Shown one piece after another: positions 1 to 64,000 of a stretch of DNA of 64,000 bases. This DNA is from Methylocystaceae bacterium (GTDB lineage Bacteria; Pseudomonadota; Alphaproteobacteria; Rhodospirillales; Terasakiellaceae): assembly GCA_013373205.1 (NCBI GenBank), contig JABXIG010000026.1, positions 62,001 through 126,000 on the forward strand, given 5' to 3'. The translations under genes were made by a program, and so were the position numbers. How positions within the stretch are numbered: the stretch's first letter is position 1; each line of letters begins with the position of its first letter. The notes beneath the pieces are model-generated. The model was not told the origin of the DNA. It searched no databases and saw only the letters and a program-made list of their open reading frames with translations.

Positions 1-2
1 CT

Positions 3-302
3 TACAACATGTCCGCTTATGGTCCGATCCTGCCACTAGGCTCAGGTGTTTTGGCCCTGACCGCGATCTCTGCCTATCGCCCCAGACGTTGGCGCGGCGC
101 TATCCTGCCGCATATGGCAACGGTCAGTTTTGAAATTTTAAATGATGAAAAACGCCCCGTGGGGGTCTCGGCAGATTTTAACGAATACCGCGATGTTACT
201 CACGTTAAAGTCTTTGAAGACCGCAGCCTTTATTCCAACGTTCTCTATGATCCAGAACATAATCTGGAAGAGCGCATCTTGCAGGAACAGTTTATTGGGT
301 GA
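3..302 (+). CDS. nadK: NAD(+) kinase, C-terminal part (5' end outside window)
   Basis: Reading frame continues upstream of the listed ATG (..[20 protein letters not shown]..); C-terminal motif [15 protein letters not shown] typical of alphaproteobacterial NAD kinase. Confidence 0.75.
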
Positions 303-1550
303 TCACTTTTCCAAGGAATGAAGCGCGCTTAACACGGTGATGTCTTCTTCTTCCAACCGGGCTTTTATTTTTTGCCAGTCGGGGGTGTCTTCACCGAAAG
401 AGCTTCTGAGCATACGGTTGACCGCATCGGCCAACGGTTTGTCAGAAGCCAAGGCGACGAGGCGATAGTCAATGCTTTTACTCAAACGTTTTGGCAAAGT
501 GATACGCCAGCCGATTAGGCCTTTCTGGCGTTTAGGCTCTAGCAGGCTTTCACGGTCTGCCAGCAGAAAATGTCCATCTTCTATACGTTGGGCAAAAGCC
601 CACATGTAGGTGGGGGTTGCCATGTTGTTTAAGGTGATTTCAAGGGCGCAAAGACCATCCAGTTTGCTGCTGGGAAAAGCCGCCCCATCGCGCACCAACG
701 GGATTTTGTCCGGCTTTTCACAGCCTTCATCGGCATTGGCGCGCAATTCACTGATACCGATTTTCAGGCCGTTTGCGCGCAAGGCCATGATGTTATCTTC
801 AAATTGCAGATAGAGTCCGACCACCATTGCGACGATGCATGCACCCACCGCAAGGGATTTAAAGAGGCCGTTATCCTTGATGGGTTCGGCATCTTTTTCA
901 CGCTGTTTATAAAGATCGATCACACCATCTTCATCCAGATCGTCATCATCTTCGTCTTCTTCGACCACGGGGTAAGGGTCTTTTAAGTCAAAACGGCGAA
1001 TGATGCGCTGAATATCCACGATGGATTCCAGACGCAGCAGGTCGCCATCAATGGTCATTTCTTCGAGGAATTCATCTTCCGGTACCAAGCCTGCACCACC
1101 GGGAATAAAGCAGAAAAGCCGGATATCTTCGGCGCGCATTTGAGCAAACAGGTCTTGGGACGCAATCAGCTTTTCTTTGATATGATCCACCGGGCGCACA
1201 TTTAAATCGCGATCAAGTTCCCCGGTCAGCCACAAGGCATTATCTACTTTTTCACCGGGGGCGGCAAGGCGGTCTTCGGCAAAAAAGGCATGAGCACAGA
1301 AGGCGCCTAATTGCCAGCTTTCACCATCGGTGATGGGCGCAGATACATCCATGCGAAAGGAGGGGTGTTTATAAGAACGTTCCACAACGCCTGTCGGTTC
1401 TTTGACAAAGGCATCATAAGCGCGCGCAATTGGCAACGCCTTGGCCGTGCCATCCAGACAGATGACGCTGCGCACATCCGGGTCTTCTTTGGTTATGCGT
1501 TGGACTTCAACCGGGCCTTCAGTTGTGGCAATAAAAATTCGGACGTTCAT
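303..1550 (-). CDS. Uncharacterised membrane protein with Lon-protease-domain-like N-terminal half, one TM segment and C-terminal domain
   Basis: 415 aa; DGES(78)...LTGELDRDLNVRPVDHIK(125)EKLIAS resembles the Lon S16 domain pattern; TM stretch LFKSLAVGACIVAMVVGLYL. Confidence 0.5.
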   Translation of the reverse strand: MNVRIFIATTEGPVEVQRITKEDPDVRSVICLDGTAKALPIARAYDAFVKEPTGVVERSYKHPSFRMDVSAPITDGESWQLGAFCAHAFFAEDRLAAPGEKVDNALWLTGELDRDLNVRPVDHIKEKLIASQDLFAQMRAEDIRLFCFIPGGAGLVPEDEFLEEMTIDGDLLRLESIVDIQRIIRRFDLKDPYPVVEEDEDDDDLDEDGVIDLYKQREKDAEPIKDNGLFKSLAVGACIVAMVVGLYLQFEDNIMALRANGLKIGISELRANADEGCEKPDKIPLVRDGAAFPSSKLDGLCALEITLNNMATPTYMWAFAQRIEDGHFLLADRESLLEPKRQKGLIGWRITLPKRLSKSIDYRLVALASDKPLADAVNRMLRSSFGEDTPDWQKIKARLEEEDITVLSALHSLEK

Positions 1551-1586
1551 ACGGGCGGACTTATTCTATCTTTGTAAACAAAATAC

Positions 1587-2111
1587 TTACCGCAGAATGA
1601 CCTCACTTTTCGCTTTGCGCAAGGCTTTCAGGACTTCATTATCACTTTGCAGCAAAATTTGGGCTTCCCCGTCATAGAAATCATCAATAACAAGGCGATA
1701 GATGGGGCCATCTTCTTCCTGAACGAAGACCAGGCTTGGGGATTCGCTTCTGTCAATTGCTTCAATCAGCAGATAGATCTGAGTCTCATCAGCTTTGGAA
1801 ACTTTCAGTGTTAGGCGAAAACCATCGGCTTCGCGTTCAACAATATCACCTGTGCTGGCAGCGGCCGCACGAGGTAGGTGGGCAAGGGCCTGTTTACTGA
1901 GCAGACGTTTAAGATCACGCCGGACAGAGAGATCGTTCATTAAGGCGTTATTCAGGGCAGGACTGGGCACATGCTTTGGATTATGGGCATAGGAAAATAG
2001 CTCATTAAAACCAACTTTTTGAGGTGTCTCGTCGGTTGCGGACAGGAGATGATCCAGTTGATCCAAAGCCTGGAATATTGTTTCTGCGTCTTTTGTGGAT
2101 GGACTGCTCAT
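1587..2111 (-). CDS. Hypothetical protein (174 aa), translationally coupled to upstream gene
   Basis: Intact ORF; 4-bp overlap with 2108..3781. Confidence 0.55.
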   Translation of the reverse strand: MSSPSTKDAETIFQALDQLDHLLSATDETPQKVGFNELFSYAHNPKHVPSPALNNALMNDLSVRRDLKRLLSKQALAHLPRAAAASTGDIVEREADGFRLTLKVSKADETQIYLLIEAIDRSESPSLVFVQEEDGPIYRLVIDDFYDGEAQILLQSDNEVLKALRKAKSEVILR

Positions 2112-3781
2112 GCGTTTCCTCCATAAATTTTGCTGAACTGCGCGTCAAAGACGCTGCGGTCATAGGAATATTGTGCGTGCCATCCCCCACCAGCAAGGGG
2201 AAGATTGTCCAGCCGTTCCAGATAGGCATCGATGTCCTGTGAAATCAGGCCCAAGAGATCAGCCCCCTTGCTAAAGGCCTCGACCAAATCATCATTTGAA
2301 CGGACATCTTCTTTAAAGCCTTTACGGGCAAGGCCTTTATAAGCGGTTTCGGCTTGGCTCATGACCTTTGCAACATCTTCACCGACCTGATCCGGGTCGT
2401 GTAGCAAATCCATAAAATGATCAGTGATGCTTTTTGAGGGCAGGCTGATGACATTGGTAGGGCGCTTCTCGGAGTTCAACATATTATGAAGGCCTGAAAA
2501 ATCAATCCCCGGGGCCAGTTTGAGTATGATCGAAATAGCTTCTTTTGATCGGGCCGTTGCGAGCGCATGCAGGCTGGCATAGAGGCTGTGTTCAATATGT
2601 CGGCATAATTTTTGATAAATGATCTGACGTTCCTGATAGGTTTCTTTCGGTCCCTCTTTGATAATCTCGTTGAGTTCAGAATTTTTCGCTTTGCGTCGCA
2701 GGGCTTGGGTTAGTCTGGCTTGTGGTGGGCTGAATACGTCACTTCGCAGGACGGACAGGGGCAGGCGTAAGGCTAACTCACCAGCATTCAGCAACATGGT
2801 CAGGTTTGTCTGTTCCTGTTTATTGAGGAATTTGACTTGATCAAATGGGCTTTGGTTCAGTTGGACCAGTGGCGTGATGGTTTCTTCAACGCTTTCCAAT
2901 GTTTCACTCAAGAGATCGGGGTTGATCTCGCCTGCCTCATGATCACCGCCGATGGAGCCGGCATGTCGCAAAGCCGAGAGGTCACGGGCGGATTTAACCG
3001 CCTGGATCACCCGAATAAAGGTGAGAACCACACTGTCAAATGTTTTGAAATCGACACCTTTTTCATCATCTATTGAAGCCGTTTGCCAGAAATTTAAGAT
3101 CAGCGCATCGTCAATCACATCGGCATCATTGTCGCAATAGGACAGGATTTTTCTGAATTTACGTTGGGATTGAGCAGTCGGCAGATGTTCTTTCAGATAT
3201 CCATAAAGTTTGCGCGACAAACTGTTTGCAGCTTCTGAAACGTCCTGTTTTGTGGCATCATGCTTTGATAGGGGTTTTAAGGCATCATCCATGTCGCAAT
3301 AGCCAAGGGCACTTAGCATAAATTCAAGCAGGGCTGATAAAACGGGCATCCGGCTATATTGGATGGCAAATTCCCCGTCTTTATAGGTCAGATCGATGGT
3401 TTGCGAATTGACCTTGAGACGATGCGGATTGGCATAAAATTCTAGCTGTTGGCAATAGGCAAAAAAGCTGGAAGACTTGGCAACTCCACTGTCCCAGAAA
3501 AAGAATTCGTAACGCCCTTTTTGTAACGACAGTTCACCTGCGGCAACGACAAGATGACAGAGTTCCAGTAACGGCGTGGCATAGGTGCGGCATACAATCA
3601 ATTTGCCGATTTCGCGACAAACCATTGGCGAAAATTTTGCCTCACCTTCCACATCGGTTTCGGCTAATGTGTGGAAAATAGCGGTTAATTCTGAACTTTT
3701 TCCTGCTTCAAGCAGAAGTTCTTCCGATCCCATAAGCTGTATCCTCTGTCCTGTTGGGGACATCATTGTAGCTAAAAACAA
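2108..3781 (-). CDS. Hypothetical protein (557 aa); exact start uncertain (ATG near 3763-3766 possible)
   Basis: Long intact ORF overlapping the next gene by 4 bp. Confidence 0.6.
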   Translation of the reverse strand: MFLATMMSPTGQRIQLMGSEELLLEAGKSSELTAIFHTLAETDVEGEAKFSPMVCREIGKLIVCRTYATPLLELCHLVVAAGELSLQKGRYEFFFWDSGVAKSSSFFAYCQQLEFYANPHRLKVNSQTIDLTYKDGEFAIQYSRMPVLSALLEFMLSALGYCDMDDALKPLSKHDATKQDVSEAANSLSRKLYGYLKEHLPTAQSQRKFRKILSYCDNDADVIDDALILNFWQTASIDDEKGVDFKTFDSVVLTFIRVIQAVKSARDLSALRHAGSIGGDHEAGEINPDLLSETLESVEETITPLVQLNQSPFDQVKFLNKQEQTNLTMLLNAGELALRLPLSVLRSDVFSPPQARLTQALRRKAKNSELNEIIKEGPKETYQERQIIYQKLCRHIEHSLYASLHALATARSKEAISIILKLAPGIDFSGLHNMLNSEKRPTNVISLPSKSITDHFMDLLHDPDQVGEDVAKVMSQAETAYKGLARKGFKEDVRSNDDLVEAFSKGADLLGLISQDIDAYLERLDNLPLAGGGWHAQYSYDRSVFDAQFSKIYGGNA

Positions 3782-3817
3782 CTTTGGGTCTAGTATGGAA
3801 GGGTTAGAGCGATTTTT

Positions 3818-4768
3818 TTATTCACATTCAACCCGGTTACGGCCCTGTTCTTTGGCTCGATAAAGCGCGATATCGGCACGACGGATCAGGTCGTCCAGTG
3901 TCACATCGTCAGCTCTGAGTTCTGTCAGCCCAAAGCTTGCGGTAATGTTGAAGCGTAAGTCTTCAAATTCAATGATGTTTTCTTCTATGGCTTTGCGGAT
4001 GCGCTCGGCGACATATTTTGCCTTTTCCATATCAAGGTTCGGCAATAAAATAGCAAACTCTTCCCCACCGATGCGGGCCAATTTGCCATCGCTGTCTCTG
4101 GTATTATCGACGATGTTACGCGTATTTTTATGCCAAACTTCAATAATGGATTTCAGGGCCTCATCGCCCGCGAGGTGGCCAAGTGTGTCATTGACTTTCT
4201 TAAACCAATCCACATCAAAGATTAAAAGGCTGAAACAACTCTTATCCTTAATGGCTTTTTCGACCATTTTTTCAGCATGTTCAATGAAATAGCGTCGATT
4301 ATAGGTGCCGGTCAGCACATCATGGAAGGTCAGGTTTTCAAGCTCATCGGCTTTGATCTTCAGTTCAGTTATATCTTCTAACAAAAGCTGAACAACGCTT
4401 GTACCTTCCCAGGGCAGGCGTCCGGCTGTGACTTTGATAAAGCGCGGTTCTTCGGGGTAGGTGGATAACTTGATCTGTGGAAATTGAATGGGGTGGTCTT
4501 CGACAAAGCTACTCATAAATAATTCAGAGCATGTGTCGCGGATATCATCCCCGGTGAAATCCAGAATATGTTTCCCGATCAGGCTTTCTTCACTTTCGTT
4601 TAAAAGAAAACACGCCTGTTGGTTGGCATAGAGAATCCCCTGCATCTGATGAATAATCAGACCCGTTGGCATCAGGTCGAGCAATGCGCCTAAACGTTCT
4701 TGTGTATCGATCAAGGTCTGATGCGTCAGTAACGCATCGTCGGTGCCTTCATCATCATCGATAAACAC
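3818..4768 (-). CDS. PAS-GGDEF diguanylate cyclase
   Basis: RIGGEEFAILLPN active-site motif; FHDVLTGTYNRRYF; N-terminal PAS-like region. Confidence 0.9.
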   Translation of the reverse strand: MFIDDDEGTDDALLTHQTLIDTQERLGALLDLMPTGLIIHQMQGILYANQQACFLLNESEESLIGKHILDFTGDDIRDTCSELFMSSFVEDHPIQFPQIKLSTYPEEPRFIKVTAGRLPWEGTSVVQLLLEDITELKIKADELENLTFHDVLTGTYNRRYFIEHAEKMVEKAIKDKSCFSLLIFDVDWFKKVNDTLGHLAGDEALKSIIEVWHKNTRNIVDNTRDSDGKLARIGGEEFAILLPNLDMEKAKYVAERIRKAIEENIIEFEDLRFNITASFGLTELRADDVTLDDLIRRADIALYRAKEQGRNRVECE

Positions 4769-4907
4769 CTGTTATCTACCCCGTTAATTACCATTATCTA
4801 ATCAGATAGCACACCTGCAGTTTGGCTGTCATGTAAAATGATCATTCAAGGATTTTAAAAAACTGATGGGAGATAGGGTAACGAGTTTCCCTATCTACCT
4901 GATGTTA

Positions 4908-5456
4908 TTACCAGCTTTTTGTATTTCGCGGGCCGAAGTCATCAAAGGATTGATTGGACGGATTGCCTTTCAATTCGTCTGATAGGTTTTCCCAGTTCCC
5001 CCGGTTGCGGTAACCATCACGTCCATGGATTGGGCGGTCATGACCTCTGTCACGTGTGAAGTTCTGATCCCAGCGGTTGGCAATCAGATACCAGGGGACA
5101 TTATGTTCGCGACATGCAATGGCGGTCCCATTTTGCCAACGACCTTCGATCATCACGCCATGGCGAAAACGGCGACATTCCCGATCCCGGCGATCACGGA
5201 CCGGACCAATGGGGCGCAGGCGAGTGCTATAAGCGGCATACCATTGTGTCGTTAGGCCGTTTTCGGAAAAATAAAGTGCTTTGTCGATTTCGGTGTTCAT
5301 TTTTTCTTCATCGGATCGACCGAGGGATAGGTTGGCTTCATCCGATAAAATGCTGCCGATATCTGTGCCCATAACTTCACCTGATTTTAATGTTCCGGTG
5401 GTTTGACAGGCGCTTAAAAAGCCTAAGGCCAGCAGGCTAAAGATAATTTTTTTCAT
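4908..5456 (-). CDS. Putative lipoprotein
   Basis: Start moved to MKKIIFSLLALGFLSACQTTG, which gives a lipobox LSAC. Confidence 0.6.
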   Translation of the reverse strand: MKKIIFSLLALGFLSACQTTGTLKSGEVMGTDIGSILSDEANLSLGRSDEEKMNTEIDKALYFSENGLTTQWYAAYSTRLRPIGPVRDRRDRECRRFRHGVMIEGRWQNGTAIACREHNVPWYLIANRWDQNFTRDRGHDRPIHGRDGYRNRGNWENLSDELKGNPSNQSFDDFGPRNTKSW

Positions 5457-5484
5457 GTCAGTCCTCGTTTTACATCCAGATGGT

Positions 5485-6660
5485 TTATGTTTGATCCCAG
5501 TCGGCAAAAGTTTGGGTGTCTTTGCTGACCCGGGCGAGATAGGTTTTGGTTTCGTCATAAGGCAGGTGTTGGCGTAAGTGGCTGAAAATCTGATCCGCAC
5601 TCATCCGGTTAATCTTACGAATTGCCGTGCGCAGTTTCATTTTTCCGGTAAAAGCCTTGGCCACATTGCCCGCACCTGTGTTGTAAGCTGCGATAATCAG
5701 ATATTGGCGGGCCTTCTCATCTTTGACCTTGCCGAAATAGCGGGTATTGAGCAAATGCAGGTACGTTGCCCCCAAGCGGATATTTTCGTAAGGGTCATAA
5801 AGCACATCAACCCCGGGGGTAAGATCTTTGCCCATCAGATAACTATAGGCTTCTTTGCCACCACTGGTCGGAACCAGCTGCATGAGACCCAAGGCATTGG
5901 CGTGGCTGCGCGCGCGCGGGTTAAAGGCACTTTCATTTTTGATAACAGATAGGATGAGAGAGCGGGGCAGGTTATATTTTTTTGCCATTTTGCTGACCGG
6001 GTCGGCAAGAGATTGCGCGGAAACTTGATCTCGATCAGTGCGCAAGTTCAGGCTTAAGCGACTGATTTTCCCTGCTTTGCCTGTGTTAAAAGTGGCTTTC
6101 CTGGAAACAAAAACAGGTTGACTTTTGGGTTCGATCAAGCGGGAAAGTTCGTGGCGGGGGCGCCAGTTGATGACTCTTGGTTTTGTGTCCTGCGTTGCCT
6201 TGACCCGCTCGCGGGTGGGTGTCTGTTGATCCCGCCAGAATTCTTTGGATTTTTTGATTAACCGATCACGTAAAATGGCACGTTCATCCAGTTTTTGACT
6301 ATCTTCCAGCAAGATATCCTGCATCTCGCCTCGAAGTTCGTCTTCTGATTTATTAAACCCTTCGATGGCCATTTCACCACGTTCATAATCGACGATGATT
6401 CGGGTTTGCCTGTCTTTGCTATAGCCGACCCAGACTTTTGGTTCTGGCAGATTGCGGGCCTCGCCCCAAATATCGGCCAGTTCGTGATCCAGTTCTTTCA
6501 CACCTTCTTTCAACGCCCGATCAAAAGCCACATCTGTTTTTTGAAAGGTATCTTCATATTGCTGATCCATGCGGTCCAGCCAATCGGCATGTAGCACGGT
6601 GGGGCTGCTGTACAGAATAATGGCGCCAAGGGCCAGTGGATATGTCAGCGACGTTTTCAT
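5485..6660 (-). CDS. MltC-like lytic murein transglycosylase
   Basis: SLT motif LPRSLILSVIKNESAFNPRARSHANALGLMQLVP..; AAYNTGAGNV; N-terminal signal; start moved to MKTSLTYPLALG. Confidence 0.85.
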   Translation of the reverse strand: MKTSLTYPLALGAIILYSSPTVLHADWLDRMDQQYEDTFQKTDVAFDRALKEGVKELDHELADIWGEARNLPEPKVWVGYSKDRQTRIIVDYERGEMAIEGFNKSEDELRGEMQDILLEDSQKLDERAILRDRLIKKSKEFWRDQQTPTRERVKATQDTKPRVINWRPRHELSRLIEPKSQPVFVSRKATFNTGKAGKISRLSLNLRTDRDQVSAQSLADPVSKMAKKYNLPRSLILSVIKNESAFNPRARSHANALGLMQLVPTSGGKEAYSYLMGKDLTPGVDVLYDPYENIRLGATYLHLLNTRYFGKVKDEKARQYLIIAAYNTGAGNVAKAFTGKMKLRTAIRKINRMSADQIFSHLRQHLPYDETKTYLARVSKDTQTFADWDQT

Positions 6661-6664
6661 TGGA

Positions 6665-7510
6665 TCAATCCAATGCCACAATGACACGGCCTAGCTTGGC
6701 CGCGGGCAGTCCACTCAAGGTCTGACCATCGTTTTGGGACAAGACAATACGATTGTCTTTGGTGATACGTTTGGCTGTTAAAACGACGGGTGATTTACCG
6801 CTGATAGACAGGGTTTTAGCTTGATCAACGGTTTTTGTGTAATGGATCAGCCCTTTTTCCCGAACGGCTTCTTCTGAAACCATATCTTGTGAGTAAACAA
6901 TCACATCATTTTCATCTATGACTTCCGGGGCAAGAGCCGGAAGATACAACGCTTTGTTGAGGTCAATGATTACGGCTGTCGGACCTGTGGTTTCAACGGA
7001 TGGTGCTTTTTCGGTTTGTTTGGTATTTGGGGGTGTTTCTGCCAAGCTGGCTGTGGTGAGATCGTCAGATGTTTCGCGACAGCTGGGACTGACACACAGA
7101 CGCAAAGTGATTTCTGCCAGAACAACTTCACCGCGACGGCTGGATTCATCCTTATGCCAGATTGCTGTTTCAGAAACGGTTTTTGCCCCTTTTAAGGTGC
7201 CTTTGATCCGGGTGGCTGCACGGGTGTCGCTTTGAGAATGAGCCCCCAATGTAGATAAGCCCGTCAGGCGTATGCCGTTGACTTGTTCAAGCAGGCGGGC
7301 CTGTGCGGTGGTGCGGGCGGCCTGTTTGGCCATGAGTTCTTCCTGAATACGATTACCCATGTAGCGCGAGGTGCCCTGACCCGTGGCCTCTACATAGCCT
7401 TGGGACCAGTCTATGGACCCGTTCGGGCCGGTTTCGACAAGCGGGTCGCTGGCCCAAACGCTCAGACTTAAACTTAAGGTGCAAATGAAGCTGAAGAAGG
7501 GCATTTTCAT
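6665..7510 (-). CDS. LPP20/FlgP-like secreted protein
   Basis: Signal peptide; VEATGQGTSRYMGNRIQEELMAKQAARTTAQARLLEQVNGIRL resembles the LPP20 family. Confidence 0.5.
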   Translation of the reverse strand: MKMPFFSFICTLSLSLSVWASDPLVETGPNGSIDWSQGYVEATGQGTSRYMGNRIQEELMAKQAARTTAQARLLEQVNGIRLTGLSTLGAHSQSDTRAATRIKGTLKGAKTVSETAIWHKDESSRRGEVVLAEITLRLCVSPSCRETSDDLTTASLAETPPNTKQTEKAPSVETTGPTAVIIDLNKALYLPALAPEVIDENDVIVYSQDMVSEEAVREKGLIHYTKTVDQAKTLSISGKSPVVLTAKRITKDNRIVLSQNDGQTLSGLPAAKLGRVIVALD

Positions 7511-7587
7511 GGGGCAATCCTTAGGGCTATCACAGTCGGTATCACCCTTTATGAAAGGGCGTGAGGAGTTTTTTTACAGTAGGGGAA

Positions 7588-7618
7588 AGAAAAATCGGGG
7601 GAGAAACGCGTCTCCCCC
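7588..7618 (-). terminator. Rho-independent terminator of 7635..8639
   Basis: GGGGGAGA-aacgcg-TCTCCCCC stem; on the minus strand followed by a T-rich tract (GATTTTTC). Confidence 0.75.
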
Positions 7619-7634
7619 CTAAGGGGTCATCGTT

Positions 7635-8639
7635 TTACCATTTTGAACCATCGTTATAATAACGGCTGCGGCGTTTGTTCACTTTGGAAATGGTAAATTC
7701 CTTGCCCACATAGCGCACCCGACCAGACATGCCGAGATATTCCAAGGCACGCACGAGATTGCGTTTCATCTTGCCCGTATGTAGGCGGGTTTTGTAAACA
7801 TATTCGTGGGTGCGGCCTTGGCTGGCGGCGGGGCGATGGTCTACATAGCAGGAGAATTTTGCCAGGATCACATCTTCCATATCCAGCATCTCCTGCTCGG
7901 TGAAATTTTCAAAATTAAGGAACACATCCTGAATGCGCCCGCGACAGCCATCGTCATTACCACGGCGTGCAAGGTCGCGGGTCTTGCCGCGGCCATAGTC
8001 ATTGCCGCCACGGTTATCATAGCTGTCGTCATAGCGATCAGAGGCATCCGTGCCATAGTCAACTTCATCCCCCAGTTTTTGCAGCAAGACGTCTGCAACA
8101 TCGCGAGCCAGTAAACGGGCATTATCACCCACAGTTTCTAAGATACATTCACGGTTACAATTGACCGGAGCGCGGAAATTACGCGGGCTGGAAACTTCGA
8201 AATTGCCCAGGCGACGACCGGAATGAACATCCAGCAGGCGTCCGGCCAGTCGGGTGCGAACTTTGGTCGTGTAATCTAGACGCTCGGCACTGGCATAGAT
8301 TTCAAACATTACCACAATATCAATCGGCGGGCGGGTGATAGAGCGGGCAATATCAATCAATTCGGCATCACTGCGGCGAATTCGTCCTTGTGCAAAATCA
8401 TCAAGGGAAACAGCCGTTTCATCATAAACATCAAACCCGTCGTTATTCAGTTCTTCAGCCAGTTCGTTTAAAACCCTGCGAAAGACGCGGCTATCACGCG
8501 GAATGGCATCACGGTCGTTATCTTCCCCCATGACCATCAGGTTGGGCAGTTCTGCGGCCTGTGTTTTGGGTACGCTTGTCAAAAAGACAGCAAACAAGGC
8601 CATAAAAGCTAGTAAAAAGGGTGTTTGTGAGCGTTTCAT
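7635..8639 (-). CDS. Secreted protein, possibly FlgO/CsgG-like
   Basis: 334 aa with signal peptide; same strand and order as LPP20-like and FlgT-like genes. Confidence 0.45.
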   Translation of the reverse strand: MKRSQTPFLLAFMALFAVFLTSVPKTQAAELPNLMVMGEDNDRDAIPRDSRVFRRVLNELAEELNNDGFDVYDETAVSLDDFAQGRIRRSDAELIDIARSITRPPIDIVVMFEIYASAERLDYTTKVRTRLAGRLLDVHSGRRLGNFEVSSPRNFRAPVNCNRECILETVGDNARLLARDVADVLLQKLGDEVDYGTDASDRYDDSYDNRGGNDYGRGKTRDLARRGNDDGCRGRIQDVFLNFENFTEQEMLDMEDVILAKFSCYVDHRPAASQGRTHEYVYKTRLHTGKMKRNLVRALEYLGMSGRVRYVGKEFTISKVNKRRSRYYNDGSKW

Positions 8640-8670
8640 TTTTAAAAATTCCCCTGATCAATTCTCTTCA

Positions 8671-9741
8671 TTATTCAAACATTGGATCGTCAAAACGGTA
8701 ACTTAAGCTGCGCTGGCGGAGCTTAAAATCAAACGGGATATCCTGCGCCTGTAGAAGACGGGAAATCTCGTCATGTAAAGGCCCGGCCTTCAACATGGAC
8801 CAATAGGAAAGGTTTAGAGCGTTTTTTTCCTGACCTGTCATTTTATGGCGCACATAACCGGGTAAATTCTTAAGGTCGGTCTCTAGAAAATGGCGGGTTT
8901 CGTCATCAAACTTGTAGAAAGCCAACTCGAAACGTTGACCGTCTTCGTAGACTTCCTGCTTGAGCGTATCTATCAAAGCTGACGCCAGTTGCGCAGTCGG
9001 GCCATAAAGATGGCTTTGGGCATCTTCAAAGATATTTTCACCCGTGCGGGCAAACTGGATTTCCTCTTTTGCGAGGGTGCGCATGCTGGCGACATCCAGG
9101 CTTTCCAGACGCAAATGATAGGGCGTGTGCCCTGTCTTGATGAGTTCAACAAAAATAATATAATCGGCCTTCAGGTGACGCGCGCGTTTGATATTGTTCT
9201 TGCGATCACTATAGCGATAACTGTTGGTGCTGGCGTGGCGACTGGTTTCCGGGTCGAGCAGTTCAAATTTAAAATCGTCACGAAGGATGTGTTCAACGCT
9301 TTCACTTAAACGGCGAAAATCATCCTTTAGGACCGATACTGCATCAAAGTCTTCATCAATGCCGACCACTAAAAGTCGGGGATGCGCGGCCATTTTCATT
9401 AAAGTCGTCAGGGCATTTTGACTGTCTTTGAGGTTGGTCTCATCAACAACGGCGTCAATTGTGACTTCATACAGTCCATCTTTGAGGCGGGCTTCTTTAA
9501 GAATTTGATAGCTTTTCACAAAGCCGCGGGTGTGTTTTAAAATCTGTTGGCGCACCACCTGAAAGTTTTCCACCAGGCTGTTGGCTTCAACATCGCTGCC
9601 CAGTTGCATTTCGACAGCTTGGCGCAAGGCTGCATTCAAGGCCTGACGCTGGGTTGCCCCTTGCGCTGTAACTTCAAGTGCATGGGCGGTGGTGAAAAGG
9701 CTAAAACTCGTAAACAAAGCCAGAAGCAAACGCGCAATCAT
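8671..9741 (-). CDS. FlgT N-terminal-domain-like secreted protein
   Basis: Signal peptide then LEVTAQGATQRQALNAALRQAVEMQLG...DGLYEVTIDAVVDE pattern. Confidence 0.5.
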   Translation of the reverse strand: MIARLLLALFTSFSLFTTAHALEVTAQGATQRQALNAALRQAVEMQLGSDVEANSLVENFQVVRQQILKHTRGFVKSYQILKEARLKDGLYEVTIDAVVDETNLKDSQNALTTLMKMAAHPRLLVVGIDEDFDAVSVLKDDFRRLSESVEHILRDDFKFELLDPETSRHASTNSYRYSDRKNNIKRARHLKADYIIFVELIKTGHTPYHLRLESLDVASMRTLAKEEIQFARTGENIFEDAQSHLYGPTAQLASALIDTLKQEVYEDGQRFELAFYKFDDETRHFLETDLKNLPGYVRHKMTGQEKNALNLSYWSMLKAGPLHDEISRLLQAQDIPFDFKLRQRSLSYRFDDPMFE

Positions 9742-9896
9742 GAGAAACCTATCTGTATCATCCTGTAAAGGTTGCACCTTCTATGAACGGCTTAGGGCCT
9801 TTTTTCAAAAAAAGGACGTTACCATTTCTGTTTACACGTTAAAAGGGATGATTGATGCGCGCTAGTTGTTTTTAAAATTATTTTTACACGATAAAC

Positions 9897-9933
9897 AAAA
9901 AAGGCCGCAAAGGCATGATGCCTGCGGCCTTTT
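9897..9933 (-). terminator. Rho-independent terminator of cytochrome c gene
   Basis: AAAAGGCCGC...GCGGCCTTTT stem with inner AGGCA/TGCCT pairing. Confidence 0.8.
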
Positions 9934-9954
9934 CGTCTATAGACGGGTGTGCAC

Positions 9955-10353
9955 TTACATGTTTTGCTTTAGGTAAGCAATAACGTCAGCACGGTCATCT
10001 TCTTTTTTCAGTTTGAAAGTCATTTTGGATTTAACTTTCTCACCAGCTTGTGCGGACAGATATTTGGACGGGTCTACCAGATATTCCATCAGGGCAGCTT
10101 CGTCCCAAGTCAGTTTGTCAGCGGCTTTCAAATAGCCTTTAGAGTATTTGTACCCTTCTGCTGAGCCACCTGAACGACCATATGCACCGAAGAGGTTTGG
10201 GCCAACTTTGTGTTTGCCACCTTGTTCAATCGTGTGACAAGACTTACATTTTTTGAAAACTTTTTCACCTTTGGCAGCATCACCTTCGGCGAGCGCAGAA
10301 CCGCTAGCGAAAGCAACCATGCCAGCGACGGCCAAAGCCAGAACCTTACGCAT
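9955..10353 (-). CDS. Class I cytochrome c (c2/c550-like)
   Basis: Signal peptide [27 protein letters not shown] heme motif; C-terminal Met-containing KSKMTF. Confidence 0.9.
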
Positions 10354-10631
10354 ACTTATTTCTCCTAAGCTTAGAAACTGTGAATCGATCAACGGTATTA
10401 TTATCACGCCAATCGGGTTTGGCAATAGTTTATCACCATAAAGTATGTGGTGATATACTATATGATGTTTTTCTTATGCGCCTCCTTTTCAATCATTTAA
10501 TGTCGGTTATAAACGCGATTGTTGCACTTTTCTTTCGATATGGAGGTAGCAGAGCCTGTTTTTCTGAATAAAAATAGGATATAAGTTTACATTGAATGAA
10601 AAGATATTTTCGCACGACCTAGGGGAAGGAA

Positions 10632-11786
10632 GTGAAGAATATGGTAAAACCACAGGAACTGACACAGGAAGATGTGTCAAAACTGTTATCGAATCCTTCC
10701 GGCGAGGTGCGTGCAGAAACTGCTGCAAAAATTGCCAAGGGATTTGAAGAAGGCGGCCTGTCGGAAACAGAACGTGCCTTGGCTGAAGAAATTTTTCGCC
10801 TGATGGTGAAAGATGCAGAAGTGCGTGTACGCGAAGCCCTTTCCGAAAATCTGAAAGATAATCCATCCTTACCCAATGATGTGGCCTTGTCTCTGGCAGC
10901 TGATGTGGAAAGTGTTTCCTTGCCTGTCTTGCAGTTTTCAGAAGTCTTAAGCGAAGATGATCTTTTGGTGCTGATCAAGACGCAAGGTGCGGCGAAACAG
11001 GCTGCCATTGCGACACGCAAGCATGTGTCTGAAAATTTGTCGGAAGCTTTGGTGGAAAATGGCAATGAATTTGTCGTTGCCAATCTGGTCTCCAATGAAG
11101 GGGCAGATATTTCAGAAAAGACCTTTAACAAAGTCGTGGATGATTTTGGAAATTCTGAGCTAGTTCAGGATAAAATGGTCGAGCGCACCCATCTGCCATT
11201 GACGATTTCAGAACGGCTGGTCAGCGTGGTGTCGGAAAAATACCGTGAACGACTGGTGGCGAAACATGAATTGTCGCCAAATGTTGCCACAGACCTAATT
11301 CTGCAAAGCCGGGAAAAAGCAACACTTGGTCTGTCAGAAGGTCATAGTGACGAAGACCTTGAAGTTCTTGTTCATTCCATGAATGTAAATGGTCGTTTGA
11401 CCGTATCGATCATTTTGCGTTCACTTTGCATCGGTGATGTACCCTTCTTTGAAGCCGCATTGGTGGAGATGGCGACGATCCCGGCGCAGAATGCACGTAT
11501 TTTGCTGCGTGATGGGGGTATGAAAGGGGTCGAAGGGGTTTATCGTGCGACCTCTTTGCCGGAGTCCGTTTTCCCCTTGATCAAGGTAGCTCTGGATGTC
11601 GCCCATGAAAATCAATATGACGGTGAAGAAAATGACCGCGAACGTTACATGCGCCGAATGATTGAACGGATCATGACCCAATATGAAGAACTGGGTGTGG
11701 ATATCGATTCAGATGATCTGGATTATTTGATGGGTAAGGTAAATGAATTGCCCGGCGCACTTGTGCTGGATAAAGCCGGGCAATAA
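10632..11786 (+). CDS. DUF2336 domain-containing protein
   Basis: N-terminal HEAT-like region EVRAETAAKIAKGFEEGGLSETERALAEEIFRLMVKDAEVRVREALSENLKDNP. Confidence 0.8.
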   Translation: MKNMVKPQELTQEDVSKLLSNPSGEVRAETAAKIAKGFEEGGLSETERALAEEIFRLMVKDAEVRVREALSENLKDNPSLPNDVALSLAADVESVSLPVLQFSEVLSEDDLLVLIKTQGAAKQAAIATRKHVSENLSEALVENGNEFVVANLVSNEGADISEKTFNKVVDDFGNSELVQDKMVERTHLPLTISERLVSVVSEKYRERLVAKHELSPNVATDLILQSREKATLGLSEGHSDEDLEVLVHSMNVNGRLTVSIILRSLCIGDVPFFEAALVEMATIPAQNARILLRDGGMKGVEGVYRATSLPESVFPLIKVALDVAHENQYDGEENDRERYMRRMIERIMTQYEELGVDIDSDDLDYLMGKVNELPGALVLDKAGQ

Positions 11787-11790
11787 TCCA

Positions 11791-12972
11791 TTATTTCGTA
11801 AAGCTGCTGTTGTAGTCAGCAAACGGGTCAACCCGTCCCAGTTCTGCCCATGTTTTGCGGGTTTCCACAAAAGTGGACAGATCTTCCCATGTTTGGCGGA
11901 AATTGCTGTCACGTCGGGCTTCTTCGGACAGGACGGTTTTCCATTCTTCTCGTAGTCTGTTTACAATAAAGCTGGGTAGACGGCGCAGGGAAACCTGCTG
12001 TTTTGTAATATCGCTTAAGCCCTGAAACTGTATTTCGGCAGCTTTGGCATGGGCCATGGTCGTTTGCTGCACGCAAGTGGTTTTTAACAGGGTTTGGCGT
12101 TCCTGATCCAGTCGCTTCCAGGCACGTGAATTAATCAGGAGTAAAAGCGGCTGTCCCTGATTTTGCCAACCGGGGAAATAATAGTTTTTAGCAAATTTTG
12201 AGAAGCCTGCCTTGGCATCAATTGCCGGTGTGGAAAAGACCGCCCCGTCCAGTTCGTCCTGATCAAAGGCCGCCATGATTTCTTCGGCAGACAGTTTTTT
12301 GACATCGGCTCCAACCTTGGCCCAGACCTTGGCGCCTAGTCCATTAATGCGGATGCGTAAATTCTTTAAATCTTCTGTTCCGTTTAATTCTTTAATAAAC
12401 CAGCCGCTGGCTTCGGGGGCAAGATAACCGCAGACGAGCGCATGAATATTATGATTGGCAAAAATATCCTGTAGACGTTTTTCCCCATTCCCGCTGTGTA
12501 GCCAGTCGAGCGTGTCCTGGGCCTTGGGACCAAAGGGGATGGCCGAATAGACCCATAAGGCCGGTTCTTGATGAACGCCAATTTCAGCCGTTGAAAACAA
12601 TGCATCAATCCGGCCCGAGGCGATGGCTGCAAACATATTTTCTGCCGCAATGACTTCTTTTGCCGCCAAGACAGGTAGGATCATTTTATCGCCGGAAACG
12701 GTGGCGAGCTGTTTGGCATAGGCACTGGCTTGTCGGGCCACATTAGGGCGGTCGGATGGAAAAGGTGGGGCTGAACGCCAATGGATGGCATCGCCTTGCT
12801 GCAAAGCGGCCAAGACCGGGGCGGCTTCTTCATTGATACCTTTTTTCAGATCCCGTTCACTTAAGACAGATTTTGATGCGGCATGAGTTTTCAGTTCAGG
12901 CGTAAGAATAGTTACGCCCAAAACAACACCGATTACCAGGCCGATAATGACGCCGATCACTGCATTGCGCAT
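11791..12972 (-). CDS. TRAP-type substrate-binding protein (DctP family), orphan
   Basis: LRIRINGLGAKVWAKVGADVKKLSAEEIMAAFDQDELDGAVFSTPAIDAKAGF; start moved to MRNAVIGVIIGLVIGVVLGV. Confidence 0.75.
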   Translation of the reverse strand: MRNAVIGVIIGLVIGVVLGVTILTPELKTHAASKSVLSERDLKKGINEEAAPVLAALQQGDAIHWRSAPPFPSDRPNVARQASAYAKQLATVSGDKMILPVLAAKEVIAAENMFAAIASGRIDALFSTAEIGVHQEPALWVYSAIPFGPKAQDTLDWLHSGNGEKRLQDIFANHNIHALVCGYLAPEASGWFIKELNGTEDLKNLRIRINGLGAKVWAKVGADVKKLSAEEIMAAFDQDELDGAVFSTPAIDAKAGFSKFAKNYYFPGWQNQGQPLLLLINSRAWKRLDQERQTLLKTTCVQQTTMAHAKAAEIQFQGLSDITKQQVSLRRLPSFIVNRLREEWKTVLSEEARRDSNFRQTWEDLSTFVETRKTWAELGRVDPFADYNSSFTK

Positions 12973-13167
12973 CTTTGCTTCCTTAGATCTATAAACGGAG
13001 GAAGAAAGTAACTGAAAGAAACGTTCACGGCAAGAGCCTGGCATTTGATATAAAATTTGTTTAATGGTGAAATGACGCTTAATAGTTAACTATCTTACAG
13101 ACATCTATATCGGATCGGTTTATGTGTGAACGTGTCATCGTGCCATCGTTTCATAAAGGACAGAACC

Positions 13168-14955
13168 GTGCCTCCCAGTTCCAAAGCCATTGATCGCCCC
13201 AAAAGCAAGAACCTGCATGTGCTGGTGCGTCTGTTTTCTTTTTTAAAGCCTTATCGCACCCGTGTTATTCTGGCCTTTATCGCTTTAACGATCACGGTTC
13301 TGGCAACATTGGGACTGGGGCAGGGGCTAAAACAGTTAATTGATGCGGGCTTTAGTACACAAAACCCCGCTGCCTTGGATCAGGCCTTGTTGATTTTGCT
13401 GGGCGTTGCCGTTGTCATGGCGGCAGGCACTTTTGTTCGGTTCTACATGGTGTCCTGGATTGGGGAACGTGCGGTTGCAGATATTCGAACAGCAGTGTTT
13501 GACCGGATTTTATCGCTCCATACCAGTTTTTTCGAAATTACTAAGACGGGGGAAATCCTCTCGCGTTTGACGACTGACACGACTTTGTTGCAATCCGTCA
13601 TTGGCTCAAGTGCGTCTATGGCCTTGCGTAATACAATGAATTTAATCGGCGGCATTATCATGCTGTTTATTACCAATGTGAAGTTGACGGGTTTGGTTTT
13701 ACTTGTCGTTCCGTTGGTGGTGGTGCCGATTATTGTGTATGGCAGGCGGGTGCGTAAATTATCCAAGGAAAGTCAGGATAAAATCGCTGATGTGGGCGCC
13801 TTTGCCGAAGAAACCATTAATGCGGTCACGACTGTTCAAGCATTTACACATGAACGCCAAGATGAACAAAGGTTTTTAGGCGAGGTTACAGGCGCGTTTA
13901 ATGCTGCGGTTCGTCGTATTCAGGCGCGAAGTGTCTTAACAGCCACGGTGATCTTGCTGGTCTTTGCCGCTATTGGCGGGGTCTTGTGGGTAGGCGGACG
14001 TGATGTGATGGCCGGAACCATTACCGGCGGTGAACTCGCGGCCTTTTTATTTTACGCCACGATGGTTGCCTTTAATGTTGGTGTCATCTCAGAAGTTATG
14101 GGGGAATTGCAACGCGCAGCTGGCGCAACGGAACGTTTGATTGAATTGCTCGATACCGAAAGTGAGATTAAAGCGCCAGATAATCCGCTGGTTCTACCTG
14201 CCGATCATAAAGGGAAGGTTCGGTTTGAAGGCGTAAGCTTCAGGTATCCCTCCCGCCCGGATCAGTTGGCTTTAGAAGAAATTGATCTTGATATCAAGCC
14301 GGGTGAAACGGTGGCGCTTGTAGGGCCAAGCGGGGCAGGGAAATCGACAATGATCCAATTGTTGTTGCGTTTTTACGATGTGGAAAAAGGTACGATTTCT
14401 ATTGATGGCGTCGATATTTCCAAGGCTGATCCGGTGGAGGTGCGAAAACGCATGGCCTTGGTGCCGCAGGATCCGATGATTTTTTCTGCCAATGCCTGGG
14501 AAAATATCCGTTATAGCCGCCCGGATGCCACAGATGAAGATGTGCGCGCCGCTGCGGACGCCGCCCAAGCCAGCGAATTTCTGGATCGTTTACCCGATGG
14601 GTTTGACACATTCTTGGGTGAAAAAGGCACGCGTCTTTCTGGTGGGCAGCGTCAACGTTTATCGATTGCGCGCGCCTTGTTGCGTGATCCGTCCATTTTA
14701 TTGTTGGATGAGGCCACAAGTGCACTTGATTCAGAAAATGAACGCATTGTTCAGGCAGCACTGGATCGTTTAATGGTGGGGCGTACGACCCTGATTATTG
14801 CGCACCGTCTGGCAACGGTTGTGAATGCAGACCGGATTTGTGTGATTGCAGATGGTAAAATCGAAGCCATTGGCACACACGCCAGCCTGATAAAAGAAAA
14901 TGCCCTATACGGGCGACTTGCGAAGTTGCAGTTTTCAACGGATGTGACACAATAG
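13168..14955 (+). CDS. ABCB/MsbA-family ABC exporter (fused TMD-NBD)
   Basis: Walker A GPSGAGKST, signature LSGGQRQRLSIARALL; GTG start at 13168 preceded by AAAGGA. Confidence 0.9.
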   Translation: MPPSSKAIDRPKSKNLHVLVRLFSFLKPYRTRVILAFIALTITVLATLGLGQGLKQLIDAGFSTQNPAALDQALLILLGVAVVMAAGTFVRFYMVSWIGERAVADIRTAVFDRILSLHTSFFEITKTGEILSRLTTDTTLLQSVIGSSASMALRNTMNLIGGIIMLFITNVKLTGLVLLVVPLVVVPIIVYGRRVRKLSKESQDKIADVGAFAEETINAVTTVQAFTHERQDEQRFLGEVTGAFNAAVRRIQARSVLTATVILLVFAAIGGVLWVGGRDVMAGTITGGELAAFLFYATMVAFNVGVISEVMGELQRAAGATERLIELLDTESEIKAPDNPLVLPADHKGKVRFEGVSFRYPSRPDQLALEEIDLDIKPGETVALVGPSGAGKSTMIQLLLRFYDVEKGTISIDGVDISKADPVEVRKRMALVPQDPMIFSANAWENIRYSRPDATDEDVRAAADAAQASEFLDRLPDGFDTFLGEKGTRLSGGQRQRLSIARALLRDPSILLLDEATSALDSENERIVQAALDRLMVGRTTLIIAHRLATVVNADRICVIADGKIEAIGTHASLIKENALYGRLAKLQFSTDVTQ

Positions 14956-14984
14956 CTGTCTGTTTTGATAAATGAGGGTTTGGT

Positions 14985-15692
14985 ATGAGGTGGTTGTTTG
15001 TTCTGTTTTGTCTGCTGTGGACCACGACTGCACAGGCACAAAAAGAAACGGTCAATATAGAGACTTTGATCAAACAATTTAACTCGGTCGTTTTTATTCA
15101 CGAACATGGCAAAACAGGCCGTGAACCTAAACCTCTTGTCAAATGGCAGGGGCCAATCGTTTTTGCTGTAAGCAATTCAGGCAGTAAGGAAAATTTACGT
15201 CATCTGGCAGGCGTGTTGACCAAAATTCATAAATTGACCAAGCTGGATATCCGTCAGGTCAAAAAAGGGGGGCAAGTTAATTTGCATATTAACTTCCTTC
15301 CTCAGGTGGAACTTGAAAAACGGTTGAAACCGGGCATTAACTGCCAAGGCACGCTGAAAGGCAGTGCCAAGACCCATGCAATTACCTTTGGACGCGCCCT
15401 TATTCCATCTGATCGACCTGACAAGACCTTGCATTGTATTGTTGAAGAAACAGTGCAGCTGTTTGGCTTGACCAATGACAGTACCATCATGGAAAATTCC
15501 ATCTTTAATGAAAATTCAAAACGCACCAGCCTGTCGGTATCGGATCAAATTCTCTTGAAAGCCCTCTATGATCCACGCCTGCGTCCGGGTATGAAAATGA
15601 AAGAAGCCCAGCCGGTTTTACGCACCGTCATGGAAGATATTTTCAAAAAGATCGCGCGTAATCAGGAAAAAAGACGTCAGAAAGACCAATGA
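14985..15692 (+). CDS. DUF2927 domain-containing secreted protein
   Basis: Signal peptide; CIVEETVQLFGLTNDSTIMENSIFNE..SVSDQILLKALYDPRLRPGM. Confidence 0.75.
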   Translation: MRWLFVLFCLLWTTTAQAQKETVNIETLIKQFNSVVFIHEHGKTGREPKPLVKWQGPIVFAVSNSGSKENLRHLAGVLTKIHKLTKLDIRQVKKGGQVNLHINFLPQVELEKRLKPGINCQGTLKGSAKTHAITFGRALIPSDRPDKTLHCIVEETVQLFGLTNDSTIMENSIFNENSKRTSLSVSDQILLKALYDPRLRPGMKMKEAQPVLRTVMEDIFKKIARNQEKRRQKDQ

Positions 15693-16930
15693 GAAAATTT
15701 TTAAACGACCTGTTCGACGAAGCTATTCGTGTGGCCGATGCCCATGAGGTTTTAGATCAGTTTTTACCTGAAGATCGCAGCCAAAAAGTTACGGTGATCG
15801 GCGCTGGTAAAGGGGCGGCCAAAATGGCGCAGGCCGTTGAAGGGCTGTGGCAAGGCCCGGTCAGTGGGCTGGTGATTACCCGTTATGGTCATAACATGCC
15901 CACCGAAAAGATCGAAGTGGTTGAAGCCGCCCATCCTGTGCCGGACCAAGCCGGGCAAGAGGCCGCAGCCCGTATGATGAAAATGGTTACAGGTTTAGGT
16001 GAAGATGATTTGGTCATCGCCTTAATTTCAGGCGGGGGCTCTGCCCTTTTAAGTTTACCGGTTACGGGCGTCAGTTTGAAAGAAAAGCAAGCTGTCAACA
16101 AAGCCCTGTTGCATAGTGGTGCGACGATTGAAGAGATCAACTGCGTACGTAAACATTTAAGTGCGATCAAAGGTGGACGTCTGGCCAAGGCCTGTTATCC
16201 GGCCCGGGTTTTGACATTGGCGATTTCTGATGTACCGGGGGATGATCCCAGCGTGATTGCATCTGGTCCGACTGTTGCGGATGGCACGACAGTCCAGCAG
16301 GCCTTGGATATTCTGAAACGCTATAAAATTGAGGGCTATGACGATAAACTTTCTGAGAGCGTCAAGCCTGATGACCCATGTTGGCAGGCGATGGAGTATC
16401 AATTGATCGCTACGCCGCAAATTTCTTTACAGGCTGCATCTGATCTTTGTGCAAAAGAAAAAATTCAGACGATGATTCTAAGTGATCGCATCGAAGGTGA
16501 AGCGCGCGAAGTGGCCAAGGTGATGGCAGGTATGGTGCGTCAAATTCAGGATCATGGGCAACCGATCAATCCCCCTTGCGTTTTGTTAAGTGGCGGGGAA
16601 GTGACCGTGACGATCAAGAACCCGGATGGGCGCGGTGGTCCGAATGCTGAATTTATTCTGAGTTTAATGGATCAACTGCGCGATGTGAGCAATGTTTACG
16701 CGCTGGCAGCGGACACGGACGGGATTGATGGATCTGTTGATAATGCCGGGGCGTGGTTTGATCCAACCTCCATTGATCGCATGGAAAAGGCTGGATTGAA
16801 CTTGCACCATCACCTTGATGAAAATCTGTCTTACGATTTTTTTGAGGCAATGGGTGATTTGTTTAAACCGGGACCGACCTTGACAAATGTGAACGATTTT
16901 CGTGCCATTTACGTAGGTGCAAAAAAATAA
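15689..16930 (+). CDS. Glycerate 2-kinase / MOFRL-type (GckA/TtuD family)
   Basis: VTVIGAGKGAAKMAQAVE..; ALISGGGSALLSLP; LLSGGEVTVT..GRGGPNAEFIL. Confidence 0.9.
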   Translation: MRKFLNDLFDEAIRVADAHEVLDQFLPEDRSQKVTVIGAGKGAAKMAQAVEGLWQGPVSGLVITRYGHNMPTEKIEVVEAAHPVPDQAGQEAAARMMKMVTGLGEDDLVIALISGGGSALLSLPVTGVSLKEKQAVNKALLHSGATIEEINCVRKHLSAIKGGRLAKACYPARVLTLAISDVPGDDPSVIASGPTVADGTTVQQALDILKRYKIEGYDDKLSESVKPDDPCWQAMEYQLIATPQISLQAASDLCAKEKIQTMILSDRIEGEAREVAKVMAGMVRQIQDHGQPINPPCVLLSGGEVTVTIKNPDGRGGPNAEFILSLMDQLRDVSNVYALAADTDGIDGSVDNAGAWFDPTSIDRMEKAGLNLHHHLDENLSYDFFEAMGDLFKPGPTLTNVNDFRAIYVGAKK

Positions 16931-17140
16931 ATTGTAGAGCGGCAATTCGATAAGATTCTGAAATATCGCACATATTAGAATCCTTGTTCCCGAACGGGGG
17001 AACTAGGCAATTTTTTCCTCTTGGCAGTTTTTGTAACTACATATAAAGTTAAAAATACAAAAAGGATGATCAGAAAGATCATTTGAAAACTTCTGAGGGA
17101 AAAACTCACCACATTGACAGAAAGTCAAAGGAGTTATTCT

Positions 17141-17287
17141 ATGTTGAGCGATAAGACAATTCGCACGGATTTAGGCCAAAATCCGGGCATGATCATCGGT
17201 AAAGACGAAATGACTAAATTTCTGGATTTCGTTGAAACACTGGCAAAAAAAGCAACCAAAACACAAAAGCCGATTAAGATGTCCTAG
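17141..17287 (+). CDS. Small protein, 48 aa (not in the ORF track)
   Basis: MLSDKTIRTDLGQNPGMIIGKDEMTKFLDFVETLAKKATKTQKPIKMS; RBS-like AAAGGAG shortly upstream. Confidence 0.5.
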   Translation: MLSDKTIRTDLGQNPGMIIGKDEMTKFLDFVETLAKKATKTQKPIKMS

Positions 17288-17375
17288 TGCACCTTATAAA
17301 CGGATGCAGCGAAAACCGTTGCATCCGTCAGGGTGCGTTGCTTAAATGCATTTCTCTATTGTTTTGGAAAGATGC

Positions 17376-18047
17376 ATGATTGAGCCTATTGTCCTCACCT
17401 TGAAACTTGCCAGCCTCACGACCGTGATCCTCTTGATTATCGGTACGCCATTGGCTTGGTGGCTGGCACGAAGTCAATGCATCTTTAAAGAAGCTGTCGG
17501 GGCAGTTGTTGCGCTGCCACTTGTTCTTCCACCTACCGTTTTAGGTTTTTACCTGTTGATTGCCTTGGGCCCGCAAAGTCCCCTTGGACAATTATCCCAC
17601 ACCCTGTTTGGTCAGGCGCTTCCCTTTAGTTTTGCAGGGTTGGTTATCGGCTCGGTGATTTATTCGATGCCCTTTGTCGTGCAGCCCGTGCGCAATGCCT
17701 TTGAAGCCATCGGGGATAAACCGTTGGAAGCCGCAGCCACCTTGCGTGCCAGTCCGATCGATTGTTTTTTTAATGTCGCTATACCGCTTGCCCGACCCGG
17801 TTTGATCACAGGGGCTGTTTTGGGCTTTGCGCATACGGTGGGGGAATTTGGCGTGATATTGATGATCGGTGGGAATATCCCCGGCGAAACCAAGGTGCTG
17901 TCTATTGCCATTTATGACCATGTGGAAAATCTGGAATGGACACAGGCGCATATACTATCAGCAGGCATGCTGGTGTTTAGCTTCATCGTTATCTTAAGTA
18001 TGATGGTGCTGGATAAACGCCTGCGTCGGGGGCGAAAGGTGTCATGA
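17376..18047 (+). CDS. modB: Molybdate ABC transporter permease
   Basis: [50 protein letters not shown] typical ModB; overlaps modC by 4 bp. Confidence 0.9.
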
Positions 18048-19129
18048 GCCAGATCACCGCACGTTTTAAAGGACAGTTGGATCAATTTCAGCTTGATGTG
18101 GATTTTACCATTCCATCCGTCGGTGTAACGGCTTTGTTCGGTCAATCCGGTTGCGGCAAGACAACGGTCTTACGCTGTCTTGCCGGGTTGGAAAGGGTGA
18201 CGGAAGGGGATTTAAGGATTAATGGGGCGGTCTGGCAGGATCAATCAAGCTTTGTCAAACCCCATCACCGTCCGGTGGGATATGTCTTTCAGGATGCTAA
18301 TCTGTTTGATCATCTGGATGTGAAAGGGAACCTGCTGTTTGGTCATAAACGCAGTTCGCAAAAAAATGACGGTCCATTTTTTGAGGGCGTGGTGTCTTTG
18401 ATGGGATTATCTAACCTTTTAGACCGCCCTGTTCAGATGCTTTCAGGGGGGGAACGTCAGCGCGTTGCTATAGGGCGCGCCTTGTTATCTCATCCCAAGT
18501 TGTTGTTGATGGATGAACCGCTAAGCGCCTTGGACCGCTTTGCCAAGGAAGAAATTATCCCCTATCTGCAAAAGATGCATCAGGCATTGTCTATTCCCAT
18601 CATTTATATTTCCCATGATAGCGAAGAAGTCGAACGTCTAGCGGATCATTTGATCTTGATGGAAAAGGGCCGGATCGTCAAAAGCGGCCCCTTGTTTGAT
18701 ATGCTGAGTGACCCCAAATTGTTCATTGCGAAAAGTTCTAAAACGGCAAGTGTGTTTGAAGGCGTGATCTGTCATTTTGATGAAGCAGACCAAATTACAA
18801 GTTTGCAGTTTTGCAATAGAACGTTCCATGTGCCGGGCTATGTCGGCGAAGTCGGGGAAACTCGGCGCGTGCGCATTGTGGCAACTGATGTCAGTCTTGC
18901 CAATGAAATGCCATCCAAAACGACAATTCTGAATGTGTTTGAGAGCAGGATTATCGAGATCGTGGCTATTGATGAAGCACGCTATAACGTGGTTTTAGAA
19001 CTGGGAACAGCCAAACTGATTGCGCGGATCAGTAAGCGATCTTTAAGCCATTTTGACTTCCAAATCGGCCAATCGGTCTTCGCTCAGGTCAAGGCGGTAT
19101 CCATGGTGGAAAAAAGGAAAAGAAAATGA
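18044..19129 (+). CDS. modC: Molybdate ABC transporter ATP-binding protein with C-terminal TOBE/Mop-like domain
   Basis: [25 protein letters not shown], between modB and mobA. Confidence 0.88.
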
Positions 19130-19707
19130 CGATGGATATCGCAGGCGTTTTGCTGGCGGGTGGTTTGGCAACACGCATGGGCGGTGGGGACAAAGGGCTT
19201 AAGACTGTTCAGGGTCGTCGTATTATTGATCGTGTTATTGAGACGGTGCAGCCGCAAGTGGATCATTTGATCCTGAATGCCAATGGGGAGGTTGCGCGTT
19301 TTTCAGATCTGGGATTGGACGTGGTGCCTGATCGTATTTCCGGGCATCCGGGGCCAATGGCGGGGATTTTGGCCGGGATGGAAGCTTTGCCAGATTATCG
19401 ATATATGCTGTCCGTGCCCACGGATACCCCATTTTTACCAGATGATCTTGTTCGTCGTTTGCGCGAACCGATTGATGCGGGGCGTGCAGTGATTACCATC
19501 GCGCATTCCGATGGGTACGATCATCCGGTGATTGGTCTATGGCCCACAAAATTGGCCGCAGATTTGCGCAGGGCTTTGGTAGAAAAAGATATGCGTAAGC
19601 TTAAAAAATGGATCGCGCGGTATTCTTATGAAACCGTATCTTGGGATGTTGATCCAATCGACCCATTCTTTAATGCCAACAAGCCAGAGGATTTGGATAG
19701 TCTATAA
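19126..19707 (+). CDS. mobA: Molybdenum cofactor guanylyltransferase
   Basis: GVLLAGGLATRMGGGDKGLKTVQGRRIIDR; ISGHPGPMAGILAGMEAL; VPTDTPFLPDDL. Confidence 0.92.
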   Translation: MTMDIAGVLLAGGLATRMGGGDKGLKTVQGRRIIDRVIETVQPQVDHLILNANGEVARFSDLGLDVVPDRISGHPGPMAGILAGMEALPDYRYMLSVPTDTPFLPDDLVRRLREPIDAGRAVITIAHSDGYDHPVIGLWPTKLAADLRRALVEKDMRKLKKWIARYSYETVSWDVDPIDPFFNANKPEDLDSL

Positions 19708-19710
19708 TCG

Positions 19711-20001
19711 TTACTTTATTTCGACTTCTATCAGGGTAACGGCAAAATTATTAGGATTGTGGACATTATGTTCCACCCCTTTGTCGCGGTAATAGCACTG
19801 CCCGCGTTTCAGGCTGACTTCTTTTGTGCCCTCGGCACTTTCCATTATTAAGGTGGCATCTTCCATCGGCACAATAACATAGTCACGCTCATGTCGGTGC
19901 CAGCGGGTCTGTGCATCTGCTGGAAAGAATAGATGATTGACAGATGTGCGAGTGTTTTCAATCTGATTGGTCAGCACAAAATCGATATCACTTTTGATCA
20001 T
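19711..20001 (-). CDS. Small cupin-domain protein
   Basis: HRHERDYVIVPMEDATLIMES..GQCYYRDKGVEHNVHNPNN cupin motifs. Confidence 0.75.
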   Translation of the reverse strand: MIKSDIDFVLTNQIENTRTSVNHLFFPADAQTRWHRHERDYVIVPMEDATLIMESAEGTKEVSLKRGQCYYRDKGVEHNVHNPNNFAVTLIEVEIK

Positions 20002-20369
20002 ATTTATATCCTATATCCTATATATGTAAGGGGGTGGTGATATGGTATTTGGATCTTTCCTGCCTTGGCAGAAAGACTGTAAAAATAGATTCTCCTCTAA
20101 AATTCGTTTATTATCACATGAAGTTTTCAAAAAGATTGTTTAAAAAATCATCACACTTTATGTGCATCTGCACAAGCCTTAATCTTTCTTCTTACTTTTA
20201 GGGATAAAAATCTCGCTGCAGTGCGACAGGTAAAATTTATTACACAGAAATGACATTTTTGTATTGAAATAATAAACGGTGCGTGTACCATTTTGCGAAA
20301 TTATTAAACAAATGACTTGGGTGCTTGAAATTTAGGCACGGGTTGTTCGCAAAAAAGGGATTTGTCTTC

Positions 20370-21473
20370 ATGGTCGAAGTTGGTTTGGATCCGTTAGTCC
20401 GGTTTAAAGATGTTCAAAAGACATATGATGGGGAACATCTTGTCGTTAAGAAACTCAACCTCGATATTCAACGTGGCGAGTTCTTGACGCTTCTTGGGCC
20501 CAGCGGATCTGGGAAAAGTACCTGCCTGATGATGTTAGCCGGATTTGAAACCCCAACTCACGGCGATATTCTGTTGCAGGGCCAAGCGATCAATAATGTC
20601 CCGCCTCATAAGCGTGATATTGGTGTAGTCTTTCAGAATTACGCGCTCTTTCCGCATATGAGTGTGGTTGAAAATGTCGCTTTTCCGCTAACTGTTCGTA
20701 AAATGAATAAAACGGATGCGAAAAAACAGGCTATTCGTGCTTTGGACATGGTGCAGCTGGGGGAATTTGCAGAACGTCGCCCCGGTCAGTTGTCCGGTGG
20801 TCAGCAACAGCGTGTGGCCTTGGCCCGTGCGTTGGTGTTTGAACCACAACTGGTTTTGATGGATGAACCGCTGGGCGCGCTGGATAAAAAGCTGCGTGAG
20901 CAAATGCAGATCGAGATCAAGCATATCCATGAAAATCTGGGCGTAACCATGGTGTTTGTAACGCATGATCAGGATGAAGCTTTGACCATGTCGGATCGGG
21001 TGGCGGTCTTTAACGATGGCATTATCCAACAGATTGAACCGCCTGCAGAACTTTATGAACGTCCGGCCAACAGCTTTGTGGCGAATTTTATCGGTGAAAC
21101 CAACACGCTTTGTGGTGAACTTGGCCAGGTCAATGGCACTGAATGTGCTGTGACCTTGGCAAGCGGACAGGAAATCCGGGTGCAAAATATCATTAACGGA
21201 AAGACAGGGGATCGTACCTCAGTGTCGATCCGACCAGAACGTGTGCAGCTTTCTGATCAAAAACCTGAAGATCAGAATGTGTTTGAGGCCACGGTTATCG
21301 AAACCATTTATCACGGCAACCATGTGCGCGTTTCACTGGATGTTGCCGGACAATCCGATTTCAGAGCGATGGTTCGCTCTGGCAATATTCATGCTGATTT
21401 AAATCCCGGCCATAAACTTTTCGTCGGTTTTTCACAGGATGATTGTCGTGCATTGGACCCAATCACGACCTAA
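20370..21473 (+). CDS. Polyamine/amino-acid type ABC transporter ATP-binding protein (PotA/PotG-like)
   Basis: GPSGSGKST; LSGGQQQRVALARAL; C-terminal TOBE; in cluster with SBP and two permeases. Confidence 0.88.
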   Translation: MVEVGLDPLVRFKDVQKTYDGEHLVVKKLNLDIQRGEFLTLLGPSGSGKSTCLMMLAGFETPTHGDILLQGQAINNVPPHKRDIGVVFQNYALFPHMSVVENVAFPLTVRKMNKTDAKKQAIRALDMVQLGEFAERRPGQLSGGQQQRVALARALVFEPQLVLMDEPLGALDKKLREQMQIEIKHIHENLGVTMVFVTHDQDEALTMSDRVAVFNDGIIQQIEPPAELYERPANSFVANFIGETNTLCGELGQVNGTECAVTLASGQEIRVQNIINGKTGDRTSVSIRPERVQLSDQKPEDQNVFEATVIETIYHGNHVRVSLDVAGQSDFRAMVRSGNIHADLNPGHKLFVGFSQDDCRALDPITT

Positions 21474-21536
21474 GGGCCAAGCCTGAGGGGAGGCTGACCC
21501 GAATTCACTTCGTTCAACATTTTAATGGGAAAATTC

Positions 21537-22583
21537 ATGTCTATGAAAAAACTTCTATCTATGACGATCGCGGCAGGGGCGCTTATGGCGTCAACAGCCC
21601 TTACAGCCGAAGCGCGTGACCTGACCGTGGTTGGTTGGGGCGGGGCTTCACAAGAAGTTCACCGCAATGTCTATTTCAAGCCGTTTTCTGAAAAATCCGG
21701 CGAAGCCGTTGTGGAAGACAGCTACAATGGTGGTTTGGCTAAAATCAAAGCTATGGTCGATACAAACTCTGTGACCTGGGATGCTGTTTTGGTGGAAGCA
21801 CCGGACCTGTTGCGCGGTTGTGAAAACGGTCTGTTCGAACCGATTGCCTGGGACAAAGTGGGTGATAAAGCTGAATTCATCGGCCCGGCTGTAAGCGAAT
21901 GTGGTGTTGGATCTTACGTTTGGTCTGTTGCACTTGCTTATGACGGCGATGCGTTGAAAGAAGGCCCGAAAAACTGGGCAGACTTTTGGGACGTGAAAAA
22001 ATTCCCGGGCAAACGTGGCCTGCGTAAAGGCGCGAAATTCAACCTGGAAATTGCGTTGATGGCAGACGGCGTTGCCGCCAAAGATGTCTATAGCGTTTTG
22101 GAAACACCGGAAGGTCAAGAACGTGCCTTTGCCAAACTGGATGAGTTGAAAGAACATATCCAGTGGTGGGAAGCTGGTGCACAGCCGCCGGAATGGCTGG
22201 CTTCTGGCGACGTTGTGATGACAACGGCTTATAACGGTCGTATCACAAACGCGAATAAAGAAGGCAAAAACTTTAAGATTAGCTGGAATGGCCAAATTTA
22301 TGCGGTTGATTCCTGGGCAGTTGTGGCCGGTTCTGAAAATAAAGACAAAGCCATGGATTTTGTATCTTTCGCGTCACAAGCTGAAAATCAGGTTAAATTC
22401 CCTGAGGGCATCCCTTACGGTGTGACTAACACAAAAGCGATCGCGCAAATCCCTGCCGATATCAGTGCCGATCTGCCGACAGATAAAGCAAACCTTGAGA
22501 ATGCTTTGGCAAATGACACAACATTCTGGATTGATTTCGAACAGGAACTGAACGAACGTTTCAATGCCTGGGCGGCCAAATAA
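21537..22583 (+). CDS. Extracellular solute-binding protein (PotD-like)
   Basis: Signal peptide; LTVVGWGGASQEVHRNVYFKPFSEKSGEAVVEDSYNGGLAKIKAMV. Confidence 0.85.
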   Translation: MSMKKLLSMTIAAGALMASTALTAEARDLTVVGWGGASQEVHRNVYFKPFSEKSGEAVVEDSYNGGLAKIKAMVDTNSVTWDAVLVEAPDLLRGCENGLFEPIAWDKVGDKAEFIGPAVSECGVGSYVWSVALAYDGDALKEGPKNWADFWDVKKFPGKRGLRKGAKFNLEIALMADGVAAKDVYSVLETPEGQERAFAKLDELKEHIQWWEAGAQPPEWLASGDVVMTTAYNGRITNANKEGKNFKISWNGQIYAVDSWAVVAGSENKDKAMDFVSFASQAENQVKFPEGIPYGVTNTKAIAQIPADISADLPTDKANLENALANDTTFWIDFEQELNERFNAWAAK

Positions 22584-22593
22584 TCTGAAAATG

Positions 22594-22632
22594 AGCGCGA
22601 GGGAGAAATACCCTTCCTCGCGCTTCCTTTTT
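22594..22632 (+). terminator. Intra-operon stem-loop/attenuator-like terminator after the binding-protein gene
   Basis: AGCGCGAGG-gagaaataccctt-CCTCGCGCT then TCCTTTTT. Confidence 0.6.
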
Positions 22633-22657
22633 AACTTCTTATGATTGATGACGAATA

Positions 22658-23932
22658 ATGGAACAGGCTTCGACCCATACATCTTCCCAGTCGGACGTTT
22701 TACCTCAGGTGGAAGACGATATTCCACTTAAGGTAAAGCTTAAACGGGCTGAACGCATGCGTAAATACCGCGCCATGGCGCTGATCGCTCCGTTGTTTCT
22801 GTTTATTCTGGGGGTGTTTGCCATTCCCATCGCCATTATGATGTGGCGTGCCATTGATAACCCTGAAGTGGTGGAATATTTACCACAAACCGCGATTGAG
22901 CTAAAAAACTGGGATGGGCAGTCTGAACCGACACCAGAACTGACAGCGGTTTTTGCCCGTGACCTGGTCCTGGCTTATAAAGAAAAGACAGCTTCAACCG
23001 TCGGGAAACGCCTGAATTATGATGTTTCCGGCATGCGGTCTTTGATTTCCAGAACAGCGCGTAAATTCAACCGCACACAACCTGTTCAGGCGACAATGGA
23101 TGATTTTGTCAAGGCTGATAAACGTTGGGCACAATTACGCTATTGGAAAACATTAAAACGTGCGTCAGGATCGTTAACACCGTTTTATGTGCTCAATGCC
23201 TTTGATATGAAAATCAATGATGAAGGCGAGATCGCCAGCGTACCGGAAAGTCAGGCGATCTATAGCAATATTTTTTGGCGCACCATGTGGATTGCAGGTG
23301 TGGTAACCGCGGCGAGCCTACTGATCGGTTTTCCCATTGCGTATCTTTTAGCCAATACATCTTCAAAAGTATCCAACCTCTTAATGTTTTGTGTTTTACT
23401 TCCGTTCTGGACATCCCTGCTGGTGCGGACCAGTGCTTGGGTTGTCTTGTTACAGAAAAACGGGGTGGTGAATTCCAGCCTGATGGGGCTTGGGATTATT
23501 GACGAACCGCTGACCATGTTGTTTGCCCGACCTGGTGTCTATATTGCTTTTATTCACTTGTTGCTGCCTTTTGTGATCCTGCCGCTTTACAGTGTGATGA
23601 AATCAATCTCGCCGGCTTATATGCGTGCGGCTGAAAGCTTAGGTGCGCATCCAGCCGTTGCCTTTGTCCGGGTGTATCTACCCCAGACATTGCCAGGCAT
23701 TGGGGCTGGTGGGATTTTGGCCTTTATTTTGGCGATTGGCTATTACATCACGCCTGCATTAATCGGTGGTCCACAAGACCAGATGTTAAGCTATTTCATC
23801 GCCAACCATGCCAACAGTACGTTGAATTGGGGGCTGGCATCTGCGCTTGGCGCGGTGTTGCTGGTGACGACCATGATCCTCTTTACCATCTATAATCGAC
23901 TGACCGGAGCTTCCGGCGTGAAAATGGGATAA
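22658..23932 (+). CDS. ABC transporter permease (PotB-like)
   Basis: Multiple TMs; EAA-like loop YMRAAESLGAHPAVAFVRVYLPQTLPGI. Confidence 0.87.
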   Translation: MEQASTHTSSQSDVLPQVEDDIPLKVKLKRAERMRKYRAMALIAPLFLFILGVFAIPIAIMMWRAIDNPEVVEYLPQTAIELKNWDGQSEPTPELTAVFARDLVLAYKEKTASTVGKRLNYDVSGMRSLISRTARKFNRTQPVQATMDDFVKADKRWAQLRYWKTLKRASGSLTPFYVLNAFDMKINDEGEIASVPESQAIYSNIFWRTMWIAGVVTAASLLIGFPIAYLLANTSSKVSNLLMFCVLLPFWTSLLVRTSAWVVLLQKNGVVNSSLMGLGIIDEPLTMLFARPGVYIAFIHLLLPFVILPLYSVMKSISPAYMRAAESLGAHPAVAFVRVYLPQTLPGIGAGGILAFILAIGYYITPALIGGPQDQMLSYFIANHANSTLNWGLASALGAVLLVTTMILFTIYNRLTGASGVKMG

Positions 23933-23936
23933 TCCA

Positions 23937-24761
23937 ATGAAGTTACAACCATACGCCACCATGGGACAGAAAGTCTGGTTTTATACCTTCTTGACGATTG
24001 CCGGGGGCGGCTTGCTGTTTTTGGTCCTGCCGATCCTTGTGATTATCCCGTTGTCTTTTAACAGTTCCAGTTTTTTGAGCTATCCGCTCGATGGGTTTTC
24101 ATTTCGCTGGTATGAAGAAGTTTTTCATTCGGAAATCTGGGTGCGTGCTATTAAGAACAGCCTGATTATCGGATCAGCCTCTGCTTTCTTGGCAACTGTG
24201 TTGGGGACATTGGCAGCCATGGGCTTAACCCAGGCCAATTTCCGAGGGAAAGGGGCGGTAAATGCGCTGTTGGTATCGCCTATGATTGTACCAATTGTGA
24301 TTTCCGCACTGGGGCTTTATTTCTTCTTTGCTGAAATTGGGTTGAATGCCACATACACAGGTCTGATCCTGGCTCACACCGCCCTTGGTGCCCCGTTTGT
24401 CGTGATTACTGTAACTGCGACCCTGCAAGGCTTTGACAATAGCATGATGCGCGCCGCGGCCAGTCTGGGTGCCAATCCGGTGACTGTTTTCTTCAGTGTT
24501 GTCCTGCCTTTGATCTTACCGGGTGTAGTATCCGGGGCGTTATTTGCCTTTGCCACCTCATTTGATGAAGTGGTTGTGGTTCTGTTTTCCGCCGGACCAG
24601 AACAGCGCACGTTGCCGCGTCAAATGTTTGATGGCATCAAGGAAAATATCACCCCCGCCATTATGGCAGCAGCGACTTTGCTGATTATGTTCGCGCTGGC
24701 TTTGCTGAGTGTGCTGGAATATTTACGTCGGCGTAGTGAAAAATTGAACAGTCCATCTTAG
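23937..24761 (+). CDS. ABC transporter permease (PotC-like)
   Basis: MMRAAASLGANPVTVFFSVVLPLILPGVVSGALFAFATSFDEVVVVLF. Confidence 0.88.
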   Translation: MKLQPYATMGQKVWFYTFLTIAGGGLLFLVLPILVIIPLSFNSSSFLSYPLDGFSFRWYEEVFHSEIWVRAIKNSLIIGSASAFLATVLGTLAAMGLTQANFRGKGAVNALLVSPMIVPIVISALGLYFFFAEIGLNATYTGLILAHTALGAPFVVITVTATLQGFDNSMMRAAASLGANPVTVFFSVVLPLILPGVVSGALFAFATSFDEVVVVLFSAGPEQRTLPRQMFDGIKENITPAIMAAATLLIMFALALLSVLEYLRRRSEKLNSPS

Positions 24762-24764
24762 GGG

Positions 24765-25316
24765 TTACACATAAGGTGGTGTACAGGCGCTGATGATTTC
24801 ACAATCTTCATCGCCTGTATTACGAAAGCGATGGGGGATGGTACTGTCAAAGAGATAACATTCCCCGGCTTTTAGAATTTGGGTGTTATCACCGACGGTC
24901 AGTTCGATCGCCCCTTTGGTGACAATGCCGCCTTCGGTGGAGAGATGGCGCAACATGACTTTGCCCGTATCGGCACCGGGCGCATAGGTTTCTTTTAGGA
25001 TTTGCAGATTGTGATGTTTCGCATCGCCCACCTGCATAAAGGATAAGAGCTTGTCATTGCTGAGTTCTGTGAGTTCATCTGCCTTGAAAAAGACTTTATC
25101 CTTGGCATGTTCGTCAGACACAAAAAAGGACGATAAATCCATTGGGATGCCTTCCAGAATTTTACGAAGCATCGCAATAGACGGGCTGTTTTGGTTTTTT
25201 TCAATCAGGGAAATTGTCCCGTTGGTGACACCTGCACGTCGAGCCAATTCACGTTGGGAGAGCTTATATTCTTTGCGTACTTGCTTTAAACGTTCACCCA
25301 CATTGAAGTCTACCAT
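24765..25316 (-). CDS. XRE-cupin transcriptional regulator (PuuR-like)
   Basis: N-terminal HTH LSQRELARRAGVTNGTISLIEKNQNSPSIAMLRKIL plus C-terminal cupin. Confidence 0.88.
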   Translation of the reverse strand: MVDFNVGERLKQVRKEYKLSQRELARRAGVTNGTISLIEKNQNSPSIAMLRKILEGIPMDLSSFFVSDEHAKDKVFFKADELTELSNDKLLSFMQVGDAKHHNLQILKETYAPGADTGKVMLRHLSTEGGIVTKGAIELTVGDNTQILKAGECYLFDSTIPHRFRNTGDEDCEIISACTPPYV

Positions 25317-25391
25317 AATCCAGCCTTTGATTTTTTGTCCTGTTTAAGTTTTGGGATTGAGGCTGTGATTATAAAGGGCAAAAAAATAAAA

Positions 25392-25438
25392 TAAACGATA
25401 TTGTTTAAAAAATTAAACATGATACTATGCTGTTTAAT
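25392..25438. promoter_or_regulatory. Candidate operator(s) for the PuuR-like regulator
   Basis: ATTAAACA-N11-TGTTTAAT (25412-25438) and TAAAC-GATATT-GTTTA (25392-25407) in the divergent intergenic region. Confidence 0.55.
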
Positions 25439-25558
25439 ATTTCACCAATAAATGCTGTTTATGTCTTGTTAAGTTAAACGCTAATGGTGACTATCAGAAA
25501 GGTACGGCAATAGGCGCACGGTCTTTCATTCCAATTAATTCAATATGATAAGAGGCAT

Positions 25559-26851
25559 ATGATGGCTACAAACAAAAATCTCTTTGATCGTCGTGTGGAT
25601 GCAATTTCACGCGGTGTGGGTTTTCTGACCGATTTCTTTGCAGAACGTGCAGAAGGGGCGGAAATATGGGATGTAGAAGGGCGTCGTTTTATCGACTTTG
25701 CTGCCGGGATCGGTGTGTGTAATACAGGACACCGCCACCCCAAGGTGGTTGAAGCCATGGAAAAGCAGATCGCGTCTTTCCTGCATACATGCCATCAGGT
25801 CACCCCTTATGAAAACTATGTGGAATTAGCTGAAAAATTAAATAAGGCTGTTCCGGGTGGTAGCAAAAAGAAAACTGCTTTTGTCACCACTGGCGCTGAA
25901 GCCGTTGAAAATGCCATTAAGGTTGCTCGTGCCCATACGGGCCGTACAGGTGTCATTGCTTGTGGCGGGGCTTTTCATGGTCGCACATTCATGGGGATGA
26001 GTCTGACGGGTAAGGTTGTGCCTTATAAAGCCGATTTCGGAGCGATGATGAACGAGGTTTATCACTTCCCGTTTCCCAATGATGTGCATGGTGTTACGGT
26101 GGATGATGCGATTTCTGGTTTGGAAAAACTGTTTAAATCCGACATTGCTCCCCATCATGTCGCCGCCATTATTTTTGAACCCACCCAAGGCGAAGGCGGT
26201 TTCTATGTTGCCCCACAAGAATTTGTGGAACGGATTCGCGCCATTTGTGATGAACATGGCATTGTGATGATCGCAGATGAAGTTCAATCCGGTTTTGGCC
26301 GTACAGGTAAAATGTTCGCTATGGAACATTATGGTGTGGAGCCTGACCTGACGACCTCAGCCAAAGGGCTGGGTGGCGGTATGCCAATCTCAGCTGTTAT
26401 TGGTAAGGCAGAGATTATGGACGCGCCAAACCCCGGTGGTCTGGGCGGCACATATGCCGGAAACGCGGTTGCGGTTGCGGCGGCTAATGCCGTTTGTGAC
26501 ATCATGGCCGAAGATGGTTTCCATAAACGCACAACCGAGCTGGGCCTGAAACTGAAAGATCTGCTGAATGGATTGAAAAGCGAAGTCCCGCAAATCGCGG
26601 ATGTGCGTGGTCATGGTCTGATGGTTGCGGTTGAATTTATGGAAAATGGTCAGCCGCGTGCCGATATGGTGCCAGCGGTTATTAAGCATGCCAAAGAAAA
26701 CGGTTTGATCCTGATCTCCTGTGGTGTTTATGGAAACTGCATCCGCTTCTTACCACCACTGACAATTGAAGATGCTGTCTTTGACGAAGCACTGGATATC
26801 ATTGCCGCAGCGATTAAAAGTGCATCTGTAACGGCGCAAGCTGCTGAATAA
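25559..26851 (+). CDS. 4-aminobutyrate / 5-aminovalerate aminotransferase (GabT/DavT-like)
   Basis: PLP class III motifs: IMIADEVQSGFGRTGKMFAMEHYGVEPDLTTSAKGLGGG. Confidence 0.88.
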   Translation: MMATNKNLFDRRVDAISRGVGFLTDFFAERAEGAEIWDVEGRRFIDFAAGIGVCNTGHRHPKVVEAMEKQIASFLHTCHQVTPYENYVELAEKLNKAVPGGSKKKTAFVTTGAEAVENAIKVARAHTGRTGVIACGGAFHGRTFMGMSLTGKVVPYKADFGAMMNEVYHFPFPNDVHGVTVDDAISGLEKLFKSDIAPHHVAAIIFEPTQGEGGFYVAPQEFVERIRAICDEHGIVMIADEVQSGFGRTGKMFAMEHYGVEPDLTTSAKGLGGGMPISAVIGKAEIMDAPNPGGLGGTYAGNAVAVAAANAVCDIMAEDGFHKRTTELGLKLKDLLNGLKSEVPQIADVRGHGLMVAVEFMENGQPRADMVPAVIKHAKENGLILISCGVYGNCIRFLPPLTIEDAVFDEALDIIAAAIKSASVTAQAAE

Positions 26852-26863
26852 GGGGGGGATCAT

Positions 26864-28318
26864 ATGTTAAATTTATCGAACACCAATTTGATCAAAGAAC
26901 AAGCCTATATTAATGGGGAATGGGTCTATGCCGACAGTCTGGAAAAGCTGAAGGTAAATAACCCGGCGACTGGTGAAATCATCGCAACCGTGCCCTCAAT
27001 GGGTGCTGTTGAAACCCGTCGCGCCATTGAAGCCGCAGCGGTTGCACAAAAAAGCTGGAAGAAGCGTCCGGCCAAGGAACGTGCGAATATCTTACGGGGC
27101 TGGTATAACCTGATTATGGAAAACCAGGAAGATCTGGCCCGTATTATTACGGCGGAAATGGGTAAACCTTTGGCGGAAGCCCGTGGTGAAATCGCCTATG
27201 GTGCCAGTTATATCGAATGGTATGCCGAAGAAGCCAAGCGGGTTTATGGGTCAACCATCCCTGCGCCCAGTGATGACAAGCGTGTTTTGGTGATGAAACA
27301 ACCCATCGGGGTTATTGCGTCCATCACGCCATGGAACTTCCCCAGTGCCATGATTACCCGCAAAGTCGCCCCTGCTTTGGCGGTTGGTTGTTCTGCGGTG
27401 ATGAAACCTGCTGAACAAACGCCTTTGTCTGCTTTGGCTTTGTGTGTTCTGGCCGAAGAAGCCGGCATTCCGGCAGGATTGCTCAACTGTGTCACAGGGA
27501 ACCCGGTTGAAATCGGTGGGGAAATGACCTCTAACGATATCATTCGTAAAGTTACCTTTACGGGGTCAACGGGCGTTGGGCGTCTGCTCATGAGCCAATC
27601 TGCACAGTCTATTAAAAAGATGGGCTTGGAACTGGGCGGGAATGCACCGTTCATTGTTTTTGATGATGCAGATTTGGATGCAGCTGTCGAAGGGGCGATG
27701 ATTTCTAAATATCGCAATTCCGGCCAAACATGTGTCTGTGCCAACCGTCTTTATGTTCAAGCGGGTATCTATGATGCTTTTGCCGAAAAACTGGCAGAGA
27801 AAGTTGCTGAGCTAAAGGTTGGTAATGGTTTTGAGGATGGTGTTGCCCAAGGGCCATTGATCGATGAGAAAGCGGTTTCAAAAGTTGAAGATCATCTGGC
27901 CGATGCAGTTGCAAAAGGTGGCGAGATTATTTGTGGTGGTAAACGTCATGAACTCGGGCAAAGCTTCTTTGAGCCGACCATCATTAAACATGTCACCAAA
28001 GATATGAAGGTGGCTTGCGAAGAAACTTTTGGTCCCATTGCCCCGCTCTTTAAATTTGCAGATGTGGAGGATGTGATCCAACAAGCCAACGATACAGAAT
28101 TTGGTCTTGCCTCTTATTTCTATTCCAAGGATATGAGCAACATCTTTCGGGTTGCTGAAGAACTGGAATATGGCATGGTCGGCGTCAATACGGGCATCCT
28201 GTCCAATGAAGCCGCCCCGTTTGGTGGGATCAAGCAATCCGGTCTTGGTCGGGAAGGCTCCGTCTACGGCCTGGATGATTACCTTGAATTGAAGTATGTG
28301 CTTTTGGCTGAAATCTAA
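26864..28318 (+). CDS. Succinate / glutarate semialdehyde dehydrogenase (GabD/DavD-like)
   Basis: ALDH motifs: ITPWNFP, FTGSTGVGRLL, LELGGNAPFIVFDDADLD, NSGQTCVCANR. Confidence 0.9.
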   Translation: MLNLSNTNLIKEQAYINGEWVYADSLEKLKVNNPATGEIIATVPSMGAVETRRAIEAAAVAQKSWKKRPAKERANILRGWYNLIMENQEDLARIITAEMGKPLAEARGEIAYGASYIEWYAEEAKRVYGSTIPAPSDDKRVLVMKQPIGVIASITPWNFPSAMITRKVAPALAVGCSAVMKPAEQTPLSALALCVLAEEAGIPAGLLNCVTGNPVEIGGEMTSNDIIRKVTFTGSTGVGRLLMSQSAQSIKKMGLELGGNAPFIVFDDADLDAAVEGAMISKYRNSGQTCVCANRLYVQAGIYDAFAEKLAEKVAELKVGNGFEDGVAQGPLIDEKAVSKVEDHLADAVAKGGEIICGGKRHELGQSFFEPTIIKHVTKDMKVACEETFGPIAPLFKFADVEDVIQQANDTEFGLASYFYSKDMSNIFRVAEELEYGMVGVNTGILSNEAAPFGGIKQSGLGREGSVYGLDDYLELKYVLLAEI

Positions 28319-28346
28319 CCATCAGCCATAGGTTATCCGTGACTTT

Positions 28347-28378
28347 GGGAAGTTCTTTTTAAGGACTTCCCTTTTTTT
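28347..28378 (+). terminator. Rho-independent terminator of the transporter/gabTD unit
   Basis: GGGAAGTtC-ttttta-aGgACTTCCC followed by seven T. Confidence 0.75.
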
Positions 28379-28409
28379 GTGATGATTATCTGCACAGTTG
28401 TTTTGATAT

Positions 28410-28445
28410 AAAAAAAGGACCCGACATAAGGGGATATGTCGGGTC
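28410..28445 (-). terminator. Rho-independent terminator of the CoA-transferase/gcdH unit
   Basis: GACCCGACAT-N8-ATGTCGGGTC perfect 10-bp stem; T-run on the minus strand. Confidence 0.8.
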
Positions 28446-28476
28446 AGTGAACTCTCTAGGGAGGTTGGGCCGAGAG

Positions 28477-29712
28477 TTATACTTGTATGATGCCTTGATC
28501 GTTAAGGGTTTTGATCTCGTCATCAGATAGCTTTAACAGGTTTTGTAAGACGCTTTGTGTATTCTGTGCCAAAACAGGCGGGGCACTGTCATAGGTAACC
28601 GGGCTTTGTGACAGTTTTAAGGGGGACCCGACACTGGGGACATAACCTGCTTTATCATGGGGTAAATTCAGGCGCATATCACGATGCAGCACTTGTGGGT
28701 CTTCGAATACACGATCAATCGTGTTGATCGGACCGCATGGGACATGGGCTGCTTCAAGATTTTGGATCCACCAATCCAGAGGTTTTTTCAGAATGGCGTG
28801 TGATAGAATAGGTACCAGTTCCTCACGGTTTTCAACGCGTGCGGTGTTGGTCGCGAAGCGGGGATCGTCGGCAAGGTCTGAAAGGTCTGCAATCTCGCAG
28901 AATTTTGCAAACTGGCCGTCATTGCCCACAGCCAAAATCATATGACCATCACTTGTGGCAAAGGCTTGGTAGGGAACGATATTGGGATGCGCGTTACCCA
29001 GACGGCCCGGGGCGACACCACTGGCCAGATAGTTCAAGGCCTGGTTAGCAAGGGTTGCGACCTGTACATCCAGCAAAGAAATGTCGATATGTTGACCAAC
29101 GCCTGTGCGATCACGGTGTGCAAGGGCCGCTTGCACACCGATCACCGCATACAATCCGGTCAGGACGTCGCTTAGGGCGACGCCAACTTTGACCGGACCA
29201 GCCTCAGGCCCGTCGCCAGGGTGTCCGGTCACACTCATCAGACCTGACATCCCCTGAATTAGAAAATCGTATCCTGCACGCTTGGCATAAGGGCCGGTTT
29301 GGCCAAAGCCTGTGATGGAACAATAAACCAGATCCGGTTTAATCTGTTTGAGGCTGTCATAATCCAGCCCGTATTTTTTAAGGCCACCGACCTTGAAGTT
29401 TTCAAGTACAACATCGCAGTCTTTGACCAGTTCCTTGATGAGGGCCTGACCTTTTTCAGATGCCATATCAATGGCAACGGAACGCTTGTTGCGATTGGCA
29501 CACATATAGTACGCCGCATCATCGGTGTCCTGTCCCTTTTCATCCTTGATATATGGGGGACCCCAATGGCGGGTATCGTCCCCGACTTTGGGTTTTTCAA
29601 TCTTGATGATTTCTGCGCCTAAGTCACCCAGCGTCTGACTGGCCCAAGGGCCAGCCAGAATGCGGGATAAATCAAGAACGCGGATATGGGAGAGGGCACC
29701 TGTCATGATCAT
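28477..29712 (-). CDS. CaiB/BaiF family CoA-transferase, likely succinyl-CoA:glutarate CoA-transferase
   Basis: LSHIRVLDLSRILAGPWASQTLGDLGAEIIKIEKP; adjacent to glutaryl-CoA dehydrogenase. Confidence 0.85.
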   Translation of the reverse strand: MIMTGALSHIRVLDLSRILAGPWASQTLGDLGAEIIKIEKPKVGDDTRHWGPPYIKDEKGQDTDDAAYYMCANRNKRSVAIDMASEKGQALIKELVKDCDVVLENFKVGGLKKYGLDYDSLKQIKPDLVYCSITGFGQTGPYAKRAGYDFLIQGMSGLMSVTGHPGDGPEAGPVKVGVALSDVLTGLYAVIGVQAALAHRDRTGVGQHIDISLLDVQVATLANQALNYLASGVAPGRLGNAHPNIVPYQAFATSDGHMILAVGNDGQFAKFCEIADLSDLADDPRFATNTARVENREELVPILSHAILKKPLDWWIQNLEAAHVPCGPINTIDRVFEDPQVLHRDMRLNLPHDKAGYVPSVGSPLKLSQSPVTYDSAPPVLAQNTQSVLQNLLKLSDDEIKTLNDQGIIQV

Positions 29713-29718
29713 CTAGCC

Positions 29719-30897
29719 TTAGAAGAATGCCTGCAGGCCAGTTTGGGCACGGCCCAGGATCAGACGGTGGATGTCATAGGTACCTTCGTAGGTGTTTACT
29801 GTTTCCAGGTTCACCATGTGACGGATGACGTGGAATTCATCAGAAATCCCGTTACCACCGTGCATGTCACGCGCCATACGGGCGATTTCCAGTGATTTAT
29901 TAACGTTGTTGCTTTTGATGATGGAGATATTTTCAACAGCGCAGTTGTCTTCGTCCATCAAGCGTGCAACACGCAGGGCAGCTTGCAAGCCCAAGGTGAT
30001 TTCAACTTGCATAGTCGCCAGTTTGTTTTGATACAGTTGGTTTTGTGCCAACGGGCGATCAAACTGTTTGCGATCCAGACCATATTGACGCGCGGCGTGC
30101 CAGCAATATTCAGCAGCACCCAGTGCACCCCAGGCAATACCGAAACGGGCTTTGTTCAAACATCCAAACGGACCCGCAAGACCTTCAACATTTGGCAACA
30201 GGTTTTCTTCGGGGACAAAAGCTTTGTCCAGAACGATTTCACCTGTGATAGAAGCGCGCAGGCTCATTTTACCTTCGATCTTCGGTGTGCTGAAACCTTC
30301 GGTGCCGCGTTCTACGATAAAGCCACGGATTTTGCCATCCAGTTTGCCCCAGACGACTGCAATGTCAGCGATCGGGGAGTTGGTGATCCACATTTTGTTA
30401 CCTGTCAGCAGATAACCACCGTCGACTTTTTCAGCGCGTGTTTTCATGCTGCCCGGATCGGACCCGTGATCAGGTTCGGTCAAACCGAAGCAGCCGACCA
30501 TTTCGCCTGTTGCCAGTTTTGGCAGGTATTTTTTGCGTTGTTCTTCGTTACCATATGCATAGATCGGGTGCATAACGAGGGAAGATTGAACGCTCATGGC
30601 AGAACGATAGCCAGAATCGACACGTTCTACTTCACGACCGATCAGACCGTAACAGACGTTATTCATGCCTGCGCAACCGTATTCTTCCGGGATCGTACAG
30701 CCCAAAAGGCCGAGCTCGCCAAATTCGTTCATGATCTCGCGATCAAACGTTTCATTACGGTTGGCTTCCAGAACGCGCGGCATCAGTTTGTCTTGGCAGA
30801 AGGCATAGGCACTGTCGCGTACCATACGTTCGTCTTCGCTCAGTTGATCGTCAAAAAGAAACGGGTCTTCCCATTTAAATGAAACTTTTGCAGCCAT
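29719..30897 (-). CDS. gcdH: Glutaryl-CoA dehydrogenase
   Basis: [72 protein letters not shown]. Confidence 0.92.
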
Positions 30898-30934
30898 GAT
30901 TTATCCTAAATACTATGTGTTAGTGCTTAACCAT

Positions 30935-31002
30935 TCATTTAAATGATGATAAAACGAATATAAAGCGATGTTTTTTCATTAGTTCATTCATTTTATGAAT
31001 GA
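30935..31002. promoter_or_regulatory. Candidate LysR operator region between gcdH and its divergent regulator
   Basis: TCATTTAAATGA (30935-30946) and TCATTCAT-TTT-ATGAATGA (30984-31002). Confidence 0.5.
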
Positions 31003-31014
31003 TAGGGCCATTTT

Positions 31015-31893
31015 ATGCGACGCCATTTGCCGACATTTACCCAACTTTTGTGTTTTGATGCCTCTGCACGCCATTTAAACTTCACCCGCGCGGCTGAAGA
31101 ATTGAACCTGACCCAAAGTGCGGTCAGTCGTCAGGTGCGCAATCTGGAAGATTTTGTGCAGACGGATTTGTTTCATCGTATCAAGAAAAGGCTCGAATTA
31201 ACCGGTGAGGGGGAGGCATACGCCCGCAGTGTGGCAGGCCATTTAAATGGGTTGGAAAGTGAAACCTTAAAACTTATGACCAGTGACCAGCATGATACCC
31301 GCCTGAACGTTGGGACGTTTCCCACCTTTGGTTCACGTTGGTTGATCCCACGCCTGAATGATTTTACCCGCAAGAACCCGGATATTCAGTTTAACCTGGT
31401 CACAGGACTGGCCCCGTTTGATTTTCAAAAACAGGATATTGATGTGGCAATCCAGCATGGTGATGGCAATTGGCCGGATGTGGATTGTAAAAAGCTGGTG
31501 GATGAAACCGTGGTTGCGGCTTGCACCCCGTCCCTGATCGACGGGCGTGCAGATGTTTCTGCCAAGACCGTATCTGATTTTACTTTCCTGAACCTGCAAA
31601 CCCGGCTTTATGCCTGGCCGGAATGGTTGGAAGCTCAAGGGGTATCATCCAACGCTCCTGTCAGTGGTCCGATCTTTGAAAATTTCTCCATGATGATCCG
31701 TGCGGCACTGTCAGGCCTAGGGGTGGCAATTATCCCGGATATGTATATCAAGGAAGAGCTAAAATCAGGTCAGCTCATTTCCCCCTTTGGCCCACCTGTA
31801 CGGAGCCAGCGTGGCTATTATCTGGTCAGCACGCAGAAAAAACAGCAACTTAAAAAAGTGCAGGCCTTCATGCGCTGGATTGAAGGGGTGTGA
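31015..31893 (+). CDS. LysR-family regulator (GcdR-like, GcvA-type)
   Basis: LNFTRAAEELNLTQSAVSRQVRNLEDFVQTDLFHR; divergent from gcdH. Confidence 0.88.
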   Translation: MRRHLPTFTQLLCFDASARHLNFTRAAEELNLTQSAVSRQVRNLEDFVQTDLFHRIKKRLELTGEGEAYARSVAGHLNGLESETLKLMTSDQHDTRLNVGTFPTFGSRWLIPRLNDFTRKNPDIQFNLVTGLAPFDFQKQDIDVAIQHGDGNWPDVDCKKLVDETVVAACTPSLIDGRADVSAKTVSDFTFLNLQTRLYAWPEWLEAQGVSSNAPVSGPIFENFSMMIRAALSGLGVAIIPDMYIKEELKSGQLISPFGPPVRSQRGYYLVSTQKKQQLKKVQAFMRWIEGV

Positions 31894-31904
31894 ATATTCT
31901 TCAG

Positions 31905-32002
31905 TGTCATCCCGGATTTATTCCGGGACAACCTGTTGAGCTTGCGGGATTTAAACTCAGCTTGTACAATGGGGGTATCCCGGCACAAAGGCCGGGATGA
32001 CA
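31905..32002. repeat. REP/BIME-like palindromic repeat pair
   Basis: CCCGGA-TTTAT-TCCGGG (31911-31927) and ATCCCGGC-N6-GCCGGGAT (31977-31998), with outer inverted repeat TGTCATCCCGG...CCGGGATGACA. Confidence 0.65.
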
Positions 32003-32016
32003 GCTGTTAAAATGGC

Positions 32017-35000
32017 TTAAGATGACGAAGCCAATAGGGCCGCATTACCGCCTGCAGCTGTTGTATCGATACAGACATGGCGTTCCAAAATGCAGCGATC
32101 GGCCAAATCATCATCACAGATTAAGGGCAAAATGGCGCCGTCGCGTTGTGCAAGGGCTTTGCGGATCTTGCTTAAATCCTCCTTATCGCTCCAGCAGGCC
32201 ACGGCGTGAAAGCCGGATAGCTTGGCAAGGTCTGATCGTTCAAGGAAGCCATCGACGGCGTTATCACCATTGGCACCCGGGGCGATGATGATGGCCTGAC
32301 AGCCTTTAGATGCAGCGATTTTGGCCTGTTGTTGGGCGGCTTCTGCTGTTGGGCCAAGACATAGGATTACTCCACGCGGGAAGGTGGATAAGACGTTGCT
32401 TTCCCCTGTTGGGCCGGGCAGGGTGTCGCTAGTGAGTTTTTCGTTTTCTGCAACAGGTAGGGTATTGATGGTTTGTTGTACTTTTTTCAAGGTAACTGCG
32501 GTGCCGCTTTCAAGAGCAAAGCTTACATTTGAACCTTGCGTGAAGCGTTTGACATAGTTTGGCCCACCGGCTTTGGGGCCCGTGCCGGACAAGCCTTCTC
32601 CACCAAAAGGTTGGGAGCCGACAATCGCCCCGATCTGGTTACGGTTGACATACATATTGCCGACCTTGAGCTTGTTTGTAATGGTCTGAACCCGGTCATC
32701 AATTCGGGTATGCAGGCCAAAGGTGAGACCGAACCCACATGAGTTGATGTCATTGACAACCTTATCCAGATCCCGTGCTTTATAGGTGGCGACATGCAGG
32801 ACTGGACCAAAGATCTCTTCCGCCAGATCAAGGATTGAATTGACTTTCAGGACGGTTGGGGCAACGAAGGTGCCGTCTTTGGGGGTATCCAAAGATTTCA
32901 GCAAGCGACCTTCTTGTTTTGCATGTTCGATATAGCCGGAAATTTTAGCTTGTGCCGTTTGGTCAATCACCGGGCCGACATCTGTCGACATTTCCCATGG
33001 ATTGCCAACAACAAGTTCATCCATGGCGCCATAAAGCATTTCCATGAAGGTGTCTTGAATATCTTCCTGAAGATAAAGGACACGCAAGGCAGAACAACGT
33101 TGCCCGGCCGATTGGAATGAGGACGCAATAATGTCCTTGATTGCTTGTTCCGGCAAAGCGGTTGAGTCAACGACCATGGCATTTAGGCCACCAGTTTCAG
33201 CAATCAAAGGGGCATCCGGGCGCATATGGTTTGCCATGGCGTTGTGGATACGTTGGGCGGTTGCGGTTGATCCTGTAAAGCAGACCCCGTCGATTTTTTC
33301 ATGGGACGTTAGTTTTGCCCCGACAACAGAGCCTTTCCCATGAAGTAATTGCAGAACATTCTTCGGCACACCTGCTTGATGGAGTAGTTGTGTGGCAAGG
33401 GTTGCGGTTATAGGGGTTGTTTCTGCCGGTTTTGCCAACACGCCATTGCCTGCGGCTAGTGCAGCAACGATCTGACCTGTAAAGATCGCAAGCGGGAAGT
33501 TCCATGGTGAAATACAAGTGAAGATACCGCGTGCAGGGCGATCAGTCAGTTTTTGACCTTGGGCAGCATAAAAACGCAGGAAATCGACAGCTTCACGCAG
33601 TTCCCCAATGCAGTCAGAAGGAACTTTTCCGGCTTCGCGTGTCAAAACAGCAAACAATTCCCCAAAGTTTTCTTCATAAAGGTCAGCTGCTTTATTCAGG
33701 ATACGGGCGCGCTCTTCGGCTGGTGTGGCGGACCAGTCACCGGCATTTTCAATAGCTTGCTCCACATCTGACTCATTGGCTTCTGTGACGGTGCCGACGG
33801 TGTCAGATGATTGTGCCGGATTAATCAGGGGGATCTTGTCTGTACCTGTTGGTTTTGAGGCCAGCTGGGACGTCACATGCCATTGGTGGTCTTTAAATTT
33901 CCCACGGGCCTGTTCGATATCATCAAGGTCATCATCATTATGAAGGTCCCAGCCTTTTGAATTGGGACGTTCTTGCCCAAACAAGGCAGCGGGGCGCGTG
34001 ATATGGCCTTTGCTGGATTGATATTCTTCATCAATGATGGCGATAGGATCAACAGCAATGTCACGTGCCGGGACAGTTTCATCGACGATCTGGTTTACGA
34101 AAGACGAATTAGCGCCGTTTTCAAGCAAACGACGTACCAGATAAGCCAATAGGTCACGGTGTGGTCCAACTGGTGCGTAGATGCGACAGCGCACATTTTC
34201 GCGTTTTTTCGTCAGGCGATGCAGCGCTTCACCCATACCATGCAGACGTTGGAATTCATATGACGCATCGGGTTTTGCCAATTCAAGGATCATAGCAACG
34301 CTGTTGGCATTGTGGGTGGCGAACTGCGGATAAATCCGATCATTCATATCCAGCAGCTTTTCAGCACAATAGATATAGGAACAATCGGTCGCATTCTTTT
34401 TGGTAAAGACAGGGAAGTCGTTTAACCCTTCGACTTGAGCGCGTTTAATCTCAGTATCCCAATAGGCGCCTTTAACCAGACGAACCATGATTTTACGATC
34501 ATATTTTTCGGCGATTGCATAAAGCCAGTCGATGACTAAACTTGCACGTTTGCCATAGGCCTGAACCACAATGCCAAATCCATCCCATCCGGCAAGACGG
34601 TCATCTTTTAAAACAGCTTCGATAATATCCAAAGAGAGATCAAGGCGGTCGGCTTCTTCGGCATCAATGTTTAACCCCATGTTGGCGTCTTTCGCCAAAA
34701 GGGTAAGCGCAAGGGTGCTGTCGACCAGTTCTTTCATTACCCGGTCTTTTTGCCCGACTTCATAGCGCGGGTGCAGGGCAGATAGCTTGATAGAGATACC
34801 CGGATTTTCGGCTACACTGTCAGATTTGCATTGGTCTGCCAGAACCTCTATGGAATTTTTGTAGGCCGCAAAGAATTTTTCGGCATCGCGTTGGGTTAAG
34901 GCCGCTTCACCCAGCATGTCATAGGAAAAGGTATAGCCGTCTTTGGCTTTGGCTGCTCCGCGGTTGATGGCATCCTGAATGGTTTCACCCAGCACAAACT

Positions 35001-35508
35001 GGCTACCCAGTTCTTTCATGGCACGTTTGACAGCAGTACGGATGACGGGTTCGCCCAGTCGTTTGACCAGATTATGCAGCACATTTACGATCCCGTCGCT
35101 TTTGTCGGCATCAAGCACTTTTCCGGTTAGCATCAGCCCCCAAGTCGAGGTGTTGACCAGCAGGGAACTGGAATGACCTTTGTGGTCTTCCCAGGAAGAG
35201 GGCGCAATTTTATCTTCGATCAATTCATCCATTGTTTCGGCATCCGGCACGCGCATCAGGGCTTCGGCCAGACACATCAGGGCGACACCTTCATCGGTGG
35301 AAAGACCATATTCAGCAAGAAAAACTTCCAGCAAGGCCGGTTTGTCATCGCTGCGGATGTCTTCAATCAGCTTGACTGCGCGTTCTGTAATCTGTGCGCG
35401 TAAGTCTGGCTGGATACGTGCCTTGGCTGCCAATTGTTTTAAAAGGTCTTGTTCGTTGGCCAGATGGGCAAGGCGAATGTCCTGTCTGATTGTCGAGATA
35501 TCTTTCAT
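32017..35508 (-). CDS. putA: Bifunctional proline dehydrogenase / L-glutamate gamma-semialdehyde dehydrogenase
   Basis: 1163-1168 aa; PRODH motifs (RLVKGAYWDTEIKRAQ) and ALDH motifs (CISPWNFPLAIF, FTGSTATAQ, SAGQRCSALRVL). Confidence 0.95.
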   Translation of the reverse strand: MKDISTIRQDIRLAHLANEQDLLKQLAAKARIQPDLRAQITERAVKLIEDIRSDDKPALLEVFLAEYGLSTDEGVALMCLAEALMRVPDAETMDELIEDKIAPSSWEDHKGHSSSLLVNTSTWGLMLTGKVLDADKSDGIVNVLHNLVKRLGEPVIRTAVKRAMKELGSQFVLGETIQDAINRGAAKAKDGYTFSYDMLGEAALTQRDAEKFFAAYKNSIEVLADQCKSDSVAENPGISIKLSALHPRYEVGQKDRVMKELVDSTLALTLLAKDANMGLNIDAEEADRLDLSLDIIEAVLKDDRLAGWDGFGIVVQAYGKRASLVIDWLYAIAEKYDRKIMVRLVKGAYWDTEIKRAQVEGLNDFPVFTKKNATDCSYIYCAEKLLDMNDRIYPQFATHNANSVAMILELAKPDASYEFQRLHGMGEALHRLTKKRENVRCRIYAPVGPHRDLLAYLVRRLLENGANSSFVNQIVDETVPARDIAVDPIAIIDEEYQSSKGHITRPAALFGQERPNSKGWDLHNDDDLDDIEQARGKFKDHQWHVTSQLASKPTGTDKIPLINPAQSSDTVGTVTEANESDVEQAIENAGDWSATPAEERARILNKAADLYEENFGELFAVLTREAGKVPSDCIGELREAVDFLRFYAAQGQKLTDRPARGIFTCISPWNFPLAIFTGQIVAALAAGNGVLAKPAETTPITATLATQLLHQAGVPKNVLQLLHGKGSVVGAKLTSHEKIDGVCFTGSTATAQRIHNAMANHMRPDAPLIAETGGLNAMVVDSTALPEQAIKDIIASSFQSAGQRCSALRVLYLQEDIQDTFMEMLYGAMDELVVGNPWEMSTDVGPVIDQTAQAKISGYIEHAKQEGRLLKSLDTPKDGTFVAPTVLKVNSILDLAEEIFGPVLHVATYKARDLDKVVNDINSCGFGLTFGLHTRIDDRVQTITNKLKVGNMYVNRNQIGAIVGSQPFGGEGLSGTGPKAGGPNYVKRFTQGSNVSFALESGTAVTLKKVQQTINTLPVAENEKLTSDTLPGPTGESNVLSTFPRGVILCLGPTAEAAQQQAKIAASKGCQAIIIAPGANGDNAVDGFLERSDLAKLSGFHAVACWSDKEDLSKIRKALAQRDGAILPLICDDDLADRCILERHVCIDTTAAGGNAALLASSS

Positions 35509-35626
35509 TGTCGTCCCTTTCAAATAGATTGCGCCTAATTTACCATTGCCTCAAAGGTAATTCTTCTCTATTATCGTAAAAAATAAGTTTAATTAACTTT
35601 ATATAATTTCATTAAAAGGAAAAAAT

Positions 35627-36097
35627 ATGGTTGAATCTATTGAAAAAAGTGATTTAGACCAGTTCGATGCAAAAATCCTAACAATCCTGTCACAAGAAGG
35701 CCGATTGACCGTAACCGAAATTGCCAATCGGGTCGGTTTGTCAAAAAGCCCGTGTCAGGTCCGACTGAAGCGGTTGATTGAAGAAGAATATATCCTCGGG
35801 TTTCAGGCGATCCTGAATCCTAAGAAACTAGGTCTTGAACATATCGCCTTTGCCACGGTCAGGCTTTCAAATACAACGGAAAAAGGCTTACGTGAATTTA
35901 ACGAAGCCGTGGTCAAGATCCCCGAAGTGGAAATGTGTCATATGATTGCGGGCTCCTTTGATTATCTGATTAAAGTGCGCACGGGCGATATCCAGGCCTA
36001 TCGCCGCGTGATGGGGGAATCTATTTCAACATTGCCAAATGTTTCCAGCACGTCGACTTATGTTGCCATGGAAGCGATTAAGGATAGTTTCTCTTAA
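35627..36097 (+). CDS. Lrp/AsnC family regulator (PutR-like)
   Basis: LDQFDAKILTILSQEGRLTVTEIANRVGLSKSPCQVRLKRL; divergent from putA. Confidence 0.9.
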   Translation: MVESIEKSDLDQFDAKILTILSQEGRLTVTEIANRVGLSKSPCQVRLKRLIEEEYILGFQAILNPKKLGLEHIAFATVRLSNTTEKGLREFNEAVVKIPEVEMCHMIAGSFDYLIKVRTGDIQAYRRVMGESISTLPNVSSTSTYVAMEAIKDSFS

Positions 36098-38733
36098 GCT
36101 TGCCCCCTTAAAACGAAATTCAAGATACCGCCATGTTTGAAGTAGTGAACTTCATCCAGAGTATCAATACGTGAACGCACAGGCAGGCGCATGATTTCTT
36201 TGTCATTATCTTTAATGACAAGTTCATAAGTTTGACGGGGGCGTATGTCGTCGCTCAGGCCTGTAAGGCTGAGGGTTTCATGACCTTTCAGTTTTAAATC
36301 GGGCAGGGTTTTATTGTCCATGAATTCAAGGGGCAGGACGCCCATACACACCAGGTTTGTTCGGTGGATGCGTTCAAAGCTTTCGGCAATAACGCATTTG
36401 ACGCCCAGAAGGTTGGTGCCTTTGGCAGCCCAGTCGCGCGACGATCCGGTGCCATATTCTTTGCCTGCAAGCACGACAAGTGGTGTGTTTTCTTCTTTAT
36501 AGCGCATGGCAACATCATAGATGCTGCCTTCTTCTTTGCTGGGATAATGGATTGTGACCCCGCCTTCGCTGCCTGGTACCATAAAGTTACGAATGCGGAT
36601 ATTGGCAAAGGTGCCGCGCATCATGACTTCATGGTTGCCACGACGGGCCCCATAACTATTAAAGTCCTGTCTTGTCACCCCATTGTCTTTTAGATATTGG
36701 CCTGCAGGGCTATCTTCTTTAATTGCGCCTGCCGGGGAAATATGGTCCGTGGTGACGCTATCACCGAAAAGGGCAAGGATGCGGGCATTCTTAATATCCG
36801 TTTGCGGAGCAATTTCGGGACTGAGACTGTCAAAAAACGGTGGATTTTTGACATAAAGGGAACGTTCATCCCATTGATAAAGCGACCCATCAGGACTGTT
36901 TAAGTCTTTCCAGGCTTTGGGACCGCTAAAGACATCGGCATAGCGTTCTTCATACATTTTGGCATTGAGGGTTTCACCCACGATCTGGGCAATTTCCTGA
37001 TTGGTCGGCCAGATATCTTTAAGATAGACAGGCTGACCGTTTTGATCCTCGCCCAAGGGGTCATTTACCAGATCAATTTTCATAGTTCCCGCCAACGCAT
37101 AAGCAACGACAAGAGGTGGGGAGGCAAGGAAATTCGCTTTGACCTGTTGTGAGATCCGACCTTCAAAGTTTCGATTACCTGATAGGATGGAGGCAACGAG
37201 TAGATCGTTGTCTTCAACAGCTTTTGCAATGGGCTCAGGCAAGGGGCCGGAATTGCCGATACAGGTGGTGCAGCCATAGCCGACAAGATCAAAGCCCAGC
37301 TGATCAAGGTCATCCTGCAAGCCACTTTTTTCAAGATAATTGCTGACGACCTGTGAACCCGGTGCCAAAGATGTTTTGACCCAAGGTTTTGTCTTCAAGC
37401 CTTTTTCAAGGGCGCGTTTGGCTAAAAGCCCGGCGCCGATCAAAACGTCGGGGTTAGAGGTGTTCGTGCAGGATGTAATGGCGGCAATCACAATATCGCC
37501 ATCGCTTAAGCTATAGTCTTGGCCTTCAACCGATACGTCGCGCGTTTGTATGTCGTTTTCAGCAAGTAACTTTGAAAAGGCGGGTTTCGCCTCGTTTAAT
37601 GAAATGCGATCCTGCGGGCGTTTGGGTCCTGCAAGGGAAGGGACAACGCTGGACAGGTCCAGTTCAATGACATGGCTGAAGGTGGGGTCAGGACTGTCTT
37701 TGTCGTACCACATCATATTTTCACGGGCGTAAGCTTCGACCAACGCACCATTCCGGTTGGTGAAATTCAGATAGCGCACTGTCTCAGCATCAATCGGGAA
37801 GATGCCACAAGTTGCGCCAAATTCCGGGGACATATTGGCGATGGTGGCACGGTTGGGCAGGGAAAGTTCTTCCAGTGCAGGGCCGAAGAATTCAACAAAT
37901 TTACCAACAACCCCAAGCTTTCTTAAATTTTCAACGATGGTGAGGACAAGGTCTGTGGCGGTGACCCCCTCGTTCAAGCTGCCTGTTAATTTATAGCCGA
38001 CGACTTCCGGGATCATCATAGAAACGGGACGTCCCAGCATGACAGCTTCGGCTTCAATGCCGCCAACGCCCCAACCCAGAACGCCAAGGCCGTTAATCAT
38101 GGTGGTGTGACTGTCGGTCCCCACACACGTGTCGGGATAGAGCATGGATTGATCATTGCCAAACACCACGGGGGCAAGATGTTCAAGATTGACCTGATGA
38201 CAGATACCTGTACCCGGTGGAACCACGCGGAAATTATCAAAGGCCTGTTGCCCCCAACGTAAAAATTCATAGCGTTCTTTATTGCGCTGGAATTCAATTT
38301 CCATATTTTTTTCGAAAGAGTCAGAATTGCCGAAAAAGTCCACCATGACGGAATGGTCGATGACCAGATCAACCGGGGACAGGGGGTTAATCTTGTCAGG
38401 GTCGCCGCCTAGCTTGACCATGGCATCGCGCATGGCAGCCAGATCAACAACCGCTGGCACACCTGTAAAATCCTGCATCAGAACCCGCGCCGGGCGAAAT
38501 GCAATTTCATGATCGCTTTGTGCCGTCTTAAGCCATTTTGCAATTTCTGTGATGTCGTTTTTATCAACGGAGGTGCCATCTTCATGGCGCAACAGGTTTT
38601 CTAAGACAACTTTCAGCGAAAAGGGAAGTCGGCTTAAATCCCCCAAGGATTTTTGGGCTTCGTGCAGGGAATGATATTGATAGGTTTGATCATTATGTTG
38701 GAGAGTCTTTAAGCTATCAAAACTGTTTGTCAT
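36094..38733 (-). CDS. acnA: Aconitate hydratase A
   Basis: VCVGTDSHTTMINGLGVLGWGVGGIEAEA; AAITSCTNTSNPDVLIGAGLLAKRA; GYGCTTCIGNSGPL; start moved to MTNSFDSL. Confidence 0.95.
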   Translation of the reverse strand: MTNSFDSLKTLQHNDQTYQYHSLHEAQKSLGDLSRLPFSLKVVLENLLRHEDGTSVDKNDITEIAKWLKTAQSDHEIAFRPARVLMQDFTGVPAVVDLAAMRDAMVKLGGDPDKINPLSPVDLVIDHSVMVDFFGNSDSFEKNMEIEFQRNKERYEFLRWGQQAFDNFRVVPPGTGICHQVNLEHLAPVVFGNDQSMLYPDTCVGTDSHTTMINGLGVLGWGVGGIEAEAVMLGRPVSMMIPEVVGYKLTGSLNEGVTATDLVLTIVENLRKLGVVGKFVEFFGPALEELSLPNRATIANMSPEFGATCGIFPIDAETVRYLNFTNRNGALVEAYARENMMWYDKDSPDPTFSHVIELDLSSVVPSLAGPKRPQDRISLNEAKPAFSKLLAENDIQTRDVSVEGQDYSLSDGDIVIAAITSCTNTSNPDVLIGAGLLAKRALEKGLKTKPWVKTSLAPGSQVVSNYLEKSGLQDDLDQLGFDLVGYGCTTCIGNSGPLPEPIAKAVEDNDLLVASILSGNRNFEGRISQQVKANFLASPPLVVAYALAGTMKIDLVNDPLGEDQNGQPVYLKDIWPTNQEIAQIVGETLNAKMYEERYADVFSGPKAWKDLNSPDGSLYQWDERSLYVKNPPFFDSLSPEIAPQTDIKNARILALFGDSVTTDHISPAGAIKEDSPAGQYLKDNGVTRQDFNSYGARRGNHEVMMRGTFANIRIRNFMVPGSEGGVTIHYPSKEEGSIYDVAMRYKEENTPLVVLAGKEYGTGSSRDWAAKGTNLLGVKCVIAESFERIHRTNLVCMGVLPLEFMDNKTLPDLKLKGHETLSLTGLSDDIRPRQTYELVIKDNDKEIMRLPVRSRIDTLDEVHYFKHGGILNFVLRGQA

Positions 38734-39000
38734 AAGGCACCTTTGTGTCGGGAAAAGAGGGCAACGGTCTGTAAAGGACATAAGCTTACGGCATAATATT
38801 TCAATGGCTGTGACAAGTTTACAATATGAAGGAAATTTAAAAGACTAAGGTAGACTGCCGAATCAGAAGCAGGTCACGATTATTTTTTTGTGCCGATATT
38901 TATCTTTTATCTTCCTTTTTTTGTGCAACCTGTTTCATAGTTAAGTGCTTGTGCTTAAATATAAAGCTGCAGCCCTATGAAAATATAAGAGGTTTCCTTT

Positions 39001-40830
39001 ATGCCCTTCCCTGAAAGTCCTGATCTGCATGGCATTGCTGTCCTTATGCTGGTTGGTTTCGCACTCGTCCTGTTTACCAGCAAGCATTTGCGTCTGGAGA
39101 CTTCCAGTCTGATGGTTCTGGTCGTTTTGCTGGTCGGGTTTGAACTTTCCCCTTACGAGGTGGAAGGGCGCACCCTGCACGCAACAGACTTCTTTAGTGG
39201 TTTTGGGCATGAAGCCTTAATCGCGGTTTGTGCTCTGATGATTGTGGGCAATGGCTTGGTGCGTACAGGCGCGCTGGAACCATTGGGGCGCATGCTGTCG
39301 AATTTATGGAAATATAGCCCGTCGCTTTCTTTACTCTTTACCTTAATTTTAAGCGGCTTTTTAAGTGCTTTTGTAAATAATGTGCCGATTGTAGTCTTGT
39401 TGCTGCCTATTCTGGTCAGCGTGGCGCATCGTACTGGACAAAAAGCATCCGGTATGTTGATGCCCATGGGGTTTGCAACCATCATTGGCGGGATGAGCAC
39501 GACCATAGGGACCTCAACCAACCTTTTGGTTGTTACAATTGCCGGTGACTTAGGTCTCAAGCCTTTCGAAATGTTTGACTTTTTTGTACCTGCCATGATT
39601 GCGGCAAGTGTTGCCGTTGTGTTTTTGTGGTTGATTGCCCCCCGAATTTTGCAAGAACGTGACACCCCTTTAGGTAATTTTTCACCGCGTGTTTTTGTGG
39701 GGCATCTTCATGTGGATGTAGATAGTTATGCCAATGGAAGAACCATCTCAGAAGCGATTGAAAAAGCTGGTGGTAACCTGACCATTGCCCAAATCTTTCG
39801 CGGGGAAGATCGGCGCATTGTCCCGTTACCCGATATGGTCCTAAAAGTCGGTGATCGCATTGCGGTTCGTGATACGCCGGAAAACTTGAAAGAGTTTGAA
39901 GAAACGCTGGGAACCAAGCTTTATAACGAAGATGATGTTCTGCTGGATGATGACAGTGAATTAAGCGCAACAGGCCAACAAATAGCCGAGATTGTGGTGA
40001 CACAAGGTTCACCTTTGCAGGGGCGGTCTTTGAGTAGCAGTCGTTTTGATGAAACCCATCATTTGGCCGTATTGGCGTTACATCGACGCGGACAGGTTAA
40101 GCATATTTCAAAAAAAGATGTCAGTGATATGATCTTACATGTCGGGGATGTGCTTTTGGTTCAGGGGACGGAAGAAAGTATCGCCAAGCTGAAAAAGGGC
40201 GGGGAGGTTCTGGTACTGGATGCTACAGAAGATTTGCCCCATACCCAAAAAGCGCCGATTGCGCTGTCCATTATGGCGGGAGTGGTGCTTATCGCAGCTT
40301 TTGGCATTGTGCCGATCACCATTAGTGCTGTCTGTGGCGTCTTGTTGATGATTGTGACGGGCTGCCTGGATTGGCGTGATGCGGCAGGGGCGTTGAATGC
40401 TCAAGTTATCCTGATTGTGACGGCCAGTTTGGCTTTGGGGTCGGCCTTGCTCGCAACGGGTGGGGCGGATTATTTGGCAGAAGTCTTTTTGGCCCTGACT
40501 TATGGGGCACCGCCTGCCGTGATCTTAAGCGGTTTGATGATTATTATGGCGATCATGACCAATATTGTCTCGAACAATGCCGCAGCCGTTATTGGCACCC
40601 CGATTGCGATTACGATTGCACAACGGTTGAATCTGCCGCCAGAAGCTTTTGTGCTGGCGGTTCTGTTTGGGGCAAATATGAGCTATGCAACCCCCATGGC
40701 CTATAAGACAAACTTGTTGGTCATGAGCGCAGGGGGCTATCAGTTTATGGATTTTGTCAAAGTCGGTATTCCTTTAATCATCCTGTTGCTGATCGTCTTA
40801 AGCGTCTTGCTGCCATCGCTTTATTTTTAG
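39001..40830 (+). CDS. SLC13/DASS-type permease with TrkA-C domains
   Basis: FVNNVPIVVLLLPIL; GTSTNLLV; central TrkA_C-like repeats; NIVSNNAAAVIGTPIAI. Confidence 0.87.
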   Translation: MPFPESPDLHGIAVLMLVGFALVLFTSKHLRLETSSLMVLVVLLVGFELSPYEVEGRTLHATDFFSGFGHEALIAVCALMIVGNGLVRTGALEPLGRMLSNLWKYSPSLSLLFTLILSGFLSAFVNNVPIVVLLLPILVSVAHRTGQKASGMLMPMGFATIIGGMSTTIGTSTNLLVVTIAGDLGLKPFEMFDFFVPAMIAASVAVVFLWLIAPRILQERDTPLGNFSPRVFVGHLHVDVDSYANGRTISEAIEKAGGNLTIAQIFRGEDRRIVPLPDMVLKVGDRIAVRDTPENLKEFEETLGTKLYNEDDVLLDDDSELSATGQQIAEIVVTQGSPLQGRSLSSSRFDETHHLAVLALHRRGQVKHISKKDVSDMILHVGDVLLVQGTEESIAKLKKGGEVLVLDATEDLPHTQKAPIALSIMAGVVLIAAFGIVPITISAVCGVLLMIVTGCLDWRDAAGALNAQVILIVTASLALGSALLATGGADYLAEVFLALTYGAPPAVILSGLMIIMAIMTNIVSNNAAAVIGTPIAITIAQRLNLPPEAFVLAVLFGANMSYATPMAYKTNLLVMSAGGYQFMDFVKVGIPLIILLLIVLSVLLPSLYF

Positions 40831-40864
40831 GGGGCGAGGTTATTCGCGCTGGCGCATGGGACAT

Positions 40865-40904
40865 AAAAAAACGGCTGAGATTTAAAATCTCAGCCGTTTT
40901 TATT
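40865..40904. terminator. Bidirectional terminator between convergent genes
   Basis: AAAACGGCTGAGATT-taaa-ATCTCAGCCGTTTTT stem with A-run and T-run. Confidence 0.85.
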
Positions 40905-40921
40905 AGGGATAGGATCCGATC

Positions 40922-42367
40922 TTATTCAGCCGGAACCGTAATCATTTTCAGACCCGCGATTTCTTGCATCATGCGGATCACCTGAGCACTGTAGCCCGCT
41001 TCGTTATCGTACCAGACGTAGAGAACGAGGCGGTTGCCATCAACGATGGTGGCTTGGCTATCGACAATACCTGCGTGCGGGTTGCCAACCAAATCAGAAG
41101 AAACAGCTTCGGTAGAGGCTGTGTAATCGATTTGATCCTGCAAAGAAGAATAAAGCGACACTTCACGCAGGAAGGAGTTCATTTCTTCCACCGTTGTGTC
41201 TTTTTTCAGGTTGAGGTTCAAGATTGCCATAGACACGTTTGGTGTCGGTACACGCACGGCGTTACCAGTCAGTTTGCCTTTCATTTCCGGCAGACATTTG
41301 GCAACAGCAGATGCAGCCCCTGTGGAGGTTAGAACCATGTTCATCGCAGCTGCACGACCGCGACGATCACCTTTGTGGTAGTTATCGATCAGGTTCTGGT
41401 CGTTGGTGTAGGCGTGGATGGTTTCAACGTGGCCGTTTTCAACACCAAATTCGTCGTTGATAACTTTCAAAACCGGTGTGATGGCGTTTGTTGTACAAGA
41501 TGCTGCAGATAGGATGGTGTCTGTGTCTTTAATGTCTTCGTGGTTGACACCATAAACAATATTTTTGATGTCGCCTTTACCCGGTGCTGTCAGCAAGGCT
41601 TTGGCCGCACCCGGACATTTCAGGTGTTGGCCCAGACCTTCTTCGTCACGCCATAGGCCTGTGTTATCAACGACCAGTGCGTTTTTAATACCGTATTTTG
41701 TGTAATCAACTTCAGCAGGTGAACTTGCATAAATCACTTTGATGAAAACACCGTTTGCGATGATGGCGCCTTCTTCTTCATCCACCGTGATGGACCCGTT
41801 GAACGGACCATGTACGGAGTCGCGACGCAGCAGGCTTGCACGCTTTTGCAAGTCACCGTCTTTACCACCGCGCACGACAATGGCACGCAGGCGCATTTTG
41901 TTACCTGCACCAACGCGTTCGATCATCATGCGGGCAAGCAAGCGGCCAATACGGCCGAAACCGTAAAGAACAACGTCTTGGGGTTCTTCCAGAACAGTGC
42001 CTTTACCTGTGTTGATGCTGGCCAGCTGGTCTTTCAGGAAGGAGGCCGCATCGCCTGTTTCTTTCATGAAAGCGTGGCATAATTTACCAATGTCAACGCG
42101 GGCCGGGGCCAGGTCCATGCAGATCATGGCTTGCAATAGCTCAAGGCTTTTGCGCACATCCAAAGCTTCGCCAACCATCTGTTGGGCGTAGCGGTGTGCT
42201 TTTAAGATATCGATTGTGTTGTGGTTTTGGATACGACGTCCAAAGACGCGGATAGTGACACCGTTGTCGCGATACAGTTGGCCAACCAGCGGGATCATTT
42301 GTTCAGCAGCACTTTGTTGGTCTTTCCACTTGTCAAAGTGTACAGCGCTTGAATCCGTCATACTCAT
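40922..42367 (-). CDS. Long-form glyceraldehyde-3-phosphate dehydrogenase (about 130-residue N-terminal extension)
   Basis: LSAASCTTNAITPVLKVINDEFGVENGHVETIHAYTNDQNLIDNYHKGDRRGRAAAMNMVLTSTGAASAVAKCLPEMKGKLTGNAVRVPTPNVS. Confidence 0.92.
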   Translation of the reverse strand: MSMTDSSAVHFDKWKDQQSAAEQMIPLVGQLYRDNGVTIRVFGRRIQNHNTIDILKAHRYAQQMVGEALDVRKSLELLQAMICMDLAPARVDIGKLCHAFMKETGDAASFLKDQLASINTGKGTVLEEPQDVVLYGFGRIGRLLARMMIERVGAGNKMRLRAIVVRGGKDGDLQKRASLLRRDSVHGPFNGSITVDEEEGAIIANGVFIKVIYASSPAEVDYTKYGIKNALVVDNTGLWRDEEGLGQHLKCPGAAKALLTAPGKGDIKNIVYGVNHEDIKDTDTILSAASCTTNAITPVLKVINDEFGVENGHVETIHAYTNDQNLIDNYHKGDRRGRAAAMNMVLTSTGAASAVAKCLPEMKGKLTGNAVRVPTPNVSMAILNLNLKKDTTVEEMNSFLREVSLYSSLQDQIDYTASTEAVSSDLVGNPHAGIVDSQATIVDGNRLVLYVWYDNEAGYSAQVIRMMQEIAGLKMITVPAE

Positions 42368-42612
42368 ATTCCTTATACAATATCAAAAAGCAGGAATAAC
42401 CAAATCGATGATTCAAGATATTTAAAGCAGCCTTGAATCCGTAATTTCGACGTGGCCCCCAAATTCTGTGCCCGTAGATACCAAAACTGTTTCCAAAAGG
42501 AAACCCTAAACTGACTCTATCTTGTGTAAAGAAAAACGCACACCACAAAATGCGCCCGGACCTGACGGAAAGGGACGCATTTATGGAGTGAAATTTGAAA
42601 CGCGATTAAGCG

Positions 42613-42810
42613 TCAGACAGTAATGTCGATCTTGCCACTGGTCGCTGCTTGCGCAACGGCCTTTGCTTGTTCAGCAACTTGTGCGGTGATTGTTTGCGCA
42701 GCTTGCGTATTGCTTTCAATCGCATTGCGCGTCATGGCGACATTCGCCTGTTGTTTTTGCATACCCTGCATCATACCGACGCTATAGGCAGCCATACCTG
42801 CAATATCCAT
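42613..42810 (-). CDS. YjfB-like putative motility protein
   Basis: 65 aa, MDIAGMAAYSVGMMQGMQKQQANVAMTRNAIESNTQ.. pattern. Confidence 0.5.
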   Translation of the reverse strand: MDIAGMAAYSVGMMQGMQKQQANVAMTRNAIESNTQAAQTITAQVAEQAKAVAQAATSGKIDITV

Positions 42811-42912
42811 TCTAGATACCTTTCATGACTAAGTTTATAAATAACGCTAACATATTGTGTAGCGGATTGCAAATTGCTACTTTTGAGAAAAAGTATATGA
42901 AGGAAAAAGCCG

Positions 42913-43104
42913 ATGGCTTATAAAAAACGCGTCCCCAAGACGGTGTCTTATACCAAATACATTTGTTCCAACTGCAAAAACCCAGCCGATTTGCAGACAA
43001 CGACCTGCCCGTCCTGTAAAGAAGATATCAGCCATGCGCCACCCTTTCGACTGGTGCTTAACCTCATCTTTCTAGCCGCATTTGGTGTTTTGCCTATGTG
43101 GTGA
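42913..43104 (+). CDS. Small zinc-ribbon membrane-associated protein
   Basis: YICSNCKNPADLQTTTCPSCKE plus C-terminal hydrophobic segment. Confidence 0.55.
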   Translation: MAYKKRVPKTVSYTKYICSNCKNPADLQTTTCPSCKEDISHAPPFRLVLNLIFLAAFGVLPMW

Positions 43105-43125
43105 TGAATTAGCTCTCGGAGAGCC

Positions 43126-43719
43126 TTACAACGTGCTGGCGCATCCTCTGCCTCGGCCGTTTCCATTTCTACGTCCATGACCATGACCATGACCACGTCC
43201 GTTGCCACATCCACAGCTATGACCATTTCCGTTTCTATGTTGGTTTGCGTTTCCACGTCCTTGTCCCTGTCCGCTTTCATTTGTGCATCCGCATTCACAT
43301 CCTTCAGCAGTTAGGGATGAGGAACGTTCAAGGGCGCGCTGAAAGGCGGGCAGGTGGTTTTCCTGAGAAGCACGTTGCAGGTTTAGCAAGACTCGTTGCA
43401 CATCCGGGTAATCCGATGTTTGTGCCAAGAGCCGGTCATACATGTCGGCATTTTCGATTTCCGCTTCTACGGCAAGCTTGACGCAATCTTCCAATTTTTC
43501 GGGCAGTTTGATCTTCTCGGGCCAGCGATCTTTGGGAATTGCAAAGCCATATCGTGCAAATAATTGCTCTAACGCTTTGGCATGGCGGTCTTCGGCATGC
43601 ACGATATTGGTAAAGGGGCGCACATCACCAAAGGTTTCTAAAACAGCCTGATAGGTTGCGCGCGCTTTATATTCATCATCAAGCGCTTCACATAAGACAT
43701 GTTCAAGGGAATTACTCAT
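43126..43719 (-). CDS. Ferritin-like DUF2202-type protein with Cys/Gly/His/Asn-rich low-complexity tail
   Basis: EALDDEYKARATYQAVLETFGDVRPFTNIVHAEDRHAKAL ferritin-like helices; tail GCECGCTNESGQGQGRGNANQHRNGNGHSCGCGNGRGHGHGHGRRNGNGRGRGC. Confidence 0.7.
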   Translation of the reverse strand: MSNSLEHVLCEALDDEYKARATYQAVLETFGDVRPFTNIVHAEDRHAKALEQLFARYGFAIPKDRWPEKIKLPEKLEDCVKLAVEAEIENADMYDRLLAQTSDYPDVQRVLLNLQRASQENHLPAFQRALERSSSLTAEGCECGCTNESGQGQGRGNANQHRNGNGHSCGCGNGRGHGHGHGRRNGNGRGRGCASTL

Positions 43720-44184
43720 GGGGGAATCCTCACTTTAGTTATATTAAATTTAAAGTGAGGATATGTTTTCCCCAAGGGGCTGGTAAATGAGATAACGCAA
43801 TTTGTGCGTCAAGTTGGGGGCATATCTATCCGGATGAGAAAATAGAGGGAATGAGGGGAGTTGTTTTTGGGTTTAATGAGCATCTAAATACTTAATCTAT
43901 AATTGTATTATTATACCAGAATTCAATAAATAATTATTGATCGATTCGCAATATATTTTAAGAAACTTTTGCGTTTATTTTTTTTCAAGTCTTTGCATTT
44001 TAGAACTATCCTATTTCAATACTTAATTTGTTGATATAATTGATGAAAATTTAAAAAATCTTTCATTTTTTTATAATTTTAAATTTAATAAAAATTAGAG
44101 ATTATCAACTTAGAATAATGAAGGCGTTTGTGAAAGTATGAAGTGTTTAGAGCAATCATTGCAAAAATTGTAGGAGAGTATGCC

Positions 44185-45792
44185 ATGACTAATAATTGTA
44201 CATTTAGAGAAAACCAGACAAGTACAGCCATTCCCACAGCAGACAGCAATGGTGTGCAGTCTTTTTCTCGTTGTCAGGCATCGGCACTAAAGAACCGGAC
44301 AATTTTGGGTATGTTTGTTCTGTCCATGGCAGCGCTGGTTGTGAGCGGTGTTGAACTCAACCATAGTATAACCACTCATACTGGCAGTTATATTGCCTAT
44401 ACCTTAATGGTTTTATGCGGGGCGGTTGCTGTTCTATCTGGCAAGGCGCTTGATAAGGTTCTTAGCCGACCTCTAACTGAGGCAGACAATGCCGTTACCA
44501 AGGTGATGGAAACGCATGCCAAAACGATAACTACGGAAAATACATTTGTTACCATTGGCACACAGGTTCCGGGTCTTTCCCAAATTGCTGTAACGCATTT
44601 AACGGCACAATCTGCAAAAGCGGTTGAGCTGCTATGGCACCTTGAACAAGTTGAAGTGCAGGAAAACGCACTTAAAGAAAATGCTGGAACCGTTGCTGCT
44701 GCCATACATGAACTTTCAGTAACTCAAACGGAATTAGCCCAAAATAGTGTACTGACGGCTGAAGAGACAAAGCTTGCAGAAGCTGCGAACGCAAATGGCA
44801 TCCAGGTTATGAATCAAACAAGCCAATCTATGATTGATCTGGAGAATTTGTTTCAAAAAGAGGTCACTCAGGCCCTTGATAGTCTTAGTGCGCAAACAGA
44901 TACCATCAATGGCATCTCCAATGATATTGATGGTATTGCTAAACAAACAAATCTGTTGGCTCTGAATGCCACGATTGAGGCGGCGCGTGCAGGGGACGCG
45001 GGCAAGGGGTTTGCTGTTGTCGCCGAGGAAGTAAAGAAACTCGCCAGCGACACACAACGTCAAACAATCGAAATTCATGAACTGACGGAAACATTGCAAC
45101 AACGCATGAACGAAGTGAATGAAATTGTAACGGTTCGTGGGCGGATTGCGATTAATGAGGCCGTTCATAATGTGGAACTGGCGCAAAGTGCATTTGAAGC
45201 CTCAAACGACTCATTGAGAAAAATTGCGGAAACGATTACAAATTCAGCTGCGTCAAATGAAGAACAAGCCAATGCAACAGCAAGCCTTGATGAAACCTTG
45301 CAACAAGTTACCGGCAGCATTGATGAAATCAGTACGCAAATTGCAGATCTCGGACACCTATCTTCAGATTTTTCAACCAATATTGCAGAAATCTCAGCAA
45401 GTCTTGAAAAAATTCTTTCTGATGTGGATGGCCTGGATAACCGGGTGACGATTGATATTGCCATTATTGCACACCAGTTGTGGGTTTTAAAAATTCGCGC
45501 TCTTATGGATGGATATCAATCATTCAGTGGTTCTGAAATCGCAGATCACAAATCCTGTAAGCTGGGGTTGGCCTATTATTCAGAAGGGTGGGAACAGATC
45601 CGTCAATTACCGGAACTTTCAGGCATGGAAGCAGCACATATCGAATTGCATCAACTGCTGCATGATATTAGCGATTTTTTAGCTCTCAATGATTCGAACA
45701 GTCATCGTCAAATTATGCAGAAGTACGATAAACTGAAAGGCGCCTCCAGTTTAATTGTTGAGGCTTTGAAAAAAGCAAGAGCACGAGTTTAA
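44185..45792 (+). CDS. Methyl-accepting chemotaxis protein with C-terminal CZB zinc-binding domain
   Basis: MCP hairpin [37 protein letters not shown] pattern [36 protein letters not shown] upstream of ATG 44185. Confidence 0.9.
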
Positions 45793-46116
45793 GCTTAGGG
45801 GGGCAAAATGCTCCCTCTTAATGTTTCCTCAATAACTTAAATTCTGTCGTTGAAAAATAGCTCATTCGCAGGGGTTGAGCTCTGAGGATATAATTCTGAA
45901 CCTATTATATTTGCACCACGTTTTCATTTAAGGTTTCAGGGTCAGGGGGACTTTCGACTCTTCTTCGTTTCGTATAGTCTTCACCATAAGATCTACTTCC
46001 CACTTTGTTCAAAACATCTGCATTTTCCCTATATATTCATAGGAACAAATGTGTGTGATGAAATTTATAATTATAATAAAAACAATAAGTTAAAATTCAA
46101 TATTAAAATTCACATT

Positions 46117-46171
46117 AAAAATTAATTGACATTTCAATTAAAAAATCAAATTATAAAAATATCGATATTTT
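46117..46171 (+). promoter_or_regulatory. Operator/promoter module copy 1 (upstream of iac block 1)
   Basis: TTAATTG-N6-CAATTAA (46122-46141) overlapping a TTGACA, plus palindrome AAAATATCGATATTTT (46156-46171); 53/55 nt identical to 56386-56440. Confidence 0.75.
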
Positions 46172-46235
46172 GGTAAGGCGAAATTCACCATAATTTTGCC
46201 AGTCACCGGAAAGTAGGTATGAGGAGGAATTTGAT

Positions 46236-47039
46236 ATGAATGAGACGATCAAACGTTCGTTTAAAATGTCGCATGATAATGCAGACACATTCATTTCGTT
46301 TTGCCTTTCCTGCAATTCAGAGATGTCAGCCAAACGATATCAAAATGTTTTTTCTGCGAACACTCAGATGGAAAGCATGTCCAAATTTGTGTGTTCTCAA
46401 TTGAATAGTTTTGCTTTCGCGCCAAGCCCGGAGCTGTTGTTAACGTCTACATATTCTGGTGTGTGGAGTTTCTGTTCAACAGATCGAACCTACGGATCAT
46501 CTGCCAAAACCGGGAAAGGTCTTGTCCAGGATGCACTTTCTTGCGGGCGATTTTTCAATGATGAGTTGAAATTTGATGAATTGGGGGCTGTTGCTCTTCT
46601 TAATGTGGGTGTGCCCTTTGCGATAACAAAAGCAGTGCGCGAGACTTTGCAGCGTTGTTCTATCAAAGAAAATAAAGCTGAATTTTGCACGCTTCCTTTC
46701 GATTATTTTTATCAAAGTGAAGATTTTTGCCCGCAGTTCATGACGCGTCTTTATGGACAGCAAATTGATCATGCATTGGAAGAAAACGATGTGCTCGTTC
46801 TTCCTGCTTTACCTGACTTGCCTTTGGATTTGAAACAAGCACAAGCAGGAAAAGTTTCAGCACAGGAATACCTATTCATTTCGCCAATTTATCACTCGGG
46901 AAATCCGGTTGTTGCGATGCCAATTTCTCCTATTCGAGGAAAGCCGATGAGTATTCTTCTTGTGGGAAAAAAGGGGGGGGATGCGACCTTATTGAAGATC
47001 GCGGAACTTTTTGGCGCTCGCATTCTGGCGAGTTTCTAA
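46236..47039 (+). CDS. Amidase-signature-family-like protein lacking the catalytic N-terminal half
   Basis: C-terminal part MTRLYGQQIDHALEENDVLVLPALPDLPLDL..NPVVAMPISPIRGKPMSILLVGKKGGDATLLKIAELFGARIL is amidase-like; no GGSSSGS or TGGS/TAAS motif present. Confidence 0.5.
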   Translation: MNETIKRSFKMSHDNADTFISFCLSCNSEMSAKRYQNVFSANTQMESMSKFVCSQLNSFAFAPSPELLLTSTYSGVWSFCSTDRTYGSSAKTGKGLVQDALSCGRFFNDELKFDELGAVALLNVGVPFAITKAVRETLQRCSIKENKAEFCTLPFDYFYQSEDFCPQFMTRLYGQQIDHALEENDVLVLPALPDLPLDLKQAQAGKVSAQEYLFISPIYHSGNPVVAMPISPIRGKPMSILLVGKKGGDATLLKIAELFGARILASF

Positions 47040-47070
47040 GAACTAAAATTTTGTATGTTGGAGTCTTTAT

Positions 47071-48219
47071 ATGTCACGATATGAAATAGATAAGACCAAA
47101 TGGGGTGGGGAAGAGAAGTTTAACAAGTTGTTAGACGATATCCGTGAAAACCGTTTGGAATTTGAAAAACAGAGACATCTCAGTCAAGAGATTGTAGATC
47201 AATTCAAGGATATTGGTGTCTACCGTGCGCTCGTACCTTCCCATTGGGGCGGGGACGAGAAGTCACCCGTAGACTTCTTGTTAATGGTCGAAGAAATTGC
47301 CAAAGCCGATGGCTCGGCTGGTTGGGTTGCAAGCTTTGGTATGAATCCGGCCTACCTGTCAGCCCTTCCTCCACAAACCGTTGAAAAAGTTTGGGAAGAT
47401 GGTCCGGACGTGGTTTTTGCTGGTGGCATTTTCCCTCCGCAACCTGCTGAACTAACTGAAGAAGGCTATAAAGTAAACGGTCGTTGGCAATTCGGCAGTG
47501 GCTGTATGGGGGCCGATGTTATTGGTGTCGGCATCATGCCTGACAATGGTGAATCTCTGCCGCGCATGGCCGTTATGCCTCGTGAAAAAGTGAAAATCGA
47601 AAAAACCTGGAACGTTATGGGCATGGTCGGAACAGGCAGCCATGATCTTGTCGTTGAAGATGTAATTGTTCCCGAAGAGTGGACATTTGCCCGTGGCGGC
47701 AAACCACAGGTCGACGCGCCGTTTTTCCGTTATCCTAGCTTGGCTTTTGCCGCCCAGGTTCTCGCCGTTGTTACATTGGGTCTTGCTGAAGAAGCACTGC
47801 GTGTGGTGCAGGAGGAAGCTGCTGGCCGTAAGTCCGTGACGGGCGCACCAAATTTGGGTGAGCGTGCTTATGCTCAAATCGATATCGCAAAAGCGGAAGC
47901 AAAAGTTCGTTCCTCACGCGCCTTCTTCTATCAGGCTACTGAAGAAGCTTGGGAAGTGATTGCAGCGGGCGGTAAACCAACAGATCATCAGACAAGTATG
48001 ATCAGACTTGCGGCGACGAACCTGACACACGAATGTGCCGAAGCTGTGCGTATTTGTTATCAGATGTCAGGCATGACAAGTACTTATAACGATCATCCTC
48101 TTTCTCAAATTTATCGTGATACCGCCATGTGTACGCAACACGCGTTCATGGGTGCCATCACATATCAAAATGCAGGCGCTATGTTCTTTGGTCATAAGCC
48201 TCTTCCCGGATATCTCTAA
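47071..48219 (+). CDS. iacA: Acyl-CoA dehydrogenase-like flavin-dependent monooxygenase (IacA-like)
   Basis: Group D flavin monooxygenase features: EIAKADGSAGWVASFG, W-x-FGSGCMGADVIGVG, TWNVMGMVGTGSHDLVVEDVIVPEEW; gene context. Confidence 0.72.
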   Translation: MSRYEIDKTKWGGEEKFNKLLDDIRENRLEFEKQRHLSQEIVDQFKDIGVYRALVPSHWGGDEKSPVDFLLMVEEIAKADGSAGWVASFGMNPAYLSALPPQTVEKVWEDGPDVVFAGGIFPPQPAELTEEGYKVNGRWQFGSGCMGADVIGVGIMPDNGESLPRMAVMPREKVKIEKTWNVMGMVGTGSHDLVVEDVIVPEEWTFARGGKPQVDAPFFRYPSLAFAAQVLAVVTLGLAEEALRVVQEEAAGRKSVTGAPNLGERAYAQIDIAKAEAKVRSSRAFFYQATEEAWEVIAAGGKPTDHQTSMIRLAATNLTHECAEAVRICYQMSGMTSTYNDHPLSQIYRDTAMCTQHAFMGAITYQNAGAMFFGHKPLPGYL

Positions 48220-48234
48220 GTTAAAGGTGAACAA

Positions 48235-48594
48235 ATGTCGGAAAAATTACGAGTATTATTCTGCATTTCCGTAAAGCAAAACTTTATGGATGCGACACAA
48301 GAAGAACAACTGGCTGTATGGGGCGCTTTTAGCTCCATGATGAATGGCATGAATACCATGGATGGTATGGAGATGCTGGGCATGTTGGATGATGACCGCA
48401 GTATGGTTGGTTCCTCTGTTGGTTACCCCTTTACCGCATATTTCATGGCGGATTGCGATGACTATGACACGGTCGTTAAGGCCTGCGATCTCTTCCGTAC
48501 AACACCTGTTGGCGATGGTGTTTATAAGCTTTGGAAATATTGCGGTGTAGAAACACGCATTGGTCGGGCTCTTCAGCCACCTGCGCAGGATTAA
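48235..48594 (+). CDS. iacB: IacB-like small protein
   Basis: 119 aa ORF immediately downstream of iacA-like gene; assignment mainly by synteny. Confidence 0.55.
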   Translation: MSEKLRVLFCISVKQNFMDATQEEQLAVWGAFSSMMNGMNTMDGMEMLGMLDDDRSMVGSSVGYPFTAYFMADCDDYDTVVKACDLFRTTPVGDGVYKLWKYCGVETRIGRALQPPAQD

Positions 48595-48598
48595 TTCC

Positions 48599-49132
48599 AT
48601 GTCAGAGAAAGTGACTGTCAAGCAATTGGAACAGCGTCTGGCACGTTTTGAGGCACAGGAAATAATTCGTTCGTGTATGAACAAATACATGGCGATTTGT
48701 GATGATCTAGATGCCAAAACCGATCTGGATGAGCTCATGGGATTGTTTAGCGATGAAGCTGTCTGGGAAGGGGTCGGGCGCTATGCCAAATCCTTCGGGC
48801 GCTTGGAAGGTCAGTCCGAAATTCGTGCGATGTTCGCAAAATATACGGTTGAACCTTCGCATTTCAGTTTGAACGTTCACTTTCTGACTAATGAAGAAAT
48901 TGAGGTTTTGGAAGTGGGGGAGGAAGATCAAGCAATCGGAAACTGGCTGCTTCTTCAAACTTCAACATTTGCATCGGGTAAGTCGCAATTAAGCTGCGCG
49001 AAAATTACCGCCCGCTTTGAGAAAGCCAAAGATGGTGAATGGCGAATAGCCCACTTTCAAACAGAACGAAAATTCAGTCGACCAGTGGTTGACCCATGGG
49101 AGGCGGAAGCTGATCTGCCTGTTCCAGAATAA
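48599..49132 (+). CDS. iacI: SnoaL-like/NTF2-fold protein (IacI-like)
   Basis: QEIIRSCMNKYMAICDDLDAKTDLDELMGLFSDEAVWEGVGRYAKSFGRLEGQSEIRAMF; start moved to ATG 48599. Confidence 0.6.
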   Translation: MSEKVTVKQLEQRLARFEAQEIIRSCMNKYMAICDDLDAKTDLDELMGLFSDEAVWEGVGRYAKSFGRLEGQSEIRAMFAKYTVEPSHFSLNVHFLTNEEIEVLEVGEEDQAIGNWLLLQTSTFASGKSQLSCAKITARFEKAKDGEWRIAHFQTERKFSRPVVDPWEAEADLPVPE

Positions 49133-49156
49133 GATAGTTAATTAGGAGATTTACGA

Positions 49157-50452
49157 ATGACTAAATCCAATGCTGAAAAATGCAGAAATGCACCGGTTCG
49201 ACATGTCGATGTTGAGCCTCTCGTAAAAGAAGATAAGGTGCATACTTCATTATATACTGATAAAGACTTGTTTAATGCTGAAATGCAGAAAGTCTTTACA
49301 AAGACTTGGGTATGGGTTGCACATGAAAGTGAAGTCGGCGAGAAAAACTCATACAAGACAGCATATATTGGTTTAGAACCTGTCATTGTAAGCCGTGACC
49401 GTAAAAATGAAATCCACGTTCTCTTGAACCGCTGCCGTCACCGTGCGGCTACAGTTTGTGAAGGTAAACGCGGTAAAGCAAAAAGCTTTGTCTGTCCTTA
49501 TCACGGTTGGGGATATTCTTTGGATGGTGAACTGCGTGCAGTTCCAAAAGAAGAAGAGTATGAAGGCGTTTTTGAAAAGAAAGATTTCCCTCTCATAAAA
49601 GTTCGTCATGAGACATATCAGGGTATGATCTTTGCAACTTTGAACCCTGAAATCGAACCATTGGAAGATTTCCTTGGCGGGGCAAAGAAGTGGATTGACT
49701 TGTTTATGAAACAGTCTGGCGGCTATCCAATGAAAGTGTTGGGCGACCATCGTTTCCGCTTCCCGGGTAACTGGAAAATCCAGCTGGAAAACACAACGGA
49801 TGCCTATCACTTCCCTGTGGTTCACAAATCATTTGTGTCTTCACTGGATGATGAAACGAGTGAAGTGTTTGACTTCCTTGATGGCGAAGGTTTTGTTGAA
49901 GATCTTGGTAATGGGCATTCTGTCATGGTTATGATCCCTGAGTTGGTCGACCTGGAAGAAAACCTTGATGCGCCCATTCCCGGTCGTTTTGAGAGCTTTG
50001 CAGAAGAGTTGCGCAAAGAAGGTCACAGCGAAGATAAAGTTCGTCGTTTAGTCCGTGCTGTTGGCGGTTCTGGCTTTAACTTGAACCTGTTCCCGAACGT
50101 TGCATGTTCTATGGCTTTCTTCCGTGTATTACGCCCGATTTCTGTTGAAGAAACCGAGATCCACCACGTTGCAATTGGTGGGGAAGGTGCACCTGCTTCC
50201 TTTAACCAGCTTCGTATGCGCCTTCACGAACACTTCCAAGGCCCAATGGGTTTCGGTACGCCCGATGATGCAGAAGCTTGGGAGCGTGTGCAGAAAGGTT
50301 CTTATGCAGGCTATGATGATGAGTGGATCCTTGTTAACCGCGGCCAATCAAAATTGAAAACAAGTGAGGACGGTAACGTTCAAGGTGCTGTGTGTTCTGA
50401 AACAGGCATGCGGGCTGCTTACCAGCAATACAAAAAAGTAATGACTGCTTAA
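49157..50452 (+). CDS. iacC: Rieske aromatic-ring-hydroxylating dioxygenase large subunit (IacC-like)
   Basis: Rieske C-x-H...C-x2-H (NRCRHRAATVCEGKRGKAKSFVCPYHGWGYSLDG); mononuclear Fe motif DAYHFPVVH. Confidence 0.75.
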   Translation: MTKSNAEKCRNAPVRHVDVEPLVKEDKVHTSLYTDKDLFNAEMQKVFTKTWVWVAHESEVGEKNSYKTAYIGLEPVIVSRDRKNEIHVLLNRCRHRAATVCEGKRGKAKSFVCPYHGWGYSLDGELRAVPKEEEYEGVFEKKDFPLIKVRHETYQGMIFATLNPEIEPLEDFLGGAKKWIDLFMKQSGGYPMKVLGDHRFRFPGNWKIQLENTTDAYHFPVVHKSFVSSLDDETSEVFDFLDGEGFVEDLGNGHSVMVMIPELVDLEENLDAPIPGRFESFAEELRKEGHSEDKVRRLVRAVGGSGFNLNLFPNVACSMAFFRVLRPISVEETEIHHVAIGGEGAPASFNQLRMRLHEHFQGPMGFGTPDDAEAWERVQKGSYAGYDDEWILVNRGQSKLKTSEDGNVQGAVCSETGMRAAYQQYKKVMTA

Positions 50453-50472
50453 TTCGAATTAGTGAGGAAAAA

Positions 50473-50946
50473 ATGACTGCAGAACTTATCAACTTGGTTA
50501 GCTTCATTAATTTAGAAGCAGATATGCTGGATTTCCACGAGTACGACCAATGGCTCGATTTGTGGGATGAAGATGGCTACTACATTGTGCCGATCGATGG
50601 CACGACTGAAGACTATGCCAACACTCTGAACTTTGCATATGATGATGCTGCAATGCGTCGCCTTCGTGTGCAGCGTCTTGTTAGTGGCGAAGCTGTTTCC
50701 ACGGAGACAACAGCCAAAACGATCCGTAACCCATCACGTTTTCGTGTTCTTTCAACTGAAGGCGACGTAACGACAATTCGTTGTGCACAGATCATTAACG
50801 AAAACCGACACGGTAATCTTCGTTATTACCCCGCAGACGTAACTTACAAGCTGCGTCGTGACGGTGATAGCTACCGTATTTTGGAGAAAGTGATCCGTTT
50901 GCAAAATGCAGATAATCACCTCGCCAGCATCGGGTACATTTTGTAA
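50473..50946 (+). CDS. iacD: Ring-hydroxylating dioxygenase small subunit (IacD-like)
   Basis: FINLEADMLDFHEYDQWLDLWDEDGYYIVP; C-terminal beta-subunit pattern; follows large subunit. Confidence 0.75.
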   Translation: MTAELINLVSFINLEADMLDFHEYDQWLDLWDEDGYYIVPIDGTTEDYANTLNFAYDDAAMRRLRVQRLVSGEAVSTETTAKTIRNPSRFRVLSTEGDVTTIRCAQIINENRHGNLRYYPADVTYKLRRDGDSYRILEKVIRLQNADNHLASIGYIL

Positions 50947-50957
50947 GGGATGGTGAA

Positions 50958-51698
50958 ATGACTGGAGCTTTAGTAACAGGTGCAGCTCAAGGTCTGGGCA
51001 AGGCAATTGCCCAAGGATTGTTTGAGGCTGGTTATAGTGTTGCCTTAACCGACAAGAGATTTGATGCTGTTGTTGAAACGGCAAAGGAAATTTCACCGAC
51101 TGGAGAGCGCGTGTGTGCGCTCTCCCTTGATGTCACTAAAAAAAGTGACTTTGAAGAACAGTTGAAAGTTGTGGTCGAGAAATTTGGTCGCGTTGATATT
51201 CTGGTCAACAACGCAGCAATGACGCCGACCACACCGGTAATGGAAATTACGCCGGAAGAATTCGATCTTGTCACCACAATCAATCAGAGAGGTACGTTCT
51301 TTGGTTGTCAGGTGTTCGGTCAGCATTTTGCAGATCAGGGGTATGGTCGCATTATCAATATGGCATCGCTGGCAGGTCAGAATGGGGGGACCGCATCAGG
51401 GGCACATTATGCTTCAAGCAAAGGCGCGATCTTCACAATGACGAAGATTTTCGCCCGACAACTGGCAAATGATGGTGTCACGGTGAATGCAGTTGCTCCT
51501 GGGCCAATCGACTTACCGTCTGTGCGTGCTGCTGTCCCGGCTAAGAAACTGGAACAGATTATCAACGATATGATTCCGGTGAAAAAGCTGGGAAGTGCGT
51601 CCTTTATTGCAGACATGGTTGTGATGTTGGCAAGTCCCGAGGCTGAAGCTGTAACCGGCGCAAGCTGGGATGCAAATGGCGGAATTTTTATGAGATAG
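50958..51698 (+). CDS. iacE: SDR-family oxidoreductase (IacE-like)
   Basis: TGAAQGLGKAIAQGL nucleotide-binding motif; NNAA; YASSK catalytic motif. Confidence 0.72.
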   Translation: MTGALVTGAAQGLGKAIAQGLFEAGYSVALTDKRFDAVVETAKEISPTGERVCALSLDVTKKSDFEEQLKVVVEKFGRVDILVNNAAMTPTTPVMEITPEEFDLVTTINQRGTFFGCQVFGQHFADQGYGRIINMASLAGQNGGTASGAHYASSKGAIFTMTKIFARQLANDGVTVNAVAPGPIDLPSVRAAVPAKKLEQIINDMIPVKKLGSASFIADMVVMLASPEAEAVTGASWDANGGIFMR

Positions 51699-51727
51699 GA
51701 GCGCTCCTTTAAAGGGAGGTAGCAAGA

Positions 51728-52684
51728 ATGACTAACCCACAATTCACAGTAAAAATTGCTTCGCGAGAAGTGCAGGCCGATAGTGTCGTCTTGCTTGATT
51801 TTGAAGATCAGCAAGGAAAACCATTGCCGAAATTTGATGCCGGTGCTCATATTGACGTTCATGTCTCTGACGACATTATTCGTCAATATTCTCTGAGCAA
51901 CTCACCACAGGAAACATCACGGTATCGCATTGGGGTCTTGAATGATCCTCAATCGCGTGGTGGATCAAAATCAATCTTTGAGAATTTCGAAGAAGGTCAG
52001 ATCGTTACCATTTCTGAACCTCGCAATCATTTTCCTCTGAATTTTGATGCATCTCATAGCATTTTAATCGGTGGCGGCATTGGGATTACGCCAATGCTGG
52101 CGATGGCATATGCTTTAAAAGCCGAAGGTAAGTCGTTCGAAATTCACTATTGCTCGCGTACACGAGACAAGGCCGCTTTCCTTGACGAGTTGGAGAGCAA
52201 TTTTGGTGATGTAACGACATTGCATTTTGATGACCTTGGTGAAGATCAAATGATCAAACCAAAGACCCTTTGCGAAAATTCTGTCAATGGTACCCATGTT
52301 TATGTGTGCGGACCATCCGGATTTATGGATTGGGTGATTAGTGAATCTAAAGCGGCAGGCTTGGCAAGTGATCAAGTCCATTTTGAGTACTTCAACGCAG
52401 ATGTAGAAACTTCAGGAACAGCTTTTGAAGTTTATGCTCAGGCCAGTGACGTGACTGTTCAGGTTGCTGAAGACCAGACAATTATTGATGCCCTGTTACA
52501 AGCAGGTATCAAGGTTGAGAAATCTTGTGAGCAGGGGGTTTGCGGCACGTGTATTTGCGATGTCGTGGAAGGCATTCCTGATCACAAGGATAAGTTCCTT
52601 ACGGAAGACGAGCGTGAAGACAATGATCAGATTGTGACGTGTTGTTCGCGTGCAAAAACGGACCGTTTGGTCCTCGATATTTAA
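51728..52684 (+). CDS. iacF: Ferredoxin-NAD(P)H reductase component with C-terminal plant-type 2Fe-2S domain (IacF-like)
   Basis: RQYSLSNSP FAD motif; GGGIGITPMLAMA; KSCEQGVCGTCICDVVEG..VTCCSRA. Confidence 0.75.
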   Translation: MTNPQFTVKIASREVQADSVVLLDFEDQQGKPLPKFDAGAHIDVHVSDDIIRQYSLSNSPQETSRYRIGVLNDPQSRGGSKSIFENFEEGQIVTISEPRNHFPLNFDASHSILIGGGIGITPMLAMAYALKAEGKSFEIHYCSRTRDKAAFLDELESNFGDVTTLHFDDLGEDQMIKPKTLCENSVNGTHVYVCGPSGFMDWVISESKAAGLASDQVHFEYFNADVETSGTAFEVYAQASDVTVQVAEDQTIIDALLQAGIKVEKSCEQGVCGTCICDVVEGIPDHKDKFLTEDEREDNDQIVTCCSRAKTDRLVLDI

Positions 52685-52774
52685 TGAAAACTTGGGAAGG
52701 TTTCAGAGCTAAGACATTTCGTAAGTAACATTTGTGTTTTTGCGAAATGATAAAGTCAATATTTAGGAGATGAT

Positions 52775-53791
52775 ATGAAAAAACTCATGACCACACTAAA
52801 GGCGGCGATTGTATTAAGCATAGTTGCCATCGCACCAGTAAAGGCGGAAACAGTTCTTACGTTATCAAGCTGGCTGCCACCAAGCCATCCGGTTGTTAAA
52901 GATATGATCGTGCCGTGGACGGAGCAGGTTAAAGAAGCAACAGAAGGCCGCGTTAGGGTCCAAATTCTGGCAAAAGGCTTAGGTCATCCTAAAGTTCACT
53001 TCGATGTTGCACGTAACGGGTTAGCTGATATCACTTATTCTGTTCATGGTTACACACCGGGTCGTTTCTTGCTGACCAAAGTGGCTGAGTTCCCGTTGTC
53101 AGGTAATAGCTCTGAGACATTGTCCACCGCTTATTGGAAAGTTTATCAAAAGTATTTCATGAAAGCCGATGAGCATAAAGGCACACAACTTCTTGGCCTG
53201 ATGACACATGGTCCGGGTCACATCTTCACGTTAGATAAGGAAGTGACATCTCTGGAAGATTTGAAAGGCTTGAAAATCCGTATTGGTGGTGGTCTTGTCA
53301 ATGATGTTGCCATGGATATGGGTGTTTCTCCACTTTTGAAACCAGCCCGTGAAAGTTATGAGCTTTTGTCACATGGTGTTGCTGATGGGACTTTTCTTCC
53401 AACGGAATCCGTTGTTGCCTTTAAAGTTGATAATCTGTTGAAACACGCAACACTTGTTCCAAACGGTTTGTACAACATCAGCTTCTTCCTTGTCATGAAC
53501 GAAGGTACGTTTAAGCGCCTGTCAAAAGCAGATCAGGACGCCATCATGAAAGTGTCCGGCCTGAATTTTGCCAAGATTGCTGGTAAAGCATGGGATGCAG
53601 CCGATGCAGCAGCAATGGCGAAAATGAAAGAGCAAGGGAACAAAATCATTGAAGCGCCTGCTGAGTTAGTTGAGAAAATCTCAGCGATTAGTTCAAATTT
53701 GGAAGCCGCATGGATTAAAGAGGCTTCTTCAAAGGGCGTCGATGCAAAGGCTGCATTGGCTGAGCTGAGAAAGTTAACGAGCGCTCAATAA
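52775..53791 (+). CDS. TRAP transporter substrate-binding protein (DctP)
   Basis: Signal peptide; DLKGLKIRIGGGLVNDVAMDMGVSPLLKPARESYELLSHGVADGTFLPTESVVAF. Confidence 0.88.
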   Translation: MKKLMTTLKAAIVLSIVAIAPVKAETVLTLSSWLPPSHPVVKDMIVPWTEQVKEATEGRVRVQILAKGLGHPKVHFDVARNGLADITYSVHGYTPGRFLLTKVAEFPLSGNSSETLSTAYWKVYQKYFMKADEHKGTQLLGLMTHGPGHIFTLDKEVTSLEDLKGLKIRIGGGLVNDVAMDMGVSPLLKPARESYELLSHGVADGTFLPTESVVAFKVDNLLKHATLVPNGLYNISFFLVMNEGTFKRLSKADQDAIMKVSGLNFAKIAGKAWDAADAAAMAKMKEQGNKIIEAPAELVEKISAISSNLEAAWIKEASSKGVDAKAALAELRKLTSAQ

Positions 53792-53832
53792 ACCCCTGTT
53801 GGTTTATACACACACTAGAAGGAGACAAGGAG

Positions 53833-54381
53833 ATGACCCTGTTGCCATTGCGAAAGTTAACCATATCAATTTTGGAGTTCCTGTTTGAACGGGTACTGGC
53901 CTATACCGCTGCAATCATTATGTTTCTTATGATGATTTTTACCTTAATTGATGTGATCGGTCGTGACTTCTTTAATTCACCTCTCCCGGGTGGCTTTGAG
54001 GTGACGGAACTTTTTCTCTCAACAATCATTTTCCTTGGTCTCCCGATGGTTACTGCCGAGGCCTCGCATGTTGACGTCGATATTTGTGATCCAACCATTC
54101 CTGAATGGATCAAACCCTACCAGGATATCTGTATTGGTTTAGTCAATATTTTTTGCTTTAGCATCATGTCTTGGATGTTGTTCAAAAATGCCGTTCAGAC
54201 ATATGAATATCAAGATACAACTGCGATCCTTCAATTCCCGTATTTTATTTTAGTCTCTGTTATGGCGACGATGACGTCACTGGCAACAGTGTCACTTGTG
54301 GCAATGCTGTTCATGACGCGGGGGCGAACCCTCTTTAAGGGACAATCAGAAACGGAAGAAAAGAAAGAAGAACAGTCATGA
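53833..54381 (+). CDS. TRAP transporter small permease (DctQ)
   Basis: Four TM segments; VIGRDFFNSPLPGGFEVTELFLSTIIFLGLPMVTAEASHVDVDI. Confidence 0.9.
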   Translation: MTLLPLRKLTISILEFLFERVLAYTAAIIMFLMMIFTLIDVIGRDFFNSPLPGGFEVTELFLSTIIFLGLPMVTAEASHVDVDICDPTIPEWIKPYQDICIGLVNIFCFSIMSWMLFKNAVQTYEYQDTTAILQFPYFILVSVMATMTSLATVSLVAMLFMTRGRTLFKGQSETEEKKEEQS

Positions 54382-55694
54382 TTGAGAGCTTAGTTGGGTT
54401 TGCCGTTTTACTCTTTTTAATCTTTGCGCGTGTCCCCTTGGCTGTGGCGATGGGTGTGGTTGGTGTTGCTGGTTTTAGTTATATTCAAACCCATATATTT
54501 GAAAACCCCAGAGGCATGGATGCTGCTTTAAGCATGGTTTCACAGGTTGCGTTCGATACCAGCCTGTCATATGGCCTTTCGGTTGTTCCTTTATTTATTT
54601 TGATGGGTAACCTGATTACAGAATCAGGCATTTCTGCCCAGTTATTTCGTGCATCAAATGCCTTTTTAGGCCATATGCGTGGCGGTTTGGCATTGGCAAC
54701 TGTCGTGTCATGTGGTGCTTTTTCTGCCGTTTGTGGAAGTTCACTGGCCACAGCAGCAACAATGTCTAAAGTCGCCATGCCATCAATGCGTAAATATAAT
54801 TATGCGGATGGTTTAGCAAGTGGTTCCATCGCAGCCGGGGGCACATTAGGTATTCTGATCCCACCAAGTGTAATTCTTGTAGTCTATGGATTGTTAACTG
54901 AGACCAGCATTGGTGAGCTGTTTATGGCAGGCTTGATACCGGGACTTCTGGGGATTGTACTGTATATGGTTGCAATTGCAGTAACAGTTCGCATGGATCC
55001 AAGCCTTGGACCGAAAGGTGAAAAATCAACATGGAAAGAGCGTTTGATCGCATTTCGTGATGTATGGGCAATCGGGTTACTGTTTGTGATTGTCATGGGC
55101 GGTATTTATCTGGGTATATTTACACCGACAGAAGCCGCAGGGATTGGGGCCTCGGGTGCTTTCTTCCTAGCCCTTTTGAAACGTAAGCTGACTTTCAAGG
55201 GTATTCTGGGCTGTTTGATCGGTGCTGTTCGGACAACTTCGATGCTCTTTGCCTTGGTGATCGGTGCTGAGTTATTTTCAAACTTTATCAATTTGGCAGG
55301 CATGCCCGGTCAGTTACGAGACATGGCATTGGAATTTTCAGTCAATCCGTTTTTAGTGATCGTTTGTATTCTCGCGATTTATATGCTGCTGGGCTGCGTG
55401 CTTGAAAGCATGTCAATGATCTTGTTAACGGTTCCTGTTTTTTATCCTGTCGTTCAGGCCTTAGGGTTTGATCTGGTCTGGTTTGGCATCGTTGTTGTCG
55501 TTGTCACAGAAATTAGTTTGATTACACCCCCCGTTGGTATGAATGTTTTTGTTCTGAAAACAGTGATGCCTGACGTTCCTTTGAAAACGATCTTTAAAGG
55601 TGTCGCACCTTTTTGGGTCGTTGACATCATTCGCTTGATCCTTGTGACAAGCATTCCTGCACTAGCTTTGTTTCTGCCAAGTCTGGTGGGATAA
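54378..55694 (+). CDS. TRAP transporter large permease (DctM)
   Basis: SGISAQLFRASNAFLGHMRGGLALATVVSCGAFSAVCGSSLATAATMSKVAMPSM; overlaps dctQ by 4 bp. Confidence 0.92.
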   Translation: MIESLVGFAVLLFLIFARVPLAVAMGVVGVAGFSYIQTHIFENPRGMDAALSMVSQVAFDTSLSYGLSVVPLFILMGNLITESGISAQLFRASNAFLGHMRGGLALATVVSCGAFSAVCGSSLATAATMSKVAMPSMRKYNYADGLASGSIAAGGTLGILIPPSVILVVYGLLTETSIGELFMAGLIPGLLGIVLYMVAIAVTVRMDPSLGPKGEKSTWKERLIAFRDVWAIGLLFVIVMGGIYLGIFTPTEAAGIGASGAFFLALLKRKLTFKGILGCLIGAVRTTSMLFALVIGAELFSNFINLAGMPGQLRDMALEFSVNPFLVIVCILAIYMLLGCVLESMSMILLTVPVFYPVVQALGFDLVWFGIVVVVVTEISLITPPVGMNVFVLKTVMPDVPLKTIFKGVAPFWVVDIIRLILVTSIPALALFLPSLVG

Positions 55695-55703
55695 GGAGAG
55701 ACC

Positions 55704-56186
55704 ATGTTTCCAACAGTGAAAAATATTTTATGCGCAACTGATTTAGCAGCTGAATCAAACAAAGAACTTGAATGGGCGATCAGCGAGGCCTCTCGGCATA
55801 GTGCACAGTTACATGTTGTCTATGTTGAACAAGTTAGTCGTGGCGTTGGAAAAATGATGGGCAACTATATGGGCGATGAGGAACTTAAGAAAATGCGTCA
55901 TGAGGGGTTTAAGTTTCTTCAAAAAAATTTGCAGGCACAAGTCGATAAGGCGCTGGAAAATATGAAGCAGTATAATGTTGAATTATCTGCGCCCTCGATT
56001 TGTTCTGTTCGGGAAGGTTATACACCAGAAGAAATTACGAAATATGCACAAGAGTTTGATGTCGAGTGTTTGGTAATTGGCACTCGTACACGTAATCATT
56101 CTGCATTAGGTCGTTTTTTCCTTGGGTCTACAGCTCAAAATATTCTTCAATTGTCAACCCGACCTGTCATGGTTATTCCACTCTAA
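55704..56186 (+). CDS. Universal stress protein (UspA family) linked to TRAP operon
   Basis: NILCATDLAAESNKELEWAISEASRHSAQLHVVYV; VIGTRTRNHSALGRFFLGSTAQNILQLSTRPVMVI. Confidence 0.88.
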   Translation: MFPTVKNILCATDLAAESNKELEWAISEASRHSAQLHVVYVEQVSRGVGKMMGNYMGDEELKKMRHEGFKFLQKNLQAQVDKALENMKQYNVELSAPSICSVREGYTPEEITKYAQEFDVECLVIGTRTRNHSALGRFFLGSTAQNILQLSTRPVMVIPL

Positions 56187-56385
56187 TAGGGCCGCTATTT
56201 GTATCTAGTCGCATGACCAGTTTTGCTGCTTTTGATTGTTGATGCATACTTTGATTCCTCTGGGATATCGAAAGCCTTAACTTATTGTTCTGTTCCTTAA
56301 GTGTTGTAAGTGAAATAGAATTTTAGAAAAGTTCCAAATTATCAATAGCTTAGTTACATGCTCAAAAAGAAAGATTTTTTAATTA

Positions 56386-56440
56386 AAAAATTAATTGACA
56401 TTTCAATTAAAGAATCAAATTATAAGAATATCGATATTTT
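56386..56440 (+). promoter_or_regulatory. Operator/promoter module copy 2 (upstream of iac block 2)
   Basis: TTAATTG-N6-CAATTAA (56391-56410) overlapping TTGACA (56395-56400), palindrome AATATCGATATT (56427-56438). Confidence 0.75.
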
Positions 56441-56569
56441 TCAGGGTATGTCTGGCATGGGATATCAACAGATTAGAAGCAGGGTCATAAACCTGACAAG
56501 CAACAGGAAACATTAAATAAATTTAGTCAATTACGATGTTCAAGATAGAGAGCCGCAAGGAGGCATAAA

Positions 56570-57070
56570 ATGTCAGATATTGAATTCGATCCAAAAGATT
56601 TTCGTTTTGCTCTGGGGCAATTTCCAACTGGTGTGACGATTGTAACAACCAGAACAAAAGATGGTGAACCCATTGGCGTGACGGCAAGCAGTTTTAATAC
56701 CGTGTCGATGGATCCACCGTTGATCTTATGGAGTGTTGATAAAAAGGCATTCTCGGCAGAGACATTTAGCGAAAATGAATATTTTGTCGTGAACGTACTT
56801 GCTGATTCTCAAGTGGCGACTTCAAATCGTTTTGCAAGCCGCGGGGAAGATAAATTTAAAAATATTGCTTACGAAAATGGTTTGGGCGACAGCCCTGTAA
56901 TTGAAGGTTCTATTGCACATTTCGAATGCAAGAACTGGAGCGTTTATGAAGGCGGTGATCACTTTATTATCGTCGGTGAAGTGCAAAAGTATCAATACAA
57001 TAAAAACCAAAGCCCGTTGTTATTCTCTCAAGGGAAATATGCGGTCTCCAGCGCACATCCTGATTGCTAA
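56570..57070 (+). CDS. iacG: Flavin reductase (IacG-like; HpaC/HsaB type)
   Basis: FRFALGQFPTGVTIVTTRTKDGEPIGVTASSFNTVSMDPPLILWSV; GDHFIIVGEV. Confidence 0.75.
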   Translation: MSDIEFDPKDFRFALGQFPTGVTIVTTRTKDGEPIGVTASSFNTVSMDPPLILWSVDKKAFSAETFSENEYFVVNVLADSQVATSNRFASRGEDKFKNIAYENGLGDSPVIEGSIAHFECKNWSVYEGGDHFIIVGEVQKYQYNKNQSPLLFSQGKYAVSSAHPDC

Positions 57071-57079
57071 GGGGATTAA

Positions 57080-58357
57080 GTGATGCAGCAACATATGGAC
57101 TTGAACCAGCTTTCGCTATGCGAGGCTTTAATCAAAATTGAAAAAGGTGAGACAAGCGTCCGCCAAATTGTAGATGCCTGCTACAACCGCATAGAAGAAC
57201 GAGAAGAAAAAGTTGGTGCCTGGCAATATTTGGTGCCGCGCGAAGAGTACATTAAAAAGTTAGTAGCTCACGAACATTTCTATAAAAATTCCATCTTAAA
57301 AGGGCTGCCCGTCGGTATTAAAGATATCATTGATACTAAAGGGATGCCGACCGAAATGGGGTCTGAAATTCATAAGGCTCGTTTTCCTTTAAATGATGCA
57401 ACGTGCGTCAGTCGTTTAAAACAGCTTGGTGCTGTCGTCATGGGTAAAACGGTTACAACGGAGTTTGCCTATTTCAGACCCGGAAAAACCGCAAACCCGC
57501 ATAACCTGAAGCATACACCGGGTGGATCTTCAAGCGGTTCTGCCGCTGCTGTTGCAGATTATATGGTTCCTGTTTCGTTGGGCTCACAGACAGCGGCATC
57601 TGTTATTCGACCCGCTGCTTATTGTGGGGTCACCGGATATGTTGCAACACGTGGCGAAATGTCATTGCGTGGCGTTCAGCCTTTGGCTCAGTCTTTAGAT
57701 TCATTGGGGATGTTCGCCAGAAACACAGCTGATATTCGACTGTTAAGGAAGCTTTTTCTGGCAGATGATCTGGTTTTACCCGAAATCCCTAGTGATTTGA
57801 AATTTATTCAGGTCACAGGTTCGGATATTGGTGATTGCACACCCGAAATGGATGGCGTTATGGAAATCGCTGCAAGTACTTTACGCGAAAAAGGGTGCGT
57901 TGTGCTTTCGGGTTCATTTAATGGATATCTCAAGCAATTGGTTGAGCTTCATTCAACGATTATGGCTTTTGAAGCTGCGCGAAATATGACCGAAGAACGT
58001 GAAAGCCCCGAGAAATTGAGCGTACAATTTTCTGACCTCTTGGAGACGGGCCTTAAGATTTCTTATCAGGAATACCTTAATGCACTGACACGTGTAGATG
58101 AGATTGAAACTTGGCTTGTTGCTGAATTCGGTGACGCTGTCGCTTTTCTCGCGCCGGCTTCGCCAGGTGCAGCCCCTGAAGGCTTAAGTGCAACCGGTGC
58201 ACCACATATGAGCAGACCATGGCAGGTTTTAGGACGTCCTGTTGTGAGCACGACGATTGCGAAAAATGACCTTGGATTGCCTTTAAGCATTCAGCTCGTC
58301 GGTAAACGTCATCAGGATGACCTTTTGCTTGCTGTCAATGAGGTCTTAGCGAGTTAG
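57080..58357 (+). CDS. iacH: Amidase signature family hydrolase, complete (IacH-like)
   Basis: GIKDIIDTKG (Lys), TPGGSSSGSAAAVA, GSQTAASVIRPAAYCGV. Confidence 0.75.
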   Translation: MMQQHMDLNQLSLCEALIKIEKGETSVRQIVDACYNRIEEREEKVGAWQYLVPREEYIKKLVAHEHFYKNSILKGLPVGIKDIIDTKGMPTEMGSEIHKARFPLNDATCVSRLKQLGAVVMGKTVTTEFAYFRPGKTANPHNLKHTPGGSSSGSAAAVADYMVPVSLGSQTAASVIRPAAYCGVTGYVATRGEMSLRGVQPLAQSLDSLGMFARNTADIRLLRKLFLADDLVLPEIPSDLKFIQVTGSDIGDCTPEMDGVMEIAASTLREKGCVVLSGSFNGYLKQLVELHSTIMAFEAARNMTEERESPEKLSVQFSDLLETGLKISYQEYLNALTRVDEIETWLVAEFGDAVAFLAPASPGAAPEGLSATGAPHMSRPWQVLGRPVVSTTIAKNDLGLPLSIQLVGKRHQDDLLLAVNEVLAS

Positions 58358-58369
58358 GTGAGGGGATAA

Positions 58370-58672
58370 ATGAAGAAATATATAATCACAGTACTTGGCC
58401 AAGATCGAACGTACCCTTGCTATGAAGGGCAGCGATTACTTCATGCGATTGAAGGGGCTGGTGGTGATTGTATTAGAGTTGGCTGTCGTGAAGGTGGCTG
58501 TGGCGTGTGCCGGGTGAAGATACACAGTGGCGAATATGAAACAGGCATCATGAGCAAGGCGCATATCGGTGAAGAAGAAAAAAAACAAGGGCTTGTTCTC
58601 AGCTGTCGGGTCTATCCGAAAGGTGATCTAACTGTTGAACCTGCACCAAAATATAAGAATAGACAGGAGTAA
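58370..58672 (+). CDS. Plant-type 2Fe-2S ferredoxin (XylT-like)
   Basis: RVGCREGGCGVCRVKIHSGEYETG..LSCRVYP; directly upstream of extradiol dioxygenase. Confidence 0.8.
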   Translation: MKKYIITVLGQDRTYPCYEGQRLLHAIEGAGGDCIRVGCREGGCGVCRVKIHSGEYETGIMSKAHIGEEEKKQGLVLSCRVYPKGDLTVEPAPKYKNRQE

Positions 58673-58675
58673 AAA

Positions 58676-59599
58676 ATGGCATTAACTGGGATTTTGCGAC
58701 CTGGACTCATCCAGCTACGTGTGACGGATCTGGAAAAGTCTGTAGAACATTATGTTGAACGCATTGGTCTTGACGAAGTCGGACGTGATGGGGATCTGGT
58801 TTATTTAAAAGGCTGGGATGAATTTGATCATCATTCAGTCGTTTTGCGCAAAGCAGAAACTGCAGGCATGGACTTTTTTGCCTTTAAGGTTGATAGCGAC
58901 GAAACGCTGGAACATTATCGCAAACGTATTGAAGATGCAGGTGTTGAAGTCATCGATGTTGCTGCAGGTGACCAACCGGGTTTTGGTCCGCGAATTGCTT
59001 TTAAAATTCCGACAGGCCACCGTATTGAACTTTATGCTCAGGTTGAGCGCGCAGCCTATCACCCCCCTGTTACCAATCCGGAAATTGTCCCGCGGGAACC
59101 TCGTGGCATGCATGCCAGTCGTTTTGATCATGGCCTTCTTTATGGTCCAAATGTAAATGAGACCAAGGATTTCTTTGAAAATGTTCTGGATTTCTCGACA
59201 GCGGAACAAGTGGATGGCGAGGATAATTCGACACAAATCGCGATCTGGCTGACCTGTTCCAATAAGGCGCATGATATTGCGTTCGTCGATTATCCGGAAG
59301 AAAACAAGTTTCACCACATCGCCTTCATGCTGGAAAACTGGAATGAAATCGGTCAGGCGGCTGATATTATGTCACGCCACAATATTTCAATTGATGTTGG
59401 GCCGACGCGGCATGGTATTACGCGCGGTCAAACGATTTATTTCTTTGATCCATCGGGCAACCGTAACGAAGTCTTTGCGGGCGGTTACCAATATTACCCG
59501 GACAACCCCACTCGCAATTGGACACCGGACCAGCTGGGTAAAGGGATTTTCTATTACGAGCGCAAGCTTAACGATGCCTTCCTGTCCGTGGTGACGTGA
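58676..59599 (+). CDS. Catechol 2,3-dioxygenase (type I extradiol)
   Basis: Two VOC repeats; Fe ligand contexts RFDHGLLYG, KFHHIAFMLENW, NRNEVFAGGY. Confidence 0.88.
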   Translation: MALTGILRPGLIQLRVTDLEKSVEHYVERIGLDEVGRDGDLVYLKGWDEFDHHSVVLRKAETAGMDFFAFKVDSDETLEHYRKRIEDAGVEVIDVAAGDQPGFGPRIAFKIPTGHRIELYAQVERAAYHPPVTNPEIVPREPRGMHASRFDHGLLYGPNVNETKDFFENVLDFSTAEQVDGEDNSTQIAIWLTCSNKAHDIAFVDYPEENKFHHIAFMLENWNEIGQAADIMSRHNISIDVGPTRHGITRGQTIYFFDPSGNRNEVFAGGYQYYPDNPTRNWTPDQLGKGIFYYERKLNDAFLSVVT

Positions 59600-59668
59600 T
59601 GGCTCTTTAATAGGTTCAATTAGCTCTCCCTAGGTAATTGATCTCCCTCGAATGGTCAATTACATCTT

Positions 59669-59704
59669 GCGCCCTTGAGCCGACCCCTCAAGGGCGCCTT
59701 TTTT
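59669..59704 (+). terminator. Rho-independent terminator at the end of the iac-like operon
   Basis: GCGCCCTTGAG-ccgaccc-CTCAAGGGCGC perfect 11-bp stem followed by C and six T. Confidence 0.9.
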
Positions 59705-59716
59705 CTGGATAGAATA

Positions 59717-61825
59717 ATGTACTTTGGAATTAGACTAAAACTCATTACCTCATTTGCTGTGATCGCACTCATTACGCTTATATCCTCCTTTGTGAGTTTA
59801 TACGCATTCAAGGAATTCAGTCAGTCTCTAGAAATGGTTGTTGACGAAAAAGTTCCTGTCATGTCGAAGGCTTCTGATTTGAAAGGAAAAGTGGATAGTG
59901 CGCTATTTTCTTTGTCCTTGATTGTACAGAATTCTGTAAAGGATAAAGAAGCTGCATGGCTCACCGTAAATGATGACGTACATCATGCCAAAGTGTTGGT
60001 AACGGACCTGGAAAAGCTTAAGGCAGATGAAGACATTATAACGCAGATTGATACGCTCATTCATGCTTTGGAAGATCAGATACTGGAAATCAAAGATCTA
60101 TTATCACGCTCTGATGACGTGAAGAAAATAAGTGCAGAGACATTAGCGAAGGCCGAAGAGTTTTCCAGTTATATTCATGAAACGGTTATTTCTAACCTTG
60201 ATATTGAGCAACAATTGACTCAGCAATTGGTCAATTCGTTGAATAATGAGTCCGGTCTGCCGAATGAAAAAATTGCAGAGCTTACCGGACAGATCAAAAA
60301 GCTGTTTGCTCTAAATTCAATCTTGATGGCAAATGATGGGGCTTATGTTGCCCTGAATGAACTTTTCTCTTTGCAAGATGTTCGACAAATCAAAGCAAAG
60401 GCGTTTATCGCTAATCTTAACATTTCAGACTCTATGGAAAATACGTCGCTTTTCACGGATCAATTAGGCGAATTGTTCAAATCCATTGAAACGAAAAATA
60501 AGGAATATTTTGACGAAGAAAATGGTTTGGTCGCTGTCCGTGAAAATGAAATTTCTATTCAGGGACGGATTAAGGAAGTTTCGGAGCAGAACTTTCAGCT
60601 TTCACAAGTCTTAGCATCTTTAACATCTGAGCTTGTTACAAATGCCAAGGAAAATGTCATGACATCCTCGATTGAAGTGAAGCAGACGGGTGATTTAATC
60701 AATCAGGTCATGTGGACGGTTATGATTGCCAATTTCCTGATCGCTCTTGCATTGATCTATTTCTTTGCGATCAAGCATTTGAATGGTCGATTAAGCCGAC
60801 TAAATGGTGTCTTGGTAAGTCTGTCTGAAGGCGACCTTGATGTGGAAATTGAGGATAAATACAACGATTCAATCGGTAGAATGATGAAAACGGCTGAAGT
60901 GTTCAGGCAAAATGCACTGAACGTTCAACAATTACGTCGCGAGAAAGAGGAGCAGGAGCAACAGGCGCAAGAGGAACGCAAGGCTAGCCTCCTTCAGTTG
61001 TCTAATAATTTTGAAAAACAAGTCAGTGGGTTTTTGAAAGGTGTGGTTCAGGCCGGGGAAGGTCTGCAAAAAGAGGCTGAAAACATGCAGTCTTTATCTT
61101 TGCAAACGAAAGAGCTGGCAGATCAGGTCTATGCAGCCTCAGATGATGCGCAGCAGAATGTGGAAACTGTGGCAAGTGCAACGATCGAACTATCCACTTC
61201 TATTCGTTCAATTGAAGAGAATATGGATAACTCACATAGTGTCTTTAACAATGCAGTCGATGCGGCAGTTCAGTCCCAAACTAGCATTAATGGCCTTGCC
61301 GGAATTGGATCGCAGGTCTCTGATATTGTTAATCTGATTGGCGATATATCCGAGCAGACGAACCTATTGGCCTTAAATGCAACGATTGAGGCGGCGCGCG
61401 CCGGGGAAAAAGGTAAAGGTTTTGCCGTTGTCGCAAGTGAAGTGAAAAGCTTAGCCACACAGACGGGGCAAGCCACAGATAGTATTGCAGTACAGATTAA
61501 GGAAATGAACCAGGCAACAGATACTTCTGTCGGGGTCATACAGAATGTTACAGACTTGATTTCCCAGATTAATGAACTTAATGAAAGTTCGGTTGTAGCC
61601 ATCAAGGAGCAATCTTCTGTGACTTCAGAAATTGCGGAAAGTGTCTCAAACGCTGCGAAGGGAACACAAGAAGTTCGCAACCATATTCAAGGCGTGTTTG
61701 AATCTGCAAATTCTACAGATCAAACAGCGCAAAAGGTTGCCGAGGCCAGTATCCACGTTCAAGAACAATCGGTTTCACTTCAAAAAGCAATCGAGGCCTT
61801 CTTGCAGAGCATCCGCAAGGGATGA
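59717..61825 (+). CDS. Methyl-accepting chemotaxis protein with helical-bundle periplasmic sensor and HAMP
   Basis: Two TMs; [39 protein letters not shown]; start moved to [10 protein letters not shown] (59717) because the upstream start lies in the terminator. Confidence 0.88.
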
Positions 61826-61859
61826 TTGACTGTCCAATGGAAGTTTGAATAGGGAATTT

Positions 61860-62714
61860 TCAGACATTTCTTTTGTTCAGCTTCCATTGGGCCAATCCTG
61901 ATCCCACAAGAATGACGGTGCCTAGTACAAAATGACTGGTGAGACTGTCTTCAAAAATAAGAACGCTTAGAACAGTGGCAAAGAGAAGTTGCGCGTATAA
62001 AAAGGGCGAGAGAGAAGAAGCTGATGAAAACCCAAAAGCTTTTATCAACGCAAAATGTCCCAGAGTACCGAGGCTACCTATTAGAACCATAAAAAATATT
62101 GTGTTTGGGTCCGGATTGACCCATGTGAACGGCATAACAAAGCTAAGTCCTATTGAGCCAATCGCGGTTGAATAGAACATGGTTGAAGACTCTTTGTCTG
62201 TGGTTTGAAGAACACGAGTCATGAGTAGATAAGTCGCCAACATAAAAGCGCAAAATAGCGGAGATAGCGAGATCCATTCGAAAGCGCTCGCGCCTGGTTG
62301 AATGATAATAAGGACACCTGCAAATCCGCATAATACAATCAGGATATTACCAACTGTAATTGGTTCTTTTAGAATAACCCCGGACAATATAGTAACCAGA
62401 ACGGGTGCGAAAAAGAAAATAGCGGTTGCATCACTGAGTGAAAGATACTGAAAGACCAGATATGCACAAGCCGTAGCTGAAATAAGGCTTAGGCTACGGA
62501 TGAATTGCAAAACGGGTTTATGACAGTATAGAAAATTTGTCCCTTCCCGTCGCCACAAGAAGACTGTGATTAAGGTGCTTTGGACAAAATACCTGGCCCA
62601 CAGGACTTGTTCGACAGGCAGGAATTGCCCCAGATATTTGGCGCAGGCGTCCATGCTTGCCATACAGAAACATGCACATATTACAAGAAAGATTGCTTTT
62701 GATTTTGGGGTCAT
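61860..62714 (-). CDS. DMT-superfamily (EamA) transporter
   Basis: Ten hydrophobic segments; ILSGVILKEPITVGNILIVLCGFAGVLIIIQPG. Confidence 0.85.
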   Translation of the reverse strand: MTPKSKAIFLVICACFCMASMDACAKYLGQFLPVEQVLWARYFVQSTLITVFLWRREGTNFLYCHKPVLQFIRSLSLISATACAYLVFQYLSLSDATAIFFFAPVLVTILSGVILKEPITVGNILIVLCGFAGVLIIIQPGASAFEWISLSPLFCAFMLATYLLMTRVLQTTDKESSTMFYSTAIGSIGLSFVMPFTWVNPDPNTIFFMVLIGSLGTLGHFALIKAFGFSSASSLSPFLYAQLLFATVLSVLIFEDSLTSHFVLGTVILVGSGLAQWKLNKRNV

Positions 62715-62760
62715 GGGCGTTGATCTGGTTCCTAATTTTCATGCTCATAAAGATAGGCAA

Positions 62761-64000
62761 TTACCGCGTCTGTTCTGGCAACCACGTCGCAATTTCAGGA
62801 AAAGACCAGACGATTGCAACACCAACGACTTGAAGGAGGACAAAAGGCAGGACACCGCTATAGATGTGCTTACTTGGGATGTCTGGTGGTGAGGTACTTC
62901 TGATATAAAATAATGCAGCCCCCACGGGTGGCGTTAAGAATGAGGTTTGCAAAATCATGGCAATGAGAATTGCAATCCAAATCGGATCAAAGCCAAAATC
63001 GATCACGACGGGGACTGTTAGCGGGGCGATAATAAGGATGATTTCCATCCAGTCCAGAATGAAGCCTAACAAGAAGATGGTTAACAGGAGGAACAACAAA
63101 ACCCCTGTATTGGAAAATGGCAATCCTCGTAAACCTTCTTCAATAATCTCATCCCCCCCATAACCGCGCAAAACCACAGAGAAACAGGCTGCGCCGAAAA
63201 TCAGCATGTATAAAAATGCGGCTGTTTTTGCCGTCGATAAACAGACTTCTTTCAAAATATTGAAATCGAGTTTCTTTTCTATAAGCGCTAATATTGTCGC
63301 ACCTAAGGCGCCGATCCCTGAAGCTTCAGATGGTGAAGCGATCCCGAAGAAAATCGATCCCAGCACAGATAAAATTAAAAGGCCTGGCGGCAGGATGGAG
63401 CGCAAAAGACTTAATAAAAGTTCAAGATAGCTTTTCTCGCTTTGGGGTAAACTTGGGGCGAGATCATGATTAAAGGCTGTTTTTGTAATGAGGTAGATTG
63501 AATAAAGGCTCGATAACAATATGCCGGGAAAGATTGCCGCCATAAAAAGATCACCAATTGAGAGTTGGAGTTGATCGCCGATAACAATCAGCATGATGGA
63601 CGGTGGGATAAGAATTCCCAGACACCCTGATGCGGCAATGCTCCCGAGACCCAATGGTATGTTGAAGTTGTGTTTTACAATTGCAGGCAAGGCCACGGTT
63701 GAGAGAAGAACAACGGACGCGCCAATAATACCGGTTGATGCGGCAAGAATGACGCCAATCACGACGATTGCCAAAAATAAACTACCGGGTATTTTCCGAA
63801 GAGCTGTGGCCAGAGAGTCCAGCAACCTTTCAGCAACGCCTGACTTTTCAAGCATATACCCCATGAAAACAAACATGGCCATTGGTACAAGGCTGTAACT
63901 TGAAGCAACACTAAATATGCGATCTGTTGCAAACCCCATAAACGTGAAATCTGCAACGGATTCAAGCTCAATGGGAAGAATTTCACCCAAAATGGCAAAG
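62761..64000 (-). CDS. TRAP transporter large permease (DctM), 5' end outside window
   Basis: GIIGASVVLLSTVALPAIVKHNFNIPLGLGSIAASGCLGILIPPSIMLIVIGDQLQLSIGDLFMAAIFPG. Confidence 0.85.
   Translation of the reverse strand, partial: FAILGEILPIELESVADFTFMGFATDRIFSVASSYSLVPMAMFVFMGYMLEKSGVAERLLDSLATALRKIPGSLFLAIVVIGVILAASTGIIGASVVLLSTVALPAIVKHNFNIPLGLGSIAASGCLGILIPPSIMLIVIGDQLQLSIGDLFMAAIFPGILLSSLYSIYLITKTAFNHDLAPSLPQSEKSYLELLLSLLRSILPPGLLILSVLGSIFFGIASPSEASGIGALGATILALIEKKLDFNILKEVCLSTAKTAAFLYMLIFGAACFSVVLRGYGGDEIIEEGLRGLPFSNTGVLLFLLLTIFLLGFILDWMEIILIIAPLTVPVVIDFGFDPIWIAILIAMILQTSFLTPPVGAALFYIRSTSPPDIPSKHIYSGVLPFVLLQVVGVAIVWSFPEIATWLPEQTR

Follow-up and report, generated by a model that had tools for sequence, protein, structure and literature searches.

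A putative indole-3-acetate catabolic locus of the iac type joined to a TRAP transporter and a catechol 2,3-dioxygenase

Organization of the locus

The window analyzed here is a 64,000-nucleotide stretch of DNA, and all coordinates refer to it. From 46236 to 59599 on the + strand it carries a degenerate amidase gene, iacA-B-I-C-D-E-F, dctPQM, a UspA gene, iacG, a second amidase gene, a ferredoxin gene and a catechol 2,3-dioxygenase (C23O) gene, followed by a terminator. Every gene that a sequence-only reading had named is present, in the order it had given and on that strand. The core opens with iacA (47071..48219), encoding a flavin monooxygenase of the acyl-CoA-dehydrogenase fold, followed by iacB (48235..48594), which matches no Pfam or NCBIfam family and is conserved in iac loci, and the SnoaL-like iacI (48599..49132). 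The Rieske oxygenase is encoded by iacC (49157..50452; large subunit, with CxH-CxxH and D-x2-H-x4-H motifs) and iacD (50473..50946; small subunit), behind which lie iacE (50958..51698), an SDR dehydrogenase gene, and iacF (51728..52684), encoding the FAD/NAD and 2Fe-2S reductase for IacCD. The transporter genes are dctP (52775..53791; solute-binding protein), dctQ (53833..54381; small permease) and dctM (54378..55694; large permease), adjoined by a gene for a UspA-family protein (55704..56186). The last stretch comprises iacG (56570..57070), whose 166-aa flavin reductase is the partner of IacA, an iacH-type amidase gene (57080..58357), a XylT-like 2Fe-2S ferredoxin gene (58370..58672) that ends 3 bp before the first C23O copy (58676..59599), and a strong intrinsic terminator with an 11-bp stem and a T run (59669..59697).

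Intergenic gaps are mostly -4 to 41 bp, widening to 90 bp ahead of dctP. Because the gaps are short and the gene order is conserved in more than 15 other genomes, a chance grouping is ruled out; HMM matches together with the conserved synteny likewise exclude misread genes.

The two amidase genes differ in condition. The first (46236..47039; 267 aa) had been called amidase-like, and that label holds for its C-terminal third only: amidase similarity is limited to the last ~85 residues, and the catalytic triad motifs (the Lys / Gly-Ser / Ser signature) are missing. It is probably a decayed iacH of the P. putida type, lying where relatives hold an intact copy. The second product (425 aa) has its catalytic motifs intact and differs in type from P. 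putida IacH; its size is similar to that of the Marinomonas-type amidase.

Iac identity of the oxygenase genes

Homologues of iacA, B, C, D, E, F, G and I are clustered in the order iacABICDEF..G..H, as in Marinomonas, and the proteins are 46-83% identical to those of other iac loci with conserved synteny. IacA falls within a clade of IacAs from iac loci (support 99/97), apart from HsaA/HpaH-like homologues, and IacC is 62-83% identical to the IacCs of other iac loci compared with about 30-32% to BenA/XylX-type enzymes. An origin from steroid- or phthalate-type Rieske enzymes or from HsaA is ruled out by these identities and the tree. The Iac assignment of the earlier reading thus stands, as a grouping with other monooxygenase/Rieske systems was looked for and not seen.

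Promoters, operators and regulator

Two near-identical 56-bp promoter blocks (53/56 positions) precede 46236 and iacG, indicating at least two transcription units. In the iac promoter block (46117..46172, +), the O1 motif TTAATTGACATTTCAATTAA at 46122-46141, also written TTARTTGACANTTCAA, overlaps a -35-like TTGACA and is followed by the O2 palindrome AAAATATCGATATTTT at 46156-46171. The second block (56386..56441, +) carries O1 at 56391-56410 and O2, with one mismatch, at 56425-56440. The 14-bp O2 palindrome AAATATCGATATTT has only two exact occurrences in the 4.09-Mb genome, one in the promoter of iac and the other in that of the C23O/meta operon. In 19 of 21 relatives an O1 site is located 52-178 bp upstream of iac, against a control frequency of 0.095 hits per locus.

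Rather than adjoining iac, the gene for an IacR-type MarR regulator closes the meta operon on a second contig, C49. Its product has as its three best PDB matches 7kua, 7l19 and 7l1i, all deposited with the IacR study (PMC9613470); the best, P. putida IacR (7kua), scores 5e-29 as against 1.5e-9 for the IadR structure 7kfo, and the regulator is therefore not of the IadR type. The gene content is read as iac-like. The shared putative operators and this MarR protein probably co-induce the iac and meta operons, and O1 and O2 would define a candidate two-operator regulon.

Uptake and substrate

All three TRAP subunits are encoded inside the iac locus, and the proposed union of the iac set with a TRAP uptake system is kept in other genomes. 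The solute-binding protein retains the conserved Arg169 motif and, together with gammaproteobacterial iac-linked DctPs, forms a lineage apart from its own paralogues (81/87). DctPQM would import the plant auxin indole-3-acetate (IAA) or a close aryl acid. The iac-TRAP loci supply specific candidates for an IAA importer, which is still missing.

The iac-like genes might instead act mainly on another indolic or aryl-acetic acid, imported by the TRAP system, with IAA as a minor substrate. The nearest solved relative of DctP, 4p56, is much closer than the 4pgn/4pgp entries of Dde_0634, which binds IAA (PMC9973260), and this is compatible with such a shift, as is the motif-complete amidase that departs from the P. 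putida type; no ligand of 4p56 was found in the literature searched. We nevertheless consider this unlikely in view of the complete iac set, the IacR-type regulator and the iac-type operator. Furthermore, Marinomonas loci that share this core order and encode a divergent 429-aa amidase do degrade IAA (PMC11373566).

Ring cleavage and the lower pathway

The dioxygenase that the sequence-only reading saw joined directly to iac is a genuine C23O: it scores 422 bits against an equivalog cut-off of 320 bits for catechol 2,3-dioxygenase, its active-site motifs are conserved against 1mpy, and the join recurs in other genomes. The plant-type 2Fe-2S ferredoxin gene directly ahead of it has the placement of xylT, and its product is 47% identical to the pWW0 ferredoxin, which directly precedes the pWW0 C23O. 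A C23O encoded in the genome could also serve other sources of catechol.

A second C23O copy, 99% identical, is divided between two contigs: C27, which carries the iac locus, ends inside it and C49 begins with its 3' end. From these contig ends, rather than from a sequenced junction, it is deduced that C27 adjoins C49 through the second C23O. The remainder of the meta pathway had been said to lie outside the window, and it is indeed found on C49, where HMS dehydrogenase, tautomerase, decarboxylase, hydratase, aldolase and acylating ALDH genes make up a complete lower pathway, with the hydratase and decarboxylase assignments falling below equivalog cut-offs. C23O and all lower-pathway enzymes of the dehydrogenative branch of catechol meta cleavage are thus present in the genome. 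An HbpS-like gene follows C23O, and no XylF-like hydrolase was recognized in the lower-pathway run. C49 additionally holds a benzoate-CoA ligase-type cluster.

A profile search of the draft genome gave no TIGR02439 match for catechol 1,2-dioxygenase, and the same search picks up remote intradiol enzymes in other genomes. The assembly is a draft in which no 16S was found, so a lack of catA is strongly supported without being certain. With no catechol 1,2-dioxygenase detected and a full lower pathway at hand, the case for processing by the meta rather than the ortho route becomes stronger. An overlooked ortho enzyme could still cleave the catechol from iac, leaving C23O to another pathway such as that for aromatics handled by the neighboring C49 genes; cat genes do follow in described iac systems, and the benzoate-CoA ligase-type cluster would suit that role. 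Such an arrangement is highly improbable given the lack of any TIGR02439 match, the position of the first C23O copy inside the iacG-iacH unit ahead of the terminator, the O2 operator common to the iac and meta promoters, and the same iac-C23O linkage in other genera. A reading in which chance or an assembly artefact placed the C23O, ferredoxin or TRAP genes here can practically be dismissed: the 99%-identical C23O repeat does break contig C27, but the first copy sits within an unbroken contig between unique flanking sequences, the opposite join would leave the 7.1-kb spacer between the copies as a circle of its own, and the same gene associations appear in independent genomes.

Proposed pathway

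Taken together, gene content, operators and genomic context indicate that this is very probably an iac-type IAA catabolic locus ending in meta cleavage. By homology with the iac literature, IacA, with flavin from IacG, together with IacE and IacB would yield dioxindole-3-acetate, which IacCD with its reductase IacF, IacI and an amidase would convert to catechol. C23O would then cleave catechol extradiolly to 2-hydroxymuconate semialdehyde, while the ferredoxin, as suggested by XylT, would re-reduce inactivated active-site iron of C23O. The semialdehyde would pass through HMS dehydrogenase, 4-oxalocrotonate tautomerase, decarboxylase, hydratase, aldolase and acylating acetaldehyde dehydrogenase, all encoded in the adjoining operon, to give pyruvate and acetyl-CoA.

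Comparison with known systems

The iac locus of P. putida 1290 (iacABCDEFG-R-HI, with catRBCA nearby) shares the IacA-I homologues, an IacR-type regulator, catechol as presumed product and a nearby chemoreceptor gene (PMC6624763). The present locus departs from it in extradiol (meta) cleavage, TRAP-based uptake, an IacH belonging to another amidase type, and an iacR that stands apart from iac, close to the meta operon. Enterobacter soli LF7, as cited in PMC8383072, has iacHABICDEFG-mfs-pcaIJD-catBCA, with the same HABICDEFG order, IacR control and a single locus from transporter via iac to ring cleavage; according to that citation, an MFS transporter and ortho (cat/pca) genes take the places of TRAP and meta cleavage. 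The marine Marinomonas sp. MWYL1 and NFXS50 carry iacABICDEFG-(lldD)-iacH, with the same iacABICDEFG order followed by an amidase of ~429 aa distinct from P. putida IacH, but with ABC-type transporter genes and a catechol 1,2-dioxygenase pathway; the MWYL1 cluster is reported functional, and NFXS50 is reported to use IAA (PMC11373566).

The pWW0 xyl lower operon (xylT-xylE-xylG...) likewise has the ferredoxin directly before C23O, and HMS dehydrogenase, hydratase, acylating aldehyde dehydrogenase and aldolase downstream. In the present genome this series is split: ferredoxin and C23O end iac and the second C23O heads the lower operon, with the HbpS-like gene after C23O and without a recognized XylF-like hydrolase. 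The feed would be IAA rather than toluates. Described iac loci in the literature searched all feed ortho (beta-ketoadipate) cleavage, and the present locus is a new iac variant. In the open-access literature searched, no earlier account of an iac set combined with TRAP or with meta cleavage was found.

Recurrence in other bacteria

The same combination recurs in several marine bacteria. Amphritea and Marinobacterium have iac-TRAP-C23O, and Pontibacterium sinense N1Y112, for whose locus no description was found in the literature searched, encodes the whole route from iac, TRAP, Usp, ferredoxin and C23O through the complete lower pathway as one same-strand run. It differs from the present locus in its XylE-lineage C23O, an intact iacH in front and a longer IacG at the end.

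The iac-linked C23Os fall into two lineages, and one common origin is excluded (single clade rejected, p-AU 2e-10). The iac-C23O link therefore arose at least twice, or its C23O was replaced, providing a natural case of one ring-cleavage step added more than once. With moderate confidence, we favor a broader reading of a horizontally moving marine module from auxin to pyruvate and acetyl-CoA that ties iac obligately to meta rather than ortho cleavage, has its own TRAP system and a shared operator regulon, and acquired C23O by selection at least two times from different lineages. The iac-TRAP-C23O architecture predicts a second route to mineralize auxin, probably common in marine Oceanospirillales, in whose habitat IAA serves as a signal exchanged by algae and bacteria. 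The nearest iac loci are gammaproteobacterial; a gammaproteobacterial host is excluded by RpoB, which is 70-72% identical to alphaproteobacterial sequences and 57-58% to gammaproteobacterial ones.

A known pathway in a new arrangement

As judged from sequence, the locus is a known indole-3-acetate (IAA) degradation (iac) pathway with new wiring, in which TRAP uptake and meta cleavage appear to be joined to iac, kept in marine bacteria and accompanied by signs of co-regulation. The described iac systems used as comparators all rely on ortho cleavage, whereas the window locus would use meta cleavage by a catechol 2,3-dioxygenase (C23O). Sixteen genes, all in one direction, occupy 46236-59599 in the order degenerate amidase, iacA, iacB, iacI, iacC, iacD, iacE, iacF, dctP, dctQ, dctM, UspA-family gene, iacG, amidase, ferredoxin and C23O, just as the sequence-only reading had listed them. 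Gaps between neighbouring genes of the set are mostly -4 to 41 bp and dctP is preceded by 90 bp; the exception to this short spacing is a 383-bp gap before iacG. A strong terminator (59669-59697) lies 3' of C23O. The called TTG start of a chemoreceptor gene (59675-61825) falls within it, and an ATG near 59717 is the likelier real start. A ferritin-like protein at 43126-43719 has a low-complexity tail rich in Gly, His, Asn and Cys, which is perhaps metal-binding.

The window iac proteins are 46-67% identical to those of the Acinetobacter baumannii DS002 plasmid and 61-83% to those of the Rhodospirillaceae MAG BRH_c57, with gene order kept in both. In a phylogenetic tree IacA nests among the IacAs of iac loci (99/97), and the HsaA/HpaH-like homologues from related genomes branch elsewhere. 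IacC, with its Rieske and mononuclear-iron motifs intact, shares 62-83% identity with IacCs of other iac loci and only 30-32% with BenA/XylX-type enzymes, and the earlier iac-type assignment therefore stands against other such systems. Many Bradyrhizobium loci (L080-L082, L085-L091, L093-L099) hold a single IacA homologue (48-54% identity), and no further iac gene was recognised in flanks of up to 10 kb. The 166-aa window IacG has longer counterparts of 304-334 aa in many relatives (L116 17407-18348; L059, L061, L064, L067, L071, L072, L076, L079), whose C-terminal extension looks winged-helix (MarR-like) by sequence.

The first gene aligns with amidases over its last ~85 residues only (38% to BRH_c57 IacH). 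It lacks every one of the signature motifs (Lys, Gly-Ser and Ser), which are complete in the amidase at 57080-58357. Because it is placed where relatives carry full-length IacH, it reads most probably as a decayed iacH, its function taken over by the second amidase. IAA reportedly serves Marinomonas sp. NFXS50 as its sole carbon source. This strain and Marinomonas MWYL1, whose cluster is reported to be functional, share the iacABICDEFG order of the window, with a ~429-aa amidase downstream that differs from P. putida IacH (PMC11373566). The 425-aa window amidase resembles it in size and position, a match made by description rather than by sequence.

Ring cleavage and the lower pathway

The window C23O scores 422 bits against an equivalog cut-off of 320 and keeps the metal-ligand and active-site residues of XylE (alignment with 1mpy). 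The ferredoxin gene ends 3 bp 5' of it and its product is 47% identical to the ferredoxin encoded directly before C23O in pWW0; it is therefore best read as an XylT-type protein that would reactivate C23O, rather than as a member of the IacCDF electron chain. A profile search of the genome for catechol 1,2-dioxygenase (TIGR02439) gave no match; run on other genomes, this profile does register even weak intradiol relatives.

The remainder of the meta pathway, which had been placed outside the window, is present on another contig of the draft genome, C49. It comprises 2-hydroxymuconate semialdehyde (HMS) dehydrogenase (892 bits, cut-off 693), 4-hydroxy-2-oxovalerate aldolase (563 bits, cut-off 286), hydratase, acylating acetaldehyde dehydrogenase, decarboxylase and a 59-aa 4-oxalocrotonate tautomerase. 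C27, the contig holding the window, breaks off 3.1 kb past it, inside the 5' portion of a second C23O, and a C23O 3' end opens C49. Since a PF00903 search of the whole genome found no further C23O fragment, the contigs almost certainly adjoin. The copies differ at 5/376 bases in the 5' part and 0/120 in the 3' part, with identity ending at the gene edges. Given the join, they are direct repeats flanking 7.1 kb (window 59717-64000 and C27 beyond, L042 3860-8568) with the chemoreceptor, an EamA transporter, a second DctPQM set and a GntR-FCD regulator. If the two copies recombined, this segment would be lost, leaving iac fused straight onto the lower operon. An aerobic benzoyl-CoA-type cluster (L056 on C49, 6822-16678) adjoins the meta operon and encodes benzoate-CoA ligase, 3,4-dehydroadipyl-CoA semialdehyde dehydrogenase, enoyl-CoA hydratases, hydroxyacyl-CoA dehydrogenase and thiolase.

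Regulation and uptake

A 56-bp promoter block lies 5' of the first gene, and a second copy before iacG matches at 53/56 positions. It contains O1, TTARTTGACANTTCAA, and a palindrome, O2, AAATATCGATATTT. Of 21 related iac loci, 19 carry O1 at an equal position, 52-178 bp ahead of the first iac gene (shuffled sequence, 0.095 hits per locus). Across the 4.09-Mb genome, exact O2 is confined to two sites, one in the iac promoter and the other in the promoter that serves the second C23O and the lower operon; a longer form with one mismatch precedes iacG. Where the lower operon ends, C49 5843-6412 (minus strand) encodes a MarR protein, with a 16-bp half of O1 directly 5' of its gene. Its top three PDB matches all stem from one study of auxin-MarR proteins (PMC9613470), with P. 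putida IacR, 7kua, ranking first; IadR (7kfo) matches far more weakly. The O2 common to both promoters and the O1 half beside an IacR-type gene make the iac and lower operons look like one regulon, in which IacR would bind O1 and O2 may serve as the binding site of a regulator.

The window DctP forms one group with gammaproteobacterial iac-linked DctPs and BRH_c57 (81/87), apart from its own-genome paralogues (best, 33% identity). Its nearest solved structure is 4p56; the Dde_0634 protein, whose structures we take to be 4pgn and 4pgp, is more distant. Binding of IAA has been reported for Dde_0634 (PMC9973260). Conserved in the window DctP is the arginine motif for carboxylates, a role described in PMC4646407. 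It is plausible that this TRAP system imports IAA.

Distribution and origin

Uptake to ring cleavage in one locus, as the sequence-only reading proposed, has its complete version in Pontibacterium sinense N1Y112, in a same-strand run of iacH-A-B-I-C-D-E-F-dctPQM-usp-ferredoxin-C23O-HMS dehydrogenase-hydratase-acylating aldehyde dehydrogenase-aldolase-decarboxylase-iacG. C23O also lies within the iac-TRAP cluster of Amphritea, an Oceanospirillales MAG and two Marinobacterium species, while Pseudomonas oryzagri has ferredoxin, C23O and the lower operon immediately upstream of iac. TRAP genes stand beside iac in Sagittula, Thioclava and Martelella as well. HMS dehydrogenase is above cut-off in 18 of 23 iac genomes and catechol 1,2-dioxygenase in only 2; neither is above cut-off in the genomes of L070, L074 and L075 (G072, G076 and G077).

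The window C23O clusters with a Sphingobium C23O (99/97), the other iac-linked C23Os being of XylE type, and a single clade of iac-linked C23Os is rejected (p-AU 2.2e-10). So C23O joined iac on at least two occasions, or joined and was later replaced once. Because the tree includes two long branches, this conclusion rests on the AU test as well as the tree.

RpoB (70-72% to Alphaproteobacteria vs 57-58% to Gammaproteobacteria) places the host in the Alphaproteobacteria. Searches for IacA in five congeners returned only weak acyl-CoA-dehydrogenase matches. The window IacA is 69-75% identical to marine gammaproteobacterial IacAs vs 46-48% to those of Sagittula or Martelella, although it groups nearest to the BRH_c57 and Azospirillum proteins. 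Horizontal acquisition of iac across classes is likely.
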